From positions 186,001 to 250,000 of the forward strand of contig NZ_JSWG01000009.1 in the NCBI RefSeq assembly GCF_000797465.1: a stretch of 64,000 nt of DNA. Direction: 5' to 3'. The position numbers and the translations under genes are program-made. The notes below the pieces were generated by a model, which had not been told where the DNA came from, made no database searches, and saw nothing but the letters and a program-made list of their open reading frames with translations. Numbering within the stretch: position 1 is the stretch's first letter; each line of letters begins with the position of its first letter. Positions 1 to 64,000 of this stretch are shown here, piece by piece. This DNA is from Psychroserpens jangbogonensis (GTDB taxonomy: Bacteria > Bacteroidota > Bacteroidia > Flavobacteriales > Flavobacteriaceae).

Positions 1-9
1 TCAAAAACT

Positions 10-328
10 ATGAGGCCTAAAACTTTTTTAGTTACTGGAGGTTTAGGTTTTATTGGATCTAACTTCTTGCCTTATTTTTTAGAAAAACATAAAGATTATA
101 AATTTATATATTGCTCATACAATATGTGAATTGTTAGACGAAATAGATCCTAAAGACCAGTCATATAAAAATCAAATTTCTTTTGTAAAAGATCGTCCAG
201 GACATGATTTTAGATATGCTATTGATGCTTCTAAAATTGAAAAATAACTTGGCTGGAACGCGGATAAAAATTTCGAAGCTGGCATAAAAAAAAGCATTCA
301 TTGGTATCTTAATAAATACAATTCATAA
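10..328 (+). pseudogene. rfbB: rfbB relic (dTDP-glucose 4,6-dehydratase), internally deleted
   Basis: From the ATG at 10 the reading frame gives a classic Rossmann start (VTGGLGFIGSNF) that ends at a stop at 127-129. In another frame, from about 110 to 328, the sequence gives the C-terminus of the same family: [15 protein letters not shown], then [18 protein letters not shown] and LGWNADKNFEAGIKKSIHWYL. The second part also has an in-frame TAA at 245-247. About 200 or more central codons, including the catalytic Tyr-x-x-x-Lys, are missing. It lies directly upstream of rfbC-rfbD, the usual partners of rfbB. An intact rfbB must exist elsewhere if dTDP-rhamnose is made; I cannot see it here. Confidence 0.85.
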
Positions 329-387
329 ACTAACTGAGCCATTATTAAAAAGCGAATATGGTTAATACTTACAACAACTGAAATAAA

Positions 388-933
388 ATGATAGTTGAAC
401 AAACTCAATTAGAAGACTGTTTTATAATTTCACCTAAAATCTTTCGTGATGATAGGGGTTATTTTTTTGAAAGCTTTAATAAAGAAGCATTTAAAACGCT
501 TACAGGAACCTCTGTAAACTTTGTTCAAGACAATCAATCTAAATCATCCAAAGGGGTTTTAAGAGGACTTCATTTTCAAACTGGACCATTTGAACAAGCT
601 AAGCTTGTAACGGTAATTAGCGGAAGCGTCCTTGATGTTTGTGTAGATCTTAGACCAGCCTCTCATTCTTTCGGAAATCATTTTTCTATGGTTTTAGATG
701 GTACAGATAAAAAACAACTATTTATTCCTCGAGGTTTTGCACATGGTTTTCTAGTTTTAGAGGACGACACTGTGTTTTCATATAAATGCGATAATTATTA
801 TAACAAAGACTCAGAAAGAGGTATTATTTATAATGACAAAAAACTAAACATAGATTGGCGCAATAAAACTGAAGATCTTATTCTATCTGAAAAAGATTCT
901 AAATTACCAACATTCGAAAGTCTGTTTGTATGA
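388..933 (+). CDS. rfbC: dTDP-4-dehydrorhamnose 3,5-epimerase
   Basis: RfbC/RmlC epimerises C3 and C5 of dTDP-4-keto-6-deoxyglucose, the third step of dTDP-L-rhamnose synthesis, in the cytoplasm. The 181-residue cupin has the family hallmarks: FFESFN near residue 26, RGLHFQ at 59-64 carrying the catalytic base His62, DVCVDLRP near 83-90 and FIPRGFAHGF at 112-121. Its length is normal for the family. It follows the rfbB relic and overlaps rfbD by 4 nt (ATGA), so the two are translationally coupled. Confidence 0.95.
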   Translation: MIVEQTQLEDCFIISPKIFRDDRGYFFESFNKEAFKTLTGTSVNFVQDNQSKSSKGVLRGLHFQTGPFEQAKLVTVISGSVLDVCVDLRPASHSFGNHFSMVLDGTDKKQLFIPRGFAHGFLVLEDDTVFSYKCDNYYNKDSERGIIYNDKKLNIDWRNKTEDLILSEKDSKLPTFESLFV

Positions 934-1814
934 AAACAAAAATTTTAATCACTGGAGCAAAAGGACAACTGGCAAAAACCATTAATAACCTATACTCCAA
1001 TAATACAGATAATTTAGAGTTTGTATTTGCTTCTAAAGCTGACTTAGATATTACAAACAAAGACCAAGTTCTATCTTTTTTCAATAAACATGAATTCGAT
1101 TATTGTGTTAATTGTGCAGCATATACAAATGTTGAGCAATCAGAACTTCAACCAGACTTAGCACATGAAGTTAATGTAGAAGCTGTTAAAACTTTAGCTG
1201 AAGTATGTGAAAATAATAATATAATTCTTATTCATATTTCTACAGACTATGTGTTTGATGGAGAAACCAATAAGCCTTATGCCGAAGAGGATGAGACCAA
1301 TCCTATTAACGAGTATGGTAAATCAAAACTTGCAGGAGAACAAGCAATTAAAGATGTTTTAAGCCGTTATTTTATAATTAGAACCTCTTGGCTTTATTCG
1401 AGTTATGGTAAGAATTTTGTGAAAACAATAATTGGTAAAATCGAAACTAATAGCGATTTAAATATTACAACATCTCAAACAGGTACTCCAACAAGTTGTG
1501 AAGAGCTTTCTAAATTTATAGTTTTTCTAATGAAGACCAACTCGAACGCTTTTGGAGTATATCATTATAGTAGTCAAGGAGAAACCAATTGGTATGAATT
1601 TGCTTTAGAAATCACTGAGCATTTTAGTTTTTATAATAAACAGAAAATCAAACCAACAGAAACCTTTATAACAAAAGCAAAAAGACCGAAATTTAGCGTT
1701 TTGAGTAATAATAAGGCAAATCAGATTTTTGAAAAAAGGAATAGTTGGAAATACCATGTAAACCAAACGGTAAAGAATATATTAGAAACGACAAAAAACT
1801 CTAATAATTTCTAA
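930..1814 (+). CDS. rfbD: dTDP-4-dehydrorhamnose reductase
   Basis: RfbD/RmlD reduces dTDP-4-dehydrorhamnose to dTDP-L-rhamnose with NAD(P)H. This is a 294-residue short-chain dehydrogenase: nucleotide-binding GAKGQL at 9-14, NCAAYTNVE at 61-69, STDYVFDG at 104-111 and the catalytic pair Tyr129/Lys133 in YGKSK. The start overlaps the rfbC stop by 4 nt. The gene closes the rhamnose block; the following 100 nt gap holds a promoter-like element for gmd. Neither rfbA nor an intact rfbB is visible in the window. Confidence 0.95.
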   Translation: MKTKILITGAKGQLAKTINNLYSNNTDNLEFVFASKADLDITNKDQVLSFFNKHEFDYCVNCAAYTNVEQSELQPDLAHEVNVEAVKTLAEVCENNNIILIHISTDYVFDGETNKPYAEEDETNPINEYGKSKLAGEQAIKDVLSRYFIIRTSWLYSSYGKNFVKTIIGKIETNSDLNITTSQTGTPTSCEELSKFIVFLMKTNSNAFGVYHYSSQGETNWYEFALEITEHFSFYNKQKIKPTETFITKAKRPKFSVLSNNKANQIFEKRNSWKYHVNQTVKNILETTKNSNNF

Positions 1815-1849
1815 TGATTTCAATGCTTAGAAATCAACAACAAAAGCAT

Positions 1850-1857
1850 TACATTTG
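1850..1857 (+). promoter_or_regulatory. candidate Bacteroidota -7 element upstream of gmd
   Basis: TACATTTG matches the Bacteroidota -7 consensus TAnnTTTG and sits about 60 nt before the gmd ATG in the only sizeable gap near the start of the locus. I see no convincing -33 TTTG at the expected spacing, so this is a motif match only. Confidence 0.4.
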
Positions 1858-1915
1858 CAAAGAAATAAACCTTTAAATCTAAATAAGATTTATATTTTTA
1901 AAAAAATAATAATAA

Positions 1916-3034
1916 ATGCAAAAAAAGATAGCATTAATTACAGGAGTAACAGGACAAGATGGCGCATATTTAAGTGAATTTCTTTTAAAAAAGGGATACG
2001 AAGTTCACGGTGTTAAAAGAAGATCTTCGTTGTTTAATACCGATAGAATAGATCACCTTTATCAAGATCCTCATGTAGAAAATAGAAACTTTTTTCTACA
2101 TTATGGCGACTTAACAGATAGCACAAATTTAATTAGAATCATTAAAGAAGTTAAACCCTGTGAAATTTATAATCTAGCTGCAATGAGCCATGTTCACGTG
2201 TCTTTTGAAACACCAGAATATACCGCTAATGCCGATGGGATAGGGACACTTAGAATTTTGGAAGCTATAAGAATTTTAGGGATAGAAAAAACGACCAGAA
2301 TATATCAAGCATCAACATCTGAGCTTTACGGAAAAGTGCAAGAAGTTCCTCAAACGGAAACAACACCATTCTATCCAAGAAGCCCTTATGCAGTTGCAAA
2401 AATGTATGCTTACTGGATTACAGTAAATTATAGAGAAGCTTACGGAATTTATGCTTGTAACGGAATTTTGTTTAATCATGAATCTCCAATTCGAGGTGAA
2501 ACTTTCGTGACCAGAAAAATTACAAGAGCAACTTCAAAAATAGCATTGGGATTACAGGATAAAATCTATTTAGGGAATCTTGATTCAAAAAGAGATTGGG
2601 GGCACGCTAAAGATTATATTCGAATGATGTGGATGATTCTTCAAGCCGACGAGCCTGAAGATTGGGTAATTGCAACTGGTAAAACGACATCTGTTAGAGA
2701 TTTCGTGAAAATGTGTTTTACTCAGATAGGTGTTGAATTAGAATTTAAAGGAGAAGGCTCTGATGAAAAAGGATACATAAAATCCTGTAGTAATTCGGAA
2801 TATAGCTTAGAAATAGGTAAAGAAGTTATTGCTGTTGATGAAAAATATTATAGACCTACTGAAGTTGATTTGTTAGTAGGAGACGCAACAAAAGCAAGAG
2901 AAAAACTAGGTTGGATTCCAGAATATGATTTACCTGCACTTGTTGAAGACATGATGTCTAGTGATTTAGAGCTTATGAAAAAGAAACAATACCTCAAGGA
3001 TGGAGGTTACAGAATCAAAAATTACTTTGAGTAG
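1916..3034 (+). CDS. gmd: GDP-mannose 4,6-dehydratase
   Basis: Gmd converts GDP-D-mannose to GDP-4-keto-6-deoxymannose, the first step to GDP-L-fucose. The 372-residue SDR-family protein shows GVTGQDG at 10-16 for NADP binding, ASTSELYG at 132-139 and the catalytic Tyr158/Lys162 in YAVAK, followed by the typical [20 protein letters not shown] segment. Length and motifs match the family. It is 8 nt upstream of fcl, which performs the next step, so the two form a GDP-fucose pair. Confidence 0.97.
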
Positions 3035-3042
3035 AATATTTT

Positions 3043-4089
3043 ATGCAAAAGGAATCTAAAATTTACGTTGCAGGACATAGAGGTTTAGTTGGTAGTGCAT
3101 TATTAGAGAACCTAAAAAACAAAGGATTTCATAATATTATTACTAGAACTCATAAAGAATTAGACCTTACTAATCAAAATGAAGTCGCCGTTTTTTTTGA
3201 GGTCGAAAAACCTGACTATGTGTTTTTGGCTGCAGCAAAAGTTGGAGGAATTGTAGCAAATAATGTTTACCGAGCGGACTTTATTTATGATAATATGATG
3301 ATTCAAAACAATGTGATTCATCAAAGCTACGTAAACGGTGTCAAGAAGTTATTATTTTTAGGAAGTACGTGTATTTATCCTAAAAATGCTCCGCAACCAA
3401 TGAAAGAAGATTACCTTCTGACAGATACTTTGGAATATACCAATGAACCTTATGCTATAGCAAAGATTGCGGGTATTAAAATGTGCGAAAGCTACAATTT
3501 ACAATATGGAACAAATTTCATATCTGTAATGCCTACAAATCTTTACGGACCAAATGATAATTTTAATCTAGAAAAATCTCACGTTCTTCCTGCGCTAATT
3601 AGAAAAATCCATTTGGCAAAATTATTAAATGAAAATTCATATTCTGATGTTTTGAAGGATACTGGGTTTTCAACTATAGAAGAAGCTAAAACCTATTTGT
3701 CTTCATTCGGAGTCTCTGAGACTCAAGTTGAAATTTGGGGAACAGGAAATCCGAGAAGAGAATTCTTATGGTCAAAAGACATGGCAGATGCCTGTGTTTT
3801 CATTATGGAAAATAGAGATTTTACGGATACATTTTCAAAAGACGAAAAAGAAGTACGGAACACTCATATCAACATTGGTACAGGTGAAGACATTTCTATT
3901 TCAGAATTAGCAGAAACTATTAAAGCAATTATAGGTTTTAAAGGAGAATTGGTTTACAATGTAGATAAGCCAGACGGTACGCTTAGAAAATTGACAGATG
4001 TATCTAAACTGAATGCTTTAGGATGGAAGCATAAAATAAAATTGGAAGACGGAATAAAGAATATGTATGAGTGGTATAGAAATAAATAA
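3043..4089 (+). CDS. fcl: GDP-L-fucose synthase
   Basis: Fcl/WcaG carries out the 3,5-epimerisation and 4-reduction that give GDP-L-fucose. The 348-residue protein has GHRGLVGS at 11-18, GSTCIYP at 107-113 with Cys110, Tyr137/Lys141 in YAIAK, and His180 in EKSHVLPAL. It is longer than the E. coli enzyme (about 321 residues) because of an insertion of about 30 residues near 190-225, which as I recall is common in Bacteroidota. Its 3' end overlaps the cysQ start by 23 nt, linking fucose synthesis to sulfate activation in one transcript. Confidence 0.95.
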   Translation: MQKESKIYVAGHRGLVGSALLENLKNKGFHNIITRTHKELDLTNQNEVAVFFEVEKPDYVFLAAAKVGGIVANNVYRADFIYDNMMIQNNVIHQSYVNGVKKLLFLGSTCIYPKNAPQPMKEDYLLTDTLEYTNEPYAIAKIAGIKMCESYNLQYGTNFISVMPTNLYGPNDNFNLEKSHVLPALIRKIHLAKLLNENSYSDVLKDTGFSTIEEAKTYLSSFGVSETQVEIWGTGNPRREFLWSKDMADACVFIMENRDFTDTFSKDEKEVRNTHINIGTGEDISISELAETIKAIIGFKGELVYNVDKPDGTLRKLTDVSKLNALGWKHKIKLEDGIKNMYEWYRNK

Positions 4090-4876
4090 GAATTTAAAAA
4101 TTGCGATAGAAGCCTCTTTAAAAGCAGGTGAAGTAATCATGCAAGTTTACGATACGGCTTTTGATGTAGAAATTAAAGATGATAAATCACCTTTAACTGA
4201 AGCAGACAAAAAAGCAAATGATATAATTAACACATTTTTAAAGCCTACACCAATTCCTATTATAAGTGAAGAAAACAAACAAACGGATTATTCTACTAGA
4301 AAACAGTGGGAAACCTGTTGGATTGTTGATCCTGTAGACGGTACAAAAGAGTTTATCAAAAGGAATGGAGAATTTACAGTTAATATTGCTTTAATTAACA
4401 ACGGTAAACCTGTGTTAGGTGTCATTTACGTTCCAGCAACCAAAACATTATATTTTGCTGACGTTTTAAAACAACAAGCGCATAAAGCACAATTAAACTC
4501 TCATAATACAACAATCGAAGAAGCGCTTGAACAGGCAACAGCTCTTCAAACAAAAGAGGTGACAAACAACGTAGAAGTAGTTGGAAGTCGATCTCACATG
4601 AGTCAGGAAACATTAGATTTTGTTGAAGCATTAAAGACGTCTGGTAAAGAAGTGAAAATAGTTTCAAAAGGAAGCTCTCTAAAATTTTGTTTAGTAGCAG
4701 AAGGTAATGCTGATATTTATCCGAGATTTGCACCAACCATGGAATGGGATACAGCAGCAGGCCAAGCTATTTGTAATGCAGTTGGAGTTGAGGTTATTTC
4801 TGAAGACACCAAACAACCCCTTTTATACAATAAAGAAAACCTACTAAACCCTTGGTTTGTGGTTTCAAAGCACTAA
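4067..4876 (+). CDS. cysQ: 3'(2'),5'-bisphosphate nucleotidase CysQ
   Basis: CysQ hydrolyses 3'-phosphoadenosine 5'-phosphate (PAP), the by-product left after PAPS-dependent sulfation. The 269-residue inositol-monophosphatase-fold protein shows EE at 68-69, DPVDGTKEF at 88-96 for metal binding and the second metal motif EWDTAAGQAI near residue 225. The ATG at 4067 lies inside the end of fcl. CysQ next to sulfotransferase genes fits removal of PAP, which inhibits sulfotransferases. It begins the block cysQ-DUF2061-cysC-cysD. Confidence 0.94.
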   Translation: MSGIEINKNLKIAIEASLKAGEVIMQVYDTAFDVEIKDDKSPLTEADKKANDIINTFLKPTPIPIISEENKQTDYSTRKQWETCWIVDPVDGTKEFIKRNGEFTVNIALINNGKPVLGVIYVPATKTLYFADVLKQQAHKAQLNSHNTTIEEALEQATALQTKEVTNNVEVVGSRSHMSQETLDFVEALKTSGKEVKIVSKGSSLKFCLVAEGNADIYPRFAPTMEWDTAAGQAICNAVGVEVISEDTKQPLLYNKENLLNPWFVVSKH

Positions 4877-4881
4877 AATTA

Positions 4882-5337
4882 ATGGCTACATACAAACAAG
4901 AGTCACATATTAGAAGCCTTTTAAAAGGTATTTCTTGGAGAGCTATTGCAACAACAGACACTATACTTGTAGTTTTATTGATTACATGTGTTACTGGAAA
5001 TTGTAGCCTAGAAAGCGCAATTAAAATTGGGACGATTGAGTTTTTGATTAAGTTTATTGCATACTACTTGCACGAAAGAATATGGCAAAGGCGATTAATT
5101 AATAAAGCTGTTACTCAAAAACAAACTCTTCAAAAAACGATATCATGGCGTGTTATTGCAACAACAATGACATTTTTAATCTCTGGTTCGGTATTAGAGT
5201 CCTTTGATGAAATCGCTTTATACATTGCACTTACAGAATTATTTACGAAATTCGTATTATATTACTTACACGAAAGACTTTGGCTAATTCTTCCTTTGGG
5301 AAAAATTAGACAGTTTTTTTTCGACAAAAAAAGATAA
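4882..5337 (+). CDS. Tandem DUF2061 small membrane protein
   Basis: The 151-residue protein has two internal copies of one unit: GISWRAIATTDT near residue 15 and TISWRVIATTMT near residue 85, each followed about 40 residues later by YYLHERIW or YYLHERLW. Each unit has hydrophobic helices. This is the DUF2061 arrangement, and its biochemical role is unknown. I start at 4882 (MATYKQE), after the cysQ stop, rather than at an in-frame ATG 30 nt upstream inside cysQ. It lies between cysQ and cysC, 1 nt before cysC, so a role in sulfate activation or sulfate/PAP handling is plausible but inferred. Confidence 0.85.
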   Translation: MATYKQESHIRSLLKGISWRAIATTDTILVVLLITCVTGNCSLESAIKIGTIEFLIKFIAYYLHERIWQRRLINKAVTQKQTLQKTISWRVIATTMTFLISGSVLESFDEIALYIALTELFTKFVLYYLHERLWLILPLGKIRQFFFDKKR

Positions 5338-5338
5338 T

Positions 5339-5935
5339 ATGTCAAAACATATCATTCCACATAGCTACCAAATATCTAAAAAAGATAGGTTGGACGCTAA
5401 TAAACACAATTCATTTTTAATATGGTTTACAGGTCTCTCCGGTTCTGGGAAATCAACCATTGCAAATGTTGTTGAACAAAAACTATTTGAACAAGGTATA
5501 AGAACATATACGCTTGATGGTGATAATATTAGAAAAGGGATTAACAACGACCTAACTTTTTCTCCTGAAGACAGAAAAGAAAATATTAGGCGTATTGCTG
5601 AAGTATCAAACTTAATGATAGACTCGGGTTCTGTGGTGTTGGCAGCATTTGTTTCTCCATATAAAAAAGATAGAGAGAATATTAGAACTATCGTTAAAGA
5701 TGTTAACTTTGTAGAAGTTTATATCAATACGAGTGTAGAAGAGTGTGAACGTAGAGACGTAAAAGGTCTTTATAAAAAGGCAAGAGCAGGAGAAATTAAG
5801 AATATGACTGGTATTTCTGCGCCTTACGAAGCACCCAAAACCCCTGATATTGAAATAAAAACAGAGATAGAATCTGTTGAAGATTCTGTAAAAAGAATAG
5901 TAGATTTTATAACACCAAAATTGTCAAGGAAATAA
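5339..5935 (+). CDS. cysC: Adenylylsulfate (APS) kinase
   Basis: CysC phosphorylates APS to PAPS, the universal sulfate donor. The 198-residue P-loop kinase has Walker A GLSGSGKST at 32-40, LDGDNIR near 59-65, the conserved FSPEDRKENIRR segment and FVSPYKKDRE. Length is typical for a stand-alone kinase. Its TAA shares one base with the cysD ATG (TAATG), so the genes are coupled. With no PAPS reductase nearby, its product probably feeds the sulfotransferases downstream. Confidence 0.96.
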   Translation: MSKHIIPHSYQISKKDRLDANKHNSFLIWFTGLSGSGKSTIANVVEQKLFEQGIRTYTLDGDNIRKGINNDLTFSPEDRKENIRRIAEVSNLMIDSGSVVLAAFVSPYKKDRENIRTIVKDVNFVEVYINTSVEECERRDVKGLYKKARAGEIKNMTGISAPYEAPKTPDIEIKTEIESVEDSVKRIVDFITPKLSRK

Positions 5936-6840
5936 TGAGTAAATATTATTTAAATTATTTAGACGAATTAGAAAGTGAAGCCATTTACATATTACGTGAA
6001 GTTTGGGCTCAATTTGAAAACCCTGTAATTTTATTTTCTGGAGGAAAAGATTCGATACTTGTAACTCATTTAGCAAAAAAAGCATTCTTTCCAGCTAAAA
6101 TTCCTTTTCCATTAATGCATGTTGATACAGGACATAATTTTCCTGAAACCATTCAATTTAGAGATGATATTATAAACGATTTAGGCGTCGCACTTATCGT
6201 AGGATCTGTTCAAGAATCTATAGACGAAGGGCGAGTTGCTGAAGAAAAAGGAAAAAACGCAACTAGAAATGCACTTCAAATCACAACTCTACTTGATGCA
6301 ATCGAATCTAATAAGATTGATTGTGCAATTGGTGGAGGTCGTAGAGATGAGGAAAAAGCCAGAGCTAAAGAACGTTTCTTTTCACATAGAGATGATTTCG
6401 GGCAATGGGATCCAAAGAACCAAAGACCAGAGCTTTGGAATATTTTTAATGGAAGACATTTTGAAGGAGAACATTTTAGAGCATTTCCAATAAGTAATTG
6501 GACAGAAATGGACGTTTGGAATTATATCAAACGAGAAAATATAGCCATTCCATCTTTGTATTATGCTCATGAACGAGAAGTGGTTTGGAGGCAAGATTCT
6601 TGGATACCAAATTCTGAATTTTTGGTACTTGAAGACCATGAAGAAATCGTTACTAAAAAAATACGTTTTAGAACCTTAGGTGATATCACAATTACTGGAG
6701 GAATTGAATCTGATGCAAATACTTTAGAGAAAATTGCAGAAGAAGTTTCTGGGATGCGTCAAACGGAAAGAGGTAATAGAAGTGATGATAAACGCTCAGA
6801 ATCCGCTATGGAGGACAGAAAGCGTCAAGGTTATTTTTAA
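5935..6840 (+). CDS. cysD: Sulfate adenylyltransferase subunit 2
   Basis: CysD is the catalytic PP-loop subunit that adenylates sulfate from ATP to give APS, working with the GTPase CysN. The 301-residue protein has the PP-loop SGGKDS at 35-40, MHVDTGHNFPET near 60-71 and a normal C-terminus ending DRKRQGYF. In most genomes cysN follows at once; here it begins about 8.1 kb downstream and an MBOAT gene starts 18 nt after the cysD stop. A decayed copy of the cysD 3' end reappears at 10470-10514. Confidence 0.96.
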   Translation: MSKYYLNYLDELESEAIYILREVWAQFENPVILFSGGKDSILVTHLAKKAFFPAKIPFPLMHVDTGHNFPETIQFRDDIINDLGVALIVGSVQESIDEGRVAEEKGKNATRNALQITTLLDAIESNKIDCAIGGGRRDEEKARAKERFFSHRDDFGQWDPKNQRPELWNIFNGRHFEGEHFRAFPISNWTEMDVWNYIKRENIAIPSLYYAHEREVVWRQDSWIPNSEFLVLEDHEEIVTKKIRFRTLGDITITGGIESDANTLEKIAEEVSGMRQTERGNRSDDKRSESAMEDRKRQGYF

Positions 6841-6858
6841 AAACTCACACCAACAGAA

Positions 6859-8310
6859 ATGTTTTTTAATTCCATAGACTTTGCAATATTTTTCCCTATA
6901 GTATTCATACTTTATTGGTTGGTCTCTCAAAAACTCTTTTTAAGAAACCTTCTAGTTTTAGTTGCGAGTTATGTCTTTTACGGATGGTGGGATTGGCGTT
7001 TTTTACTCTTAATAGTTATAAGTTCATTAGTAGATTTTATAGTCGGTCAAAAGCTGTACAAATCTGAAAACTTAAAGCAACGCAAAGGGCTATTATCAAT
7101 TAGTTTAATAGTTAATTTAGGATTTTTAGTCTACTTTAAATACACGAACTTTTTTATAGACACTTTTGTAGATTCTTTTAGGCTTTTTGGGAAGGAGTTA
7201 GAAATATCTACTTTAAACATAATACTTCCTGTTGGCATTAGTTTTTATACATTTCAAACATTAAGCTATACCATTGATATTTATAGAAAACAATTAAAAC
7301 CAACAAAAAATTGGTTAGCCTTTTTCTCTTTTGTTGCCTTTTTCCCTCAGTTAGTTGCAGGACCAATAGAAAGAGCTTCTCATTTATTACCTCAATTTTA
7401 TAAAACTTATAAGTTTAATTACAACCTTGTAAAATCAGGATTGTTATTAATGGCGTTTGGTTTATTCAAAAAAATGGTGATTGCAGATCGCGCTGCAATA
7501 TTAGTTAATCAAGTTTATAATAATCCAACAGACTATCATGGCTATGAAACAATATTAGCTACTGTATTGTTTGCCTTCCAGATTTATTGTGATTTTTCTG
7601 GATATTCTGATATAGCAATTGGAGCCGCTAGAACTATGGGTTTTGATTTGATGAAGAATTTTGATAGTCCGTATTTTTCAAAATCTATTACAGAGTTTTG
7701 GAGACGTTGGCACATCTCACTTTCAACATGGTTTAGGGATTATGTCTACATACCATTAGGAGGAAGTAGAAATGGTAAATATAGAACCTATGCTAATTTA
7801 TTTATCGTATTTGTAGTTAGTGGATTGTGGCATGGAGCAGCAATGACTTTTGTGGTTTGGGGAGCAATTCATGGATTTATAATAGTGTTAGAAAAGGTGC
7901 TAACAAAGTATAGGAAAAAGATATTTACATCAAAAAACCATTTTTTAAATTATTTTTTAGCGATTCCTTTAACGTTTATTATTGTTTGTTTTGCTTGGAT
8001 ATTTTTTAGAGCAAATTCATTTAATGACGCAATGATCGTCATAAATAATTCATTTATTTTCCCTCCTTTTTCATTAGATAATATTCTTTCTAAAGAATTT
8101 GATAGAAGAGAATATTGGGTGTTAATTGTCGCAATAGTTATTTTGTTATTAAAGGATTTCATTGATAGAAATGACAAATGGATAGAAAACTTAAATAAAC
8201 TAAATATTGTTTTTAGATGGTTAATTTACTTAGTTATTGTTTTATCTATTATCTTTTACGGGCAATATGGAGATGATACTCCTGCAGAATTTATATATTT
8301 TCAATTTTAA
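6859..8310 (+). CDS. MBOAT family O-acyltransferase (AlgI-like), copy 1
   Basis: This is a 483-residue polytopic inner-membrane protein of the membrane-bound O-acyltransferase family. It carries PVGISFYTFQ at 124-133, the conserved FWRRWHISLSTWFRDY (His285) and GLWHGAAMTF with the invariant His325. AlgI-type MBOATs move acyl groups, usually acetyl, across the membrane to a periplasmic SGNH partner. It starts 18 nt after cysD and is followed by an SGNH-like gene. Residues 1-340 closely match the second MBOAT in the window, while the last 140 residues are much more divergent. The natural substrate is unknown. Confidence 0.93.
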   Translation: MFFNSIDFAIFFPIVFILYWLVSQKLFLRNLLVLVASYVFYGWWDWRFLLLIVISSLVDFIVGQKLYKSENLKQRKGLLSISLIVNLGFLVYFKYTNFFIDTFVDSFRLFGKELEISTLNIILPVGISFYTFQTLSYTIDIYRKQLKPTKNWLAFFSFVAFFPQLVAGPIERASHLLPQFYKTYKFNYNLVKSGLLLMAFGLFKKMVIADRAAILVNQVYNNPTDYHGYETILATVLFAFQIYCDFSGYSDIAIGAARTMGFDLMKNFDSPYFSKSITEFWRRWHISLSTWFRDYVYIPLGGSRNGKYRTYANLFIVFVVSGLWHGAAMTFVVWGAIHGFIIVLEKVLTKYRKKIFTSKNHFLNYFLAIPLTFIIVCFAWIFFRANSFNDAMIVINNSFIFPPFSLDNILSKEFDRREYWVLIVAIVILLLKDFIDRNDKWIENLNKLNIVFRWLIYLVIVLSIIFYGQYGDDTPAEFIYFQF

Positions 8311-8320
8311 GTTTGTGATA

Positions 8321-10438
8321 ATGTTTAAGCTTTTATTTAAGTCCTTTTTGTTTATTACGTTAATTTTAATTGTATGTTTTGCTGCATTGTATTTAAATCC
8401 ACAGTACAATACTCATTATCTAAAGTCTATCAAGTTAAAGTTAAAGAAACTCAATAAAGTTGAAGGGAGAAAAATTGTTATCATAGGAGGAAGTAATGCT
8501 TGTTTTGGTATTGATAGCGATTTAATGGAAAACACACTTGGTATTCCGGTTGTAAATACAAGTTTACATGCATCTCTTGGCCCTAAATTTTGGATTGAAT
8601 ACGTTAAGAATGATTTGAAAGAAGGAGATATATTAATTATGTCATCAGAATTTGGGATGCTATCCAAAAAAGGCTGGTATGGAACAAAAAGTAATGCAGT
8701 TCCATTCACTATTTTATTCACACCTTCAAAATTACATATATTATTTACTGATTATTCTCTTTTTAAAAACACCATCGTTGGGATTTTTGAGACTATAAAA
8801 TCTTATTGGAAAGAATATCCATTTAAACCAACTACACGCCAAACAGCTTTCGATTTTAGGTCATTTGATAGTGATAATATAAAAGCAGATTTTCTAAATA
8901 AAACGTATACTAAAAAAGTACCAGTCAAAGAGTTAATATTTCACGAAAACTACACTTCTTGGGAAAAACTAAAAAGTGAAAAGAAATATTTTGATTCTAA
9001 AAACATTAAATTTTATATGACATTACCTTCAGCACTAGATGAAGCATTCAAAATCAAAAATACTACTGAATTTATTAAGGCTGTTAGTGAATATAGTGAA
9101 ATCCCAATCCTGAACAACAATTACGATTATTTTTTTAAAAGAAAATACTTTTTTGATTCTGAATATCACTTAAACTATACTGGAAGAAGATACAGAACAA
9201 AACAACTAATTAATGACATTAAGGAAGATATATTAAAAAACAAACCTATTTCAGAAAAACAAAAGATTATACTATCGGAGGCTAGTTTTGAAAGAATAGA
9301 ACTAGACCAAATGAAAATGAATTACAAAATAAAAATAAAACGTTTTGGTAAAGATTCAATAACCATTGGGCCTGAGGTTAATGATAAAGTTGGGTTTTTG
9401 AAGTATAAAACTGAATTAAAAGATTATTCTGGGTATCTCATTAAAATAAAAGTTAAATGTAAACCAGATGTATTAGAGAAATTAAAATTCAGAGGCGCTG
9501 CGGAATATGATTTTGATAATAAAAACTCTGTAGCAGATAACATTCATGTTTTATGTAAAAACCTTTCTAAAACAATCACAGCTTCAAATGACAATAGCTA
9601 TAGTTCCATAGGAATTACTTTTGATGCTGGAGATTTGAAAATGGATGATACTTTTACAATATTGGATGTTCATCTCATTAAAGGAGCACAATTTACTTGC
9701 GATAATGTATTAAAATATGACAGTAGGCCAGAATATATTATTAAGCCTTCGGTTAAAGAGATTATTTTTAAATATAAAAGTATTGTTATCCAAAACATTA
9801 AAGTAAAGGATGTAATGAATTTAAATTCAAAAATTGAATTAAAAGTTAATGACAAATATTTAATTAAATTTAAGTCAGATTCATTGTACTTATATGATTT
9901 TTATCTTGACAAGCTACTTTTAAAACAAAAAATTAATTCTCCTTTAAGATTTTTAAATAGTAAAAATTATGAATTAGAATTGAATATAGATGATTTAATA
10001 AAAGAAAAAGCCGTTATAGGGTCAAGTAAAAAAAGCAATTCTTTGAAGGAACAGTTTATTAATACAGAAAAAATATTGACCAATCCATTTAAATTCAATG
10101 AGGCAATAAAAATAAATGAAATAGGTTATTTCTGTGAACAAAAAGGGAACTATAATTTTATATTTCAATTAGATAACAATTCTCTTTATAAAGAACTTGA
10201 AAACTTTACTGGATACATAAAATATTATAATGATGATATAGATGAACAAAACAAACACGTTACTAGTTTTCCTTTAAAATATATTGAATTTGAGGGACAC
10301 AAGTATATATCTGTAGCTATCAAAATTGATAACATAAATCTGTCAAAACTTGATTTCTTCTTTATTAAGAAAAACCCTAAAGAAGTCTCTAAGATTTATA
10401 TAGCTAAAGATTTAAAACTAATAAAGAATGATAGATAG
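8321..10438 (+). CDS. SGNH/DHHW-like membrane-anchored protein, large form (copy 1)
   Basis: The 705-residue protein has one N-terminal membrane segment (about 8-25) and then a likely periplasmic SGNH-type domain: VIIGGSNACFG with Ser58, and a C-terminal His283 in EYHLNYTG. The Asp expected three residues before the His is Ser280, with Asp279 one position further away. Residues about 310-590 are a beta-rich insertion absent from the two sister proteins. The last 110 or so residues match the C-termini of both sisters. I start at 8321 (MFKLLFKS), 10 nt after the MBOAT stop; an upstream in-frame start lies inside the MBOAT gene. It is probably the partner of MBOAT copy 1. Confidence 0.8.
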   Translation: MFKLLFKSFLFITLILIVCFAALYLNPQYNTHYLKSIKLKLKKLNKVEGRKIVIIGGSNACFGIDSDLMENTLGIPVVNTSLHASLGPKFWIEYVKNDLKEGDILIMSSEFGMLSKKGWYGTKSNAVPFTILFTPSKLHILFTDYSLFKNTIVGIFETIKSYWKEYPFKPTTRQTAFDFRSFDSDNIKADFLNKTYTKKVPVKELIFHENYTSWEKLKSEKKYFDSKNIKFYMTLPSALDEAFKIKNTTEFIKAVSEYSEIPILNNNYDYFFKRKYFFDSEYHLNYTGRRYRTKQLINDIKEDILKNKPISEKQKIILSEASFERIELDQMKMNYKIKIKRFGKDSITIGPEVNDKVGFLKYKTELKDYSGYLIKIKVKCKPDVLEKLKFRGAAEYDFDNKNSVADNIHVLCKNLSKTITASNDNSYSSIGITFDAGDLKMDDTFTILDVHLIKGAQFTCDNVLKYDSRPEYIIKPSVKEIIFKYKSIVIQNIKVKDVMNLNSKIELKVNDKYLIKFKSDSLYLYDFYLDKLLLKQKINSPLRFLNSKNYELELNIDDLIKEKAVIGSSKKSNSLKEQFINTEKILTNPFKFNEAIKINEIGYFCEQKGNYNFIFQLDNNSLYKELENFTGYIKYYNDDIDEQNKHVTSFPLKYIEFEGHKYISVAIKIDNINLSKLDFFFIKKNPKEVSKIYIAKDLKLIKNDR

Positions 10439-10457
10439 TAACCATTTGTAAGGCTTA

Positions 10458-10514
10458 ATGTTCAAGTGTGTCAAATCAGCCACTAAAGACAGGAAGCCTT
10501 TAGGTTATTTTTAA
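10458..10514 (+). pseudogene. cysD: Relic of cysD 3' end in front of the second MBOAT gene
   Basis: Read in the frame of 10458, the gap between the first SGNH gene and the second MBOAT gene gives KSATKDRKPLGYF followed by TAA. The genuine CysD ends ESAMEDRKRQGYF followed by TAA; 8 of these 13 residues and the stop match, and the conserved bases continue past the stop into the MBOAT leader. The homologous part is about 10470-10514. It indicates that this MBOAT gene once directly followed cysD and that the first MBOAT-SGNH pair entered between them later, or that the pair was duplicated together with the cysD tail. Confidence 0.75.
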
Positions 10515-10532
10515 AAACCCACCTCAAAAAGT

Positions 10533-11975
10533 ATGTTTTTTAATTCGTTAGAATTTGCAATATTTTTCCCTATAGTATTCATACTTTATTGGTTAGTTTC
10601 TCAAAAGCTTTTTTTAAGAAACCTTCTTATTTTAATTGCCAGTTATGTCTTTTATGGATGGTGGGATTGGCGTTTTTTATTCCTGATAGTCATAAGTTCT
10701 ATTGTAGATTTTATAGTGGGCCAAAAACTACATAAGACAGAGAATCTTCAGAAGCGAAAAGGCTTATTAATAATTAGTTTAATTGTGAACCTTGGCTTTT
10801 TAATTTATTTTAAATACACGAACTTTTTTATTGAGTCGTTTGTAGATTCATTTAGATTATTTGGTAAACAACTAGAGGTGTCTACGTTAAACATTATACT
10901 TCCTGTAGGGATTAGTTTTTACACATTTCAAACCTTAAGTTATACAATAGATATTTATAGAAAGCAATTAAAACCAACGAAAGATTGGTTAGCTTTTTTC
11001 TCATTTGTAGCATTTTTTCCACAATTAGTTGCTGGACCAATAGAGAGGGCATCTCATTTATTACCTCAATTTTATAAGACTTATAAATTTAATTACAACT
11101 TAGTAAAATCAGGTTTGTTATTAATGGCATTTGGGTTATTTAAAAAGATGGTGATTGCGGATCGTGCTGCAATTTTGGTAAATCAGGTGTATAATAATCC
11201 AACAGATTATTATGGTTACGAAACGATATTAGCAACGGTACTGTTTGCATTCCAGATTTATTGTGATTTTTCAGGATATTCAGACATTGCAATTGGAATT
11301 GCCAGAACCATGGGATTTGATTTGATGAAGAATTTTGACAGTCCGTATTTCTCAAAATCTATTACAGAGTTCTGGAGACGATGGCATATCTCCCTTTCAA
11401 CATGGTTTAGAGATTATGTTTATATTCCATTAGGTGGAAGCCGAAACGGGACATACAGAACTTACGCTAATTTGTTTATCGTGTTTTTAGTAAGTGGTCT
11501 TTGGCATGGGGCAGCAATGACTTTTGTGGTTTGGGGAGCGATTCATGGTGTATTTATTGTTATTGAAAAGGCACTAACAAAATTGAGGATGGCCATATTT
11601 AAAAAGAGCAAAGCTTTAAACTACCTTATAGCCTTGCCATTTACTTTTTTCATTGTGTGTTTTGCTTGGGTATTTTTTAGAGCCAATTCATTTAAAGATG
11701 CCGTTATAATTATTAGTAATTCATTTCAAATATCAGAAACTGGCAATCTATTTAGTCTTGGACTAAAGAAGTCGGAGTTTAATCTATTATTTGTTATGAT
11801 AGTGTTGTTATTAGTTTTTGAAATTATTCATAAACGCTTTGAGGTAACTCATGTTTTAAATAAAACCTATTTACCAATACGATGGAGTTTTTATTTAGTT
11901 ATAGTGTTTTGCATTTTAATTTTTGGCATTTACGGAGAAAACACAGTGAAAGAATTTATATATTTTCAATTTTAA
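10533..11975 (+). CDS. MBOAT family O-acyltransferase (AlgI-like), copy 2
   Basis: The 480-residue paralogue of the first MBOAT has the same landmarks: PVGISFYTFQ, FWRRWHISLSTWFRDY and GLWHGAAMTF with its invariant His. The first 340 residues are nearly identical at protein level to copy 1, but many third codon positions differ, so the duplication is not recent or the copies come from different lineages. The C-terminal 140 residues diverge and converge again only at the final EFIYFQF. It is 3 nt upstream of the second SGNH gene, its likely periplasmic partner, and is preceded by a cysD-tail relic. Confidence 0.93.
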   Translation: MFFNSLEFAIFFPIVFILYWLVSQKLFLRNLLILIASYVFYGWWDWRFLFLIVISSIVDFIVGQKLHKTENLQKRKGLLIISLIVNLGFLIYFKYTNFFIESFVDSFRLFGKQLEVSTLNIILPVGISFYTFQTLSYTIDIYRKQLKPTKDWLAFFSFVAFFPQLVAGPIERASHLLPQFYKTYKFNYNLVKSGLLLMAFGLFKKMVIADRAAILVNQVYNNPTDYYGYETILATVLFAFQIYCDFSGYSDIAIGIARTMGFDLMKNFDSPYFSKSITEFWRRWHISLSTWFRDYVYIPLGGSRNGTYRTYANLFIVFLVSGLWHGAAMTFVVWGAIHGVFIVIEKALTKLRMAIFKKSKALNYLIALPFTFFIVCFAWVFFRANSFKDAVIIISNSFQISETGNLFSLGLKKSEFNLLFVMIVLLLVFEIIHKRFEVTHVLNKTYLPIRWSFYLVIVFCILIFGIYGENTVKEFIYFQF

Positions 11976-11978
11976 GGG

Positions 11979-13382
11979 ATGAAGAGGTTTGTTTTAAAGG
12001 TGATTTTATTTTTTATACTTATTCTGCTTTCACTAAGTGTTATAGATAGACATTTCATTAATCCAGATAGATTTAACGGTGTAGTTAAAGAATTTAATAA
12101 ATCAATTGAAACAAATGTTGAAGAATCCATCCTATTTGTAGGTAGTTCTAGAAGTTTTTGCACGTTTAACCCAGCGGTATTTGATTTCTATTTAGGAGGA
12201 CAAAGTTTCAATTTATCTTCTAGTAGCCAATTATTAAATACCTCGAAGTTTTTAATTGAAGAAAATATTGACAAAACAGATTACAAATTAATAGTTTTAA
12301 ATTTCTCAAGAGGCTTAGTTGTATTACCTCAAACAAAAGACACCTTAAAATTTGTGAAAAGTGTGTTTTTTCAAAATATAGTTTATGATAATTACAGGCT
12401 TTCTATAAATAAAATAAAATCAAATTTAGATGGGAAACTTTTATCGTCTTTAAGCCCAACATATAGAAATCATTCAAAATGGGATTCTGTTCTGTTTGGG
12501 GACAAAAAGAAACTGCCATTTATATATAATAAAAGAGATGTTACATTCAGTAATAACGGCTTTACAACCAGTAATATTTTACCCAACAATAATATTTTGG
12601 AAAAGGGACAAATTTTGAAAAAACCATATAATGAAGTATTGGTAAATTCAAAATTTAATGGAAAAGTGAATGCTGAAGAAATTGAATTTATCACCTCTAT
12701 CAAAAAAATAATTAATGAGAGTAATAGTAAATTACTTGTTACTACCTCACCATCAATTAGAGATTATAATCATAATTTAGAATATTATGAAAAATTTGAA
12801 ACTAAAATGGATTCTTTAGGGATTAACTACCTTAACCTTAACAAACATGTTGCTGAAATAAAATTAAAACCATTTGATTTCTATGATCAAAATCATTTGA
12901 CATACAACGGAAGTATAAAGGTGTCAGAATACCTTTCTAAGTATATTAAAGAAAAGTATAAATTTAACTTCAGTAAAAGTAAAGATTGTGAAAATATAAC
13001 TTGCCATCTATATAATAACCTAGATTCAGCTAAATCTATATTAGATACTTCTTTTGATTTTAATGATGAACTTAGAATTAGTAAAATAAAATACTTTAAT
13101 GAATTAAAAGATCAATATGTATTTGTTTTAGAAGGACAAGAAGGAGTTGAACATTACAATGATTATGTTGGATATGTAAGATATTACAATACAAGTTTAG
13201 ATGATAAAAATAAAACCGTTGAAAGTTTTCAATTAAGGAGCGTCAACGTTTTGAATAAGAAATATTTCATAAATAGAATTATTATACCAAATCCTGACAT
13301 ATTAAAGTTTGATATTTTTTTTATTAGGAAAAAAGACAAAAAAGTATCCAAATTATTTTCAATAAAAAATTTAAACTTATGA
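11979..13382 (+). CDS. SGNH/DHHW-like membrane-anchored protein, copy 2
   Basis: The 467-residue protein has an N-terminal membrane anchor (about 5-22), then LFVGSSRSFC with candidate nucleophile Ser57, and DQNHLTYNG with Asp303 and His306 forming the DxxH motif of SGNH hydrolases. SIRDYNHNLEYYE near 260 is shared with copy 3. About 110 C-terminal residues (GYVRYYN, FDIFFIRKK) form a domain shared by all three copies. It follows its MBOAT by 3 nt, an AlgI/AlgJ-like pairing, so it probably transfers or removes acyl groups on a glycan in the periplasm (inference). Confidence 0.82.
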   Translation: MKRFVLKVILFFILILLSLSVIDRHFINPDRFNGVVKEFNKSIETNVEESILFVGSSRSFCTFNPAVFDFYLGGQSFNLSSSSQLLNTSKFLIEENIDKTDYKLIVLNFSRGLVVLPQTKDTLKFVKSVFFQNIVYDNYRLSINKIKSNLDGKLLSSLSPTYRNHSKWDSVLFGDKKKLPFIYNKRDVTFSNNGFTTSNILPNNNILEKGQILKKPYNEVLVNSKFNGKVNAEEIEFITSIKKIINESNSKLLVTTSPSIRDYNHNLEYYEKFETKMDSLGINYLNLNKHVAEIKLKPFDFYDQNHLTYNGSIKVSEYLSKYIKEKYKFNFSKSKDCENITCHLYNNLDSAKSILDTSFDFNDELRISKIKYFNELKDQYVFVLEGQEGVEHYNDYVGYVRYYNTSLDDKNKTVESFQLRSVNVLNKKYFINRIIIPNPDILKFDIFFIRKKDKKVSKLFSIKNLNL

Positions 13383-13510
13383 TGTTTTTAAACGTGTAAG
13401 AAAATTTAGAATTATATTGAAGTGTTAGCGATTTACTTTATTGATTGTAAGTTGCATGTATATTAGTCCTAGTGATATATGGAGAAAACGTTACCAAGTT
13501 GTTGATCTAA
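13382..13510 (+). pseudogene. Relic of a third, deleted MBOAT gene
   Basis: The gap before the third SGNH gene carries MBOAT remains. In the frame of 13451-13510 it reads VACILVLVIYGENVTK, which aligns with VFCILIFGIYGENTVK at the C-terminus of MBOAT copy 2 with 10 of 16 identical, ending at TAA 13508-13510 just before the SGNH ATG. Just upstream, 13429-13449 reads RFTLLIV, matching the preceding MBOAT segment after a one-base frameshift near 13450. At 13382 an ATG overlapping the previous stop gives MFLN, similar to the MBOAT start MFFN, but this 5' part is weak. Nearly all of the central gene is gone. Confidence 0.65.
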
Positions 13511-13517
13511 TTAAATA

Positions 13518-14951
13518 ATGAAAAAGCTAATCATAAAATCAATATTACTCTCTTTGGTTACGCTTCTCTTTATCAAGTTAGGTGAGAAATACTTTATTAA
13601 AGAAAATAGATTTAATTATGCGAACTATAAATTTAATGAACTGAATAAGGTTTTAGAATTTGATTTAATTTTTTTCGGAAGCTCTAAAAGTTATTGTGCA
13701 TATAACCCAGCAATTTTTCAAAACAATCTTAATGTTAACACTTTTAATTTAGCTGGACAAGATCAAACACTTGATGTTACAAGTTTTGTTATTGAAGAAG
13801 CCTTAAAGAAAAGCAAACCTAAATTAATCATTGTTGATGTTGCAGAATCGATGTTTTTTATAAAAGAATCTGATAGCATTTTTACCAACAGAAAATCGCT
13901 TCAGTTTCCGACATATGACAATTATGGCCTTTCATTTAATAAAATAACACACCTCAAAAGCATATACAAAGGTGAGCGTTTTTTTTATGCAACCAGTCCA
14001 ATAATTAGGAACCATGGGAAATGGATGGATGTTTTTAATTGCAATTATAAGAAGAGCTACCTAGAAGATAAGAATAATATTTTCCTGTCCAACAATGGAT
14101 ATATAGGTACGCTACAGTATTTAAGCAATAGTGACCTTAAAGAAGCTGAAGACCTTGATCAAGCTACTAATAAATTATTAAAAACAGAAAACCCTAAGGT
14201 TGGTGAAAAAGAAATCGAGATACTAAAGAATATCAAAAACATAGCCGACAAACACGACGTTGATATTTTATTTATTTCAACACCAACAATTAGAGATTAC
14301 AATACGAATCTCTCCTTTTATGAAGATTTAGAACAAGTGTTTCAGGATATTAACACAAACTATCTTAACCTTTATAAGGAGTTTGACAATATTTTAGAGC
14401 CTAAAGATTTTAAAGACATTGTTCATTTAAATTATACTGGTGGATCTAAAACATCACAACACCTAGCTGAGTATTTAAAAAGCAACTATGACTTAACATC
14501 TACAATGGCTAGTTCAAATAGTAGTTTAAATAATAATATCACCTACCATTTACTGTCCAATTTGGAACATGTAAATAAAATAATTGACAGCTCATTTGAA
14601 TTTAATAAAGAAATTAAATTAAACGAATTAGGATATTTTGAAGAAGGTGATAATAGATTTGTTTTTTTAATGAAATTAGAAGGCAATCTTTTCAAAGAAA
14701 ATGAGTTGGATAAGTATACTGGATTTGTAAGATATTATAAAGGAGAGATAACTGAAGATAATAAAAACGTGAATGGCTTTCCCTTAAAGGTTATAGATAT
14801 TAACAAAGATAAGTTTATATTTGCTCGAGTCTTAATTGATACATCAGTGATTTCAAAATTTGATGTGTTTTTTTTAGATAAAGAGACTAAAAAAGCCTCA
14901 AAATTCTTGACTATAAAAGATTTAAAATTTATAAAAAATGCAAATTTATAA
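13518..14951 (+). CDS. SGNH/DHHW-like membrane-anchored protein, copy 3
   Basis: The 477-residue protein is a close sister of copy 2: membrane anchor at about 5-20, IFFGSSKSYC with Ser56, TIRDYNTNLSFYE near 260, DIVHLNYTG with Asp300 and His303, and the shared C-terminal domain (YTGFVRYYK, KFDVFFLDKE). It has no intact MBOAT of its own; only a relic precedes it. It could use one of the two remaining MBOATs. Its 3' end overlaps the cysN start by 14 nt, so cysN translation is coupled to this gene rather than to cysD. Confidence 0.82.
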   Translation: MKKLIIKSILLSLVTLLFIKLGEKYFIKENRFNYANYKFNELNKVLEFDLIFFGSSKSYCAYNPAIFQNNLNVNTFNLAGQDQTLDVTSFVIEEALKKSKPKLIIVDVAESMFFIKESDSIFTNRKSLQFPTYDNYGLSFNKITHLKSIYKGERFFYATSPIIRNHGKWMDVFNCNYKKSYLEDKNNIFLSNNGYIGTLQYLSNSDLKEAEDLDQATNKLLKTENPKVGEKEIEILKNIKNIADKHDVDILFISTPTIRDYNTNLSFYEDLEQVFQDINTNYLNLYKEFDNILEPKDFKDIVHLNYTGGSKTSQHLAEYLKSNYDLTSTMASSNSSLNNNITYHLLSNLEHVNKIIDSSFEFNKEIKLNELGYFEEGDNRFVFLMKLEGNLFKENELDKYTGFVRYYKGEITEDNKNVNGFPLKVIDINKDKFIFARVLIDTSVISKFDVFFLDKETKKASKFLTIKDLKFIKNANL

Positions 14952-16194
14952 CAATCAACTATTACGCTTCACTACAGCAGGAAGTGTAGATGATGGAAAA
15001 AGCACATTAATAGGCCGTTTACTTTATGATTCAAAATCAATTTTTGAAGATCAATTGCAAGCAATTGAAAACACAAGTAAAAAGAAAGGACACGATGGAG
15101 TCGATTTAGCGCTTTTTACTGATGGTTTAAAAGATGAAAGAGAACAAGGGATAACAATAGATGTTGCTTATAGGTATTTCACAACACCAAAGCGTAAATT
15201 TATAATTGCTGATACACCAGGTCATATTCAATATACACGAAATATGGTTACTGGAGCATCAACAGCTAATGCGGCAATTATTTTGGTTGATGCACGTCAC
15301 GGTGTAATTGAACAAACAAGACGACATTCATTTATTGCTTCTTTACTGCAGATTCCTCACGTTATTGTTTGTGTGAACAAAATGGATTTGGTGGATTTTT
15401 CAGAAGAAGCTTATAATAAAGTAATTAATGAATTTGAGGAGTTCTCTTCTAAGATGCTTGTTAGAGATGTGCGTTTTATTCCAATTAGCGCTTTATTAGG
15501 TGACAATGTAGTAAATCGATCTAAAAACATGGATTGGTATCAAGGCGCTCCTTTATTACACACCTTAGAGACCATGCATATTAGTAGTGATATTAATAAA
15601 GTAGACACTCGTTTTCCTGTGCAAACCGTTTTAAGACCACAAAATGAAACTCATAGAGATTATCGAGGATATGCAGGAAGAGTTGCTAGTGGTATTCTTA
15701 GAGTTGGAGATGACGTTACAGTCATGCCATCTGGATTTACATCTACTATAAAAAGTATAGACACCTTAGATAAACCATTAGAGGAAGCTTATGCTCCAAT
15801 GTCTGTTTCGGTAACTCTCGAAGATGATATTGATATTAGCAGAGGCGATATGATAGTAAGGTCTAACAACAAACCAGAGGCGTCACAAGATATTGAAGTT
15901 ATGCTATGCTGGCTTCACAAGGATAATGCAAAGCCTAGAGCTAAATATAGTATTAGGCATACTTCAAACGAGCAAAAGGCAATGATTAAAGAGGTGGTCT
16001 ATAAATTCGACATTAACACCTTAGAGAGAAACAGTCATGACAAAGAATTAGGCATGAATGATATATCTAAAGTTAAAATAAGAACAACCAAACCTTTGAT
16101 GATTGATTCTTACAGAGAAAACAGAACTACTGGAAGTATTATTCTTGTAGATGATGCTACAAATGAAACTGTTGCGGCTGGTATGATCGTTTAA
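14938..16194 (+). CDS. cysN: Sulfate adenylyltransferase subunit 1 (GTPase)
   Basis: CysN is the GTPase that drives APS formation by CysD. The 418-residue protein has the translation-factor GTPase motifs: G1 GSVDDGKST at 15-23, G3 DTPGH at 92-96 and G4 NKMD at 147-150, followed by beta-barrel domains. It is shorter than E. coli CysN (about 475 residues), and the ending looks natural. There is no fused CysC domain, consistent with the separate cysC upstream. It is split from cysD by about 8 kb of acyltransferase genes but remains on the same strand with overlapping or tightly spaced genes. Confidence 0.96.
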   Translation: MQIYNNQLLRFTTAGSVDDGKSTLIGRLLYDSKSIFEDQLQAIENTSKKKGHDGVDLALFTDGLKDEREQGITIDVAYRYFTTPKRKFIIADTPGHIQYTRNMVTGASTANAAIILVDARHGVIEQTRRHSFIASLLQIPHVIVCVNKMDLVDFSEEAYNKVINEFEEFSSKMLVRDVRFIPISALLGDNVVNRSKNMDWYQGAPLLHTLETMHISSDINKVDTRFPVQTVLRPQNETHRDYRGYAGRVASGILRVGDDVTVMPSGFTSTIKSIDTLDKPLEEAYAPMSVSVTLEDDIDISRGDMIVRSNNKPEASQDIEVMLCWLHKDNAKPRAKYSIRHTSNEQKAMIKEVVYKFDINTLERNSHDKELGMNDISKVKIRTTKPLMIDSYRENRTTGSIILVDDATNETVAAGMIV

Positions 16195-16213
16195 TTTTTA
16201 AAGCCTTAAAAAA

Positions 16214-16759
16214 ATGAAAAAAGTATTTGTACTGCTATTTACAATGGTATTATTATCATGTCAAAGCGAACCTAATAAGACTAAAAAAGAGACTAATACT
16301 ACTGAGAACAAAGAGCAAGTAACAAAGCCCAAGGTGTTAATACTAGAAATAGATCTAGAAACTTCAGTTCCAGAAGATATGAGGTTAATGTCTATAAATA
16401 CGTTTTTGAATAATGGCCAGTTTATGGACTTGTTAATTACTCAAAAAATAAACGCGAATGAAACGTCTAAAAAAATCCGTTTTGAAATGCCTGAAAACAT
16501 TACACCAGACAACTTCTTAGGGATTTCGTTTGGAACAAAATCGATTAAAGAGGTTAAAATTAAAAGTATCAACCTTTCATTTGGAGATTTAAACTACAAT
16601 ATTCCTTCTGAAGCTGTTTTAGACTTTTTCAAGACTAATAAATTTGTGGATTATGACGAAACTTCAAAAGTTTTTAAAACGAAACGAGTAGATGGGAAGC
16701 ATAATCCAATCTTAATTTTAAGGAAGCTATATATTGATAAGATTCAAGGGATAAAATAG
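16214..16759 (+). CDS. Putative lipoprotein of unknown function
   Basis: The 181-residue protein starts with a type II signal peptide: MKKVFVLLFTMVLLSC with Cys16 as the predicted lipidated residue, followed by a Lys/Thr/Glu-rich linker. The rest (about 40-181) looks like a compact beta-rich domain with no motif I recognise. It sits 20 nt after cysN and before the flippase, so it is probably part of the polysaccharide operon; a role at the outer membrane or periplasm is inferred from the lipobox alone. Confidence 0.75.
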   Translation: MKKVFVLLFTMVLLSCQSEPNKTKKETNTTENKEQVTKPKVLILEIDLETSVPEDMRLMSINTFLNNGQFMDLLITQKINANETSKKIRFEMPENITPDNFLGISFGTKSIKEVKIKSINLSFGDLNYNIPSEAVLDFFKTNKFVDYDETSKVFKTKRVDGKHNPILILRKLYIDKIQGIK

Positions 16760-16830
16760 AACTTAACATCATTGAATAATAACTTCGTTTTACAGAATTA
16801 AAAAGATATTGAAATAGGAGCAGAGGTAAG

Positions 16831-18156
16831 ATGAAAATATTTCACACGAATGATAAAAATTTAAAAGAGCTAATTAAAGGTAGCTCTTCTGCATTTTTTG
16901 TAAAGATAGCAGGAATGCTGTTCACTTATCTCTCGATGCTGTTTATTACCAGATTCTTTGGTGCTGAGGCATGGGGAATATATACGCTAGGATTTACTGT
17001 TCTAAGTATTGCTGTAGTTATTCCAGTTTTTGGATTTGACAATTCGATAATTCGTTTGCTTACCGAACTTAAGCAAAACAACAATAAAGCAAGCATATAT
17101 AAGGTTCTTTTAAAGGCCTCATCTATTACAATCATACTTTCTGTAGTTGTTATTTTAGGAATAAATTATTATTCCGGTTTTATCACAAATAGTGTACTAA
17201 GGCAAAAAGGATTCGAACCTTATCTGCTTTTAGTTCGAATTGCAGTTTTGCCAATGGCATTTCTGATTTTAATAAGTGTTGTTTTTCAATCGTATAAGCG
17301 TATTATTCAGTTTATGCTCTTCAAATCAGCATTATTGAGCTTTATGTTTTTGATATTATTGTGTGTTTTCTATTTTTTAAAAATTGATGCTAAGATTTTT
17401 GAAATATATATATATGCAATTCTTTGTACGCTTGTTATTGCTTCAATAGCATTGTTTTTCTTTTCGAAATCTATCAAAGACGGCAATAGCGAACTTTCAA
17501 GTAAGACTTATAGTTTTAAAGAAATAATCTACCTTTCATTTCCTATGATGTTGTCAAGTTCATTTGCACTATTAATGGGATGGACAGATATTTTAATGCT
17601 ATCATATTATAAAGCTCCCAAAGATATTGGGATCTATAGCTCAGCACTTAAGCTGGCGTCTATTACGCTTATTGCATTAGCTTCAGTAAACTCAATATCC
17701 AGTCCGAAATTTGCTGAGTTTTTCTCTAAAAAAGATTTTAAAGGACTTAAAGAAGTCGTTCAAAAGTCAACTAAAATAATGTTTATAACTTCGGCGCCAA
17801 TTTTATTAATTTTCATACTATTACCAAAAACTATTTTAGGCATTTTTGGGCCTGAATTTGTTTCTGGTTATATTGTGTTAATATTGCTATGCGCAGGACG
17901 TTTTATAAATTCAATTTCTGGCTCTGTTGGTCATTTAATGCAAATGACAGACAATCAAAAAACATATCAATACGTTATTATTGTTGCCTTTATTATCAAT
18001 CTGATATTAAACTTCTTACTTATACCTAAATACGGTATAAATGGAGCAGCTTTATCAAGTTCAATTGCTATGGTGTTTTGGAATGTTACCTTAGTGATTA
18101 TTATAAAAAAGCGACTTGGTTTTTGGACCTTTTATATTCCGTTTTTAGTAAAGTAG
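16831..18156 (+). CDS. Wzx-like oligosaccharide flippase
   Basis: The 441-residue integral membrane protein has about 12-14 hydrophobic segments in the pattern of the polysaccharide transporter (PST/MOP) family, with the N-terminal GSSSAFFVKIAGMLFTYLSM region and internal SFPMMLSSSFALLMGWTDI typical of that family. Such proteins flip undecaprenyl-linked repeat units to the periplasm. It lies between the cysN block and the sulfotransferase, with Wzy-like genes downstream, which supports a Wzx/Wzy-type pathway. A second flippase-like gene lies far away at 50441. Confidence 0.88.
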   Translation: MKIFHTNDKNLKELIKGSSSAFFVKIAGMLFTYLSMLFITRFFGAEAWGIYTLGFTVLSIAVVIPVFGFDNSIIRLLTELKQNNNKASIYKVLLKASSITIILSVVVILGINYYSGFITNSVLRQKGFEPYLLLVRIAVLPMAFLILISVVFQSYKRIIQFMLFKSALLSFMFLILLCVFYFLKIDAKIFEIYIYAILCTLVIASIALFFFSKSIKDGNSELSSKTYSFKEIIYLSFPMMLSSSFALLMGWTDILMLSYYKAPKDIGIYSSALKLASITLIALASVNSISSPKFAEFFSKKDFKGLKEVVQKSTKIMFITSAPILLIFILLPKTILGIFGPEFVSGYIVLILLCAGRFINSISGSVGHLMQMTDNQKTYQYVIIVAFIINLILNFLLIPKYGINGAALSSSIAMVFWNVTLVIIIKKRLGFWTFYIPFLVK

Positions 18157-18162
18157 AATAAA

Positions 18163-19131
18163 ATGCAAGCACCTATATTTATATTTTCACTTCCACGATC
18201 TGGCTCAACACTTTTACAAAGAGTATTGATGTCTCATGAAGATGTTTGTAGTGTTGCAGAACCTTGGGTGCTTTTGCCACAAATGTATTTACTAAAAGAA
18301 AAAGGAACCCTTTCAGAATATTCAAGTTTAACAACCTATTGGGCGGTAAAGGATTTTATAAATAATCTACCTAATAAAGAAATAGATTACAACGAATCGC
18401 TTAAAACATTTATATTAGATTTATATTCAAAACAGTGTCAAAATAATGAACGCTATTTTTTAGATAAAACACCTCGTTATTATTTGATTATTGATGAGAT
18501 AGTCAACTTATTCCCTGAAGCAAAATTTATTTTTTTATTTAGAAACCCAATACAGGCCTATGCATCAGTTGTGAAAACTTGGGGAAATAATAGATTTAAT
18601 AAAATTAGATCATCGTATGATGATATTGTACTTGGTACTCAATTGTTGAGTGAAGGATATAATAAGCACAAAGATAAAAGTATCGCTGTTAATTACGAAA
18701 AGCTTGTTGTCAATTTTGAAACCGAATTAAAACACATAACAGACTATCTAGATCTTGATTTAAATCATTCAATTTTAAATGATTTTCATACTCAAGATAC
18801 TAAAGGTTCCTTAGGAGATCCCACAGGTGTTAAAAAATATTCATCGATATCTAATAAGAGTTTAACTACTTGGGAAAAAGTGTTTAATTCTAGTATTAGA
18901 AAGAAATATGCCTTGTGGTTGTTAAATGAAATAAACGATAAACACTTAAGGACTCAAGGATATAGTAAAGAAAATATAACAAAAGAAATTAAACGGTTAG
19001 ATTCAAAAAACAATCATTTAATAATAAAGGACTGTTTTGATTATTTCAACAACTTTCTAACTAGAAAATTTAAATTGACTTTAGTATTCAGTAAGAAATT
19101 TAGTTGGATTAAAAAGAAATACCTTTCATAA
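18163..19131 (+). CDS. PAPS-dependent sulfotransferase
   Basis: The 322-residue protein begins with IFIFSLPRSGSTLLQRVL, the PAPS 5'-phosphosulfate binding loop of the sulfotransferase superfamily (residues about 5-20). RNPIQAYASVVKTW near 128-141 is the 3'-phosphate binding segment and begins with the usual Arg. It probably transfers sulfate from PAPS to a sugar hydroxyl of the glycan made here; the exact acceptor is unknown. It is 6 nt after the flippase. Its presence explains the sulfate-activation genes in the same locus. Confidence 0.9.
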   Translation: MQAPIFIFSLPRSGSTLLQRVLMSHEDVCSVAEPWVLLPQMYLLKEKGTLSEYSSLTTYWAVKDFINNLPNKEIDYNESLKTFILDLYSKQCQNNERYFLDKTPRYYLIIDEIVNLFPEAKFIFLFRNPIQAYASVVKTWGNNRFNKIRSSYDDIVLGTQLLSEGYNKHKDKSIAVNYEKLVVNFETELKHITDYLDLDLNHSILNDFHTQDTKGSLGDPTGVKKYSSISNKSLTTWEKVFNSSIRKKYALWLLNEINDKHLRTQGYSKENITKEIKRLDSKNNHLIIKDCFDYFNNFLTRKFKLTLVFSKKFSWIKKKYLS

Positions 19132-19140
19132 AAGAATAAC

Positions 19141-20385
19141 ATGTTTATCACAGAACAAAAGCTACTTAAATACGCAATATGCAGTAATGCGTTATACGTT
19201 TTCTTTCTTTTTCTGTTTAGACCAAACGGTCTTAACTTAGAGAAATTGGCGATAACAAGTTTTCTGTTGTTTTCTGTAGTTACTATTCTTTATGTTGGTT
19301 ACAGAAATAGAGGTTTATTAAACGAGCTTTCTAGATCTTCAAGGACACTTTTTTATCTTTTATTTTTTTGGAGCTTAATAACCATATTAAGAGGGTTCAC
19401 CCTTAACCTTCAAGATTGGGTTACAAACTTCGGAAATGTTTATATGGGCTTAGCTTGGCTTGTTCCAGTAGTATTAATTTTAGGGATTAAACTTGAAAAT
19501 TGGAACCCAGTCTTTAAATCTGTACAGTTTATGTTTGGATTAATGTTGTTTTCAATTTTGTTTTTATTTCAATATAACGCCATGGCAGGAAAGCTAAAAA
19601 CAGAGTGGACATGGTTATTAAGACCAATCAACTTTTTGCTCCTAATAGGTGTCTATAGATTTAATATAACAAGACGAATAACTATATATTTTAGTTTTAT
19701 ACTTTACATTGTTGTTGCGGTATTTACCGAGCAAAGAATCGAGTTTATTTTTTTAACACTTGTTTTTTTCTTCTTGTTAATAACGAAACTTAAGCATGTT
19801 AAAATAAAAAAAACAGTATTCAAGTATATTATAATTGGATTTACTATACTGATGGTTTTGGTCTTCACTTATGGGTACGAAAATATTTCATTGCTTATTA
19901 ATAAAATAATAGAGTTTAAAGATTCAAGAACATTTTTGTTTACAGAATTACTAACTGATTTGAATACTGTTGAAAAAATTTTCGGAAAGGGTTCATTAGG
20001 AACCTATTACAGCCCGTTTTTTAGCAAGGTATTGAGGTATTTTGAGCATATTGGAGAATATTGGTTTGCACTAGATAACCCAACTCGAATTACAGTAGAA
20101 GTAGGATACCTCCAAATGATTTTAAAAGGTGGATTTTTATTATTATTGTTAAACTTTGGTTTAATGTTATCTTCTGTTTATTTAGCCGTTTTTAAATCAA
20201 ATAACAACTTTGTTAAGCGACTTGGACTTTTCATCTTGTCACTTACCTTGTTAAGTTTAATTTCTTTTAGACCAGCTTTCACTCCTACATTTATTTTATT
20301 GTGGATGTCAATAGGAACTGTTTTAAGCAAGAAGAATAGAATGATGACCAATGAAGAGATTGAAAGTAAATTAAAAATTAAATGA
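19141..20385 (+). CDS. O-antigen polymerase/ligase-like membrane protein (Wzy or WaaL type), copy 1
   Basis: The 414-residue protein has about 11 membrane helices and a larger loop near 270-320 (FGKGSLGTYYSPFF), the general layout of Wzy polymerases and O-antigen ligases. These families are too divergent to separate by eye. Its stop overlaps the next glycosyltransferase start (ATGA). With a flippase nearby, polymerisation of lipid-linked repeat units is the simplest role. A second protein of this kind is at 24021. Confidence 0.75.
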   Translation: MFITEQKLLKYAICSNALYVFFLFLFRPNGLNLEKLAITSFLLFSVVTILYVGYRNRGLLNELSRSSRTLFYLLFFWSLITILRGFTLNLQDWVTNFGNVYMGLAWLVPVVLILGIKLENWNPVFKSVQFMFGLMLFSILFLFQYNAMAGKLKTEWTWLLRPINFLLLIGVYRFNITRRITIYFSFILYIVVAVFTEQRIEFIFLTLVFFFLLITKLKHVKIKKTVFKYIIIGFTILMVLVFTYGYENISLLINKIIEFKDSRTFLFTELLTDLNTVEKIFGKGSLGTYYSPFFSKVLRYFEHIGEYWFALDNPTRITVEVGYLQMILKGGFLLLLLNFGLMLSSVYLAVFKSNNNFVKRLGLFILSLTLLSLISFRPAFTPTFILLWMSIGTVLSKKNRMMTNEEIESKLKIK

Positions 20386-21137
20386 CAGAACAGCCCCTAA
20401 TAAGCATTGTAACGGTAGTTTTTAACGGGATAAAATATCTTCAACAAACTATTGATAGTGTTGCAAATCAAACATATCCGAATATTGAATATATAATTAT
20501 TGATGGTGGTTCTACAGATGGAACTGTGGACTTAATTAAAGCGAATGAAGCAAATGTTGACCATTGGATTAGCGAACCTGACAAAGGTCTTTATGACGCC
20601 ATGAATAAAGGCATCAGTAAGGCAAAAGGAGAGCTTATAGGCATGATTAATAGTGATGACTGGTATGAGGTGGATGCAGTAGAAACAACAGTTAATAAAT
20701 ATCTTAAAAACCCAGATAAAAGAATTTTTCACTCAGACAGGTATGATGTCTATCCTGATGGAGAAAAAAAGGTATTTGCATTTAACCCTTCTGTAATTAA
20801 ATTCAAATACTTTGCAATGACATATAATCACCCATCTATGTTTGTGTCACCAAAAGTATATAAAGAATACAATTATAACACGAGCTTAAAGGTATATTCA
20901 GATTATCAATTTACGCTAACTTCATATCTAAAAAACAAAGATCAATTTACCTATATCAACAAGCCAACCGTAAACTTTAGGCTTGGCGGTGTAAGCGGAC
21001 AAATCCCACTTAAAGACGTTCTTAAAGAGTCTTATATTGCCAGAAGAAACTCGGGAATGAATTTGTTTACAAGTACCATCGCTATTGGTTGCAAATTAGG
21101 TCTGGAAATAATTAAATTTGTCCTAAATAGAAAATAG
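20382..21137 (+). CDS. Family 2 glycosyltransferase
   Basis: The 251-residue protein has the GT2 (GT-A) N-terminus ISIVTVVFNGIKYLQQTIDS, the nucleotide-binding IIDGGSTDGT near 38-47, DKGLYDAMNKGI and the metal-binding region MINSDDWY near 88. Enzymes of this subfamily resemble WcaA/WbbD-like transferases that extend O-antigen or exopolysaccharide units at the cytoplasmic face. The donor sugar cannot be told from sequence. It overlaps the preceding gene by 4 nt. Confidence 0.93.
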   Translation: MTEQPLISIVTVVFNGIKYLQQTIDSVANQTYPNIEYIIIDGGSTDGTVDLIKANEANVDHWISEPDKGLYDAMNKGISKAKGELIGMINSDDWYEVDAVETTVNKYLKNPDKRIFHSDRYDVYPDGEKKVFAFNPSVIKFKYFAMTYNHPSMFVSPKVYKEYNYNTSLKVYSDYQFTLTSYLKNKDQFTYINKPTVNFRLGGVSGQIPLKDVLKESYIARRNSGMNLFTSTIAIGCKLGLEIIKFVLNRK

Positions 21138-21169
21138 AGATTTTAGCACAATTATTTTAAAAAAAGAAG

Positions 21170-21190
21170 TTACTCAATGAGTAATTTTTT
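21170..21190 (+). terminator. Weak intrinsic terminator/attenuator-like hairpin
   Basis: TTACTC, loop AAT, GAGTAA is followed by TTTTTT, and the stem can extend by A-T and G-T pairs. It lies in the 68 nt gap between the GT2 and GT4 genes. The stem is short and AT-rich, so partial termination inside the operon is the most one can say. Confidence 0.4.
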
Positions 21191-21205
21191 AAATTTAAAC
21201 TTTAT

Positions 21206-22318
21206 ATGAAACAACAGAAAATACTATTTATACTTCACCTTCCTCCACCTATTCATGGCGCAGCAATGTTAGGCCAATTTATAGTTGATAGTAAAATAAT
21301 TAACTCAAATTACGAAACTAAATATATTAATTTAGGAACGACCAAGACGTTTAAAGAAAGAAAGAGAATAACATTTAGTAAACTGTCAAATTTCATTAAC
21401 CTTTTCAAGAGCTGTTTTTCAACTTACAATTCTTATAAACCAGATTTAGTGTACATAAGTTTAACCTCTAATGGAATGGGCTTCTATAAAGACGCTTTAA
21501 TCGTTTTTATGTTAAAACTTAAAGGAGCAAAATTAGTGTATCACTTTCATAACAAAGGCATAAAAAATCATCAGCATAAATTTTTAGATAACTTTTTATA
21601 TAAGAGAGTATTAAAAAATGTAGATATTGTTTTAGGTTCGAAATGGATTTATGAAGACATTCAGAAGTATGTGAGTCTTGATGAAGTCCAATATTGCCAT
21701 AACGGAATTCCTAAGGTTACCCATGAGATAAAGAAAAGAGAATTAAAATTAGAAAACAGCCCAACAGAAATTTTATTCTTATCTAACTTAATAGAATCTA
21801 AAGGTGTTTATACTTTACTTAATGCATGTAAACATTTAGACGAAAGAGGATTGGATTTTCGCTGTACTTATGTTGGTAATATTGGCGATATAAAAGCTGA
21901 AGAACTTCAATCAGAAATTGAAAAGCTTAAACTAGAAAACAAAGTACATTACGCTGGAAAGAAATATGATATGGAAAAGCATGACGCATTTCAAAACGCT
22001 CATATTTTTGCTTTTCCAACACACTACCCTAACGAGTGCTTCCCTTTAGTCCTTTTAGAAGCCATGCAATATAGTTTACCAGTGATTTCTTGTCCAGAAG
22101 GTGGAGTTAGAGATATAATTGACGATAATAAAACTGGATTTATAGTAAAACAAAAAGATGCAAAAGGTTTAGCTGATAAATTGGAAATATTAATAAAAAG
22201 CCCTTCATTGCAAATTGAAATGGGTAATGCTGGAAATGAAAAATATAAAAAAGAATTTACAGTAGAAATGTATGGAAAGAGATTAGATAATATCTTTAAA
22301 AAATCTCTCGGTAAATAA
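21206..22318 (+). CDS. Family 4 glycosyltransferase
   Basis: The 370-residue GT-B protein has a Gly-poor N-terminal loop FILHLPPPIHGAAMLGQF, and a C-terminal domain with ILFLSNLIESKGVYTLL near 190, then FPTHYPNECFPLVLLEAM near 270 containing the retaining-GT EX7E motif, and GGVRDIIDDNKTGFIV. It builds part of the polysaccharide repeat unit; the donor is unknown. A small hairpin precedes it and another sulfotransferase-like gene follows 10 nt later. Confidence 0.92.
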   Translation: MKQQKILFILHLPPPIHGAAMLGQFIVDSKIINSNYETKYINLGTTKTFKERKRITFSKLSNFINLFKSCFSTYNSYKPDLVYISLTSNGMGFYKDALIVFMLKLKGAKLVYHFHNKGIKNHQHKFLDNFLYKRVLKNVDIVLGSKWIYEDIQKYVSLDEVQYCHNGIPKVTHEIKKRELKLENSPTEILFLSNLIESKGVYTLLNACKHLDERGLDFRCTYVGNIGDIKAEELQSEIEKLKLENKVHYAGKKYDMEKHDAFQNAHIFAFPTHYPNECFPLVLLEAMQYSLPVISCPEGGVRDIIDDNKTGFIVKQKDAKGLADKLEILIKSPSLQIEMGNAGNEKYKKEFTVEMYGKRLDNIFKKSLGK

Positions 22319-22328
22319 TAATAAGTGA

Positions 22329-23189
22329 ATGAATTTAAAAATTCGATTTCGTAGATTTATTGCTAAATACTTAAGTTCACTAGTTGAATTAGTATATCTA
22401 ATTAAATTCAAAACTATACGTTTTAACAAACCACCAATTATTATTTTAACACCAGGAAAAGTTGGTTCTACAAGTGTTTACTATACGTTAAAAAACGAAG
22501 CTCCGAATCAAGTTTTTCACATTCATAATTTTTCAAAAGAAGGAATAGAGAAGTCAATTAGAGATCATATTCATTCTAATCGAAAATCAAAACCATTACA
22601 TTTAATTATTTCGAAAATTTTAAGAAAAAAATTCAAAACTTATACCGGAAAACTATTCATCATAAGCATCATAAGAGAACCAATTTCCAGGGCAATATCT
22701 TCTTTTTTTCAAAATACAGATCAATATAAAGATATATTGGAAAACAAAAAGTTAGAAATCGATATAAACATTGCTCAAAAAATACTCCAGGAAAAATTTG
22801 AAACGGATATTTGTAAAGAACTTAAAGATTGGTTTGATCTTGAGATCAAAGGTAATTTTGGAATAGATGTATTTGCCCAAAAGTTTGATTACGATAACAA
22901 ATATGTCATTTCACAAAACAATCACAATCACCTTTTGTTATTAAAAATGGAAGACCTAGACTCGGTTTTTCCAGTGGCTATTAAAGATCTTCTAAGTCTT
23001 GACGCTCCTATGCAACTTCAAAAGTCAAATGTTAGTGACAATAAGTTCTACGCAAGTACGTATAATAACATTAAAAATAACATAAAACTAGACCAGAAAG
23101 CGATTAGTCAAATAGTTAACTCTGACTTTTTCCAAAATTTTTATCTACAAGACAAGTCGAAAGTAATAGACAAATGGTCTAAAAATTAA
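22329..23189 (+). CDS. Sulfotransferase-like putative capsular polysaccharide synthesis protein
   Basis: The 286-residue protein contains IIILTPGKVGSTSVYYTL near 38-55, which has the shape of a PAPS 5'-phosphosulfate loop, and SIIREPISRAISSFFQN near 115-131, resembling the 3'-phosphate binding segment. This fits the family annotated as putative capsular polysaccharide synthesis protein (NKWYS family, name recalled), within the sulfotransferase-like superfamily. It is therefore a second candidate for sulfating the glycan. The acceptor is unknown and the activity is inferred. Confidence 0.75.
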   Translation: MNLKIRFRRFIAKYLSSLVELVYLIKFKTIRFNKPPIIILTPGKVGSTSVYYTLKNEAPNQVFHIHNFSKEGIEKSIRDHIHSNRKSKPLHLIISKILRKKFKTYTGKLFIISIIREPISRAISSFFQNTDQYKDILENKKLEIDINIAQKILQEKFETDICKELKDWFDLEIKGNFGIDVFAQKFDYDNKYVISQNNHNHLLLLKMEDLDSVFPVAIKDLLSLDAPMQLQKSNVSDNKFYASTYNNIKNNIKLDQKAISQIVNSDFFQNFYLQDKSKVIDKWSKN

Positions 23190-23234
23190 TTGAAATTATC
23201 TATTTTTAAGTAATGGCATAAGTTATTAACTAAT

Positions 23235-23242
23235 TATATTTG
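23235..23242 (+). promoter_or_regulatory. candidate Bacteroidota -7 element upstream of the WecG/TagA gene
   Basis: TATATTTG fits the TAnnTTTG consensus and lies 44 nt before the predicted TTG start in a 96 nt gap. No clear -33 element is seen. It suggests that the second half of the polysaccharide locus can be transcribed separately. Confidence 0.45.
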
Positions 23243-23285
23243 CCACAAGGAGTTGCTCCCTATTATCATAATTTAAGAATCAAGA

Positions 23286-24017
23286 TTGAAATCAATAAAA
23301 ATAAAAAACTATAATATTTATGCGTCTAACCTTGTAGACATTAATATTGATGACAAAAAACGAGTTATTATTAATACGATTAATGCACACTCTTATATAG
23401 TTGCAAAGAACGATTCGAAATTTGAGCAAGCATTAATAAAAAGTGATATTTTACTTCCCGATGGCGAAGGTATTGTTTTGATGGCCAAAAAAAATCAGAA
23501 CGAAAAAATCAAAAAAATAGCAGGTGCAGATATTCACGATCACTTGCTAAATATATCAGAAGAGGAACACTTAAAGTGTTTTTATATAGGTTCAAGCCAA
23601 GAGACCCTTGATTTGATGAAAGCCAAACTAACTAAAACACACCCAAATATTACATTCGGCTTTTTTTCACCTCCTTTTAAAGCTTCTTTTTCAGGCGAAG
23701 AAAATAAAGAAATGATTTCTAAAATCAATACTTTTCAACCTCATGTAGTTTTCGTTGGGATGACAGCACCAAAGCAAGAAAAATGGGTTCTAGATAATAA
23801 AGATAAAATTAATGCTAATGTAATATGCTCTATTGGAGCTGTATTTGACTTTATAGCTGAAACCAAAAAAAGAGCACCAAAGTGGATAATTGGTTTAAAA
23901 CTAGAATGGCTTTATAGGAGCTTTACTGCATGGCGCCTAACTAAAAGATATCTATATTCAACACCGCTTTTCTTAATAGAAGTATATAAACAGAAATTCT
24001 TTTCTAAATCTAATTAG
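23286..24017 (+). CDS. WecG/TagA/CpsF family glycosyltransferase
   Basis: The 243-residue protein matches GT26: INTINAHSYIVAKND near 30-44, LLPDGEGIVLMAKK near 55-68 with the conserved Asp, FYIGSSQETLDLM, and PHVVFVGMTAPKQEKWVLDN near 155-174, ending with GLKLEWLYRSFTAWRLTKRY. Enzymes of this family add the second sugar (for example ManNAc or ManNAcA) to an undecaprenyl-linked primer. The start is a TTG codon at 23286; no ATG is available nearby. Confidence 0.93.
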   Translation: MKSIKIKNYNIYASNLVDINIDDKKRVIINTINAHSYIVAKNDSKFEQALIKSDILLPDGEGIVLMAKKNQNEKIKKIAGADIHDHLLNISEEEHLKCFYIGSSQETLDLMKAKLTKTHPNITFGFFSPPFKASFSGEENKEMISKINTFQPHVVFVGMTAPKQEKWVLDNKDKINANVICSIGAVFDFIAETKKRAPKWIIGLKLEWLYRSFTAWRLTKRYLYSTPLFLIEVYKQKFFSKSN

Positions 24018-24020
24018 CAG

Positions 24021-25214
24021 ATGCTGAAAGAATCTAGCGTAATATTAAAAGAAACGATACATAAAAAGGACATGTCTTTTTTTGTGTTTACACTTTCAAT
24101 ACTTCTTTTGCCACTGTCTATAAATCTGAGCACATTTACATTTGTTTTATCAATTGCTTTAAAACTCATTCAGGTTGCGTTAAAAAGAGATAAACTTTTT
24201 GCAACTAAAGCCTTAAAACACTCATCAATAATTGGCCTTTGTTTCTTTACATTCATTGAGATAAATTCAATTTTGCAGTCAGACATCTATTATAATTTTT
24301 TCCATTTTGAAAAGCAATACATGCACTTTGCATTATTCTTTCTAACACCTATACTTTTAAGAAATAAGAGAGAAAATAAAATTCTTATTTATGCACTTTT
24401 TTTGGGAGTTGCCATATCTATTCTTTACGTATTTTTTTCGGCGGTATTATATAATTTGACCTTTGATAAGTACGCTTTTGAAAACCTTCTTGATTTGCAC
24501 CACACCTATTTATCGATGTTTGTACTTACATTTGTGAATTATAGTGTGGTACAAATATTTATAAGAAAATCAAACGCCAATATAGCCTTAAAAGCACTGT
24601 ATGTGTTTTTAGCAGCCCTTTCACTTGGTTTAATGTATTTGCTCGATAGTAAAGTGTCCATGTTTGTTTTTTTATTTTTATTTTTAATTCACTCACTACC
24701 TGAATTATCTAAAAAAAACACCGGCTATTATATCTTTTTCTTAGTTTTAATCCTTTTCGTAATATCTGCTTTCATTAATAAAGTCAATGTAAATTATGAA
24801 AGGGCTTTAGATTTTAGACTTCAAATCTGGGAAGTGTCTTTTCAAGTTTTTGAAAACAATCCTATTTTTGGAAACCTCACGCTCTCTGAAAAAGACCTAT
24901 TAAATTACAATCATTTTATAAACGGAAAATATTATTATTTAGACTCAGACTTAAATAGTCATAATCAATTTTTATCTATTTTAATGAGGTTTGGAGTTTT
25001 TGGTTTTCTAGTTTTGTTTTTATTCGTTATTAATGTTTTTAGAAAAGTTAACCCTCGAACAAAAAGACTTGACATTAGAGAAGGTTTTGGTTTTTTTGTA
25101 ATAATCTTAATGGTCTTTTATATTGAAAACATACTAGACAGACATCATGGAATTGTATATACAACTCTCTTTTATAACTACTATTTAGTTGCTTTAGAAA
25201 ATGCAGAAAGTTAG
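24021..25214 (+). CDS. O-antigen polymerase/ligase-like membrane protein, copy 2
   Basis: The 397-residue polytopic protein has around 10-12 helices and, in its second half, the pattern FRLQIWEVSFQVFENNPIFG near 270-290 followed by SDLNSHNQFLSIL near 315, typical of the O-antigen ligase/Wzy (RfaL, PF04932-type) family. The His-rich HNQFL loop is characteristic. Since another Wzy-like protein is at 19141, this one could be the ligase that attaches the polymer to lipid A core or another acceptor. It overlaps the next gene by 14 nt. Confidence 0.82.
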   Translation: MLKESSVILKETIHKKDMSFFVFTLSILLLPLSINLSTFTFVLSIALKLIQVALKRDKLFATKALKHSSIIGLCFFTFIEINSILQSDIYYNFFHFEKQYMHFALFFLTPILLRNKRENKILIYALFLGVAISILYVFFSAVLYNLTFDKYAFENLLDLHHTYLSMFVLTFVNYSVVQIFIRKSNANIALKALYVFLAALSLGLMYLLDSKVSMFVFLFLFLIHSLPELSKKNTGYYIFFLVLILFVISAFINKVNVNYERALDFRLQIWEVSFQVFENNPIFGNLTLSEKDLLNYNHFINGKYYYLDSDLNSHNQFLSILMRFGVFGFLVLFLFVINVFRKVNPRTKRLDIREGFGFFVIILMVFYIENILDRHHGIVYTTLFYNYYLVALENAES

Positions 25215-26127
25215 ATCAATATTTATATTTGTCATAGTTCAGGTTCTCTTTATCCAACAATATAGAGCACAAGAGGCCGAAACTGTTATTGAATCAGATT
25301 TCGTAATACGAGATTTTGAGGTTTTTAAGGACTCTATTTTTTACATAAAAAAAAGAAATGCGTTTCTCTTTGATATTAAAACTAAATCGTCAAAGAATTA
25401 TTTTATTGGAGGTTATGGGCTAAAAATAAAAGCGAAAGAAAACTCCAATACTATTATTACCGTTGCCAATGAATTAGTAGACACTGTATCAAGTGTAAGA
25501 GTTTATAATAAAAAACTAGGAGAATTTGAAGCTGAATTTTTCTACAAAAAAGGGAAAATACTTGATTTCTTACTTCTCGAAGAAGCAAAACTATTCGTTT
25601 TAAGTCTCACTACAAATAAAATCATATTCATAGACTATAAAGACAGGCCTGAATACTATAAAACCATAGAAATAAATTTAAATTCTTTATCTAGAAAATT
25701 ACTTTATAAAGACAATATGCTTTATTTTGCAACGGACAATGGAAATATATATAAATACGATTTTTTAAACTATAAAAAAACATTAATTCATAATGGTAAT
25801 AATGTTATAACCGAGTTTACTTTAGTCAATGAGATACTACTTTACACAACAATTAAAGGAGACATTTTTAAAATAAACCTTGCAACGAATGAGAAGGCCA
25901 AAATTAAAATTGACAATAATTTTATAAGCACCTTTTTAAATTTTAATGACAAGCTAATTTGCGGAAGCTGGAACGGTAAAATATATGTTTTAGACATTAA
26001 TAATTTTACAATTAATCAAGAATTCAACTTTCATAAAAGAGCTGTTATTAGTATTAAGAAAGACGAAAACAATAATATATATTCAAGTAGTTTAGATCAA
26101 ACTATTAAGAAGTGGAAATTTAATTAG
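25201..26127 (+). CDS. Secreted WD40/PQQ-like beta-propeller protein
   Basis: The 308-residue protein begins with a signal peptide (about 1-23, cleavage near YRAQ). The rest has regularly spaced beta-propeller-like blades: LLYKDNMLYFATDNGNIYKY, LLYTTIKGDIFKINL, KLICGSWNGKIYVLDI and IYSSSLDQTIKKWKF, the last being a good WD-repeat ending. No enzymatic motif is seen. Its start lies inside the end of the O-antigen ligase-like gene (14 nt overlap), suggesting a linked function in the periplasm such as assembly or recognition of polymer; this is inference. Confidence 0.75.
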   Translation: MQKVRSIFIFVIVQVLFIQQYRAQEAETVIESDFVIRDFEVFKDSIFYIKKRNAFLFDIKTKSSKNYFIGGYGLKIKAKENSNTIITVANELVDTVSSVRVYNKKLGEFEAEFFYKKGKILDFLLLEEAKLFVLSLTTNKIIFIDYKDRPEYYKTIEINLNSLSRKLLYKDNMLYFATDNGNIYKYDFLNYKKTLIHNGNNVITEFTLVNEILLYTTIKGDIFKINLATNEKAKIKIDNNFISTFLNFNDKLICGSWNGKIYVLDINNFTINQEFNFHKRAVISIKKDENNNIYSSSLDQTIKKWKFN

Positions 26128-26133
26128 TAAAGC

Positions 26134-27441
26134 ATGAAAATATCAGTAATAGGAACAGGATATGTTGGATTAGTAACAGGTACTTGTTTGGCCGAAACAG
26201 GCAATGAAGTCTTATGTATAGACATAGACACTAACAAGGTTAAACAAATGCAAGACGGGAAAGTTCCTATCTATGAACCGCACTTGGATGTATTATTTGA
26301 AAGAAACATAAAAGCGAATAGGCTTAAATTTTCTACTTCGTTAACGGAGGGTTTAGATCATGGAGATATTATATTTTTAGCTTTACCTACACCAGAAGAT
26401 GATGATGGTTCTGCTGATTTATCTTATGTTTTAGGTGTAGCAAAAGAAATCGGGAAGTATATAAAAGACTACAAAGTAATAGTCGATAAAAGTACAGTTC
26501 CAGTTGGGACTTCAGATAAAGTAAGGGCTGCAATTTCTAATGAAACTGATGTTGAATTTGATGTTGTTTCGAATCCAGAGTTTTTACGTGAAGGTTTTGC
26601 AGTAGATGATTTTTTAAAACCCGAACGAATTGTTATTGGCTCAAATTCAGAGAGAGCAACAAAATTAATGAACAAACTATATAAACCTTTTGTGCGATCT
26701 GGAAATCCAATTTTAATTATGGATGAACGTTCTGCAGAGCTTACAAAATATGCTGCAAATTCTTTTTTAGCTGCCAAGATTACCTTTATGAATGAGATAG
26801 CTAATTTTTGTGAAAAAGTTGGTGCTAATGTAGATATGGTAAGAATCGGAATGGGTACTGATTCTAGAATAGGTAAGCGCTTTTTATTTCCTGGTATAGG
26901 ATATGGAGGTTCTTGCTTTCCTAAAGATGTAAAAGCATTATATAAATCAGGAAAAGAAAGCAATCATGATTTCGAAATTTTAAGTTCAGTTATTAAAGTC
27001 AATAGTAAGCAAAAAACAATTCTAATTCCGAAAATAGTATCTCATTACAACGATGATTTAGAAGGAAAAACCTTTGCAATTTGGGGACTAGCCTTTAAAC
27101 CTGAAACAGATGATATTAGAGAGGCTCCTGCATTGTATATGATTGATGAGTTAATGAAGAGAGGAGCTAAAATCAATGTTTTTGACCCTGAAGCTATGCC
27201 AAATGTTAAAAGGAAATATGGAGATAAATTGAATTATTCAGATAACATGTATGATGCGATTATGGGAGTAGACGCTTTGATTATTTGTACAGAATGGAGT
27301 ATATTTAGAACACCAGATTTTTCAAAGTTGAAGGAGAATATGGTTGAATCTATAATTTTTGATGGCCGAAATCTTTATGATATAAATGATATTAAAAACG
27401 AAGGTTTTAATTATGTGTCAATAGGAAGAAAAAGCATATAA
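26134..27441 (+). CDS. ugd: UDP-glucose 6-dehydrogenase family protein
   Basis: The 435-residue enzyme oxidises UDP-glucose to UDP-glucuronate with NAD+. It has [10 protein letters not shown] at 7-16, [13 protein letters not shown] near 118-130, [14 protein letters not shown] near 148 and the catalytic Cys261 in GGSCFPKD, then [15 protein letters not shown] in the C-terminal domain. It is followed 2 nt later by a UDP-glucuronate decarboxylase gene, which strongly supports UDP-glucose as substrate over GDP-mannose. Confidence 0.94.
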
Positions 27442-27443
27442 AA

Positions 27444-28433
27444 ATGAAAAAAAAGGTACTTATAACAGGAGCTGCAGGTTTTTTAGGTTCACATTTATGT
27501 GATAGGTTTTTAGCAGAGGGTTTTAGTGTTATTGGAATGGATAACTTTATAACAGGTGATCCTAAAAACATTAAACAACTTAAAGACCATCCTGATTTTG
27601 AGTTTATTGAGCATGATGTTACAAAACATATCACTATTGAAGGAGAGTTGCATTATATACTTCATTTTGCATCTCCAGCAAGCCCAATAGATTATTTAAA
27701 AATACCAATACAAACACTTAAGGTGGGTTCATTAGGAACGCATAACCTTCTAGGTTTGGCAAAAGCAAAGAACGCAAGGTTGCTAATTGCATCGACTTCT
27801 GAAGTTTATGGAGACCCACTAGTGCATCCTCAAACCGAAGATTACTACGGCAATGTTAATACCATTGGCCCAAGAGGTGTTTATGATGAAGCAAAACGTT
27901 TTCAAGAATCCATTACTATGGCTTATCATAGATTTCATGGTGTTGAAACAAGAATCGTTCGTATTTTCAATACTTATGGTCCTAGAATGCGTCTAAATGA
28001 TGGAAGAGTTATTCCTGCATTTATGGGACAAGCTTTAAGAGGAGAGGATCTTACCGTTTTTGGAGATGGTTCACAGACACGTTCATTTTGTTATGTAGAT
28101 GATCAAGTTGAAGGAATTTTTAAATTACTCTTTAGTGATTACGTGTATCCTGTTAATATTGGTAATCCAAACGAAATTTCAATATCAGATTTTGCTGAAG
28201 AAATTATTAAGTTAACTAATACAGATCAAAAGGTAATCTATAAAGATTTACCGGTTAATGATCCAATGCAAAGAAAACCAGACATTACTTTAGCTAGAAA
28301 ACTATTGCAATGGGAGCCTAAAGTTCAGAGAGCTGAAGGCATGAAAAAAACATACGACTACTTTAAAGGATTATCACGTGATGAGTTATATAAAAGCGAA
28401 CACAGAGATTTTTCTAAACATATAAAAACATAA
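27444..28433 (+). CDS. uxs: UDP-glucuronate decarboxylase (UDP-xylose synthase)
   Basis: The 329-residue extended SDR has [14 protein letters not shown] near 8-21, [19 protein letters not shown] near 73-91, STSEVYGDP near 116 and the catalytic Tyr147/Lys151 in YDEAK, all typical of UXS. It decarboxylates UDP-GlcA to UDP-xylose with bound NAD+. Together with ugd it gives UDP-glucuronate and UDP-xylose for the glycan. It is close to the following transferase (1 nt gap). Confidence 0.93.
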
Positions 28434-28434
28434 G

Positions 28435-29793
28435 TTGAGCTTATTTAAACAAGGAAGATATTCGGGTTATTTACGTCCAATTTCATACTTAATTGATTTA
28501 AGTATTATTAATGGGTTAGCCATCCTTTATTTTTTTAAGGATATAGACCCTAAAATGTTTATCCTTTTTGTTTCGGTTTCTTGGATTATACTCTCAATAT
28601 ACTCTGGCTTTTATGGAGTATATAGATATACCAGAGAGGTTACTATTTTCTCTTTAGCACTTAGGCAGATGGTGCTATTTACTTTAGTTGTTTTCGCTTT
28701 TGCAGGATTTTATCATGACTTAGACATATACCCAATTACCGTCTTTAATTATGTTTTGGTTAGTTTTTTAGGAATCATATTTTTTAAATTTGCATTGTAT
28801 TATTTGCTTCAAAAGTATAGAGTTTCTTTTGGTGGTAATTATAGAAAAACCGTCATTTTTGGTGTCAACAAGAAAACTTTAGCATTAGAGAATTTTTTTA
28901 ATAAAAACCCTGAATACGGATATATTCACAAAAAAACATTCAACTTTAAAGACAAAAAAGCAATAAACCTTGATAGTTGTTTTCAATTTATAAAAGAGGA
29001 AGCTGTAGATGAGATTTACTGTTCAATATCTGAACTTACAAATAATCAAATAAATGAGATTGCAGATTTTGCAGATAACAACTTGAAAATTTTAAAGTTT
29101 TTACCAGATAGTAAAGAGATATACTCAAAAAAATTAAAATATGAGTATTACGATTATATACCAATTTTAACATTAAGAGATATTCCTCTGGAAGAGTCTT
29201 TTAACATGGTTATAAAAAGAACCTTTGATATTATTTTTTCAAGTCTAGTTATTATATTTTTACTTTCGTGGTTAACTCCTTTAATAGCTATCTTAATAAA
29301 GCTTGAATCTAAAGGACCTGTATTCTTTAAACAATCTAGAAATGGATTTAACTACAAAGAATTTGATTGCTATAAGTTTAGGTCTATGACGCCTAATAAA
29401 GATGCTCATTTGTATCAGGCAACTAGAGGAGATAACAGGATTACTAAAATAGGTAGGATTATTAGAAAGACGAGTATTGACGAATTACCACAGTTTTTTA
29501 ATGTGCTTTTTGGAGACATGTCTGTGGTTGGACCACGGCCTCATATGGTAAGTCATACTAATATGTACGCCAAAAAAATAGATAAGTTTATGGTGCGTCA
29601 TTTTGTGAAGCCAGGCATTACTGGGCTTGCACAAATAAGTGGATTTAGAGGAGAGGTAGAGTCTGATAAAGATATTATTGGCCGTGTTAAATATGATATT
29701 TTTTACATAGAAAACTGGTCCTTGATATTAGATCTTAAAATTATTATCAAAACCTTTGTAAATGCAATTAAAGGAGAAGATAAGGCTTACTAA
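28435..29793 (+). CDS. Initiating undecaprenyl-phosphate sugar-1-phosphate transferase (WcaJ/WbaP-like)
   Basis: The 452-residue protein has about four N-terminal membrane helices, a CoA-binding-like middle domain, another membrane helix near 275 and the C-terminal bacterial sugar-transferase domain: KRTFDIIFSSLVI, GPVFFKQSRNGFNYKEFDCY, KFRSM, KTSIDELPQFFNVLFGDMSV, GPRPHM and FVKPGITGLAQISG. Such polyprenyl-phosphate transferases load the first sugar phosphate on undecaprenyl phosphate and so start repeat-unit synthesis. It uses a TTG start at 28435. Its end overlaps the convergent minus-strand gene by 4 nt. Confidence 0.93.
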   Translation: MSLFKQGRYSGYLRPISYLIDLSIINGLAILYFFKDIDPKMFILFVSVSWIILSIYSGFYGVYRYTREVTIFSLALRQMVLFTLVVFAFAGFYHDLDIYPITVFNYVLVSFLGIIFFKFALYYLLQKYRVSFGGNYRKTVIFGVNKKTLALENFFNKNPEYGYIHKKTFNFKDKKAINLDSCFQFIKEEAVDEIYCSISELTNNQINEIADFADNNLKILKFLPDSKEIYSKKLKYEYYDYIPILTLRDIPLEESFNMVIKRTFDIIFSSLVIIFLLSWLTPLIAILIKLESKGPVFFKQSRNGFNYKEFDCYKFRSMTPNKDAHLYQATRGDNRITKIGRIIRKTSIDELPQFFNVLFGDMSVVGPRPHMVSHTNMYAKKIDKFMVRHFVKPGITGLAQISGFRGEVESDKDIIGRVKYDIFYIENWSLILDLKIIIKTFVNAIKGEDKAY

Positions 29794-30950
29794 ATTTTTT
29801 CTTTTAATCTCGTTAGTTGAGAACTAAAATCAAATTTTTTCTTACCATTTATCATAATCTTGTGACGTAATTCTTGAGACAGTATTTGACCGTCAATAGA
29901 TGCAATAATAGAATTTAAATCCGCATAGTTTCCTGCCTCTGCAACCCAACCCAATTCATGCGTTTTTATTATAGATTCACCTTCGCCTCCACCAAAATAT
30001 AACATCGGTAAACCTAACTTAGCGTATTCAAAAATTTTAGAAGGCACTGACCCGTAAATCCTCTTTAACAGAGGTATAATTGTAATGTCATATTGTAAAA
30101 GAACTTCATGTAATTCCATTCTTGAAACCTGACCATGGTATACAACTGGTAATTCAGGATGATTCGAAATATAAGTTTCAATTTTTAATTGTTCAGCTCC
30201 AGAGCCGTAAATATGAAGTTCAATATTACTGTATTCTAATTCTTGACACAATTTGTAGATGCCCTGAGCTATTCCAAGTAATCCTGCATAAACGATTTTT
30301 AATCTTCCATCTGTTGGATTGTAATTCAATTCAGGACTTTTAAAATCTGGATAGTTACGATATAAAAAGGTTTCCTTTTCAGAACAAATAGATTTAACAT
30401 GCGTTAATATCTCTATACTTTGCCCTAAAACCAAATCGGCTCTTCTGTAATTAAAATGCTCAATACGTTCAAGCATTTTATAACTAAAATTCTTTTTTAA
30501 AGCGCCTAATTCAAAACCTGCAATAGGCCAGAGGTCACTTACATTTAAAATGAGCCGACGTTTCTTAGATTTAAGGAACAGCATGCAAGTAAAGGCAACC
30601 AATAGAGGTGGAGATTGTACAATCACGGTTTTAGGAATTTTGTTCCACATAAAAAACCACAGCAAACTAAAACTGTACGACAGCATAGCGATTAATCGTA
30701 ATAATTTGTTTTTTGAATTACTAGCATAAATCCAAAGTCTATGGATTAAAATTCCATTCTCTGTTGAGGTGTGTTTAAACTTACCTTTATAATCTTTAAA
30801 GATTTCTCCTGTTGGATAGTTTGGTAAAGGAGTCAATACCGAAACATTGAAGTCGTGTCCTTTTAGGCCTTCGGCTAAATGAAAAATTCTGTTAGAAGCA
30901 GCACCAGTTTCAGGTGGAAAATAGCTTGTAATAATAAGCAAATTCTTCAT
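29790..30950 (-). CDS. Family 4 glycosyltransferase (WbuB-like)
   Basis: The 386-residue GT-B enzyme starts LLIITSYFPPETGAASNRIF and has PLPNYPTG near 42, GQSIEILTHV in the linker, VYAGLLGIAQGIYKL near 225 at the start of the donor-binding domain and SKIFEYAKLGLPMLYFGGGEGE near 315, the usual GT4 C-terminal region. WbuB-type enzymes transfer amino-fucose-like sugars in O-antigen synthesis; the actual donor is unknown. It shares one base with the upstream minus-strand gene's stop (ATTAA region), so the two are translationally coupled. Confidence 0.9.
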   Translation of the reverse strand: MKNLLIITSYFPPETGAASNRIFHLAEGLKGHDFNVSVLTPLPNYPTGEIFKDYKGKFKHTSTENGILIHRLWIYASNSKNKLLRLIAMLSYSFSLLWFFMWNKIPKTVIVQSPPLLVAFTCMLFLKSKKRRLILNVSDLWPIAGFELGALKKNFSYKMLERIEHFNYRRADLVLGQSIEILTHVKSICSEKETFLYRNYPDFKSPELNYNPTDGRLKIVYAGLLGIAQGIYKLCQELEYSNIELHIYGSGAEQLKIETYISNHPELPVVYHGQVSRMELHEVLLQYDITIIPLLKRIYGSVPSKIFEYAKLGLPMLYFGGGEGESIIKTHELGWVAEAGNYADLNSIIASIDGQILSQELRHKIMINGKKKFDFSSQLTRLKEKI

Positions 30951-32284
30951 TAAAAGTCTTGTTTTATTTGCGATGTGAATTGTTTTAACTTCCCACTTTT
31001 AGATCGCTTTAGTTTTATTTCTCGTTTAAAAAAGATTTTTATTCCAGGTTCTAAATAACGCTCCATTTCATTTTTTATAATGTCCATTTTTTCCTTTGAT
31101 AATTCATCATCACTGGAATATATAATATTGAACGTATCTTTTTCTAATTGTTCAATAACAAACTCTTTTACATTGCCATCATCTTCAATAAGGGTTTTGG
31201 TTATATAGTAAAATGTTAATCCAGCAGCTTTTTTTCCGCTTGGTAAAATAGCAATATCATTAGTACGACCAATTAGTTTTTCAAGAATTGGTTTCTTAAA
31301 TGTACTTGCTTTTGACAGTATGCCAACGTCACCAATATCATAACGAATAAACGGATGTGCTTTGTTATACAAAGACGTAATTACAACTCGACCTTCTTCA
31401 CCATTAGGTAAAGGTTTATTGTTTTCGTCTAAAATCTCAACTAACAAGGTTTCACTATTCACTTGCCATTCATCTTCTTTGTTTTGAAACGCAATTAAAT
31501 CAAGTTCAGATGCTCCGTATTCGTTAACTATAGCCACTCCCAAATATTTTTCTAGTAGTTTTTTGTCGTTTTCAAATAACATTTCCGAAGTTACAATACA
31601 CGCACTTAAACTGGGACATATTTCTTTTAAAACGATCTCTTTTCGCTTTAAAAACTTTGCAAATTGAACAATAGCGCTAGTATAACCGTTTATATATTTA
31701 AAAGGAATGGTTTTAAATTTTTTTAGAAGGTTCTCAAATGCAATATCACTCAAGTCAAATACCGAAAAACGTAAGCGATTACTCAAAACATCTTTAAATC
31801 GTTCTTTATAATATCCCTTTTTGTCTAATGGAATACCATAAAAACGGGCTTGTTTTGAACTATTAAAGTCTAGGTCAAACCAACTAAACCTATCTTGAAT
31901 AACCGCCCATGTTAATGCATGACAGAATTTGTCTTTAGCAAAAATAAAAGGATCACCAGACGAGCCAGAAGTTTTGTTTATATAAACATTAGATTTTGTG
32001 TACCCTTTAGATAATCGTTGATCTAGTGATTGCTGCAAATCGGATTTAGTCATGATTGGAACCGAATTCCAATCGTCCAGTTCTATCGATTCTCCCATTG
32101 ATTTATAAAAGGAGGTATTTTGTAAATGATACAATACAATAGCATCTCTTTGCTCCTTTACATAGTTCTCAAAACCAACAGCATCTTTATCTTGAATTTT
32201 TGACAAAGCCAACTTAGCTTTACCAAGAGGAAAGCCATTCATTTTTAAAGAAAAATCAAATAAACGCAAGATTTTAGAATACAA
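30950..32284 (-). CDS. PaaK/CapK-like adenylate-forming enzyme
   Basis: The 444-residue protein has the ATP-binding P-loop-like NKTSGSSGDPFIFAKD near 103-118, NEYGASELDLIAF near 257 and YDIGDVGIL near 315, as in phenylacetate-CoA ligase and CapK proteins. CapK-type members occur often in capsule and O-antigen loci without a known reaction. It faces the opposite way from the main operon and precedes the GT4 gene. Its role might be activation of an acyl or amino-acid decoration, but I have no direct evidence. Confidence 0.85.
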   Translation of the reverse strand: MYSKILRLFDFSLKMNGFPLGKAKLALSKIQDKDAVGFENYVKEQRDAIVLYHLQNTSFYKSMGESIELDDWNSVPIMTKSDLQQSLDQRLSKGYTKSNVYINKTSGSSGDPFIFAKDKFCHALTWAVIQDRFSWFDLDFNSSKQARFYGIPLDKKGYYKERFKDVLSNRLRFSVFDLSDIAFENLLKKFKTIPFKYINGYTSAIVQFAKFLKRKEIVLKEICPSLSACIVTSEMLFENDKKLLEKYLGVAIVNEYGASELDLIAFQNKEDEWQVNSETLLVEILDENNKPLPNGEEGRVVITSLYNKAHPFIRYDIGDVGILSKASTFKKPILEKLIGRTNDIAILPSGKKAAGLTFYYITKTLIEDDGNVKEFVIEQLEKDTFNIIYSSDDELSKEKMDIIKNEMERYLEPGIKIFFKREIKLKRSKSGKLKQFTSQIKQDF

Positions 32285-32328
32285 TTAAGGTTTGTGTAAA
32301 TTAATTATTTTTTCAAGTTAAAACCAAT

Positions 32329-32336
32329 TATTTTTG
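32329..32336 (+). promoter_or_regulatory. candidate -7 element for purD
   Basis: TATTTTTG fits TAnnTTTG and ends 17 nt before the chosen purD ATG at 32354, giving a short 5' leader. The last base of the element is also the first base of an in-frame GTG, which argues against using that GTG as the start. Confidence 0.5.
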
Positions 32337-32353
32337 TGCAAACAACAGATTAC

Positions 32354-33625
32354 ATGAACATTTTAATTCTTGGCTCTGGCGGAAGAGAACATACTTTTGC
32401 TTGGAAAATTGCTCAAAGCCCTTTATGCGACTCACTTTATGTTGCACCAGGTAATTCAGGAACGACTGAAATAGCGCAAAATATAGACATCAAGGTTACA
32501 GATTTTGAAGCTATTAAAACGGTAGTTTTAGCTAACAAAATAAACATGGTTGTTGTTGGACCTGAAGATCCATTAGTAGAAGGCATTCATGATTTCTTTT
32601 TAAATGACACATTACTTAAGCACGTTTCTGTTATTGGCCCACAAAAAGCTGCGGCAGAATTAGAGGGAAGTAAGGAGTTTGCTAAAGAATTTTTATATAG
32701 ACATAATATCCCAACTGCTGCATACCAAAGTTTCAATGCTTCAAATGTTGAAGAGGGTTACACTTTTTTAGAGACGCTAAAGCCTCCTTATGTTTTAAAA
32801 GCAGACGGACTAGCAGCTGGCAAAGGTGTTTTAATTCTTAATGATTTAAACGAGGCAAAAGCTGAACTTAAAAGCATGCTAGTTGATGCTAAGTTTGGAA
32901 TGGCTAGTGCTAAAGTGGTTATCGAAGAATTTCTAGATGGAATAGAGCTTAGCTGTTTTGTCTTAACAGATGGGAAACACTATAAAATTCTACCCACTGC
33001 TAAAGACTACAAACGCATAGGTGAAGGTGATACTGGTTTAAACACAGGCGGAATGGGAGCTGTTTCTCCAGTGCCATTTGCTACAGAATCATTTTTAGAC
33101 AAAATAGAAGAACGTGTAGTTAAGCCAACAATTGAAGGACTTCAAAAGGATAATTTACCATATAAAGGATTTGTATTTATAGGCTTAATAAAAGTAGGAG
33201 ATGATCCAAAAGTAATTGAATACAATGTTAGAATGGGTGATCCCGAAACCGAAGTGGTTTTGCCTAGATTAAAAACAGACTTAGTAGAGATTTTTAAAGC
33301 CATTTCTGAGGAACGTCTTGATGAAATTAATCTAGAATTAGACGAAAGAGCCGCAACGACAGTGATGCTAGTTTCTGGAGGTTATCCAGAAGCTTATGAG
33401 AAAGGAAAAGAAATATCTGGTTTAGAAAACATATCTGATTCTCTTGTATTTCATGCTGGAGCAACCATAAAAAATGAAAAGGTAGTCACATCAGGTGGAC
33501 GTGTTATGGCTATTACTTCTTTTGGAAACACGTATGAAGAAGCCATAAAAAAATCCTATCAAAATATAAATAAATTACATTTTGATAAGATGTATTATCG
33601 TCAGGATATCGGATTCGATTTATAA
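32354..33625 (+). CDS. purD: Phosphoribosylamine-glycine ligase
   Basis: PurD joins glycine to phosphoribosylamine in de novo purine synthesis. The 423-residue ATP-grasp protein begins MNILILGSGGREHTFAWK, with VVGPEDPLVEGI near 75, VLKADGLAAGKGV near 142 and the RMGDPETEVVLPRL ATP-grasp segment near 285. I chose ATG 32354 because the Rossmann motif follows directly and a promoter-like element overlaps the upstream GTG. It meets the next minus-strand gene tail to tail; their stops overlap by 6 nt. Confidence 0.96.
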   Translation: MNILILGSGGREHTFAWKIAQSPLCDSLYVAPGNSGTTEIAQNIDIKVTDFEAIKTVVLANKINMVVVGPEDPLVEGIHDFFLNDTLLKHVSVIGPQKAAAELEGSKEFAKEFLYRHNIPTAAYQSFNASNVEEGYTFLETLKPPYVLKADGLAAGKGVLILNDLNEAKAELKSMLVDAKFGMASAKVVIEEFLDGIELSCFVLTDGKHYKILPTAKDYKRIGEGDTGLNTGGMGAVSPVPFATESFLDKIEERVVKPTIEGLQKDNLPYKGFVFIGLIKVGDDPKVIEYNVRMGDPETEVVLPRLKTDLVEIFKAISEERLDEINLELDERAATTVMLVSGGYPEAYEKGKEISGLENISDSLVFHAGATIKNEKVVTSGGRVMAITSFGNTYEEAIKKSYQNINKLHFDKMYYRQDIGFDL

Positions 33626-33847
33626 ATAAGAGTGTGATGTAATGCTCTTATCTTCTTCTCCGTTTGCACTGTGTTTTTTCAATTGTAGCATCCAATAAGT
33701 AAAGGCAACTAAACCAATAACAATAAATATCCAAGACAGGAAGTTTGCTGACCACCAGCTTTCTAATTCAAGTGCTCTTAGAGCATCAAATGGAGCGAAT
33801 AAAACGTTTACAAATAAATCCGCTATAGCGTAAAAAAAGTCTTTCAT
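33620..33847 (-). CDS. Small membrane protein (DUF6341-like)
   Basis: The 75-residue protein has one clear membrane helix (WIFIVIGLVAFTYWML near 38-54) after an amphipathic N-terminus (FFYAIADLFVNVLFAPFDAL) and a charged C-terminus. It resembles a small flavobacterial family often found beside upp and a larger membrane protein; I recall the name DUF6341 but cannot verify it. Function is unknown. A promoter-like element lies 50 nt upstream on this strand. Confidence 0.75.
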   Translation of the reverse strand: MKDFFYAIADLFVNVLFAPFDALRALELESWWSANFLSWIFIVIGLVAFTYWMLQLKKHSANGEEDKSITSHSYL

Positions 33848-33896
33848 TAGTCTAAAAATTAATACTGTTGTAGGTTTAAATTATATCTTTACAGTA

Positions 33897-33904
33897 CAAA
33901 ATTA
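33897..33904 (-). promoter_or_regulatory. candidate -7 element for the small membrane protein gene
   Basis: On the minus strand the bases read TAATTTTG, matching TAnnTTTG, about 50 nt before the ATG at 33847. The element sits in the 127 nt divergent gap shared with the plus-strand DUF6427-like gene. Confidence 0.4.
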
Positions 33905-33974
33905 CGTTTTTTCAATTTAAAACTGAAAAAATCTATAAATATTAGTGTTGTCTTTTTACTTTTTAACTTAATTA

Positions 33975-34898
33975 ATGATCTCAAGTTTTTTTAGTCAGTC
34001 AAAACCCATAAACTTCGTAGTAATAAGTGTAATGCTTCTTGTTATTTTTGTTATTACAAAGTATATGACACTTGGGCTTGAGTTAGATGCATTTTTAATC
34101 ACAAAACAAATCCTTCTTTTTGGAGTATGTTTGCTTTCCGTTTTTGTGTTTGATTTTCTGGTAAATAAAAACAACCTCACTAAGAAAAACAGTTATAAAA
34201 TCTTATTGTTTATTTTATTTATAGCTGTATTACCACAAACACTGCTTAATTCCGAAACACTTATTGCTAACCTTTTTATTCTCTTTGCGCTAAGACGTAT
34301 AATTAGTTTAAGATCAAAAAAAGAAATTAAAAAGAAACTCTTTGATGCTTCTTTCTGGATAACAGTTGCTTCGCTATTATTCTTTTGGTCAGCTTTATTT
34401 TTTGTTCTGATTATTGCCGCATTAATAGTCTATTCCATAACAGATTTAAAAAACTGGCTGATACCAATAATGGGAATTTTAGCCGTAGCCATAATAGGCG
34501 CATCTTACATGATTTTAATGAATATTGATATCTATAGTTTCTTTAATAACCTAGTTGATGTGAGTTTCGATTTTAGCTCATTAAATTCTAAGCGCATTAT
34601 CATTGGATCTACTATTTTGCTATCTTTTGGAGTATGGTCTCTTTTTTATTACATTAAAAATATTAAGTCTAAAACTAAAAGTTTAAGACCTTCATTTTCA
34701 TTAATTGTTTTTGCAGCAATAATCGGATTAGTAATTATTATAATATCTCCAGAAAAGAACGGAAGTGAGTTTATTTTTCTTTTTGCGCCTTTGGCAATTA
34801 TAATGACTAATTATTTAGAAGTAATTTCTGAAAAATGGTTTAAAGAAAGCTTGCTTTGGATATTACTACTAACTCCAATCATTACATTATTGTTGTAG
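33975..34898 (+). CDS. Polytopic membrane protein (DUF6427-like)
   Basis: The 307-residue protein has about nine hydrophobic segments and the opening ISSFFSQSKPINFVVISVML, which matches a flavobacterial orphan family beside upp (I recall DUF6427, unverified). It has no enzymatic motif. Its 3' end overlaps the convergent upp gene by 12 nt. The function is unknown. Confidence 0.8.
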   Translation: MISSFFSQSKPINFVVISVMLLVIFVITKYMTLGLELDAFLITKQILLFGVCLLSVFVFDFLVNKNNLTKKNSYKILLFILFIAVLPQTLLNSETLIANLFILFALRRIISLRSKKEIKKKLFDASFWITVASLLFFWSALFFVLIIAALIVYSITDLKNWLIPIMGILAVAIIGASYMILMNIDIYSFFNNLVDVSFDFSSLNSKRIIIGSTILLSFGVWSLFYYIKNIKSKTKSLRPSFSLIVFAAIIGLVIIIISPEKNGSEFIFLFAPLAIIMTNYLEVISEKWFKESLLWILLLTPIITLLL

Positions 34899-35546
34899 TT
34901 TTTTACCAAAAGCTAAATCACCTGCATCTCCAAGGCCAGGAACAATATATCCTTTATCATTAAGTTGCTCATCAATAGTTGCTATCCATAGATGGGATGA
35001 ATCACCAAAGTGTGAGTTAACAAAATCTACACCAGCTTGTGCTCCAATTACACTTACCAGATGAATTTCTTTAGGAGTTCCAAAAGGCTTTAAAGCTTCA
35101 AAAGTAGCCACCATAGATTGCCCTGTAGCTAACATTGGATCGGCTAGGATTAAAGTCTTCCCGTTTAAATCAGGACAAGCGAGATATTCCACTACAATCT
35201 CAAATGTTTCAGGATTATGTTTGTGATGCCTGTATGCTGAAATAAAGGCGTTTTCTGCATCATCAAAATAATTTAATAAACCATTATGCAAAGGCACACC
35301 AGCTCTTAAAATTGAACATAACACAATTTCATTTTGATAGATACTTGTTGCCTTCTCTCCTAAAGGAGTTTGAATAGTTTTGGCCTTGAAATCCAAAGTT
35401 TTACTCATTTCATAACACAAGACTTCGCCTATGCGTTCTATATTTCTTCTAAAACGCATTCGGTCTTGCTGAATAGTTACATCTCTTATTTCAGCAATAA
35501 AAGAATTTAAAATAGAATTTAACTCGGATAGATTATGAATGTGCAT
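34887..35546 (-). CDS. upp: Uracil phosphoribosyltransferase
   Basis: Upp salvages uracil to UMP with PRPP. The 219-residue type I phosphoribosyltransferase has ILRAGVPLHNGLLNYF near 82-97, the PRPP loop LADPMLATGQSM near 135-146 and a C-terminal GYIVPGLGDAGDLAFG that binds uracil. Length is normal. It is convergent with the DUF6427-like gene and divergent from the DUF4254 gene; the 66 nt between them holds a promoter-like motif for the plus strand. Confidence 0.96.
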   Translation of the reverse strand: MHIHNLSELNSILNSFIAEIRDVTIQQDRMRFRRNIERIGEVLCYEMSKTLDFKAKTIQTPLGEKATSIYQNEIVLCSILRAGVPLHNGLLNYFDDAENAFISAYRHHKHNPETFEIVVEYLACPDLNGKTLILADPMLATGQSMVATFEALKPFGTPKEIHLVSVIGAQAGVDFVNSHFGDSSHLWIATIDEQLNDKGYIVPGLGDAGDLAFGKKLQQ

Positions 35547-35585
35547 AGTGTGGTTTTTATGGGAGATAAAGTTAATAATTACTTC

Positions 35586-35593
35586 TATATTTG
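35586..35593 (+). promoter_or_regulatory. candidate -7 element for the DUF4254-GT9 operon
   Basis: TATATTTG matches TAnnTTTG and ends 19 nt before the ATG at 35613. The rest of the divergent gap with upp is AT-rich; I see no clear -33 motif. Confidence 0.5.
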
Positions 35594-35612
35594 TAGTCTA
35601 AATTGACACATT

Positions 35613-36221
35613 ATGTTTTCGGAAAAAGCAAATAAGATATTTCAAGAGGTAATTGAAAAGTACCATATTATTAATACTGTTGATCAATCATTTACAAATG
35701 TATATGATAAAGACTCTAATCTATTAGAACATTTACTATATAGAAAATGTTGGATAGATACTGTACAATGGCATTATGAAGACATTATTCGCGACCCTCA
35801 AATAGACCCAGTTGCTGCCTTAAAATTGAAACGTCAAATAGACGCTTCTAATCAAGACAGAACAGATATGGTTGAATTTATTGATAGTTATTTTCTTGAA
35901 AAACATAAAAATGTAGCTGCTAAAGCAGATGCAACGATCAATACAGAAAGTCCTGCTTGGGGAATTGATAGATTATCAATTTTGGCACTTAAAGTTTATC
36001 ACATGAATGAAGAAGCAACTCGTGAAAATGCTTCAGATTCTCATAAGGCAGCTTGCCAATTGAAGTTGGATATTTTATTAGATCAACGTGTTGATTTGTC
36101 AACAGCTATAGATACACTTTTGGACGATGTTAGTAAAGGTGATAAGTATATGAAAGTATACAAGCAAATGAAAATGTATAACGACGACGAGTTGAATCCA
36201 GTACTACGTTCGCAAAAATAG
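35613..36221 (+). CDS. DUF4254 family protein
   Basis: The 202-residue, mostly helical soluble protein opens MFSEKANKIFQEVIEKYH and contains LLYRKCWIDTVQWHYEDIIRDP near 41-62 and INTESPAWGIDRLSILALK near 110-128, which I recognise as the DUF4254 family. The function is not established. It is followed by a family 9 glycosyltransferase, an association that points to lipopolysaccharide core metabolism (inference). The stop codon is the first part of a composite hairpin. Confidence 0.82.
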   Translation: MFSEKANKIFQEVIEKYHIINTVDQSFTNVYDKDSNLLEHLLYRKCWIDTVQWHYEDIIRDPQIDPVAALKLKRQIDASNQDRTDMVEFIDSYFLEKHKNVAAKADATINTESPAWGIDRLSILALKVYHMNEEATRENASDSHKAACQLKLDILLDQRVDLSTAIDTLLDDVSKGDKYMKVYKQMKMYNDDELNPVLRSQK

Positions 36222-36256
36222 TGAGTTGTCAACCTGAACTTAATTCAGGATCTCAC
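36221..36256. repeat. REP-like intergenic palindrome (CCTGAA...TTCAGG with GTGAG...CTCAC arms)
   Basis: CCTGAA, five-base loop, TTCAGG forms a perfect 6 bp stem at 36233-36249, and GTGAG at 36221-36225 pairs with CTCAC at 36252-36256 around an asymmetric internal loop. The core resembles a dispersed CCTGAA-TTCAGG-ATCTC palindrome that I remember from many flavobacterial genomes. I see only this intergenic copy in the window. It lies between DUF4254 and GT9 genes. Confidence 0.55.
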
Positions 36257-36269
36257 CTAAAATATTGAG

Positions 36270-37289
36270 ATGTCAAAACCCGAACACATCCTTGTCATTC
36301 GTCTCTCTGCAATGGGTGACGTTGCCATGACTGTTCCTGTGTTAAGGGCATTAACCAACCAATATCCAGATTTAAAACTTACGGTTTTAACTAAAGCTTT
36401 TTTTAAACCTTTGTTTAGAGATATAGCTAATGTTTCTGTTTACGAAGCAGACATAAAAGGCGATCACAAAGGCATCTTTGGCTTGTATAAACTTTCAAGA
36501 TTACTTAAGAAAACTGGTTTTGAAAGTGTTGCAGATTTACATAATATATTACGAAGTAACCTATTGAAATTCTTTTTCTTCGGAAAGAAAGTCATACAAA
36601 TTGATAAGGGTAGAGCAGAGAAAAAGGCATTAACTTCCGGTAAAATATTTGAACAATTAAAAACGACACATCAACGCTATGCTGATGTTTTTGAACATTT
36701 AGGGTATCCAATTGATTTATCAAATCGAATAACACCCAAACACTTAAAACTAAATGCAAATGCCATTCAGTTAATTGGGAATGATTCTAAACCACTTTTT
36801 GGTATTGCACCTTTTGCGGCATTTAAAGGCAAGGCTTATCCTTTATCTCAAATGCAAATAGTTATTGAAGCACTTTCAAAAGGAAATAAGGTTTTGCTAT
36901 TTGGAGCTAAAGGAAATGAAGCCAATCAACTTCAAGGTATAGCAGACAAGAATGATAACGTTGTCAACCTAGCAGGAAAACTAGGTCTTAATGATGAATT
37001 AGATGTCATTTCAAACTTAGAGTTGATGATATCTATGGATTCTGGAAACGCGCATTTAGCTGCAATGCAAGGCGTGAAGGTTTTGACGATTTGGGGAGTT
37101 ACGCATCCTTATGCAGGCTTTTACCCATTTCATCAAGATGAATCAAATGCGATATTAGCAGACAGAAATCAATTTCCTAATATTCCAACTTCGGTATATG
37201 GCAACATATTTCCAGAAGGTTACGATGCTGTTTTTAGTACTATTTCTCCAGAAAAAATTCTTAATAAAATAGATACCATTCTTAAATAA
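36270..37289 (+). CDS. Family 9 glycosyltransferase (heptosyltransferase-like)
   Basis: The 339-residue GT-B protein starts ILVIRLSAMGDVAMTVPVL, the hallmark of ADP-heptose:LPS heptosyltransferases, and has FGIAPFAAFKGKAYPL near 170 and MISMDSGNAHLAAMQGVKVL near 252 in the nucleotide-sugar domain. It probably adds a heptose or other sugar to the LPS inner core at the cytoplasmic face. It is downstream of the DUF4254 gene in the same direction. Confidence 0.92.
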   Translation: MSKPEHILVIRLSAMGDVAMTVPVLRALTNQYPDLKLTVLTKAFFKPLFRDIANVSVYEADIKGDHKGIFGLYKLSRLLKKTGFESVADLHNILRSNLLKFFFFGKKVIQIDKGRAEKKALTSGKIFEQLKTTHQRYADVFEHLGYPIDLSNRITPKHLKLNANAIQLIGNDSKPLFGIAPFAAFKGKAYPLSQMQIVIEALSKGNKVLLFGAKGNEANQLQGIADKNDNVVNLAGKLGLNDELDVISNLELMISMDSGNAHLAAMQGVKVLTIWGVTHPYAGFYPFHQDESNAILADRNQFPNIPTSVYGNIFPEGYDAVFSTISPEKILNKIDTILK

Positions 37290-37317
37290 AAAAAGCCTTA
37301 CTCTTTAGAGTAAGGCT
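37284..37317 (-). terminator. Intrinsic terminator for the minus-strand ferredoxin reductase transcript
   Basis: AGCCTTACTC, TTTA loop, GAGTAAGGCT makes a perfect 10 bp stem at 37294-37317. The A-rich run on its left gives a T tract on the minus strand, so it terminates transcription coming from the gene that ends at 37495. On the plus strand there is no T tract, but it could still form behind the GT9 gene. Between 37318 and 37494 I see no further feature apart from a short AAGCTT inverted repeat. Confidence 0.7.
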
Positions 37318-37494
37318 CTGATTAAGAACTCTTAGATAATCCCAAATGAAAATAGCGTCCTAAATCTTTGGCTAAGATATTTTGTTTAAATTTCAGCATC
37401 AAATGTTTGTAGGAATAACTTCCGTATATTCGACGAAAAGCTTATTAATCAAGCTTAAAGGCAAAATTATCAGATAAAACTCAATTCCAACAAA

Positions 37495-38550
37495 TTAAAC
37501 ATCGTCGTAATCTACTGTGATTTTTTCGGTAGTGGGTTGTGCTTGGCACGTTAAAATTAAACCTTCAGCTAATTCACCATCTGTAAGAATATTATTTTGT
37601 CTCATTTTAGCCTCGCCTTCCGTAACTCTTGCAATGCAACTGCTACAAATTCCGCCTTGACAAGAATATGGAGCATCTATATCTTTATCTAGAGCCGCTT
37701 CAAGGATGGTTTGTTTTTGTGGCATTTCAAATGATGTTGTTTCATCATCTAGAATCACAGTAACTTTTGTGCTGCCACTAGCGATTTCTCCAGTATCTAT
37801 AATTGCAGGTTTTGAAGCTTTAAAAAGTTCATAAAAAATAGTATCTGTTTTGATCTCGTGTTCTTCCAACACATCTTTTACTGTATTAATCATCCCTTCT
37901 TGACCACAGAGATAAAAGGCGTCAATATCAAGATGTTTGTATTTGTTTTTTACGACAAGATTAACAGTGCTTTTCTCAATTCTTCCAAATATAGCATCGT
38001 TTTCTTGAGCTTGACTAAATACAAATTGAATAGAAAATCGATTACTGTATTCATGTTGTAGTTGTAATAATTCATCTAAAAACATAGTGTCTTTAGTTGT
38101 TTTATTTCCATAAACCAGAACAACATTACTTTGTACCTCTTCTTCTAAAGCACATTTTATAATACTTAACACAGGAGTAATTCCACTACCAGAAGCAAAC
38201 GCAGCAATATGTTTTGTTTTAGAATCATTCGGTTCAAAAACAAAGTGACCATTTGGAGTAGCGACCTCTAAAACATCGCCTACTTTAAGTTCTTTATTGG
38301 CATAAGATGAAAATGTACCGTCTGTAACTTCTTTAATCGCAACTTTTAGCTCGCCACTCTTTGGAGATGAGCAAAGCGAATAATCTCGCCTAATTTCATT
38401 GCCATTTATTGTGGTTCTTAGAGTTATATATTGACCAGCTTTAAAAGCAAAATCAGTTCTTAAATGCTGTGGGATTTCAAAACTAATAGCTACAGATTTA
38501 TCTGTAATTCGTTCTAAGCTTTGTATCTTGAGTGAGTGAAACTTTGACAT
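37495..38550 (-). CDS. PaaE-like ferredoxin-NAD(P)H reductase with C-terminal 2Fe-2S domain
   Basis: The 351-residue protein has an FAD-binding domain with RRDYSLCSSP near 53-62, an NAD(P) domain with AFASGSGITPVLSII near 115-129, and a plant-type ferredoxin domain near 260-351 with CQGGICSSC and a later ILTCQA providing the four cluster cysteines. This order matches PaaE-type reductases, but no other phenylacetate genes are near, so the electron acceptor is unknown. Its transcript probably ends at the hairpin about 180 nt beyond the stop. Confidence 0.9.
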   Translation of the reverse strand: MSKFHSLKIQSLERITDKSVAISFEIPQHLRTDFAFKAGQYITLRTTINGNEIRRDYSLCSSPKSGELKVAIKEVTDGTFSSYANKELKVGDVLEVATPNGHFVFEPNDSKTKHIAAFASGSGITPVLSIIKCALEEEVQSNVVLVYGNKTTKDTMFLDELLQLQHEYSNRFSIQFVFSQAQENDAIFGRIEKSTVNLVVKNKYKHLDIDAFYLCGQEGMINTVKDVLEEHEIKTDTIFYELFKASKPAIIDTGEIASGSTKVTVILDDETTSFEMPQKQTILEAALDKDIDAPYSCQGGICSSCIARVTEGEAKMRQNNILTDGELAEGLILTCQAQPTTEKITVDYDDV

Positions 38551-38564
38551 AAAAATATTTTTAT

Positions 38565-38572
38565 CAAAAATA
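38565..38572 (-). promoter_or_regulatory. candidate -7 element for the ferredoxin reductase gene
   Basis: The minus strand reads TATTTTTG, matching TAnnTTTG, 14 nt before the ATG at 38550, so the leader would be very short. Confidence 0.4.
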
Positions 38573-38653
38573 AGAAATCGAATACTGAATTTGGTTTTGT
38601 TTGTAACAAAAAGTGTATTAATATTACTAACCCTTGTAATACAACCAAAAATT

Positions 38654-40129
38654 ATGATTAAACGTTTTTTAAGTTTAGAGTGGAAACAATTTAGAAGAGC
38701 TTCTTATTTTCAAAAAGGGGTTGCCATAAAAATATTACTTTTTCTGGCGGTTTTATATTTTGGAGGAATTGCAATTTTTATTGGAGGTATAATGTTCTTT
38801 GGACTTAAAAAAACATTTCCAGATATAGATCCAATAGTTATGGTAAATAATTATTTAGTCTATTGGGTATTATTTGAATTAATGATTAGATATTTTATGC
38901 AGCAACTACCTGTAATGAATATTAAACCATTAATGATTATTCCTATAAAACGAAATTCTGTAATTCACTATTTATTAGGAAAAACAACACTATCGTTTTT
39001 CAATTTTATTTCACCATTATTATTTCTTCCTTTTACTATTGTATTATTATTTCAAGGTTATCCAGTTGTTAATGTGATTTTATGGTTTTTTGCTTTAATG
39101 TGTATTACCTTGTCTATTAACTTTCTGAATTTTTTAGTCAATAAAAGCAATACAGTTTTTTATGGTATTGCATCTGCAGTGATTGCAATTGTAGCATTAA
39201 GGTACTTTAACATTTTTGATATAACAGAACCAGTAGGGAAAATCTTTAATGGATTATATAATCAGCCTTATTTAGCAATTATCCCATTACTTATGATGAT
39301 AGGATTATATAAAGCGAATTTTGATTTTATTAGAAAAGGGTTTTATTTGGATGGAGCAATTTCTAAAAAGGTAAAAGAAGTAAATGCTACTGATTTATCC
39401 TGGATGGATCGTTTTGGAAGTGTTGCACCTTTTCTGAAAAATGACATAAAAATGATAACACGTAACGCAAGACCAAAACAAGTGGTGTTAATGTCATTTT
39501 TCTTTTTGTTTTATGGTTTATTCTTTTTTACTCAAAAAATGTACATTGAAGAAATGCCATACTTACTCGGTTTTGCTTCAATATTTATAACAGGAGGATT
39601 TCTTTTAAGCTTCGGTCAATTGGTGCCTTCTTGGGATAGTGAATATTATAAATTACTAATGAGTCAAAATATTCCATATCGCCAATATTTAGAATCTAAA
39701 TGGTATTTAATGGTTTTTGCCGTAATTGTAGCATTTATTTTAAGCACACCATACTTGTATTTTGGGCTGGATATTTATTTAATAATAGCAGCTGGAGCAT
39801 TATTTAATATAGGATTAAACACATTCATCACTTTATTTGGAGGTGCCTTAAACAGAGTTCCAATAGAATTAGACACAAAGGCAAAAGCCTTTAGTAATAC
39901 CAATGGTTTTAATCCAACACAATTGCTTATTGCATTGCCAAAAATGATATTGCCAATAATAATCTTTTTTATACCATATCATTTTATCAGCTTTAATGCT
40001 GGACTAGTTGCATTAGCATTATCTGGTGTTATAGGGATTTTATTTAAAAACTTTTTCTTAAATCAAATCGAGCAGGTTTATCAAAAAGGGAAATACAAAA
40101 CTATAGCTGCATTTAGCGAAAAAAAATAA
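38654..40129 (+). CDS. ABC transporter permease-like membrane protein (DUF5687-like)
   Basis: The 491-residue protein has about ten to twelve membrane segments and a start MIKRFLSLEWKQFRRASYFQ that resembles ABC-2-type exporter permeases; I recall the family as DUF5687. The ATG at 38654 was chosen over an upstream in-frame start because the conserved N-terminus begins there. The ABC ATPase gene follows 24 nt downstream, so the two most likely form an exporter. The substrate is unknown. Confidence 0.82.
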   Translation: MIKRFLSLEWKQFRRASYFQKGVAIKILLFLAVLYFGGIAIFIGGIMFFGLKKTFPDIDPIVMVNNYLVYWVLFELMIRYFMQQLPVMNIKPLMIIPIKRNSVIHYLLGKTTLSFFNFISPLLFLPFTIVLLFQGYPVVNVILWFFALMCITLSINFLNFLVNKSNTVFYGIASAVIAIVALRYFNIFDITEPVGKIFNGLYNQPYLAIIPLLMMIGLYKANFDFIRKGFYLDGAISKKVKEVNATDLSWMDRFGSVAPFLKNDIKMITRNARPKQVVLMSFFFLFYGLFFFTQKMYIEEMPYLLGFASIFITGGFLLSFGQLVPSWDSEYYKLLMSQNIPYRQYLESKWYLMVFAVIVAFILSTPYLYFGLDIYLIIAAGALFNIGLNTFITLFGGALNRVPIELDTKAKAFSNTNGFNPTQLLIALPKMILPIIIFFIPYHFISFNAGLVALALSGVIGILFKNFFLNQIEQVYQKGKYKTIAAFSEKK

Positions 40130-40153
40130 TTAGAATATAAAGACAGAACACTT

Positions 40154-40861
40154 ATGATAACAACATCAAATCTTACAAAAGCATATAACGGAGTTACAGT
40201 TTTAAACATTGAAAACCTCGATATTCCAAAAGGACAAAGCTTTGGATTAGTAGGTAATAATGGTGCAGGAAAAACTACATATTTTAGTTTATTATTAGAT
40301 CTAATTCAGCCAACAACAGGGCATATTAAAAACAAAGATATTTTAGTAAATGAAAGCGAAGATTGGAAGCCGTTTACGTCATCTTTTATTGACGAAAGCT
40401 TTTTAATTGGGTACTTAACTGCTGAAGAATATTTCTATTTTATTGGAGAATTGAGAGGACAAAACAAATCTGATGTTGACGCTCTTGTGTCTCAATTTGA
40501 AGATTTTTTTCACGATGAAATTTTAGGTAAGAAAAAATATCTACGTGATTTAAGTAAAGGTAATCAGAAAAAAGCAGGAATTGTTGCGGCTCTTATAGGT
40601 AATCCAGAAGTAATTATTCTTGATGAGCCTTTTGCTAATTTAGATCCAACGACCCAAATTAGGTTAAAATCTATCATTAAAAATCTAGCTGAAAAGCAAG
40701 GTGTAACTGTATTAATTTCAAGTCACGATTTACTTCATGTTACAGACGTTTGTGAGCGCATTGTAGTTTTAGAAAAAGGTGAACTGGTTAAAGATTTAGT
40801 TACAAGTACTGAAACATTAAAAGAATTAGAGGCGCATTTTGCAGGCTCTGAGCTTGTTTAA
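40154..40861 (+). CDS. ABC transporter ATP-binding protein
   Basis: The 235-residue ATPase has Walker A GNNGAGKTT near 34-42, the signature LSKGNQKKAGIVAAL near 136 (degenerate but recognisable), Walker B VIILDEPFANLD near 157-168 and the switch His in SSHD. It is of the DRA/ABC-2 exporter class and pairs with the permease upstream. The nearby 123 nt gap before sprE holds no gene; it has an AT-rich possible promoter with an imperfect -7 element at about 40947-40955. Confidence 0.94.
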   Translation: MITTSNLTKAYNGVTVLNIENLDIPKGQSFGLVGNNGAGKTTYFSLLLDLIQPTTGHIKNKDILVNESEDWKPFTSSFIDESFLIGYLTAEEYFYFIGELRGQNKSDVDALVSQFEDFFHDEILGKKKYLRDLSKGNQKKAGIVAALIGNPEVIILDEPFANLDPTTQIRLKSIIKNLAEKQGVTVLISSHDLLHVTDVCERIVVLEKGELVKDLVTSTETLKELEAHFAGSELV

Positions 40862-40984
40862 GCCTTAACAACACATCTAAAAAGCACGCATTTTTAGACG
40901 ATAATTCAAAAAGATGCTTATTTTTACAGCATTACATAATATTTGTAGTCGTTTTTAGTTATACCTTAACCAAATACAACCACG

Positions 40985-43528
40985 TTGAATACATCGTTTA
41001 AAATCATAATTTCTATCTTTTGCGTGACCCTTTTAGTTACTGGTTGTTCGCGTAAAAAAGACTCGTTTATAAATAGAAACTTCCACGCCTTAGGCACCAA
41101 ATATAATATTCTCTATAACGGTTATATTGCTCTTGAACAAGGACGAGAAACTGTCGATAATGCTTCAACAGATAACTTCTGGGAGCTACTACCTGTTGAA
41201 CGTATGCAGTTAGAGGAAGATGTCTTTATGCCAGGACAATCCAGAAATCAAGATTTTGAGCGTGCTGAAGAAAAAGCAATTAAAGCTGTGCAAAAGCACG
41301 GCATGAATATAAAAGGCAAAGAGTATAATCCTCAAATTGATGAAGCGTATCTACTCCTAGGAGAAGCACGTTATTTTGACCAACGCTTTATTCCTGCTCT
41401 GGAAGCATTCAATTACATCTTGTATAAGTATCCAGCTAGTGATAAAATTAACACAGCCAAAGTCTGGAGAGAAAAAACGAATATCCGTTTAGAGAATAAT
41501 GAGCTTGCTCTTAAAAATTTGAAACGCCTTTTAGATCAAGAAGAACTAGAAGATCAAGATTTAGCAGATGCCACAGCAATAATGGCTCAAGCGTATATTA
41601 ATATCAAGTCAAAAGATAGTGCATTAACTCAATTAAAGGTTGCTGCTGAATTTACCAAGAAAAATAGAGAAAAAGCACGATACAATTTTATAATCGGACA
41701 ACTTTACAATGAGTTTGGACAAAAAGATAGTGCGAACTTAGTTTTCGATAAAATAATTGATATGCATCGAAAAATTCCAAGACCATATTACATAAATGCT
41801 CATCTAGCAAAAGTGTCAAACTTTGATATGGACAGTGGTGATAAACTGGAGTTTGAAGAATACTTAGCAGACCTAGAAGAGAATCGTGAAAATCGCCCTT
41901 TTCTTGACAAGATTTACTATCGTATTGGTGAGTATCACAGAGCCAATGAGTCAGATTCAATGGCTGTAGTTTACTACAATAAGTCTTTACGCACTAATAC
42001 AGGAGACAAGCAATTAAAATCGTTTGAATATACAACCCTTGGTGACATGAATTTTGATGAAGCTAATTATAGAATTGCAGGTGCTTATTACGATAGCACA
42101 ATGACCAATCTAAAATTAAACTCAAAGCCATTTAGAGTAATTAAAAAGAAACGTGAAAACTTAGATGATGTTATCTATTACGAAGATATTGCTCAGGTTA
42201 ATGATAGTATTTTAAACTTAGTTAGTTTATCTGAGGCTGATAGATTAGCGATATTTACTGAATATACTGCTGACTTAAAACTCAAAGCGGAAGAAGCACA
42301 AGAAAAGGCTGAAGCTGCTGAGCGCGTAAATTCAGGAATGGCAACTGCTCAAACAACCAACAAAGTAGGTAAAACTCAAAGAGCAGATCCAGGTGGAAAA
42401 CAAGATTTTTATTTCTACAATCAAACGACACTATCTTTTGGTAAAAACGAATTTGTAAAAGTTTGGGGAGATCGAGAACTTAAAGATAACTGGAGACTCT
42501 CAAGTAGTGCAATAAATAAAGCTAAAAATCAATCAGGAAGCTCTGTTGTTGCCGATGCTTCAAATGATGAGTTATTTGATCCAGAGTTTTACATTTCTAA
42601 AATTCCTTCAGATCAAAAAGTAATAGACAGTATAGGTAAAGAACGAAATTTTGCATACTACCAGTTAGGGTCTATTTATAAAGAAAAGTTTAAAGAATAT
42701 GAACTTGCTCAAGACAAACTAGAGAAATTATTGATTAATAATCCTGAGGAACGATTAGTACTTCCTTCAAAGTATAACTTATATAAAATTTATGTTGAAC
42801 TTGGCCTTGACGCTAAAGCAGAAAACATGAAAACTGATATCATTTCTAATCATTCAGATTCTAGATATGCACAGATTCTATTGAATCCTACTTCAGAATT
42901 TGCGAAGGATGAAAATAGTCCAGAGCGAATCTATGAAGGCCTTTATAAAAAATTCAATAATCAAGAATATGCTGAGGTCATTTCAGGTGCAGAAGCAAAC
43001 ATTCTTAAATTTGAAGGCGATCCAATAGTTCCAAAGTTTGAAATACTAAAGGCATCAGCAAAAGGGCGTCTCTTCGGCTTTGAAGATTATAAAGATGGCG
43101 TTAATTATATTGCTTTAACGTATCCAAATTCAGAAGAAGGAAAGAGAGCAGAAGTAATATTAAGTGAAGTAATACCCCTTTTGGCTAAAAAAGAGTTTGT
43201 AGATAATGAATCGGCAAATCATTTTAATGTATTATACCCATTTGAAGTTAGTCAAAAAGAAGAGATTAATGAGTTTGTTGAAAAGCTAAATGATGCTGTT
43301 TCTAAGATAACTTATTTTGATTTAACGACCTCTATTGATGTCTATGACACCAATACAATTTTTGTGGTAGTTCATGGTTTAAAAAGTGTTCAAGGTGCTT
43401 CCGGTTTTGCTGAAATAATTGAGGAAAACAAACACAAAATTGTCCATGATTATTATTCAATTTCATCTCCTAACTATGAAATTGTTCAGAGGCATAAAAA
43501 CTTAAATGAATATTTAGCATCTCAATAA
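40985..43528 (+). CDS. sprE: Type IX secretion system TPR lipoprotein SprE/PorW
   Basis: The 847-residue lipoprotein has a lipobox ending in Cys21 (LLVTGCSRKK), the family-typical INRNFHALGTKYNILYNGY and many tetratricopeptide-like helices (for example YLLLGEARYFDQRFIPALEA). SprE/PorW is needed for type IX protein secretion and gliding in Bacteroidota, acting in the periplasm at the outer membrane. Length is close to the known protein. The start is TTG at 40985; the Lys-poor signal segment MNTSFKIIISIFCVTLL follows. It is 12 nt before the bactofilin gene. Confidence 0.92.
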   Translation: MNTSFKIIISIFCVTLLVTGCSRKKDSFINRNFHALGTKYNILYNGYIALEQGRETVDNASTDNFWELLPVERMQLEEDVFMPGQSRNQDFERAEEKAIKAVQKHGMNIKGKEYNPQIDEAYLLLGEARYFDQRFIPALEAFNYILYKYPASDKINTAKVWREKTNIRLENNELALKNLKRLLDQEELEDQDLADATAIMAQAYINIKSKDSALTQLKVAAEFTKKNREKARYNFIIGQLYNEFGQKDSANLVFDKIIDMHRKIPRPYYINAHLAKVSNFDMDSGDKLEFEEYLADLEENRENRPFLDKIYYRIGEYHRANESDSMAVVYYNKSLRTNTGDKQLKSFEYTTLGDMNFDEANYRIAGAYYDSTMTNLKLNSKPFRVIKKKRENLDDVIYYEDIAQVNDSILNLVSLSEADRLAIFTEYTADLKLKAEEAQEKAEAAERVNSGMATAQTTNKVGKTQRADPGGKQDFYFYNQTTLSFGKNEFVKVWGDRELKDNWRLSSSAINKAKNQSGSSVVADASNDELFDPEFYISKIPSDQKVIDSIGKERNFAYYQLGSIYKEKFKEYELAQDKLEKLLINNPEERLVLPSKYNLYKIYVELGLDAKAENMKTDIISNHSDSRYAQILLNPTSEFAKDENSPERIYEGLYKKFNNQEYAEVISGAEANILKFEGDPIVPKFEILKASAKGRLFGFEDYKDGVNYIALTYPNSEEGKRAEVILSEVIPLLAKKEFVDNESANHFNVLYPFEVSQKEEINEFVEKLNDAVSKITYFDLTTSIDVYDTNTIFVVVHGLKSVQGASGFAEIIEENKHKIVHDYYSISSPNYEIVQRHKNLNEYLASQ

Positions 43529-43540
43529 AAAGAAAAACCT

Positions 43541-44002
43541 ATGTTTTCTTCAGATAAAAAAACAGGAAAAATGGCTACAGAAACAATCTCACAGCAAAAC
43601 ACTATTGCTAAAGGAACAACCATTACAGGTGATATTATAAGTGATGGCGATTTTAGAATTGAAGGCTCTGTTCAAGGGAATATCAAAACACCAGGAAAAG
43701 TTGTTGTTGGTAAAACCGGAATAATAAATGGGACACTTAAAAGTGCCAATGCAGATATTGAAGGTAAATTTTCTGGTAAATTATTGCTTTCAGATACTTT
43801 GTCTTTAAAATCTTCTGCTCATGTTGAAGGAGAAGTTATCGTTGGTAAATTAGCAGTTGAACCTGGAGCAACATTTAATGCAACTTGTTCAATGAAAGGC
43901 GCTTTAAAAGAACTTAATAATGGTACAAGAACCGGACAACAAACCACAATCCAAAGACCAACACAAACAGGAGGACAACCAGAAAAAGGTCAGTCCGCTT
44001 AA
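43541..44002 (+). CDS. Bactofilin family cytoskeletal protein
   Basis: The 153-residue protein has the bactofilin beta-helix repeat: TIAKGTTITGDIISDGDFRI, EGSVQGNIKTPGKVVVGKTG, INGTLKSANADIEGKF and LSSAHVEGEVIVGKLAVEPG-type turns between about 20 and 130, followed by a polar Thr/Gln-rich tail. Bactofilins polymerise without nucleotides and position envelope machinery. The tail-coding region overlaps the next gene by 83 nt in another frame. It lies between sprE and the ATP synthase operon. Confidence 0.9.
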   Translation: MFSSDKKTGKMATETISQQNTIAKGTTITGDIISDGDFRIEGSVQGNIKTPGKVVVGKTGIINGTLKSANADIEGKFSGKLLLSDTLSLKSSAHVEGEVIVGKLAVEPGATFNATCSMKGALKELNNGTRTGQQTTIQRPTQTGGQPEKGQSA

Positions 44003-44192
44003 AAACGTCGCAATCCTTTCTGGGATTGGCATCGAAATGGGTGTGATAATCTATTTGTTTGTCATGTTAGGAAAATGGCTTGATCTTTCATATAACGATA
44101 GCGGTAAACTCTACGTCGTGATCTGTACACTTTTAGGAGTTGGTATTTCACTATTTGTTGTCGTAAAACAACTCAACCGAATTAAATATTAA
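43920..44192 (+). CDS. atpZ: AtpZ/AtpI-like ATP synthase-associated membrane protein
   Basis: The 90-residue protein has a hydrophilic N-terminus (about 1-27) and two membrane helices (VAILSGIGIEMGVIIYLFVM and LYVVICTLLGVGISLFVVV) joined by GKWLDL, the AtpZ pattern. AtpZ/AtpI proteins help assemble or insert ions into F-type ATP synthase. The only usable start before the first helix is the ATG at 43920, so 27 codons overlap the bactofilin tail out of frame. It is directly followed by the next membrane gene. Confidence 0.8.
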   Translation: MVQEPDNKPQSKDQHKQEDNQKKVSPLKNVAILSGIGIEMGVIIYLFVMLGKWLDLSYNDSGKLYVVICTLLGVGISLFVVVKQLNRIKY

Positions 44193-44579
44193 ATGAAACA
44201 CACATTTACGTTATTTTCTTTAAAACTTATTATTGTATTAGCCGCAGCCTTTGCGATTCATCTTTTTATACTAAGTGTAAACTCACTTCCTTTATTCGAT
44301 GATAAAATTGTGCTAGCATATATAGTTAATGCTGTTTTGGCAATTACAATTTTTGGCTTTTTGTTTAAAATGAAAGAGAAATATAAAGACCAACTAGGAT
44401 TTTTGTTTTTAGGAGGAAGCCTACTTAAGTTTTTGGTCTTTTTTATTGTGTTTTATCCATTTTATAAAATTGATGGTAATATTTCAAAACTAGAGTTTGC
44501 GGCCTTTTTTGTGCCTTATCTTTTAAGTCTTGTTCTTGAAACATTTAGCCTTGCTAAATGGCTTAATAAAATGGAATAA
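44193..44579 (+). CDS. Membrane protein near atp operon (DUF6168-like)
   Basis: The 128-residue protein has four membrane helices (near 8-28, 40-60, 70-90, 100-120). Its position between the AtpZ-like gene and atpB recalls the flavobacterial family I know as DUF6168 (name not verified). It starts immediately after the AtpZ-like stop. AtpI-like assistance to the ATP synthase is possible but inferred from location only. Confidence 0.78.
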   Translation: MKHTFTLFSLKLIIVLAAAFAIHLFILSVNSLPLFDDKIVLAYIVNAVLAITIFGFLFKMKEKYKDQLGFLFLGGSLLKFLVFFIVFYPFYKIDGNISKLEFAAFFVPYLLSLVLETFSLAKWLNKME

Positions 44580-44633
44580 TTACTTTCACTCTTCATCTCA
44601 AATTAACACCCAAAAATAAAGTTTGAAATTGTT

Positions 44634-44662
44634 TTTGTTTTTGAGATAATAACCTACCTTTG
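44634..44662 (+). promoter_or_regulatory. candidate promoter for the ATP synthase operon
   Basis: TTTG at 44634-44637 and TACCTTTG at 44655-44662 are separated by 17 nt, close to the TTTG/TAnnTTTG Bacteroidota promoter layout. It precedes the atpB ATG at 44697 by about 35 nt and follows the DUF6168-like gene, so the F0F1 genes can be transcribed alone. Confidence 0.6.
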
Positions 44663-44696
44663 CACCGATTTTTAGGCCACTATTATTTTGAGTGAT

Positions 44697-45806
44697 ATGC
44701 AAAGAAAAATAACCGTTAAGACAATTACCTTATTACTGTGTTTAGTTTCATTCGTTTCGTTTGGTAAAAACGACGATGCTGCTAAAGGAGATAAAAAAAG
44801 CGAAATAAAAGAATACATTCAACATCACTTGAAAGATTCTTATGATTTCAGTCTTTTTTCATACACTACAGATTCAGGAGAACACAAATATATTGGAGCT
44901 CCACTTCCTGTTATTCTTTGGGATAACGGTTTGAAAGTATTTTCGTCTTCAAATTTCCATCATGGTGAAACACTAGCTGAGGTTGATGGTGACTATTACA
45001 AATTATACCACAGTAAAATATACAAAACAGATGCTCAGGGAACCATTAATTATGATGAAGATCATCATCCAACAAACGTAAAGCCTTTAGATTTTTCAAT
45101 CACTAAAAGTGTTGTAATGATTATCATTACAGGTTTGCTAATGTTCTTCTTGTTTAGAGGCTTAGCAAAATCTTACGCTACTAATGGTGGAATTGCAAAA
45201 GGATTTGGTCGTTTCTTTGAGCCAATCGTTCTTTATATTAGAGATGATATTGCGATTCCTAATATTGGAGAGAAAAAATACATGAAGTACATGCCGTTTT
45301 TATTAACTGTATTTTTCTTTATTTGGTTTTTAAACATATTCGGTTTAACACCATTAGGAGTTAATGTTACAGGGAATATAGCTGTAACTGCATCTTTGGC
45401 GATATTAACTTTCTTATTAACAAACTTAACAGGAACTAGCGATTACTGGAAGCATATTTTCGATCCATTAGGAGATTCTATGCCTTGGTATGCTAAAATT
45501 CCTTTATATATTATATTGATTCCTATTGAAGTTTTAGGGATTTTTATCAAACCTTTTTCTTTATTGATACGTCTATATGCAAACATGCAAGCAGGACATA
45601 TTGTATTAATGAGTTTAATTGGTTTAATGTTTATTTTCAAAAGTTGGTTAGGAAGCCCATTATCATTTGGTTTGGCTTTCGCAATCTCACTTATTGAGAT
45701 ATTAGTAGCATTGTTACAAGCATATATTTTTACAATGTTATCCGCTTTATATTTTGGTTTTGCTGCAGAAGAGCATGATCATAGTGAAGAAGCACACTCT
45801 CATTAA
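44697..45806 (+). CDS. atpB: ATP synthase F0 subunit a
   Basis: Subunit a forms the proton half-channels of F0. The 369-residue protein has an N-terminal signal-like helix and about 100 extra residues before the first channel helix, so it is longer than the E. coli protein (271). The conserved stator Arg is in KPFSLLIRLYANMQAGHIVL near 285, and the C-terminus ends with His/Glu-rich EEHDHSEEAHSH. I chose ATG 44697; a TTG 9 nt upstream is possible. First of six collinear atp genes (B-E-F-H-A-G). Confidence 0.94.
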   Translation: MQRKITVKTITLLLCLVSFVSFGKNDDAAKGDKKSEIKEYIQHHLKDSYDFSLFSYTTDSGEHKYIGAPLPVILWDNGLKVFSSSNFHHGETLAEVDGDYYKLYHSKIYKTDAQGTINYDEDHHPTNVKPLDFSITKSVVMIIITGLLMFFLFRGLAKSYATNGGIAKGFGRFFEPIVLYIRDDIAIPNIGEKKYMKYMPFLLTVFFFIWFLNIFGLTPLGVNVTGNIAVTASLAILTFLLTNLTGTSDYWKHIFDPLGDSMPWYAKIPLYIILIPIEVLGIFIKPFSLLIRLYANMQAGHIVLMSLIGLMFIFKSWLGSPLSFGLAFAISLIEILVALLQAYIFTMLSALYFGFAAEEHDHSEEAHSH

Positions 45807-45849
45807 TTTGAGAATTAATTTGAATGTTTAATTTTTAAATATATTTATT

Positions 45850-46041
45850 ATGGAAATCCCAGTAATGGTAGGTGCAGGTTTAGTTGTAATCGGAGTTGGT
45901 ATTGGTATTGGTAAAATTGGTGGTTCTGCTATGGAAGCGATCGCTCGTCAACCAGAATCTTACGGTAAGATCCAAACAGCTATGCTTATTGCAGCAGCTT
46001 TAATTGAAGGTATTGGATTTGCTGCTTTATTTGCAGTATAA
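45850..46041 (+). CDS. atpE: ATP synthase F0 subunit c
   Basis: The 63-residue hairpin protein forms the rotor ring. It has the glycine-rich first helix VVIGVGIGIGKIGG, the polar loop ARQPE and the proton-carrying Glu53 in LIEGIGFAALF. The short length is usual for Bacteroidota. It is followed by a strong hairpin, which could protect or separate its message and help produce the many copies needed per complex. Confidence 0.96.
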   Translation: MEIPVMVGAGLVVIGVGIGIGKIGGSAMEAIARQPESYGKIQTAMLIAAALIEGIGFAALFAV

Positions 46042-46051
46042 TCAGAACCCA

Positions 46052-46088
46052 AAAGTAACCTTGTAACGGTTGGTTGCAAGGTTACTTT
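46052..46088. terminator. 12-bp hairpin between atpE and atpF
   Basis: AAAGTAACCTTG at 46052-46063 pairs exactly with CAAGGTTACTTT at 46077-46088 over a 13 nt loop. There is no T tract beyond three T bases, so it is more likely an RNA-stabilising or processing hairpin, or a partial terminator, than a full stop signal, since atpF follows in the same direction. Confidence 0.65.
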
Positions 46089-46123
46089 AATTAAGAATTA
46101 AATTGTTATAACATTTATATATT

Positions 46124-46621
46124 ATGAATTTATTAGAAGATTTTTCTATTGGTTTATTTTTCTGGCAAACACTTTTATTTGTGTTCTTATTACTTCTTTT
46201 AAAGAAGTATGCTTGGAAACCTATGTTAACTGCAGTTAACGATAGAGAAGAAGGTATTAGAAATGCACTCGATTCTGCTGAAAAAGCAAAACTTGAAATG
46301 CAAAACCTTCAAGCTGATAACCAGAAATTATTAAAAGAAGCAAGAGCTGAGCGTGAATCTATGCTTAAAGAAGCACGTGAGATCAAGAATAAAATGATTG
46401 AAGATGCTAAAGATCAAGCAAAAGAAGAAGCTAATAAATTAGTAGTTCAAGCACAAGCATCTATACAATCAGAAAAGAAAGCAGCAATTGCAGAATTAAA
46501 GTCTCAAGTTGCTAATCTTTCAATAGAGATTGCAGAAAAAGTAGTACGTGAAGAACTTTCTAACAAAGACAAGCAAATCAAATTGGTAGAGTCTATGTTA
46601 GGTGAAGCGACATTAAACTAA
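46124..46621 (+). CDS. atpF: ATP synthase F0 subunit b
   Basis: The 165-residue protein has one N-terminal membrane helix (FFWQTLLFVFLLLLLKKYAW near 12-31) and a long charged coiled coil to the end, the peripheral stalk architecture. It connects subunit a with F1 through subunit delta. Length is normal. It lies 36 nt after the atpE hairpin and 6 nt before atpH. Confidence 0.95.
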   Translation: MNLLEDFSIGLFFWQTLLFVFLLLLLKKYAWKPMLTAVNDREEGIRNALDSAEKAKLEMQNLQADNQKLLKEARAERESMLKEAREIKNKMIEDAKDQAKEEANKLVVQAQASIQSEKKAAIAELKSQVANLSIEIAEKVVREELSNKDKQIKLVESMLGEATLN

Positions 46622-46627
46622 ACGACT

Positions 46628-47164
46628 ATGTCAGGAACAAGAGCAGCAATACGTTACGCAAAAGCAGTTTTAAGCTTAGCTATAGATGAAAAGTCAGAAG
46701 AGACTGTTAATAACGATATGAAACTTATCGCTAAAACGGTATCAGAAAATGAAGATTTAGACTTGGCTTTAAAAAATGCGATTGCAAAACCAGACACCAA
46801 AAAAGAGATTTTAAACCAAATTTTTACAGGTTTAAACCCCTTAACATCAAAAATGTTTGATGTTTTAGTTGATAACAATAGAATTGATGCTGTTGCAGAA
46901 GTAGCTCGTAAATATAATGAGTTATATGAAGCTCATATTGGTAAAGAAAAAGCAACAGTAACAACTGCAGTTGCGATGACTGAAGATTTAGAAATCAAAG
47001 TGATGGCTAAAATCAAGGAGTTGACTAGCAAATCTGTTGAGTTAGAAAATATTGTTGATGAAGGCATTATTGGTGGTTTCATTTTGCGTGTTGGAGATAT
47101 TCAATACGATGCAAGTATAGCTAGTAAGCTAAACAAGTTAAAAAGAGAATTTACATTAAACTAA
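46628..47164 (+). CDS. atpH: ATP synthase F1 subunit delta
   Basis: The 178-residue protein has the RAAIRYAKAVLSLAIDE N-terminus of the delta/OSCP family, and the C-terminal VDEGIIGGFILRVGDIQYDA signature near 150-170. It links the b stalk to the alpha subunits. The 58 nt gap to atpA contains repeated TATCTAA-like words but no gene. Confidence 0.95.
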   Translation: MSGTRAAIRYAKAVLSLAIDEKSEETVNNDMKLIAKTVSENEDLDLALKNAIAKPDTKKEILNQIFTGLNPLTSKMFDVLVDNNRIDAVAEVARKYNELYEAHIGKEKATVTTAVAMTEDLEIKVMAKIKELTSKSVELENIVDEGIIGGFILRVGDIQYDASIASKLNKLKREFTLN

Positions 47165-47222
47165 AAATATGTTAGAGGAGAGGTTTATATCTCAATATCT
47201 AACGTCTAATATCTAAATAAAG

Positions 47223-48803
47223 ATGGCAGAAGTAAAACCAGCTGAAATTTCAGCAATTTTAAAACAACAACTTTCAGGTTTTGAAGCAGGCGCTTCATTA
47301 GATGAAGTAGGAACAGTATTAACTGTTGGTGATGGTATTGTACGTGCTTACGGACTTTCAAATGCACAATACGGAGAATTAGTAGAATTCGATGGTGGTT
47401 TAGAAGGTATCGTACTTAACCTTGAAGAGGATAATGTAGGTATCGTATTGTTAGGCCCTTCAGTAGCAGTTAGAGAAGGATCAACAGTAAAAAGAACCAA
47501 TAGAATAGCATCTATTAACGTAGGTGAAGGAATTGTTGGTCGTGTAGTTGATACACTAGGTACTCCAATTGATGGTAAAGGACCTATTTCTGGTGAGACT
47601 TACGAAATGCCATTAGAGCGTAAAGCTCCCGGTGTTATCTATCGTGAGCCAGTAACTGAACCATTACAAACAGGAATTAAAGCAATTGATGCTATGATCC
47701 CAGTTGGTAGAGGTCAACGTGAGTTGGTTATTGGAGATAGACAGACTGGTAAAACGGCCGTTTGTATTGACGCCATTTTAAATCAAAAAGAATTTTACGA
47801 TGCAGGTGAGCCTGTATATTGTATATATGTTGCTGTTGGTCAAAAGGCTTCAACAGTGGCTTTAATTGCTAAAACTCTAGAAGAAAAAGGAGCATTAGCA
47901 TACACAACAATAGTAGCGGCAAACGCATCAGATCCTGCAGCAATGCAAGTTTATGCGCCTTTTACAGGAGCATCTATTGGAGAATATTTTAGAGATACTG
48001 GTAGACCAGCCTTAATTGTATTTGATGATTTATCAAAGCAAGCGGTTGCATATCGTGAGGTATCATTATTATTACGTCGTCCACCAGGACGTGAGGCGTA
48101 TCCAGGTGATGTATTTTATTTACACTCTAGATTATTAGAGCGTTCTGCTAAAATAATCAACGATGATAACATTGCTAAAGAAATGAATGATTTACCAGAT
48201 AGCTTAAAGCCATTGGTAAAAGGAGGAGGTTCTTTAACAGCTTTACCAATTATCGAAACACAAGCAGGTGATGTTTCTGCATATATTCCAACAAACGTAA
48301 TTTCGATTACTGATGGACAAATTTTCTTAGATGGTGATTTGTTTAACTCTGGTGTTCGTCCAGCAATTAACGTAGGTATTTCTGTATCTCGTGTTGGTGG
48401 TAATGCACAGATCAAGTCAATGAAAAAAGTTGCAGGTACATTAAAATTAGATCAAGCTCAATACCGTGAATTAGAAGCGTTTGCGAAGTTTGGTTCAGAT
48501 TTAGATGCTGTTACTTTAAATGTAATTGAAAAAGGAAAGCGTAACGTTGAAATCTTAAAGCAAGCACAAAACGATCCATTTACAGTTGAAGATCAAGTTG
48601 CAATTATTTACGCTGGATCTAAAAACTTATTAAGAGACGTTCCTGTAGAAAAAATAAAAGAATTTCAAACAGATTATCTAGAATTCTTAAAAGCGAAGCA
48701 TTCAGATGTTTTAAGTTCTTTAAAAGCAGGTAAATTAACTGATGAAGTTATAGACACATTAACTAGTGTTGCTAAAGATTTATCAGGTAAGTATAGAGCA
48801 TAA
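47223..48803 (+). CDS. atpA: ATP synthase F1 subunit alpha
   Basis: The 526-residue subunit has the nucleotide-binding P-loop GDRQTGKTA near 172-180, the DELSEED-like region is absent as expected for alpha, and the [21 protein letters not shown] and [15 protein letters not shown] segments near 265-300 are typical. It forms the non-catalytic nucleotide-binding sites with beta. The beta gene (atpD) is not in this operon. A strong hairpin follows the stop. Confidence 0.97.
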
Positions 48804-48809
48804 TTAATA

Positions 48810-48841
48810 ATCCTGCTTTCTATTTAGAAAGTAGGATATTT
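48810..48841. terminator. 12-bp hairpin between atpA and atpG
   Basis: ATCCTGCTTTCT at 48810-48821 pairs with AGAAAGTAGGAT at 48826-48837 (one G-T pair) over a four-base loop and is followed by ATTTT. It could act as a partial terminator or an RNA-processing site that sets the ratio of alpha to gamma, since three alpha but only one gamma are needed per enzyme (inference). Confidence 0.65.
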
Positions 48842-48854
48842 TCATATTTTCAAT

Positions 48855-49715
48855 ATGGCAAACTTAAAAGAAATACGTAATAGAATATCATCAGTGTCTT
48901 CAACGATGCAGATTACTAGTGCCATGAAAATGGTATCTGCTGCAAAATTGAAAAAGGCACAAGATGCTATTACAGCTATGCGACCTTATGCAGATAAGTT
49001 GACAGAACTTTTACAGAGTTTAAGTGCGACTTTAGATGCAGATTCAGGAAGCAAGTATTCAGATCAACGAGAAGTTAAAAAAGTACTTTTAGTACCTATT
49101 ACTTCTAACAGAGGTCTTGCTGGAGCTTTTAACTCTAATATTATTAAAGAGGTAACTAGATTGGCAGCAGGCAAATATGCTAATCAAGATGTTTCTTATT
49201 TAGCTATTGGAAAAAAAGGTAATGATGCGTTTAAGAAAACCAACATGGTTATCGATAATAAAAGTGAAGTTTATGATAACTTAACTTTTGATAACGTTGC
49301 TGAAATTGCTGAAATGCTAATGGAAAAATTTGTTGATGGCGAATTTGATAAAATTGAAATCGTTTACAACAAGTTCAAAAATGCAGCGACTCAAATAGTA
49401 ATGACAGAACAGTTCTTACCAATCGTTGCTTTTGAAAGTGATTCTGATGTGAATTTAGATTATATATTTGAGCCTTCAAAAGCTGAAATCGTAGAACAAT
49501 TAATTCCTAAGTCACTAAAAACACAATTATACAAAGGTATTAGAGATAGTTTTGCAAGTGAGCATGGTGCACGTATGACAGCAATGCATAAAGCGACCGA
49601 TAATGCTACTGAATTAAGAGATCAGTTGAAATTAACTTATAACAAAGCACGTCAAGCATCAATTACTAATGAGATTTTAGAAATTGTTGGTGGTGCAGAA
49701 GCATTAAATAATTAG
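48855..49715 (+). CDS. atpG: ATP synthase F1 subunit gamma
   Basis: The 286-residue rotor-shaft protein opens LKEIRNRISSVSSTMQITSAM and has the C-terminal signature RMTAMHKATDNATELRDQL followed by YNKARQASITNEI, both characteristic of gamma. It is the last gene of the cluster; a terminator follows. atpD and atpC are not here, as I recall is usual for Flavobacteriia. Confidence 0.96.
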   Translation: MANLKEIRNRISSVSSTMQITSAMKMVSAAKLKKAQDAITAMRPYADKLTELLQSLSATLDADSGSKYSDQREVKKVLLVPITSNRGLAGAFNSNIIKEVTRLAAGKYANQDVSYLAIGKKGNDAFKKTNMVIDNKSEVYDNLTFDNVAEIAEMLMEKFVDGEFDKIEIVYNKFKNAATQIVMTEQFLPIVAFESDSDVNLDYIFEPSKAEIVEQLIPKSLKTQLYKGIRDSFASEHGARMTAMHKATDNATELRDQLKLTYNKARQASITNEILEIVGGAEALNN

Positions 49716-49798
49716 GCATTTGCCAGATTGTTTATAAGAGCTGAAGCTTTGAAAACTATACTTATTTACTGATTAATTCAGTTGAATATATAAAAGCG

Positions 49799-49828
49799 AA
49801 ACCTAACTTTAACGAGTTAGGTTTTTTT
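49799..49828 (+). terminator. Rho-independent terminator after the atp operon
   Basis: AAACCTAACT at 49799-49808 pairs with AGTTAGGTTT at 49815-49824 over a 6 nt loop, and the T run extends to 49828. This is a textbook intrinsic terminator closing atpB-E-F-H-A-G. Confidence 0.88.
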
Positions 49829-49876
49829 ATGGCATTAAATTTGAAATCGTATATTTATAATTATAACATAACGCAT

Positions 49877-50383
49877 ATGAAATCGTTAAAACGTATATCA
49901 TCTTTAATAGTAATGCTCGTACTTATGGCTAGTTTTTCACAATGTTCTACGGCTCAAAAATTACAAAAGAAAGCTCCAATTGAGTTTGGACAAACTTATG
50001 CCCAAAAATGGGTTGCAGGTGTTAAAGGCGCAGGATCTGGTATTAATGTATTTATTCCTATTGAAGACAATTCAGTTTCTTTAGATAGTATGTTTTTTAG
50101 AGGTCAAAAAGTGAAACTTGAATTCATTAAAGCGAACCAAGCGTTATATGTTGGTAGATTTTCAACAGATTTTAATCAGAAACAAGATATCATATTGAGC
50201 TCTGATATGAATGAAGAGTCTAAAAACAAACTACCAAAACCTAAAGTTGATATGCCATTTGAGTTTAATGATGACGAATGCGTGATCACATATCGCAAAG
50301 GAGACCAAACGCTGTACTATAAAATTTCAAATATTAAAATTGAACAACCAGTTCATTATCCTAGTGCACCAAATGGTCAATAA
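49877..50383 (+). CDS. Exported protein of unknown function, possibly lipoprotein
   Basis: The 168-residue protein has a signal segment MKSLKRISSLIVMLVLMASF followed by SQCSTAQK; the Cys is a possible lipidation site but the preceding residues do not make a classical lipobox. The mature part is beta-rich and polar with no motif I know. I start at 49877; an in-frame ATG upstream overlaps the terminator tail. It stands alone between the atp terminator and a small palindrome. Confidence 0.75.
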   Translation: MKSLKRISSLIVMLVLMASFSQCSTAQKLQKKAPIEFGQTYAQKWVAGVKGAGSGINVFIPIEDNSVSLDSMFFRGQKVKLEFIKANQALYVGRFSTDFNQKQDIILSSDMNEESKNKLPKPKVDMPFEFNDDECVITYRKGDQTLYYKISNIKIEQPVHYPSAPNGQ

Positions 50384-50402
50384 TATATCTTTGGTAAACG
50401 TT

Positions 50403-50424
50403 TGCTAAAAACGTATTTTTAGCA
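50403..50424. terminator. Short palindromic hairpin after the exported protein gene
   Basis: GCTAAAAA, CGTA, TTTTTAGC is a perfect 8 bp stem (50404-50423), extendable by one pair on each side. It lies 20 nt after one stop codon and 17 nt before the next start. No T tract follows, so its role is uncertain. Confidence 0.4.
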
Positions 50425-50440
50425 GAACAAAACACTATCC

Positions 50441-51871
50441 TTGAGCGTACTTAAAACTTTTTTTAAAGACACAGTTATTTATGGTTTGGCTATTGTATTG
50501 CCTCGATTGATTAACTTTCTTTTAGTGCGTTTGCATACAGATGTGCTTCCTAATGAAGACTATTCTGAAAACACTGAATTTTATGTAGTTGCCGCTTTTT
50601 TTAATGTAATCCTAACGTATGGAATGGAAACATCTTTCTTTAGGTTTTTCAGTAAGAATAAAGACAAAGACGGCGTTTTGTCTACTGCAATGATAACCAT
50701 TGTTGTAAGTACTTTTATATTTGGAATACTTCTATTTCTGTTTAGAATACCTATTTCTGAAGCCTTACGAATCAATACCGATTTCTATTCGCTTCTAGTG
50801 GGAATTACACTTCTTGACACCTTGATTGTGATTCCGTTTGCCTATTTAAGAGTCACAGGAAGGCCTTTAAAGTTTGCATCAATCAAATTGATTAATGTGC
50901 TTGTTATAGTGCTTTTAAACGTGCTTCTATTGTCTACAACGCATGGTTCAGACGGATTGAGAGCTATGTTTAATGTTGAAAATAAGGTAGAGTATATATT
51001 TATCGCAAATCTTATTGCAAGCGCAGTTGTTTTAATCCTGGTATTGCCTTATTTCTTTAAGGCGAAACTAAATTTTGAACCTAAAGTTTTAAAACAACTC
51101 CTAAACTATGGTTGGCCTATTATGATTGCTGGTTTAGCTTTCGTAATTAACGAAAACTTAGACAAGTGGTTGTTGCCACAAATTGAAGGCGAGTTTATTA
51201 ATGGAGCGTATAGTGCGTGTTATAAATTGGCAGTTTTTATGACGCTTTTTATTCAAGCATTTAGAATGGGAGCAGAACCATTTTTCTTCAATCATTCCGA
51301 TAAAGAAAATGCCACACAAACCTATGCTACCATTTTAAAATATTTCACCATTGTTGGAGCTTTAGGTTTAATGATTGTTGTGATTTACATTGATTTATTA
51401 AGACCTATTTTTATTAAAAAAGAAAGTTATTTATTGGCCTTGGACATTGTTCCAATTGTATTATTAGCCAATCTTTGTTTAGGGATTTATCACAACCTTT
51501 CAATTTGGTACAAACTTACAGATCGCACGCGTTTTGGAATGTATATTTCTCTTATTGGAGCAGCAATTACCATTGCGTTTAATATCGTTTTTATTCCTGA
51601 AATTGGTTTCATGGCTTGTGCTTATGCAACACTTATAGCCTATAGTTTGATGATGTTAATTTCATATGCATTAGGTCGAAAGTATTATCCAGTGCCTTAT
51701 GATGTGAGCCGAATCGCAATTTACCTTCTAATAAGTACAGCATTAAGTTTCATAACTTATTATCATTTAGATAGAAATATTTTAGTAGGAACTGTATTTT
51801 TGTTACTCTTTGTGGCTATAGTTGCTTTTTTAGAACGAAAGGAACTAAAACTGATATTAAAAAAGAAGTAG
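50441..51871 (+). CDS. Polysaccharide/lipid II flippase-like MOP family protein
   Basis: The 476-residue polytopic protein has about 14 helices in the MOP/MATE-like order seen in oligosaccharide flippases: FFKDTVIYGLAIVLPRLINF near 8-27, GMETSFFRFFSK near 62, and LLNYGWPIMIAGLAFVINEN near 220. It could flip lipid-linked oligosaccharides or lipid II. Uses a TTG start at 50441. It begins a run of collinear genes up to 56779 (dut, nucleotidyltransferase, TPR protein, DUF4292, EnvC-like), consistent with an envelope role. Confidence 0.86.
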   Translation: MSVLKTFFKDTVIYGLAIVLPRLINFLLVRLHTDVLPNEDYSENTEFYVVAAFFNVILTYGMETSFFRFFSKNKDKDGVLSTAMITIVVSTFIFGILLFLFRIPISEALRINTDFYSLLVGITLLDTLIVIPFAYLRVTGRPLKFASIKLINVLVIVLLNVLLLSTTHGSDGLRAMFNVENKVEYIFIANLIASAVVLILVLPYFFKAKLNFEPKVLKQLLNYGWPIMIAGLAFVINENLDKWLLPQIEGEFINGAYSACYKLAVFMTLFIQAFRMGAEPFFFNHSDKENATQTYATILKYFTIVGALGLMIVVIYIDLLRPIFIKKESYLLALDIVPIVLLANLCLGIYHNLSIWYKLTDRTRFGMYISLIGAAITIAFNIVFIPEIGFMACAYATLIAYSLMMLISYALGRKYYPVPYDVSRIAIYLLISTALSFITYYHLDRNILVGTVFLLLFVAIVAFLERKELKLILKKK

Positions 51872-51893
51872 AATTTCAAATTAGAAACAAAAC

Positions 51894-52328
51894 ATGCAAA
51901 TTAAAATCATAAATAAATCCAACCACGATTTGCCTCACTACGAAACCATTGCTTCTGCAGGAATGGATTTAAGAGCTAGTCTTTCTGAATCTAGGATATT
52001 AAAGCCGTTAGAACGAAGTATTGTAGGTACAGGGTTATTTATCGAATTACCAGTTGGTATTGAAGCTCAAGTGAGACCAAGAAGCGGGTTAGCGGCTAAA
52101 AAAGGAATTACAGTTCTGAATGCTCCTGGAACTATTGATGCAGATTATAGAGGAGAAATAGGAGTGATTTTAGTGAATTTATCAAGTGAAGATTTTGTGA
52201 TTAATAATGGTGAACGCATTGCGCAGCTAGTGATTGCAAAACACGAACGCGCAGAATGGAAAGAGGTCAATGAACTTTCAGATACAGCTCGAGGAGAAGG
52301 TGGTTTTGGAAGTACAGGAGTAAAATAA
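51894..52328 (+). CDS. dut: dUTP diphosphatase
   Basis: Dut hydrolyses dUTP to dUMP. The 144-residue trimeric-type dUTPase shows all five motifs: AGMDLRA near 22-28, [11 protein letters not shown] near 63-73, [14 protein letters not shown] near 78-91, GERIAQLVI near 105-113 and the C-terminal Gly-rich [10 protein letters not shown]. Length is typical. It is 22 nt after the flippase gene. Confidence 0.97.
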
Positions 52329-52352
52329 ATAATTATCAACGAATTTATATAG

Positions 52353-53372
52353 ATGAAAATAATAGTACCAATGGCTGGACGAGGTTCTCGTCTTAGACCA
52401 CATAGTTTAACTGTTCCAAAACCCTTAATACCAGTTGCCGGACAACCAATAGTTCACAGACTAGTAAAAGATATAGCTAAAGTTTTAAAGCAGCCTGTTG
52501 AAGAAATAGCCTTTGTTTTAGGTGATCCAGCTTGGTTTGGAGACGAGGTTGTAGATAGTTTAAAAAATCTAGCAACTAGTTTAGGAGCAAAGCCTTCTAT
52601 CTATCGTCAAGATCAACCTTTAGGAACTGGTCATGCTATTATGTGTGCTGAGCCTTCATTGTCTGGTCCAGCAGTAATTGCATATGCTGATACTTTAATT
52701 CGAGCAGAATTTGATTTAGATCCAGAAGCCGATAGTGTGATTTGGACAAAATGTGTTGCAAACCCAGAAGCTTATGGTGTTGTAAAACTTAACGATAATC
52801 AAGAAATAGTAGAACTGGTTGAAAAACCTGAAAGCTTTGTAAGTGATCAAGCTGTGATTGGAATCTACTATTTTAAAGATGTAGCTGTTTTAAAAGGAAA
52901 ACTGCAAGAGATTTTAGACGAAAACATCATGAATGGCGGTGAATACCAAATTAATGATGGTATTAAACGTATGATGGCAGACGGTAGAATCTTTAAAACT
53001 GGAACTGTTGATGAATGGATGGATTGCGGAAACAAAAGCGTAACCCTTGAAACTAATTCTAAAATGCTTGGTTTTTTAACCGCAGATGGAGAAGAACAGC
53101 TAATAGCGGATTCTGTAACTAAAACCAATTCTACTATTATAGAACCTTGTTGTATTGGAGAAAATGTTGTCTTGAACAATGCAACGGTAGGTCCCAACGT
53201 TAGTATAGGAAATAATTGTACTATTGATAATTCAACAGTTAAAAATAGCTTAATACAAACGCATACAACTATTAAAAACGCTAACTTGGACAATGCTATG
53301 ATTGGTAATCACGTTAGTTATGATGGTAATTATACGAGTATTAGCATTGGTGATTATTCAATTTTGGAATAA
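52353..53372 (+). CDS. Sugar-phosphate nucleotidyltransferase with left-handed beta-helix
   Basis: The 339-residue protein has the nucleotidyltransferase signature MAGRGSRLRP at 7-16 and Lys23 in VPKPLIPV, GTGHAIMCAE near 91, metal-binding Asp in YADTL near 112 and NDGIKRMMADG near 208; after about residue 255 hexapeptide-like repeats (CIGENVVLNNATVGPNVSIG) form an LbH. It makes an NDP-sugar from a sugar-1-phosphate; glucose-, GlcNAc- or mannose-1-phosphate cannot be told apart by eye. Confidence 0.88.
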   Translation: MKIIVPMAGRGSRLRPHSLTVPKPLIPVAGQPIVHRLVKDIAKVLKQPVEEIAFVLGDPAWFGDEVVDSLKNLATSLGAKPSIYRQDQPLGTGHAIMCAEPSLSGPAVIAYADTLIRAEFDLDPEADSVIWTKCVANPEAYGVVKLNDNQEIVELVEKPESFVSDQAVIGIYYFKDVAVLKGKLQEILDENIMNGGEYQINDGIKRMMADGRIFKTGTVDEWMDCGNKSVTLETNSKMLGFLTADGEEQLIADSVTKTNSTIIEPCCIGENVVLNNATVGPNVSIGNNCTIDNSTVKNSLIQTHTTIKNANLDNAMIGNHVSYDGNYTSISIGDYSILE

Positions 53373-53414
53373 TTATTGAATCTATCATTCATAGCATCGC
53401 AAAGCACCTACTAT

Positions 53415-54776
53415 ATGAAGACTAAATATCACATCTTGCTTATTGTCCTTGGAATCTTTTTGTTTTCCGGGAACACATATGCTCAAGTCGATTTTAATAA
53501 ACGACCAGATGATGATTTAGGAAATTATGAAGATGCTTACCAAGAGCACTTTTTCGAGGCCTTAAAACAAAAAGGAATTGAAAATTACCAACGCTCGGTT
53601 GATGCGTTACTAAAATGTATTAAAATTGATGATGCAGATCCTACACTGTTTTTTGAGTTAGGAAAAAATTATAAAGCTCTTAAAAATTTTGGTGCTGCTG
53701 AAGACGCACTTAAAGAAGCCATTTCAAAATCTCCAGAGAATGAATGGTTCTTAGATGAACTTTATGATGTCTATATGCAGCAAAATGACATAGATAAAGC
53801 ATTAAAAACGGTTAAGCAACTGGTGAAATTTCATCCAGACTACAAACAGGATTTAGCGAGTCTTTACATTGAAGCCAAAAAGTATAAAAGCGCACTTCAA
53901 ATTCTTGATGAACTTGATGAAGAATTTGGATATAATCAAGACAGAGATTTTTTACGGAATCAAATTTATGATTTGACAGGCAATGATGATGATCGCATTG
54001 AAAACCTTGAAGATCGTGTTAAAAGTAATCCTGAAGATGAAGCAAATTATCTTAGACTTATTTATAGATATAGTGAAACAGGTGATATTGAAAAAGCATT
54101 TGATACTGCCAAAGATTTGCTAGAATCAAATCCAGAATCACAATTAGTTCATTTAGCGCTATACAAATTCTATTTAGACGGTAATAATACAGAAGCAGCT
54201 ATTAGCTCGATGAAGACTGTGTTAACGAGTCCAAATATAAAACCTGAAGCCAAGGCTAAAGTGTTAAGCGATTTCGTAAATTTTGTATCTAAAAATCCTG
54301 AATACGAACCTCAACTTGTCGAAATAACAGCTTTAATTGATGATAATAAAAGCGCTAAAACATTAAAAGAATTAGCACAATATCACCTTAAGGTTAATGA
54401 TAAAGAAAAAGCGTTAGGATATTTTGAAGAGATTTTAGAAGAAGACCCCAATGATTTTAATACCATTAAAGATGTGCTTTTGTTACAATTGGATTTAAGC
54501 AAGGATGCAGAAGCTGCAAAATTAAGTGCAGAAACATTAGAATTGTATCCAGCGCAACCTATTTTATATTTAGTTAATGGTGTTGCAAACAACAAATTGA
54601 ATCAACCCGAAAAAGCCATTGAGAGTCTAGAAATGGGAACTGATTTTGTAGTTGATGATCCCAAAATGCTTTCCGATTTTTATACCCAATTAAGTATGGC
54701 GCACAAGCAAAATAATAATATTACCAAATCTGAAGCGTTTGCTAAAAAGGCAGAAGCATTGTCTAAACAGCAATAA
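53415..54776 (+). CDS. Exported tetratricopeptide repeat protein
   Basis: The 453-residue protein has a signal peptide (MKTKYHILLIVLGIFLFSGN, cleavage near TYA-QVDF) and then TPR helices throughout (for example LFFELGKNYKALKNFGAAED and LALYKFYLDGNNTEAAISSM). No enzyme domain is seen. It is a periplasmic scaffold by type; its neighbours DUF4292 and EnvC-like genes hint at envelope assembly. I start at ATG 53415 rather than a TTG 39 nt upstream because the signal peptide begins there. Confidence 0.88.
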   Translation: MKTKYHILLIVLGIFLFSGNTYAQVDFNKRPDDDLGNYEDAYQEHFFEALKQKGIENYQRSVDALLKCIKIDDADPTLFFELGKNYKALKNFGAAEDALKEAISKSPENEWFLDELYDVYMQQNDIDKALKTVKQLVKFHPDYKQDLASLYIEAKKYKSALQILDELDEEFGYNQDRDFLRNQIYDLTGNDDDRIENLEDRVKSNPEDEANYLRLIYRYSETGDIEKAFDTAKDLLESNPESQLVHLALYKFYLDGNNTEAAISSMKTVLTSPNIKPEAKAKVLSDFVNFVSKNPEYEPQLVEITALIDDNKSAKTLKELAQYHLKVNDKEKALGYFEEILEEDPNDFNTIKDVLLLQLDLSKDAEAAKLSAETLELYPAQPILYLVNGVANNKLNQPEKAIESLEMGTDFVVDDPKMLSDFYTQLSMAHKQNNNITKSEAFAKKAEALSKQQ

Positions 54777-54780
54777 TGTT

Positions 54781-55563
54781 ATGAAAACCTTTAAACTCAG
54801 TATTGTCGTTCTTTTAATTTGTCTTGCAGCATCATGCAAGTCAGCAAGAACAGTTGCTAGTTCTGGAGAAATTAATAGTAGCCTTTCTGCCAAACAATTG
54901 ATAAAGGAAAACACAAGACAAGATTCTAAATTTAAAACACTACAGGCAAGAGTTAAGATTGATTACACTCAAGACTTACAAGAACAAGGTTATACAGTAA
55001 CTCTCAGAATGGAAAAGGACAAAACCATTTGGATTAGCGCAACTTTGGGTTTAGCAAGAGCAATGATTACACCTGATGAGGTGAGTTTTTATGATAAAAT
55101 AAATAACCAATACTTTAAAGGTGATTATACATTACTTAGTAATTTATTAGGAGTCGAACTTAATTTTAAGAAGGTTCAAAGTTTGTTGTTAGGCGAGTCT
55201 CTTTTCAATTTAAAAGACGGAAAGTATATTGTAGACTCTACGAGCAAGTCTTACATTTTGCAACCTAAAGAACAAACAGTTTTATTAGAACTTTTTCTAT
55301 TATTAAATCCTTCTCATTTTAAAATGGACTCACAGCAATTGCTACAACCATTAAAGAAACGATTCCTGCAAGTAGATTATCTAGCTTACCAAGATGTAGA
55401 CAAGGAGATTTTGCCAAAAGACATTAAAATTATTGCAGTTGAAGATAATGATGAAGTCATCATTGCTATGGAGTATAAATCTGTATCTCTTAATGAAGAG
55501 ATTCGCTTTCCATTTAAAATACCTTCAGGATTTAAAGAAATTATATTAGACGATGCGCAATAA
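54781..55563 (+). CDS. DUF4292 lipoprotein
   Basis: The 260-residue protein has the lipobox LAASC with Cys19 after MKTFKLSIVVLLICLAA. The mature part has the DUF4292 layout, with KTLQARVKIDYTQ, WISATLGLARAMITPDEV near 95 and FYDKINNQYFKGDY, a LolB/LptE-like beta-sheet fold in my view (inference). It probably acts at the outer membrane. It lies 4 nt downstream of the TPR gene and overlaps the EnvC-like gene by 11 nt. Confidence 0.85.
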   Translation: MKTFKLSIVVLLICLAASCKSARTVASSGEINSSLSAKQLIKENTRQDSKFKTLQARVKIDYTQDLQEQGYTVTLRMEKDKTIWISATLGLARAMITPDEVSFYDKINNQYFKGDYTLLSNLLGVELNFKKVQSLLLGESLFNLKDGKYIVDSTSKSYILQPKEQTVLLELFLLLNPSHFKMDSQQLLQPLKKRFLQVDYLAYQDVDKEILPKDIKIIAVEDNDEVIIAMEYKSVSLNEEIRFPFKIPSGFKEIILDDAQ

Positions 55564-56779
55564 ACCAACCTACATCATTTTATTGTTATGCTTGTTTTTA
55601 AGCATTCCTTTAGCTAATGCTCAAAGCGGTAAGCAGAAGGAACTTGAAGCGAAACGTCAAAAGTATCAAAACGAACTAAAGCAGATTAATGCACTCTTGT
55701 TTTCAGATAAGAAAAAAGAAAAATCCTTAGTGTCATTAGTTGAAGATTTGAGTTACAAAGTGAGAGTAAGGCGTAATTTGATTAAAGTAACAAACGATCA
55801 AGCGAATCTCTTGACGCGTGAAATTAATGCAAATCAAAATGAGATTACCAGTTTAAGAGACCAGCTAAAAGAATTAAAAGATAGTTATGCTGCTATGGTT
55901 GTTAAGTCATATAAGAGCAAGTCTGAACAAAGTCGAGTCATGTTTTTGTTGTCTTCAGATAATTTTAAACAAGCGTATAAACGGTTGCAGTATATAAAGC
56001 AATATGCTAGCTATCAAAAGGAACAAGGTGATCTTATAAAAACAAAGACGCTTAAACTTCAAGAGCTTAATACCGATTTATTACGTCAAAAAAAGGACAA
56101 GGATAAATTGGTTTTAGAGAATAGAGAAGTAAAGAAGCAATTGGAGATTGAACTCAAGGAGCAAGAGGAGTTGATGGTTTCAATTCGAAAGAACCTAAAT
56201 ACATATGCTTCTCAAGCTAAGAAAAAACAGCAGGAAATAAATAGAATTGATCGAGAAATTGATCGCTTAATTCGTGAAGCAATTGCAGCTTCAAATAAGA
56301 AAGCGGGAAAAACAACAACGTCTACAAGTAAGTTTGTGTTAACTCCTGAATCTAAAGCACTCGCTAGAAACTTTGAATCCAATAAAGGGAAATTACCTTG
56401 GCCAGTTGAAAAAGGCGTTGTAAAGGTAAAGTACGGCAAGCAACCTTCAGCAATTGACAGGACAGTTACTATAAATAGTCAAGGTGTTAAAATAGCGACT
56501 CAAAAAGGCACTAAAGTAAGAGCTGTTTTTGATGGTGAAGTATCTCAAATTTTAGTGATTCCAAATGCCAATCCTGTAGTGATGATACGTCATGGTAATT
56601 ATATTACTGTGTATAAAAATATGTCAAAAATTTACGTCAAAAAAGGCGATAAAGTCACTACAAAACAGGAAATAGGAGAAGTGTTTACTAATCGCTCTAA
56701 TGGTGAAACTATGTTAGGTTTTGGTGTTTATAAAGATTCTAAAACACAAAATCCAGCAAGTTGGTTGTTTAAGATGTAA
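55553..56779 (+). CDS. EnvC-like murein hydrolase activator with degenerate LytM domain
   Basis: The 408-residue protein has a signal peptide (cleavage near ANAQS), a long coiled coil (about 25-240) and a C-terminal LytM/M23 domain (about 290-408: LPWPVEKGVVKVKYGKQPS, GVKIATQKGTKVRAVFDG, MIRHGNYITVYKNM). The zinc-ligand positions of active M23 peptidases (HxxxD and HxH) are not present: the first is SAIDRTV and the last MLGFGVY. This matches EnvC/NlpD-type activators that switch on amidases during cell separation rather than cutting themselves. Confidence 0.92.
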   Translation: MRNKPTYIILLLCLFLSIPLANAQSGKQKELEAKRQKYQNELKQINALLFSDKKKEKSLVSLVEDLSYKVRVRRNLIKVTNDQANLLTREINANQNEITSLRDQLKELKDSYAAMVVKSYKSKSEQSRVMFLLSSDNFKQAYKRLQYIKQYASYQKEQGDLIKTKTLKLQELNTDLLRQKKDKDKLVLENREVKKQLEIELKEQEELMVSIRKNLNTYASQAKKKQQEINRIDREIDRLIREAIAASNKKAGKTTTSTSKFVLTPESKALARNFESNKGKLPWPVEKGVVKVKYGKQPSAIDRTVTINSQGVKIATQKGTKVRAVFDGEVSQILVIPNANPVVMIRHGNYITVYKNMSKIYVKKGDKVTTKQEIGEVFTNRSNGETMLGFGVYKDSKTQNPASWLFKM

Positions 56780-56784
56780 CCTTA

Positions 56785-57294
56785 TTACTCAAATAAGGCT
56801 TTTAACTCTGTAGCGTCACTTGGTTTCATTTTACCAGCAAGAACCAAACTTAATTGTTTACGACGTAAAGCACCTTCGAAACGTTCTTTCTCTAAAGCAG
56901 TTTCTGCAATAAGCTGAGGGACTTTTACTGGACGTCCTGTTTCGTCAACAGCAACAAAGGTGTAAATAGCTTCATTAGCCTTAATGCATTCACCAGATTC
57001 TCTGTCTTCTATCCAAACATCCATGTACACTTCCATAGAACTAGTAAATGCACGAGATACTTTGGCTTCAACAGTCACCACACTTCCTAAGGGAATAGAT
57101 CTGTTAAACGCAACATGGTTTACAGAAGCTGTAACTACAATTCGTCTACTATGACGTCTAGCAGCAATACTAGCAGCACGATCCATTCTTGCTAAAAGCT
57201 CACCTCCAAAGAGATTGTTTATTGGATTGGTTTCACTAGGTAAGACCAAATCGGTCATTATGGTTTTAGTCTGAAATGCTGTTTTTGGTTCCAT
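56785..57294 (-). CDS. Acyl-CoA thioesterase (hotdog fold)
   Basis: The 169-residue protein has the hotdog acyl-CoA hydrolase pattern: NPINNLFGGELLARMDRAAS near 24-43 with the catalytic Asp, VTASVNHVAFNRSIPLGSVV near 54-73, and YTFVAVDETGRPVKVP near 112. It hydrolyses acyl-CoA, chain length unknown. I chose ATG at 57294 (MEPKTAFQT); the upstream in-frame ATG would place the promoter-like element inside the gene. Convergent with the EnvC-like gene, 5 nt apart. Confidence 0.9.
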   Translation of the reverse strand: MEPKTAFQTKTIMTDLVLPSETNPINNLFGGELLARMDRAASIAARRHSRRIVVTASVNHVAFNRSIPLGSVVTVEAKVSRAFTSSMEVYMDVWIEDRESGECIKANEAIYTFVAVDETGRPVKVPQLIAETALEKERFEGALRRKQLSLVLAGKMKPSDATELKALFE

Positions 57295-57312
57295 CAACTT
57301 TTTAATTTCATG

Positions 57313-57320
57313 CAAAGGTA
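57313..57320 (-). promoter_or_regulatory. candidate -7 element for the thioesterase gene
   Basis: Minus strand reads TACCTTTG, followed by CATG, about 18 nt before the chosen ATG. This supports the downstream start codon. Confidence 0.5.
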
Positions 57321-57478
57321 AGATGATTTTCAATCTTAGCTAAGCGATTTAATAAATTAAGACTATAAAAATTTTAGCCTCATTTAAAACTAATGTTCAC
57401 TCAACAAGATATAGACTTTACTATTTGTTATTTTTAAAACTTGACAAACTGCCATATGTTTACGGTAAGCTAAATATA

Positions 57479-58081
57479 ATGAAACGAAATATAATTTTTT
57501 TAAGTTTAATAGTGACAGTGTTTGCGTGTAAAGCTCAAACACCTGTGGTTTCTTTAGATACATATTATCAAGATACAGTAGAAGGCGCTTATTTTAAAGA
57601 TTTAAATAACGAGCTTAATAAATTTGTTGGAACATGGGTTTACAATGATGGAAACACAACCCTTGTAATTTAGCTCCAGAAAGTTGAACAGAATTATAAT
57701 GGTGAATGGTATGAAGATATGTTAATTGGCGAATACCAATATATAGAAAATGGAGTTGAAGTATTTAATTCACTTTCTAGATTAAATAGTTCATTAGTTA
57801 ATAATGCACAACATTATTTAGATGGAAATCAGCTTTTAAAAAAGATGCAAACCATTATATGTGATGACTGTGATATGGCCGAAAGGCGAGTATTATTATT
57901 TTTTAGCGATCCGGAAAGAAAATACTTACATAATAAATTAGCAGTACGTTATGTAGATGATAAGGGAGTTGAATCAATTGAAATTCAATTAGTGTCTGCT
58001 GGTAGTTATGTGTCTCCTTATGATAATGCTCCAAAAGAGCCTAGAGTTCCTTATGGTTCTTATACACTAATAAAACAATAA
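57479..58081 (+). pseudogene. DUF6705-like lipoprotein gene broken by one in-frame stop
   Basis: The reading frame from ATG 57479 begins with a lipobox-like MKRNIIFLSLIVTVFACKAQ and runs to a TAG at 57671-57673, then continues in the same frame (LQKVEQNYNGEWYEDMLIGE) to the stop at 58079-58081. Both halves belong to one 200-residue protein resembling the flavobacterial family I recall as DUF6705 (GTWVYNDGNTTL and LIGEYQYIENGVEV). A single base change (for example AAG to TAG) would make the stop. A sequencing error cannot be excluded. Confidence 0.75.
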
Positions 58082-58119
58082 AACTAAAAAGCGCTTTTTA
58101 GTTTTATTGTTTTTTTTTT
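58077..58119. terminator. Perfect 32-bp palindromic bidirectional terminator
   Basis: AATAAAACTAAAAAGC at 58077-58092 is followed at once by its exact reverse complement to 58108, then by a run of T. It lies between two convergent genes and overlaps the last codon region of the upstream one. On the plus strand the T tract gives an intrinsic terminator; on the minus strand the same stem is followed by weaker T-rich sequence. Confidence 0.85.
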
Positions 58120-59059
58120 AATCTAAAGCTTTAACCAATAACCAAGCTTCTCTATTGTGCTCACGTTTTACTTGACGTAACGCTTGTAAAGCTTCTATTC
58201 TATCAGAATAACTAGCATATACGACTTGGTGAAGTCCGTATTTATTGGCTCCAATTTTTCTAGCCTTATAACCTTGAGCTCTAAGTTGATCAACTTTTTT
58301 GTCAGAATTAGCTTCTACTCTAAAAGCACCAGCAACAATATGGTAATTACCTGTTTGTTGTTTTTCTACTGAAAGTGTAGCAGCAGGTAATGGGTTATCT
58401 ATAATAAAAGTAGCTTCTTGTACTTTAACATCTAATCGCTGATTAGCTTCTTCTTGAGCTAATTGATTATGGTTCTCAATTCCATTTACATAATAATTAG
58501 AAGCTGCAAAACCTCCAACTGTCAGTGCAATTAATGCAATTGCAGCATATTTTAAGTACGGACGAGATTTGCGTTTTTCTGGAGTAATAGTAAGCGGAAT
58601 CACTTTTTCGATAGCCTCTGCTTCTTCTTTATAAACTTCGCGAGTAATATCTACAGACGTCAATTGAGATAATCCAAATGCATCTGTTAAGTAATTGATA
58701 TGAAGTGAAGGTTCAAAGTTAATTTTTCCTTCTTTATTCAAGATCAACTCTCCAATATTTTCAAACGCAATCGTTTCGCCTTCAACTAAATAGGATTTAA
58801 TTGATTTGACATGCTTCGCTATTTTTTCAACTGCAACTTCATAAGGTAACTTCTCAACATCAGCTATATAATTTGCTAATAAACCATCATTGTTTTGTAA
58901 TTGCTCGTTAAAAGACAAGGCTTTTTTTGGAGGATAAAAGGCATGAGTAGTTTCGTGAATTTTTGCCGATACACGATGCGTTAAAAATGCACCAAACGCA
59001 GGTACAGTAACACAATCGTATCTATATAGTAAATCGCTGATGTAAGTCTCTAGTTGCAT
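58118..59059 (-). CDS. HU-domain and SPOR-domain membrane protein
   Basis: The 313-residue protein starts with two HU/CCDC81-like segments (MQLETYISDLLYRYDCVTVP to about 105, including VPAFGAFLTH), followed by a membrane helix (YAAIALIALTVGGFAASNYY near 160-180) and a C-terminal SPOR domain (YHIVAGAFRVEANSDKKVDQ to LLVKALD). SPOR binds denuded peptidoglycan, so this links a cytoplasmic DNA-binding-type domain to septal wall. I start at the ATG at 59059, since the promoter-like element would overlap the longer alternative start. Confidence 0.9.
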   Translation of the reverse strand: MQLETYISDLLYRYDCVTVPAFGAFLTHRVSAKIHETTHAFYPPKKALSFNEQLQNNDGLLANYIADVEKLPYEVAVEKIAKHVKSIKSYLVEGETIAFENIGELILNKEGKINFEPSLHINYLTDAFGLSQLTSVDITREVYKEEAEAIEKVIPLTITPEKRKSRPYLKYAAIALIALTVGGFAASNYYVNGIENHNQLAQEEANQRLDVKVQEATFIIDNPLPAATLSVEKQQTGNYHIVAGAFRVEANSDKKVDQLRAQGYKARKIGANKYGLHQVVYASYSDRIEALQALRQVKREHNREAWLLVKALD

Positions 59060-59064
59060 AGAAA

Positions 59065-59072
59065 CAAAGTTA
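59065..59072 (-). promoter_or_regulatory. candidate -7 element for the HU-SPOR gene
   Basis: The minus strand reads TAACTTTG ending 5 nt before the ATG at 59059, so the transcript could be leaderless or nearly so. Confidence 0.5.
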
Positions 59073-59160
59073 AAAAAATTTACGCGCGAATAAAACATCC
59101 ACTTAAGTATTTATTAACAAGGGAATTTTTGTTATTTTCATAGAAAATAATCTATATTAA

Positions 59161-60261
59161 ATGACAGATGACGATATTATTTTTGTTTTAGCATTGCAGC
59201 ATGTTCCAAAGATTGGAGATGTTACAGCAAAAAAGTTGATCAATTTTTGTGGTTCTGCGGAAGCTGTATTGAAAGAAAAACGACATCATCTCGTTAAAAT
59301 TGATGGTATTGGAATGAATACTATAAAAGGTTTATATAATTCTGAGCATATTAAAGCTGCAGAATGCGAACTACAGTTTATTAAAGAAAATAAGATCTCT
59401 TGCTTGTATTTTACGGAAGATATTTATCCAGAAAAACTAAAACATTGCATAGACGCACCAATATTATTGTTTCAAACAGGAAACGTGAATCTAAGACAAC
59501 AGCGCATAATAAGTATTGTTGGTACACGGAAAATCACAACTTATGGCATTGCATTTTGCAAAAAGTTAATTGAACAATTAGCGCCTTTTAACCCAATAGT
59601 TGTGTCTGGTTTCGCTTATGGAACAGACATTACTGCACAAAGGGCAGCAATGAAACATAACTTACAAACCATAGGTTGTTTGGCGCATGGATTAAATCAA
59701 ATTTACCCAAAAACACATAAGAAGTATATCGCTGAGGTCGAAAAACATGGCGGATTTCTAACTGATTTTTGGAGTTCAGACACTTTTGATAGAAACAATT
59801 TTTTAAAGCGGAACCGCATTATCGCAGGAATGAGCCAAGCGACTATAGTTATAGAATCTGCCGAAAAAGGAGGAAGCTTAGTCACTGCAGATATAGCAAA
59901 CTCATACAATAGAGATGTATTTGCAGTTCCTGGACGTGTCACTGATAGTCAAAGTCTTGGTTGTAATAATCTAATCAAATTTCAACTAGCTCATGTCTTA
60001 TCGAATCCTTTGGATATTCCTTATATTTTAAATTGGGAGCTAGATACTAAACAACCAGTTATTCAGAAACAATTATTTGTTGAGCTCACTTCCGAAGAAA
60101 AAGTAATCTATAATTATTTAAAAGATAATGAGAAGCAACTTCTAGATAGTATTGCTTTAGAGTGTCAAATGCCAATTTTTAAAGTGGCAAGTGTTTTATT
60201 AACTATGGAGTTAAAAGGCGTGACACGACCACTTCCAGGAAAACTATTTGAGCTTGTTTAA
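59161..60261 (+). CDS. dprA: DNA-processing protein DprA
   Basis: DprA binds single-stranded DNA during transformation and loads RecA. The 366-residue protein has an N-terminal HhH-like region (ALQHVPKIGDVTAKKLINFC), the Rossmann-like fold with ISIVGTRKITTYG near 118-130, VVSGFAYGTDITAQRAA near 147-163 and ESAEKGGSLVTADIANSYNR near 237, plus a C-terminal winged-helix-like domain. It is divergent from the HU-SPOR gene and overlaps the next minus-strand gene by 18 nt at its 3' end. Confidence 0.95.
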   Translation: MTDDDIIFVLALQHVPKIGDVTAKKLINFCGSAEAVLKEKRHHLVKIDGIGMNTIKGLYNSEHIKAAECELQFIKENKISCLYFTEDIYPEKLKHCIDAPILLFQTGNVNLRQQRIISIVGTRKITTYGIAFCKKLIEQLAPFNPIVVSGFAYGTDITAQRAAMKHNLQTIGCLAHGLNQIYPKTHKKYIAEVEKHGGFLTDFWSSDTFDRNNFLKRNRIIAGMSQATIVIESAEKGGSLVTADIANSYNRDVFAVPGRVTDSQSLGCNNLIKFQLAHVLSNPLDIPYILNWELDTKQPVIQKQLFVELTSEEKVIYNYLKDNEKQLLDSIALECQMPIFKVASVLLTMELKGVTRPLPGKLFELV

Positions 60262-60426
60262 TTTGTCGCGTTCAACAAAAAAGTGAACCAAATTAACTAT
60301 TATAAGTATAAAGGCAATAGCAATAAGAACCCAGTCAATTCTGTCCTTTTCAGAACCAATTCTTGAAGCAATCAATAATACCATTGCAGCGGTATTTAAA
60401 ACAGTAAACCAGATTAGTTTTTTCAT
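60244..60426 (-). CDS. Small two-helix membrane protein
   Basis: The 60-residue protein has two hydrophobic helices (LIWFTVLNTAAMVLLIA and WVLIAIAFILIIVNLVHFF) and charged ends. It follows trpS by 1 nt in the same direction, supporting expression, while its 3' end overlaps dprA. I recognise no family. The function is unknown. Confidence 0.65.
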   Translation of the reverse strand: MKKLIWFTVLNTAAMVLLIASRIGSEKDRIDWVLIAIAFILIIVNLVHFFVERDKLNKLK

Positions 60427-60427
60427 C

Positions 60428-61396
60428 CTAATAGCCTGTTTTTGCTCTTACACGTTTAAGCACATCATTAGCAACAGTTCTTGCTTTTTCAGCTCCAATA
60501 GCTAAGGCATCATCAACTTCATTAAGATTAGCCATATAATGATCATAACGTTCACGTTGTTTGGCAAATGTTGAAAGTATTGATTCATACAATGCTTGTT
60601 TTGCGTGACCATAACCATAACCACCATTTTCGTAGTTAGATTTCATAGTTTCAATTTCAGTTTCTAAAGCCAATAATTTATAAATAGCAAAGCAGTTACA
60701 AGTCTTCCAATCTTTTGGGTCTTCTAAAGGCGTGCTATCTGTTTCGATAGACATGATTTGCTTTCGTAGTTTTTTTTCTGGTAAAAAGATATTGATGATA
60801 TTACCTTTACTTTTACTCATTTTAGCACCATCAGTTCCGGGAATCAACATGGTATCTTCTTGAACTTTTCCTTCTGGTAATACAAATGTTTCTCCCATTT
60901 TAGCATGAAAACGGGCAGCAACATCACGTGTCATTTCTATGTGTTGTAACTGATCTTTTCCAACTGGAATAATTTCAGAATCATACAATAATATATCTGC
61001 AGCCATCAACATAGGATATGAAAATAGTCCAGCATTTACATCTTCTAATCGATCTGCTTTGTCTTTAAAACTATGTGCAAGAGTTAATCGTTGGTAAGGA
61101 AAGAAACAACTTAAATACCAAGATAATTCGGCAACTTGAGGAATATCACTTTGTCTGTAAAATACAGTTTCATGAACATCTAATCCAAATGCTAACCATG
61201 TGGCTGCGGTAGAGTAGGTGTTTTGACGAAGTGTTTCAGCATCTTTTATTTGTGTTAGTGAATGCATATCTGCAATAAATAAAAACGATTCATTTTTTTC
61301 ATCGTTTGCCATATCTATTGCTGGCATTATTGCGCCTAAAATATTACCTAAATGTGGTGTTCCTGTACTTTGTATACCTGTAAGTATTCTTGCCAT
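60428..61396 (-). CDS. trpS: Tryptophanyl-tRNA synthetase
   Basis: TrpS charges tRNA-Trp. The 322-residue class I synthetase has the HIGH-like motif in TGTPHLGNILGA near 11-22, PVGKDQLQHIEMTRDVA near 143-159, and KMSKS in GAKMSKSKGN near 192. Length is normal. A TACCTTTG element sits upstream and the small membrane protein gene follows. Confidence 0.97.
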   Translation of the reverse strand: MARILTGIQSTGTPHLGNILGAIMPAIDMANDEKNESFLFIADMHSLTQIKDAETLRQNTYSTAATWLAFGLDVHETVFYRQSDIPQVAELSWYLSCFFPYQRLTLAHSFKDKADRLEDVNAGLFSYPMLMAADILLYDSEIIPVGKDQLQHIEMTRDVAARFHAKMGETFVLPEGKVQEDTMLIPGTDGAKMSKSKGNIINIFLPEKKLRKQIMSIETDSTPLEDPKDWKTCNCFAIYKLLALETEIETMKSNYENGGYGYGHAKQALYESILSTFAKQRERYDHYMANLNEVDDALAIGAEKARTVANDVLKRVRAKTGY

Positions 61397-61454
61397 AATT
61401 ACTTTCCGCGAAAACGGAAATATATTTAATTACTATTTCAACTTATATCGTCAG

Positions 61455-61462
61455 CAAAGGTA
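61455..61462 (-). promoter_or_regulatory. candidate -7 element for trpS
   Basis: Minus strand reads TACCTTTG, matching TAnnTTTG, about 58 nt before the trpS ATG and within the 113 nt divergent gap with plsC. Confidence 0.5.
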
Positions 61463-61509
61463 CTTTTTTTAGTAGAATTGTTGAATTAAATTGAGTAGTT
61501 TTGAGCCAC

Positions 61510-62274
61510 ATGAAGCTATTTAAGTACATCTTTTGGGTTTTATATCGAATCTGGTTCTACATTTTAGTAGCACTTCCGATTATTTTTCTATTCCCAATAC
61601 TTGTTATTTCTATTCTTAAAGAATCTTGGTATCCATTCTTTTTCAAGATTGCTCGTTTCTGGGCACGTTTTATTTTGATTGGCATGGGTTTTAATGTAAA
61701 AATTGAAAGAGAACAAATTCCTGAAGCTACAAAAAGCTATATGTTTGTTGCTAATCATACCTCGATGGCAGATATTATGCTCATGTTGGTTACTGTAAAA
61801 AATCCGTTTGTTTTTGTAGGTAAAAAGGAGTTGGCTAAAATCCCATTGTTTGGTTTTTTCTATAAACGCACAAGTATTTTGGTCGATAGAAGTAGTCTTA
61901 AAAGTAGACAAGCTGTTTTTCTGAGAGCACAACGACGACTAAAACAAGGAATGAGCATCTGTATTTTTCCGGAAGGAGGAGTGCCAGACGAGCAGATTAT
62001 TATAGATAATTTTAAAGATGGAGCATTCAGAATGGCTATAAATCATCATATTCCTATTGTACCTATTACTTTCGGAGATAATAAAAAACGATTTTCATAT
62101 ACTTTTTTCAGCGGAAGTCCAGGCCTTATGAGAGCTAAAATTCATAAGTTCATCACTACAGAAGGATTGGCTGTTGAAGACACAAGGAAGTTAAACGTAG
62201 AAGCACAAACTCTAATTTTAAACCAATTATTAGAATTTAATAAAAACCAAAAAGCTACTCTTGGCACAGAGTAG
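61510..62274 (+). CDS. plsC: 1-acyl-sn-glycerol-3-phosphate acyltransferase
   Basis: PlsC acylates lysophosphatidic acid in phospholipid synthesis. The 254-residue protein has N-terminal membrane helices, the HX4D motif in NHTSMADIML near 79-88, the FVGKKELAKIPLFG block and the EGG motif in IFPEGGVPDEQ near 151-161. I use ATG 61510; a TTG 9 nt upstream is possible. The stop codon lies inside the terminator stem. Confidence 0.93.
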   Translation: MKLFKYIFWVLYRIWFYILVALPIIFLFPILVISILKESWYPFFFKIARFWARFILIGMGFNVKIEREQIPEATKSYMFVANHTSMADIMLMLVTVKNPFVFVGKKELAKIPLFGFFYKRTSILVDRSSLKSRQAVFLRAQRRLKQGMSICIFPEGGVPDEQIIIDNFKDGAFRMAINHHIPIVPITFGDNKKRFSYTFFSGSPGLMRAKIHKFITTEGLAVEDTRKLNVEAQTLILNQLLEFNKNQKATLGTE

Positions 62275-62280
62275 CTTTTA
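62250..62280 (+). terminator. Intrinsic terminator overlapping the plsC stop codon
   Basis: AAAAGCTACTCT at 62250-62261 pairs exactly with AGAGTAGCTTTT at 62268-62279 over a 6 nt loop. The TAG stop of plsC at 62272-62274 is in the right arm, so the terminator is encoded within the C-terminal codons. Read on the minus strand it may also stop the outer-membrane protein transcript. Confidence 0.8.
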
Positions 62281-62329
62281 AGTTGTTATTGCTAATCAAC
62301 ACAATAACTATCTAACCAACTAAAAAAAC

Positions 62330-64000
62330 CTAAAACTTAAAACTAAGTCCAGTATATACACCTATAAAAAATGGTTTAAAATCACCAGATGTATTATTGA
62401 ACGTATTTATTTGATACTTGAATGTGGGTTCAAGATTAAATTGAAACTGTTTTGAAAAATTATAGTCAACACCGATTCCAATATTTGCTGTATAACTCAA
62501 ATCTTTAACATTTGAAGCTTCTCCTAAGCGTGAACGGTCACCATTGTTTAAAACAGCATACACATCATTATCACTTAAAATTAGCGCACTAAATCCTCCT
62601 ATAAGGTTTAACCCTAATTTACTTTCTACTAAATTGTATTCAAGTTCAACTGGGACTTCAATAAAACTAAGTTGTTGGTCTAATGAACCTAGTTCTTGTG
62701 TGAATAAGGTAGCAGGTGCATTTTCAAATTTAAAGTTCCTTGCACTGTAAATTGAATGTTGACTCATGCTATCCACTAAGTTTACATTTGCAATTTGACG
62801 ATTTCCACGAGCAACAGGATTTGTGTTTTCAAAAATTAGAACATCATTTGTTTTATAACCTAATTGGACTTTATTGATACCTGCTCTAATTTTGAGTTTT
62901 TTGTTTAAGGCATAACTTCCTTTAATACCATAACTCATGTTAATTTCAGATTCTTTAGTATTTTCAATAAATTGATTGTCCAAGGAAGAACCTTCACCCA
63001 ACGAACTGAAATAAACAGGCGCTACGCTTGGTGAAACGCTCCACCTGTTTAGTTTCTCTTCCTCTTCTTCTAATTCTTCCGTGTTTTCGGCTTCAGCTAT
63101 TGCATTTTCAATAGCATTAACTTCTTCCTTTTCTTCTTTTTCTATTTCTTTATTTTGAGTGTCTTCTATGGTGCTATTATCTTTTTCTAAAGCATCTTTA
63201 TCTTTAATGTCTGTTTTAGCAACTGTTGCTTTTATGCCAGTTTGAGTTGACTTAAGCAGTGCGTCAATTTCAGACTTATCTTTAATTGTGTTTTGCGTAC
63301 TCTTATTTGTTTTAGATAAAGTATTTGTAACTGAATCTTTATCCTTAGTGTCTACATTAGCAACAGTAACATTGGTATCTTCTTTGGTTGACTTAAGAAG
63401 CACATCTATTTCTGATTTATCTTTAATTGTATTTTGTGTATTCTGAATGGTTTTAGATGATGTTTTTGTAGTACTTGCTACAGCATCTTTTGTCAAAAGG
63501 TTGTTATTCGAGTTTTTCTCGTCTTTCTGAGACTTTTCGTAATCATTTGTATTGGTAGCAATACTATTTTGAGTTTTTTCTTTGAGTTTATCTCTGTTAG
63601 TACTTTCTGAAGCTACTAAAGGATTCTCTTTGTTCTCTGAAGTGATTACGTTGCTTTTATTCTTGTTTACTGAAGATTGGCCTTCTTCAACTATTGTTTT
63701 AGAGTTAGCGTCAACAATTTGTTCCTCTGTATCGTTTTCCAAAATCACCTTTGACGGATCATTTTGATCTAACGTATTATTTTCGTCTTGCGAATTGGAG
63801 TTATTGTTCGTTTTAGATTCATTTACAATAGTATCTTTTGAAATACCATCTGTATCAGAGGTGTTAAAAAACTGATTAGTAATTGTAACCAAAAGGACTA
63901 AACCTGCTGCTATTCCAGCAACTCTCCACCAAATAGGAATAACGCGACGTTTTTTACGTTTGTCCTCATGGAGTTTTTCCTCTATGTTTTCCCAGACATA
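62330..64000 (-). CDS. Outer-membrane beta-barrel protein with repeat-rich linker (5' end beyond window)
   Basis: The frame is open from the right edge (first full codon at 63998-64000, reading YVWENIEEKLHEDKRKKRR) for 556 codons to the stop at 62330, so the N-terminus is missing. After a short cytoplasmic part there is one membrane helix (WWRVAGIAAGLVLLVTI), then about 270 low-complexity Asn/Lys/Asp/Glu/Ser/Thr-rich residues with a 47-residue tandem repeat, then a C-terminal region of about 220 residues (SPSVAPVYFSSLGEGS to GVYTGLSFKF) ending in aromatic residues as in OmpA/OmpW-like barrels. The inner-membrane helix followed by a barrel-like domain is unusual. Confidence 0.75.
   Translation of the reverse strand, partial: YVWENIEEKLHEDKRKKRRVIPIWWRVAGIAAGLVLLVTITNQFFNTSDTDGISKDTIVNESKTNNNSNSQDENNTLDQNDPSKVILENDTEEQIVDANSKTIVEEGQSSVNKNKSNVITSENKENPLVASESTNRDKLKEKTQNSIATNTNDYEKSQKDEKNSNNNLLTKDAVASTTKTSSKTIQNTQNTIKDKSEIDVLLKSTKEDTNVTVANVDTKDKDSVTNTLSKTNKSTQNTIKDKSEIDALLKSTQTGIKATVAKTDIKDKDALEKDNSTIEDTQNKEIEKEEKEEVNAIENAIAEAENTEELEEEEEKLNRWSVSPSVAPVYFSSLGEGSSLDNQFIENTKESEINMSYGIKGSYALNKKLKIRAGINKVQLGYKTNDVLIFENTNPVARGNRQIANVNLVDSMSQHSIYSARNFKFENAPATLFTQELGSLDQQLSFIEVPVELEYNLVESKLGLNLIGGFSALILSDNDVYAVLNNGDRSRLGEASNVKDLSYTANIGIGVDYNFSKQFQFNLEPTFKYQINTFNNTSGDFKPFFIGVYTGLSFKF
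63152..63433 (-). repeat. Two tandem 47-codon repeats in the outer-membrane protein linker
   Basis: Two 141-nt units (63293-63433 and 63152-63292, read on the minus strand) each start NTIKDKSEID-LLKST and continue with a V-x-x-D-x-KDKD core. The sequence between the conserved blocks differs, so the duplication is old. The units encode a charged, probably extended spacer. Confidence 0.75.

Follow-up and report, generated by a model that had tools for sequence, protein, structure and literature searches.

Biosynthetic genes are known for few sulfated bacterial polysaccharides. Clusters for such polymers are recognized by the joint presence of PAPS genes and sulfotransferase genes in a polysaccharide cluster, according to the account in PMC11641403, which also describes a capsule of Vibrio sp. 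KMM 8419 that carries sulfate and O-acetyl on one sugar (Rhap3S4Ac). The MBOAT-SGNH systems treated in PMC12148441 act on envelope polymers; that work defines the acyl-shuttle motif FXYXXF and indicates that the cargo can differ from acetate, as with D-Ala in Dlt. In the alginate proteins AlgJ and AlgX, as presented in PMC4148444, Asp and His precede Ser in the sequence (D190, H192, S288 and D174, H176, S269, respectively). MBOAT-SGNH genes between cysD and cysN were not mentioned in the literature titles and abstract openings that we searched, a scope from which subscription journals and preprints were excluded.

We analysed a stretch of 64,000 nucleotides of Psychroserpens jangbogonensis, here called the window, from what is probably a marine bacterium. 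Its sulfate-activation block starts with cysQ (4067..4876, + strand; TIGR01331, 270.7 bits, cut-off 228.8), for the 3'(2'),5'-bisphosphate nucleotidase that recycles PAP after sulfation. This is followed on the same strand by a gene for a DUF2061 membrane protein (4882..5337; PF09834; start set at an internal ATG), which has the same position in the PAPS block of relatives, by cysC for APS kinase (5339..5935; TIGR00455, 255.7 bits, cut-off 138.7) and by cysD for the small subunit of ATP sulfurylase (5935..6840; TIGR02039, 410 bits, cut-off 396.6). The large-subunit gene cysN (14938..16194, + strand; TIGR02034, 561.2 bits, cut-off 336.1) lies 8.1 kb further on, behind MBOAT1, SGNH1, MBOAT2, SGNH2 and SGNH3, whose frames are all open and on the + strand. 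The preliminary description of an ATP sulfurylase pair split by about 8 kb with two MBOAT and three SGNH-like genes in one direction was therefore confirmed for genes and strands. The spacings from cysD to cysN are, in order, 18, 10, 94, 3, 135 and -14 bp, the last being a 14 bp overlap of SGNH3 with cysN; "very short gaps or overlaps" is thus apt for 18, 10, 3 and -14 bp, but not for 94 and 135 bp.

No terminator-like site was found on the + strand between 6841 and 14951 in a scan that performed at chance level, so that a single transcript is plausible. To this extent the earlier proposal that acylation is expressed with sulfate activation is supported. However, a search for cysD, which did not cover cysN copies or Sat-type ATP sulfurylases, gave only one match in the genome, where a cysH-type gene is also present. 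This cysD may hence serve more than sulfation, and acylation would be co-expressed with sulfate activation in general.

MBOAT1 (6859-8310, + strand) and MBOAT2 (10533-11975, + strand) match PF03062 with 102.4 and 98.1 bits, respectively (cut-off 27). They are 81% identical, but the C-terminal quarter of MBOAT2 has diverged; identities of MBOAT1 to six other MBOATs, MBOAT2 included, range from 65 to 81%. H285 and H325 are invariant in all 7 aligned MBOATs, and we take the histidine of SGLWHGA to be the catalytic one. Both proteins have FIYFQF at their very end, which fits the acyl-shuttle motif. The sole NCBIfam model that they match is DltB (TIGR04091), with 159.1 and 152.3 bits, far under the equivalog cut-off of 375. 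As described before, each MBOAT gene is directly followed by an SGNH gene, with gaps of 10 bp (MBOAT1-SGNH1) and 3 bp (MBOAT2-SGNH2), and an ORF of 273-526 aa, a candidate SGNH partner, was present within 500 bp downstream at 83 of 88 fetched MBOAT loci. Three other MBOATs are encoded elsewhere in genome G000.

The SGNH proteins had no match in Pfam or NCBIfam. SGNH3 (13518-14951, + strand; 477 aa) is predicted to consist of an anchoring helix (2-23), an SGNH domain and a beta-rich domain (341-470). Its AlphaFold2 model (mean pLDDT 78.7) matched DltD (the best match in Foldseek), PatB and GDSL esterases. SGNH2 (11979-13382, + strand; 467 aa), also with an SGNH and a C-terminal domain, is predicted to share this fold from its 35% identity to SGNH3 over 476 columns. 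SGNH1 (8321-10438, + strand; 705 aa, starting at the ATG at 8321 rather than the TTG at 8237 of the ORF list) has a GGSN-type SGNH domain (~1-305), a middle region and a C-terminal domain (~580-705); residues ~28-307 of its model, which is of lower quality, matched SGNH enzymes too. Each of the three proteins carries GxS close to its N-terminus and an H-L motif late in the sequence: GSS and DQNH in SGNH2, GSS with Ser 56 and D300xxH303 in SGNH3, and GGS with D-x-x-x-H instead of D-x-x-H in SGNH1. Since Ser comes first in SGNH2 and SGNH3, a residue order of the AlgJ/AlgX type was ruled out. By sequence motif rather than structural superposition, the Asp of D-x-x-H is absent from 5 of the 11 SGNH partners of this MBOAT group, and partners from other clusters are just 18-23% identical to SGNH3.

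The C-terminal domain is common to the three SGNH proteins, yet the structure matches of SGNH3 cover only model residues 22-334 and leave it out. It had no Pfam match and no convincing fold match with the full-length SGNH1 and SGNH3 models; rows for CBM21 (E 0.01-0.05) came only from the low-confidence SGNH1 model. No copies beyond the three of the window were detected in 23 genomes of the genus, while 299 genomes of the family yielded one additional match (E 4e-4), a 167-aa lipoprotein that also comes up (E 1.8e-4, 6690 ORFs) when the profile is built solely from the three copies of the window. The lipoproteins of L179 and L167 and SGNH proteins of Maribacter and Kriegella were matched by an iterated profile that includes this lipoprotein, but not by the three-copy profile, and are less independent. 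The domain matches stand-alone lipoproteins of relatives, one directly and the rest by iteration; the matches listed do not include the lipoprotein encoded in the window at 16214-16759. The locus also suggests that SGNH heads and C-terminal domains are exchanged independently of each other.

Downstream, on the + strand, are genes for a Wzx-like flippase (16831..18156; PF01943, 59.8 bits), a sulfotransferase (18163..19131; PF13469, 114.9 bits), a second, NKWYS-type sulfotransferase-like protein (22329..23189; PF10364, 107.3 bits; Sulfotransfer_2, PF03567, 18.3 bits, under the cut-off of 22), a Wzy_C polymerase/ligase (24021..25214; PF04932, 49.3 bits) and an initiating sugar-phosphate transferase (28435..29793; PF02397, 224.3 bits). 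The gene at 30950-32284, on the opposite strand, has an AMP-binding match under the cut-off (PF00501, 17.6 bits) and presumably is a PaaK/CapK-like adenylate-forming gene. A Wzx/Wzy-type cluster thus holds PAPS genes and two sulfotransferase-like genes, the combination by which sulfated-polysaccharide clusters are recognized.

We consider it reasonably likely that the insert encodes two putative MBOAT-SGNH polymer O-acyltransferase modules, MBOAT1 with SGNH1 and MBOAT2 with SGNH2 and SGNH3, of a Wzx/Wzy-dependent sulfated polysaccharide locus. In the relay that we infer, the MBOAT would charge the Tyr of its own FIYFQF peptide with an acyl group whose cytoplasmic donor is probably acyl-CoA, and the peptide would pass this group in the periplasm to the Ser of the membrane-anchored SGNH protein. 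The latter, which its beta-rich C-terminal domain may keep attached to the chain, as the architecture would allow, would then acylate a polysaccharide that is also sulfated with PAPS from CysDNC. The acylation genes probably lie inside the ATP sulfurylase pair because the same polysaccharide is sulfated and acylated. Such a doubly decorated polymer had been proposed before; intact MBOAT-SGNH genes, the PAPS and sulfotransferase genes of the cluster, the recurrence of this cassette next to these genes in several relatives and the Vibrio precedent speak for it, but the nesting is not conserved and the substrate is deduced from the neighbourhood.

The gap between SGNH1 and MBOAT2 contains a decayed copy of the cysD 3' end (10488..10514, + strand; local alignment). 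It scored 45 over 35 columns, with 30 identical and 8 columns past the stop codon, against a maximum of 30 in 1000 shuffles; the cysD part alone scored 34, which none of 500 shuffles reached. This degraded end before MBOAT2 indicates that the second module formerly sat directly behind a cysD. Either the cassette was duplicated here, or the second copy may have arrived together with the piece of cysD. A cysN remnant was not found in this gap (score 20; 32 of 500 shuffles as high). In Lacinutrix himadriensis contig L195, arranged as MBOAT-SGNH-gap-MBOAT, comparison with the reference G045 gave a cysN-start remnant of 38 and a cysD-end remnant of 34 (0 of 500 shuffles each), and with three other references scores of 14-27 (12-454 of 500 shuffles as high); given 8 comparisons, this is suggestive only.

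Of 397 family genomes, 18 encode this type of MBOAT, and the MBOAT-SGNH pair is inside cysD-cysN in 6 of them, directly after cysN in 3 and elsewhere in 9. Within the genus, cysD is present without such an MBOAT in 19 of 23 genomes. Nesting is therefore not conserved across relatives, which by the earlier proposal's own standard counts in part against it. With 9 of the 18 genomes keeping the cassette away from cysDN, acylation would not require sulfation, and the substrate link is one of neighbourhood only. Adjacency nevertheless exceeds chance, because the gap is at most 183 bp in 126 of the 139 family cysD loci with a same-strand cysN, and because adjacency occurred at none of 74 fetched loci for MBOATs outside the group (some with short flanks), versus 9 of 18 genomes within it. 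In a first tree of 89 MBOATs, 8 of 10 cys-labelled sequences formed a single clade (SH-aLRT 98), with L187 and L243 outside. A sulfation-specific clade, or an old stable link, was dropped after 14 more loci: the resulting 30-row tree, with 11 of 26 inner branches open, mixed linked and unlinked sequences and paired them as sisters (G212 with G188, 100/98; G405 with G098, 100/99). Location changes numbered 3 and 4 against shuffled means of 4.2 and 3.6 (17 rows uncounted), which is not clearly below the shuffles. The mixed sisters indicate that the cassette has moved, a claim that we limit to movement, without direction or number of moves. On the favoured reading it would be mobile among polysaccharide clusters and would have shifted repeatedly with respect to the sulfate-activation block.

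These distributions also bear on the alternative that the acyl groups go to some other envelope polymer (peptidoglycan, lipopolysaccharide core or a glycoprotein glycan). On that view the operon is conserved, recombination brought the cassette into it as a by-product, and its function is unconnected with sulfation. The cysD-cysN site does accept unrelated inserts (7 of 139 gaps carry small genes of the 23S_rRNA_IVP, PDDEXK_3 or DUF559 type, seen in the 4 of these that were scanned), half of the cassettes are located elsewhere, and the remnant points to recombination at the cysD end. However, the genes seen around such MBOATs, as identified by eye, are of the sugar-nucleotide, polysaccharide or cys kind, all four cys-linked loci tested have sulfotransferase genes, and the three other MBOATs of G000 could serve other polymers. 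We consider this alternative unlikely.

We regard as similarly unlikely that only one module functions, the other being a decaying or role-less duplicate and SGNH3 being left over from a third module that has disappeared. The cysD remnant, the presence of two MBOATs for three SGNH genes, and relatives with broken copies (L088 has the N-terminal fragment of an MBOAT, G266 an in-frame TAA) fit this view, but the open frames, the shuttle motif and invariant histidines in both MBOATs, and the Ser/His motifs kept in all three SGNH proteins do not. Moreover, the 135-bp SGNH2-SGNH3 gap holds no significant MBOAT or cysD remnant (regional best 28, compared with up to 29 in 1000 shuffles for the cysD end), and the alginate system also pairs one MBOAT with two SGNH proteins. 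It is quite improbable that lipid-linked repeat units or a sulfated glycolipid, rather than the polymer, receive the acyl group, possibly one other than acetyl: the weak AMP-binding match and the D-Ala cargo of Dlt would agree with it, but the gene at 30950-32284 is on the opposite strand with a putative function only, and the systems covered by PMC12148441 target envelope polymers.

Beyond the favoured two-module reading, we tentatively raise the possibility that exchangeable decoration cassettes dock at the sulfate-activation block in polysaccharide clusters of Flavobacteriaceae. Here cysD, cysN and their neighbours would be conserved anchors for homologous recombination, at whose junctions MBOAT-SGNH modules, as well as small lipoproteins akin to the C-terminal domain of the SGNH proteins, would be exchanged, piled up in tandem and lost. 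If so, stacked modules with varied SGNH heads and a common C-terminal domain could place several acyl marks on each sulfated chain, a serotype-like combinatorial code coupled to sulfate supply. As a candidate gene set for a sulfated and acylated polymer the locus is complete, and its two-module relay can be tested. Surface chemistry may diversify by the route seen here, in which modules are inserted and stacked in tandem at ATP sulfurylase genes.

Among described systems, PatA-PatB, as presented in PMC12148441, likewise combines an FXYXXF-ended MBOAT with a separate SGNH protein for which one N-terminal anchor is predicted, and the SGNH3 model matches PatB. That system acts on peptidoglycan in Gram-negatives, whereas an exported polysaccharide is the expected substrate in the present sulfated-polysaccharide cluster, and the SGNH proteins here have an additional C-terminal beta-rich domain. 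DltB-DltD, of teichoic acid D-alanylation, shows a likeness through the DltB model matches and through DltD as best match of SGNH3, but the shuttle motif is here on the MBOAT itself instead of on the microprotein DltX, and neither dltA nor dltC was among the neighbouring genes scanned. AlgI-AlgJ-AlgX-AlgF (PMC4148444, PMC9734138) has one MBOAT and two SGNH proteins, as in module 2, and AlgX, with an SGNH domain (42-347) and a C-terminal carbohydrate-binding module (348-463), has a layout nearly identical to the one predicted for SGNH2 and SGNH3. AlgX is described in these sources without a membrane tether, however, while SGNH3 is predicted to have one, and alginate is made by a synthase system rather than a Wzx/Wzy-type one. 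The likeness to AlgI-AlgJ drawn in the preliminary description therefore stands as a functional comparison, but does not extend to the Ser-first putative catalytic residues. The capsule cluster reported for Vibrio sp. KMM 8419 (PMC11641403) likewise unites cysNDC, sulfotransferases and an acyltransferase, but belongs to an ABC-transporter capsule, unlike the Wzx/Wzy-type locus studied here, and its acyltransferase is not described there as an MBOAT or as separating cysD from cysN. The machinery is of a known type; what is unusual is that it was inserted repeatedly, and duplicated, at the ATP sulfurylase genes.

The preliminary description had placed MBOAT and SGNH genes between cysD and cysN, the two ATP sulfurylase genes, with a spacing of about 8 kb, and this was correct: 8.1 kb separate cysD (5935-6840) from cysN (14938-16194). 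The host genome (3.6 Mb, 62 contigs, 99.97% complete) carries here a polysaccharide cluster with all genes in the same direction (window 388-29793), starting with rmlC, rmlD, gmd, fcl, cysQ, DUF2061, cysC and cysD. The insert follows with MBOAT1 (6859-8310), SGNH1 (8321-10438), MBOAT2 (10533-11975), SGNH2 (11979-13382) and SGNH3 (13518-14951), all on the plus strand, and then cysN. Directly after cysN come a lipoprotein-like gene without family match, a Wzx-like gene and a sulfotransferase gene, followed by a membrane protein without Pfam match (polymerase-like, judged by eye), two glycosyltransferases, an NKWYS/sulfotransferase-like gene, a WecG-like gene and Wzy_C. The cluster ends with a WD40-like protein, two nucleotide-sugar enzymes and an initiating transferase; the WD40-like beta-propeller assignment (25201-26127, between Wzy_C and a nucleotide-sugar dehydrogenase) relies on weak matches.

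Since genes for PAPS supply and sulfotransferases lie in this cluster, its polymer is expected to be sulfated. The proposal that it is both sulfated and acylated is likely to hold; acylation may, as also proposed, be expressed jointly with sulfate activation. Intergenic distances from cysD to cysN are 18, 10, 94, 3, 135 and -14 bp, and the window scan found no plus-strand terminator-like sites within 6841-14951; as the scan total (7 sites) was close to that in shuffles (4.5, sd 2.3), this absence weakly favours a single transcript across the insert. GC content was 0.249-0.275 for the SGNH genes vs 0.347 for cysD and 0.349 for cysN. A search for cysD-type ATP sulfurylase found a single copy in the host genome, and a PF01507-domain gene, which we take to be cysH-type, is present elsewhere in it; the same enzyme therefore probably also serves assimilation.

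Across the family, TIGR02039 matches were found in 156 of 199 genomes, and 140 cysD loci were fetched from among the matches listed (four genomes contributed two each; G194 was among the places left out). cysN was on the same strand in 139 of the 140, with a gap of at most 183 bp in 126 of these 139 and above 300 bp in 13. Two of the wide gaps (G191, G113) held one MBOAT and one SGNH gene, three had no ORF of at least 40 aa, and L097 proved an alignment artefact. The other seven (L099, L113, L129, L131, L139, L151, L153) each held one small gene, namely five 23S_rRNA_IVP (by similarity; two of the five scanned), one PDDEXK_3 and one DUF559, which shows that the junction tolerates unrelated inserts. 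In G205 (C1:2982706-2983583), cysD appeared as two overlapping partial matches and may therefore be broken or misassembled.

The nesting suggested for comparison with relatives recurs, and is not fixed. All 23 genomes of the genus had cysD matches, and an MBOAT at least 69% identical was present in four, the host being one (the rest at most 55%, or none at threshold), with the orders cysD-MBOAT-SGNH-cysN (G212), cysN-MBOAT-SGNH (G045) and MBOAT-SGNH-fcl-cysQ-DUF2061-cysC-cysD-cysN (G216) among them. This MBOAT type was found in 18 of 397 sampled family genomes (E up to 1e-165): between cysD and cysN in six (the host, G113, G366, G365, G191, G194), directly after cysN in three (G045, G405, G266), and beside wecC-, rmlD- or fcl-type genes, read by eye, in nine (G098, G101, G118, G129, whose neighbour is of uncertain identity, G155, G188, G226, G333, G388). 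Other MBOATs adjoined cysD or cysN in none of 74 fetched loci (flanks up to 9 kb, some shortened by contig ends); two contained these genes farther off, in one case at ~1 kb on the other strand and in the second at ~8 kb. The difference in cys adjacency (9/18 vs 0/74) gave a Fisher's P-value of 6e-8, for samples drawn differently and related genomes that are not independent.

In a tree of 30 MBOATs, cys-linked and unlinked copies were sisters in two well-supported pairs, which argues that the cassette (MBOAT plus following SGNH gene) has moved at least twice. MBOAT1 and MBOAT2 were mutual nearest rows (support 100/99). The DNA of the two copies matched at 83% over 1248 columns, beginning inside cysD (6814 vs 10488), and the SGNH1-MBOAT2 gap contains a degraded cysD end; the second module was thus either copied from a cysD junction or arrived together with one. 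In Lacinutrix himadriensis (L195), MBOAT-SGNH-MBOAT lie within 3.5 kb, and the gap between the tandem modules (L195:2510-2803) holds sequence that may derive from the start of cysN and the end of cysD. In L088, a 43-aa N-terminal MBOAT fragment (6893-7021, 81% identical) follows cysN and a lipoprotein gene and seems to be what is left of a cassette that was lost. In G266 (L272) an in-frame TAA interrupts the MBOAT behind cysN.

SGNH2 and SGNH3 were 35% identical over their full length, and BLAST similarity of SGNH1 to both was confined to the last 120-150 residues (37-44% identity), the common tail. The SGNH1 head is of a different type; it comes nearest to partners of 308-346 aa that accompany certain other MBOATs, with 24-33% identity in the main aligned parts. 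Heads and this tail have therefore been joined in different combinations. An ORF followed the MBOAT in 83 of 88 fetched loci, with 468-526 aa in the 11 loci of this group vs 273-366 aa in the 72 others; L125 entered this count with an overlong start. The tail also resembles SGNH partners of Maribacter and Kriegella (by iterated profile) and small stand-alone lipoproteins, which occupy further junctions in cys or polysaccharide blocks. One follows a gene taken by eye for a WecC-type dehydrogenase (G132; L283:1465-1968). With the iterated profile, others were placed between the cysC and cysD genes of Bizionia algoritergicola (L179:6189-6701) and at the DUF2061-cysC and cysC-cysD junctions of the cys block of G122 (L167:2402-2875 and 3474-3974).

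A gene with a weak AMP-binding match in the polysaccharide region (30950-32284, minus strand), presumably PaaK/CapK-like, could provide an uncommon acyl group or have no part in the system. By analogy with PatAB, DltBD and the Alg proteins, an acyl group would pass from a cytoplasmic donor to a tyrosine of the MBOAT, then to a serine of the SGNH protein and finally to the polymer. Sulfate and O-acetyl on one rhamnose are known from a capsule, according to PMC11641403. MBOAT2 with two SGNH proteins resembles AlgI with AlgJ and AlgX, and the head-tail layout resembles that of AlgX, described in PMC9734138 as SGNH (42-347) plus carbohydrate-binding module (348-463), though residue order rules out membership in AlgJ/AlgX.
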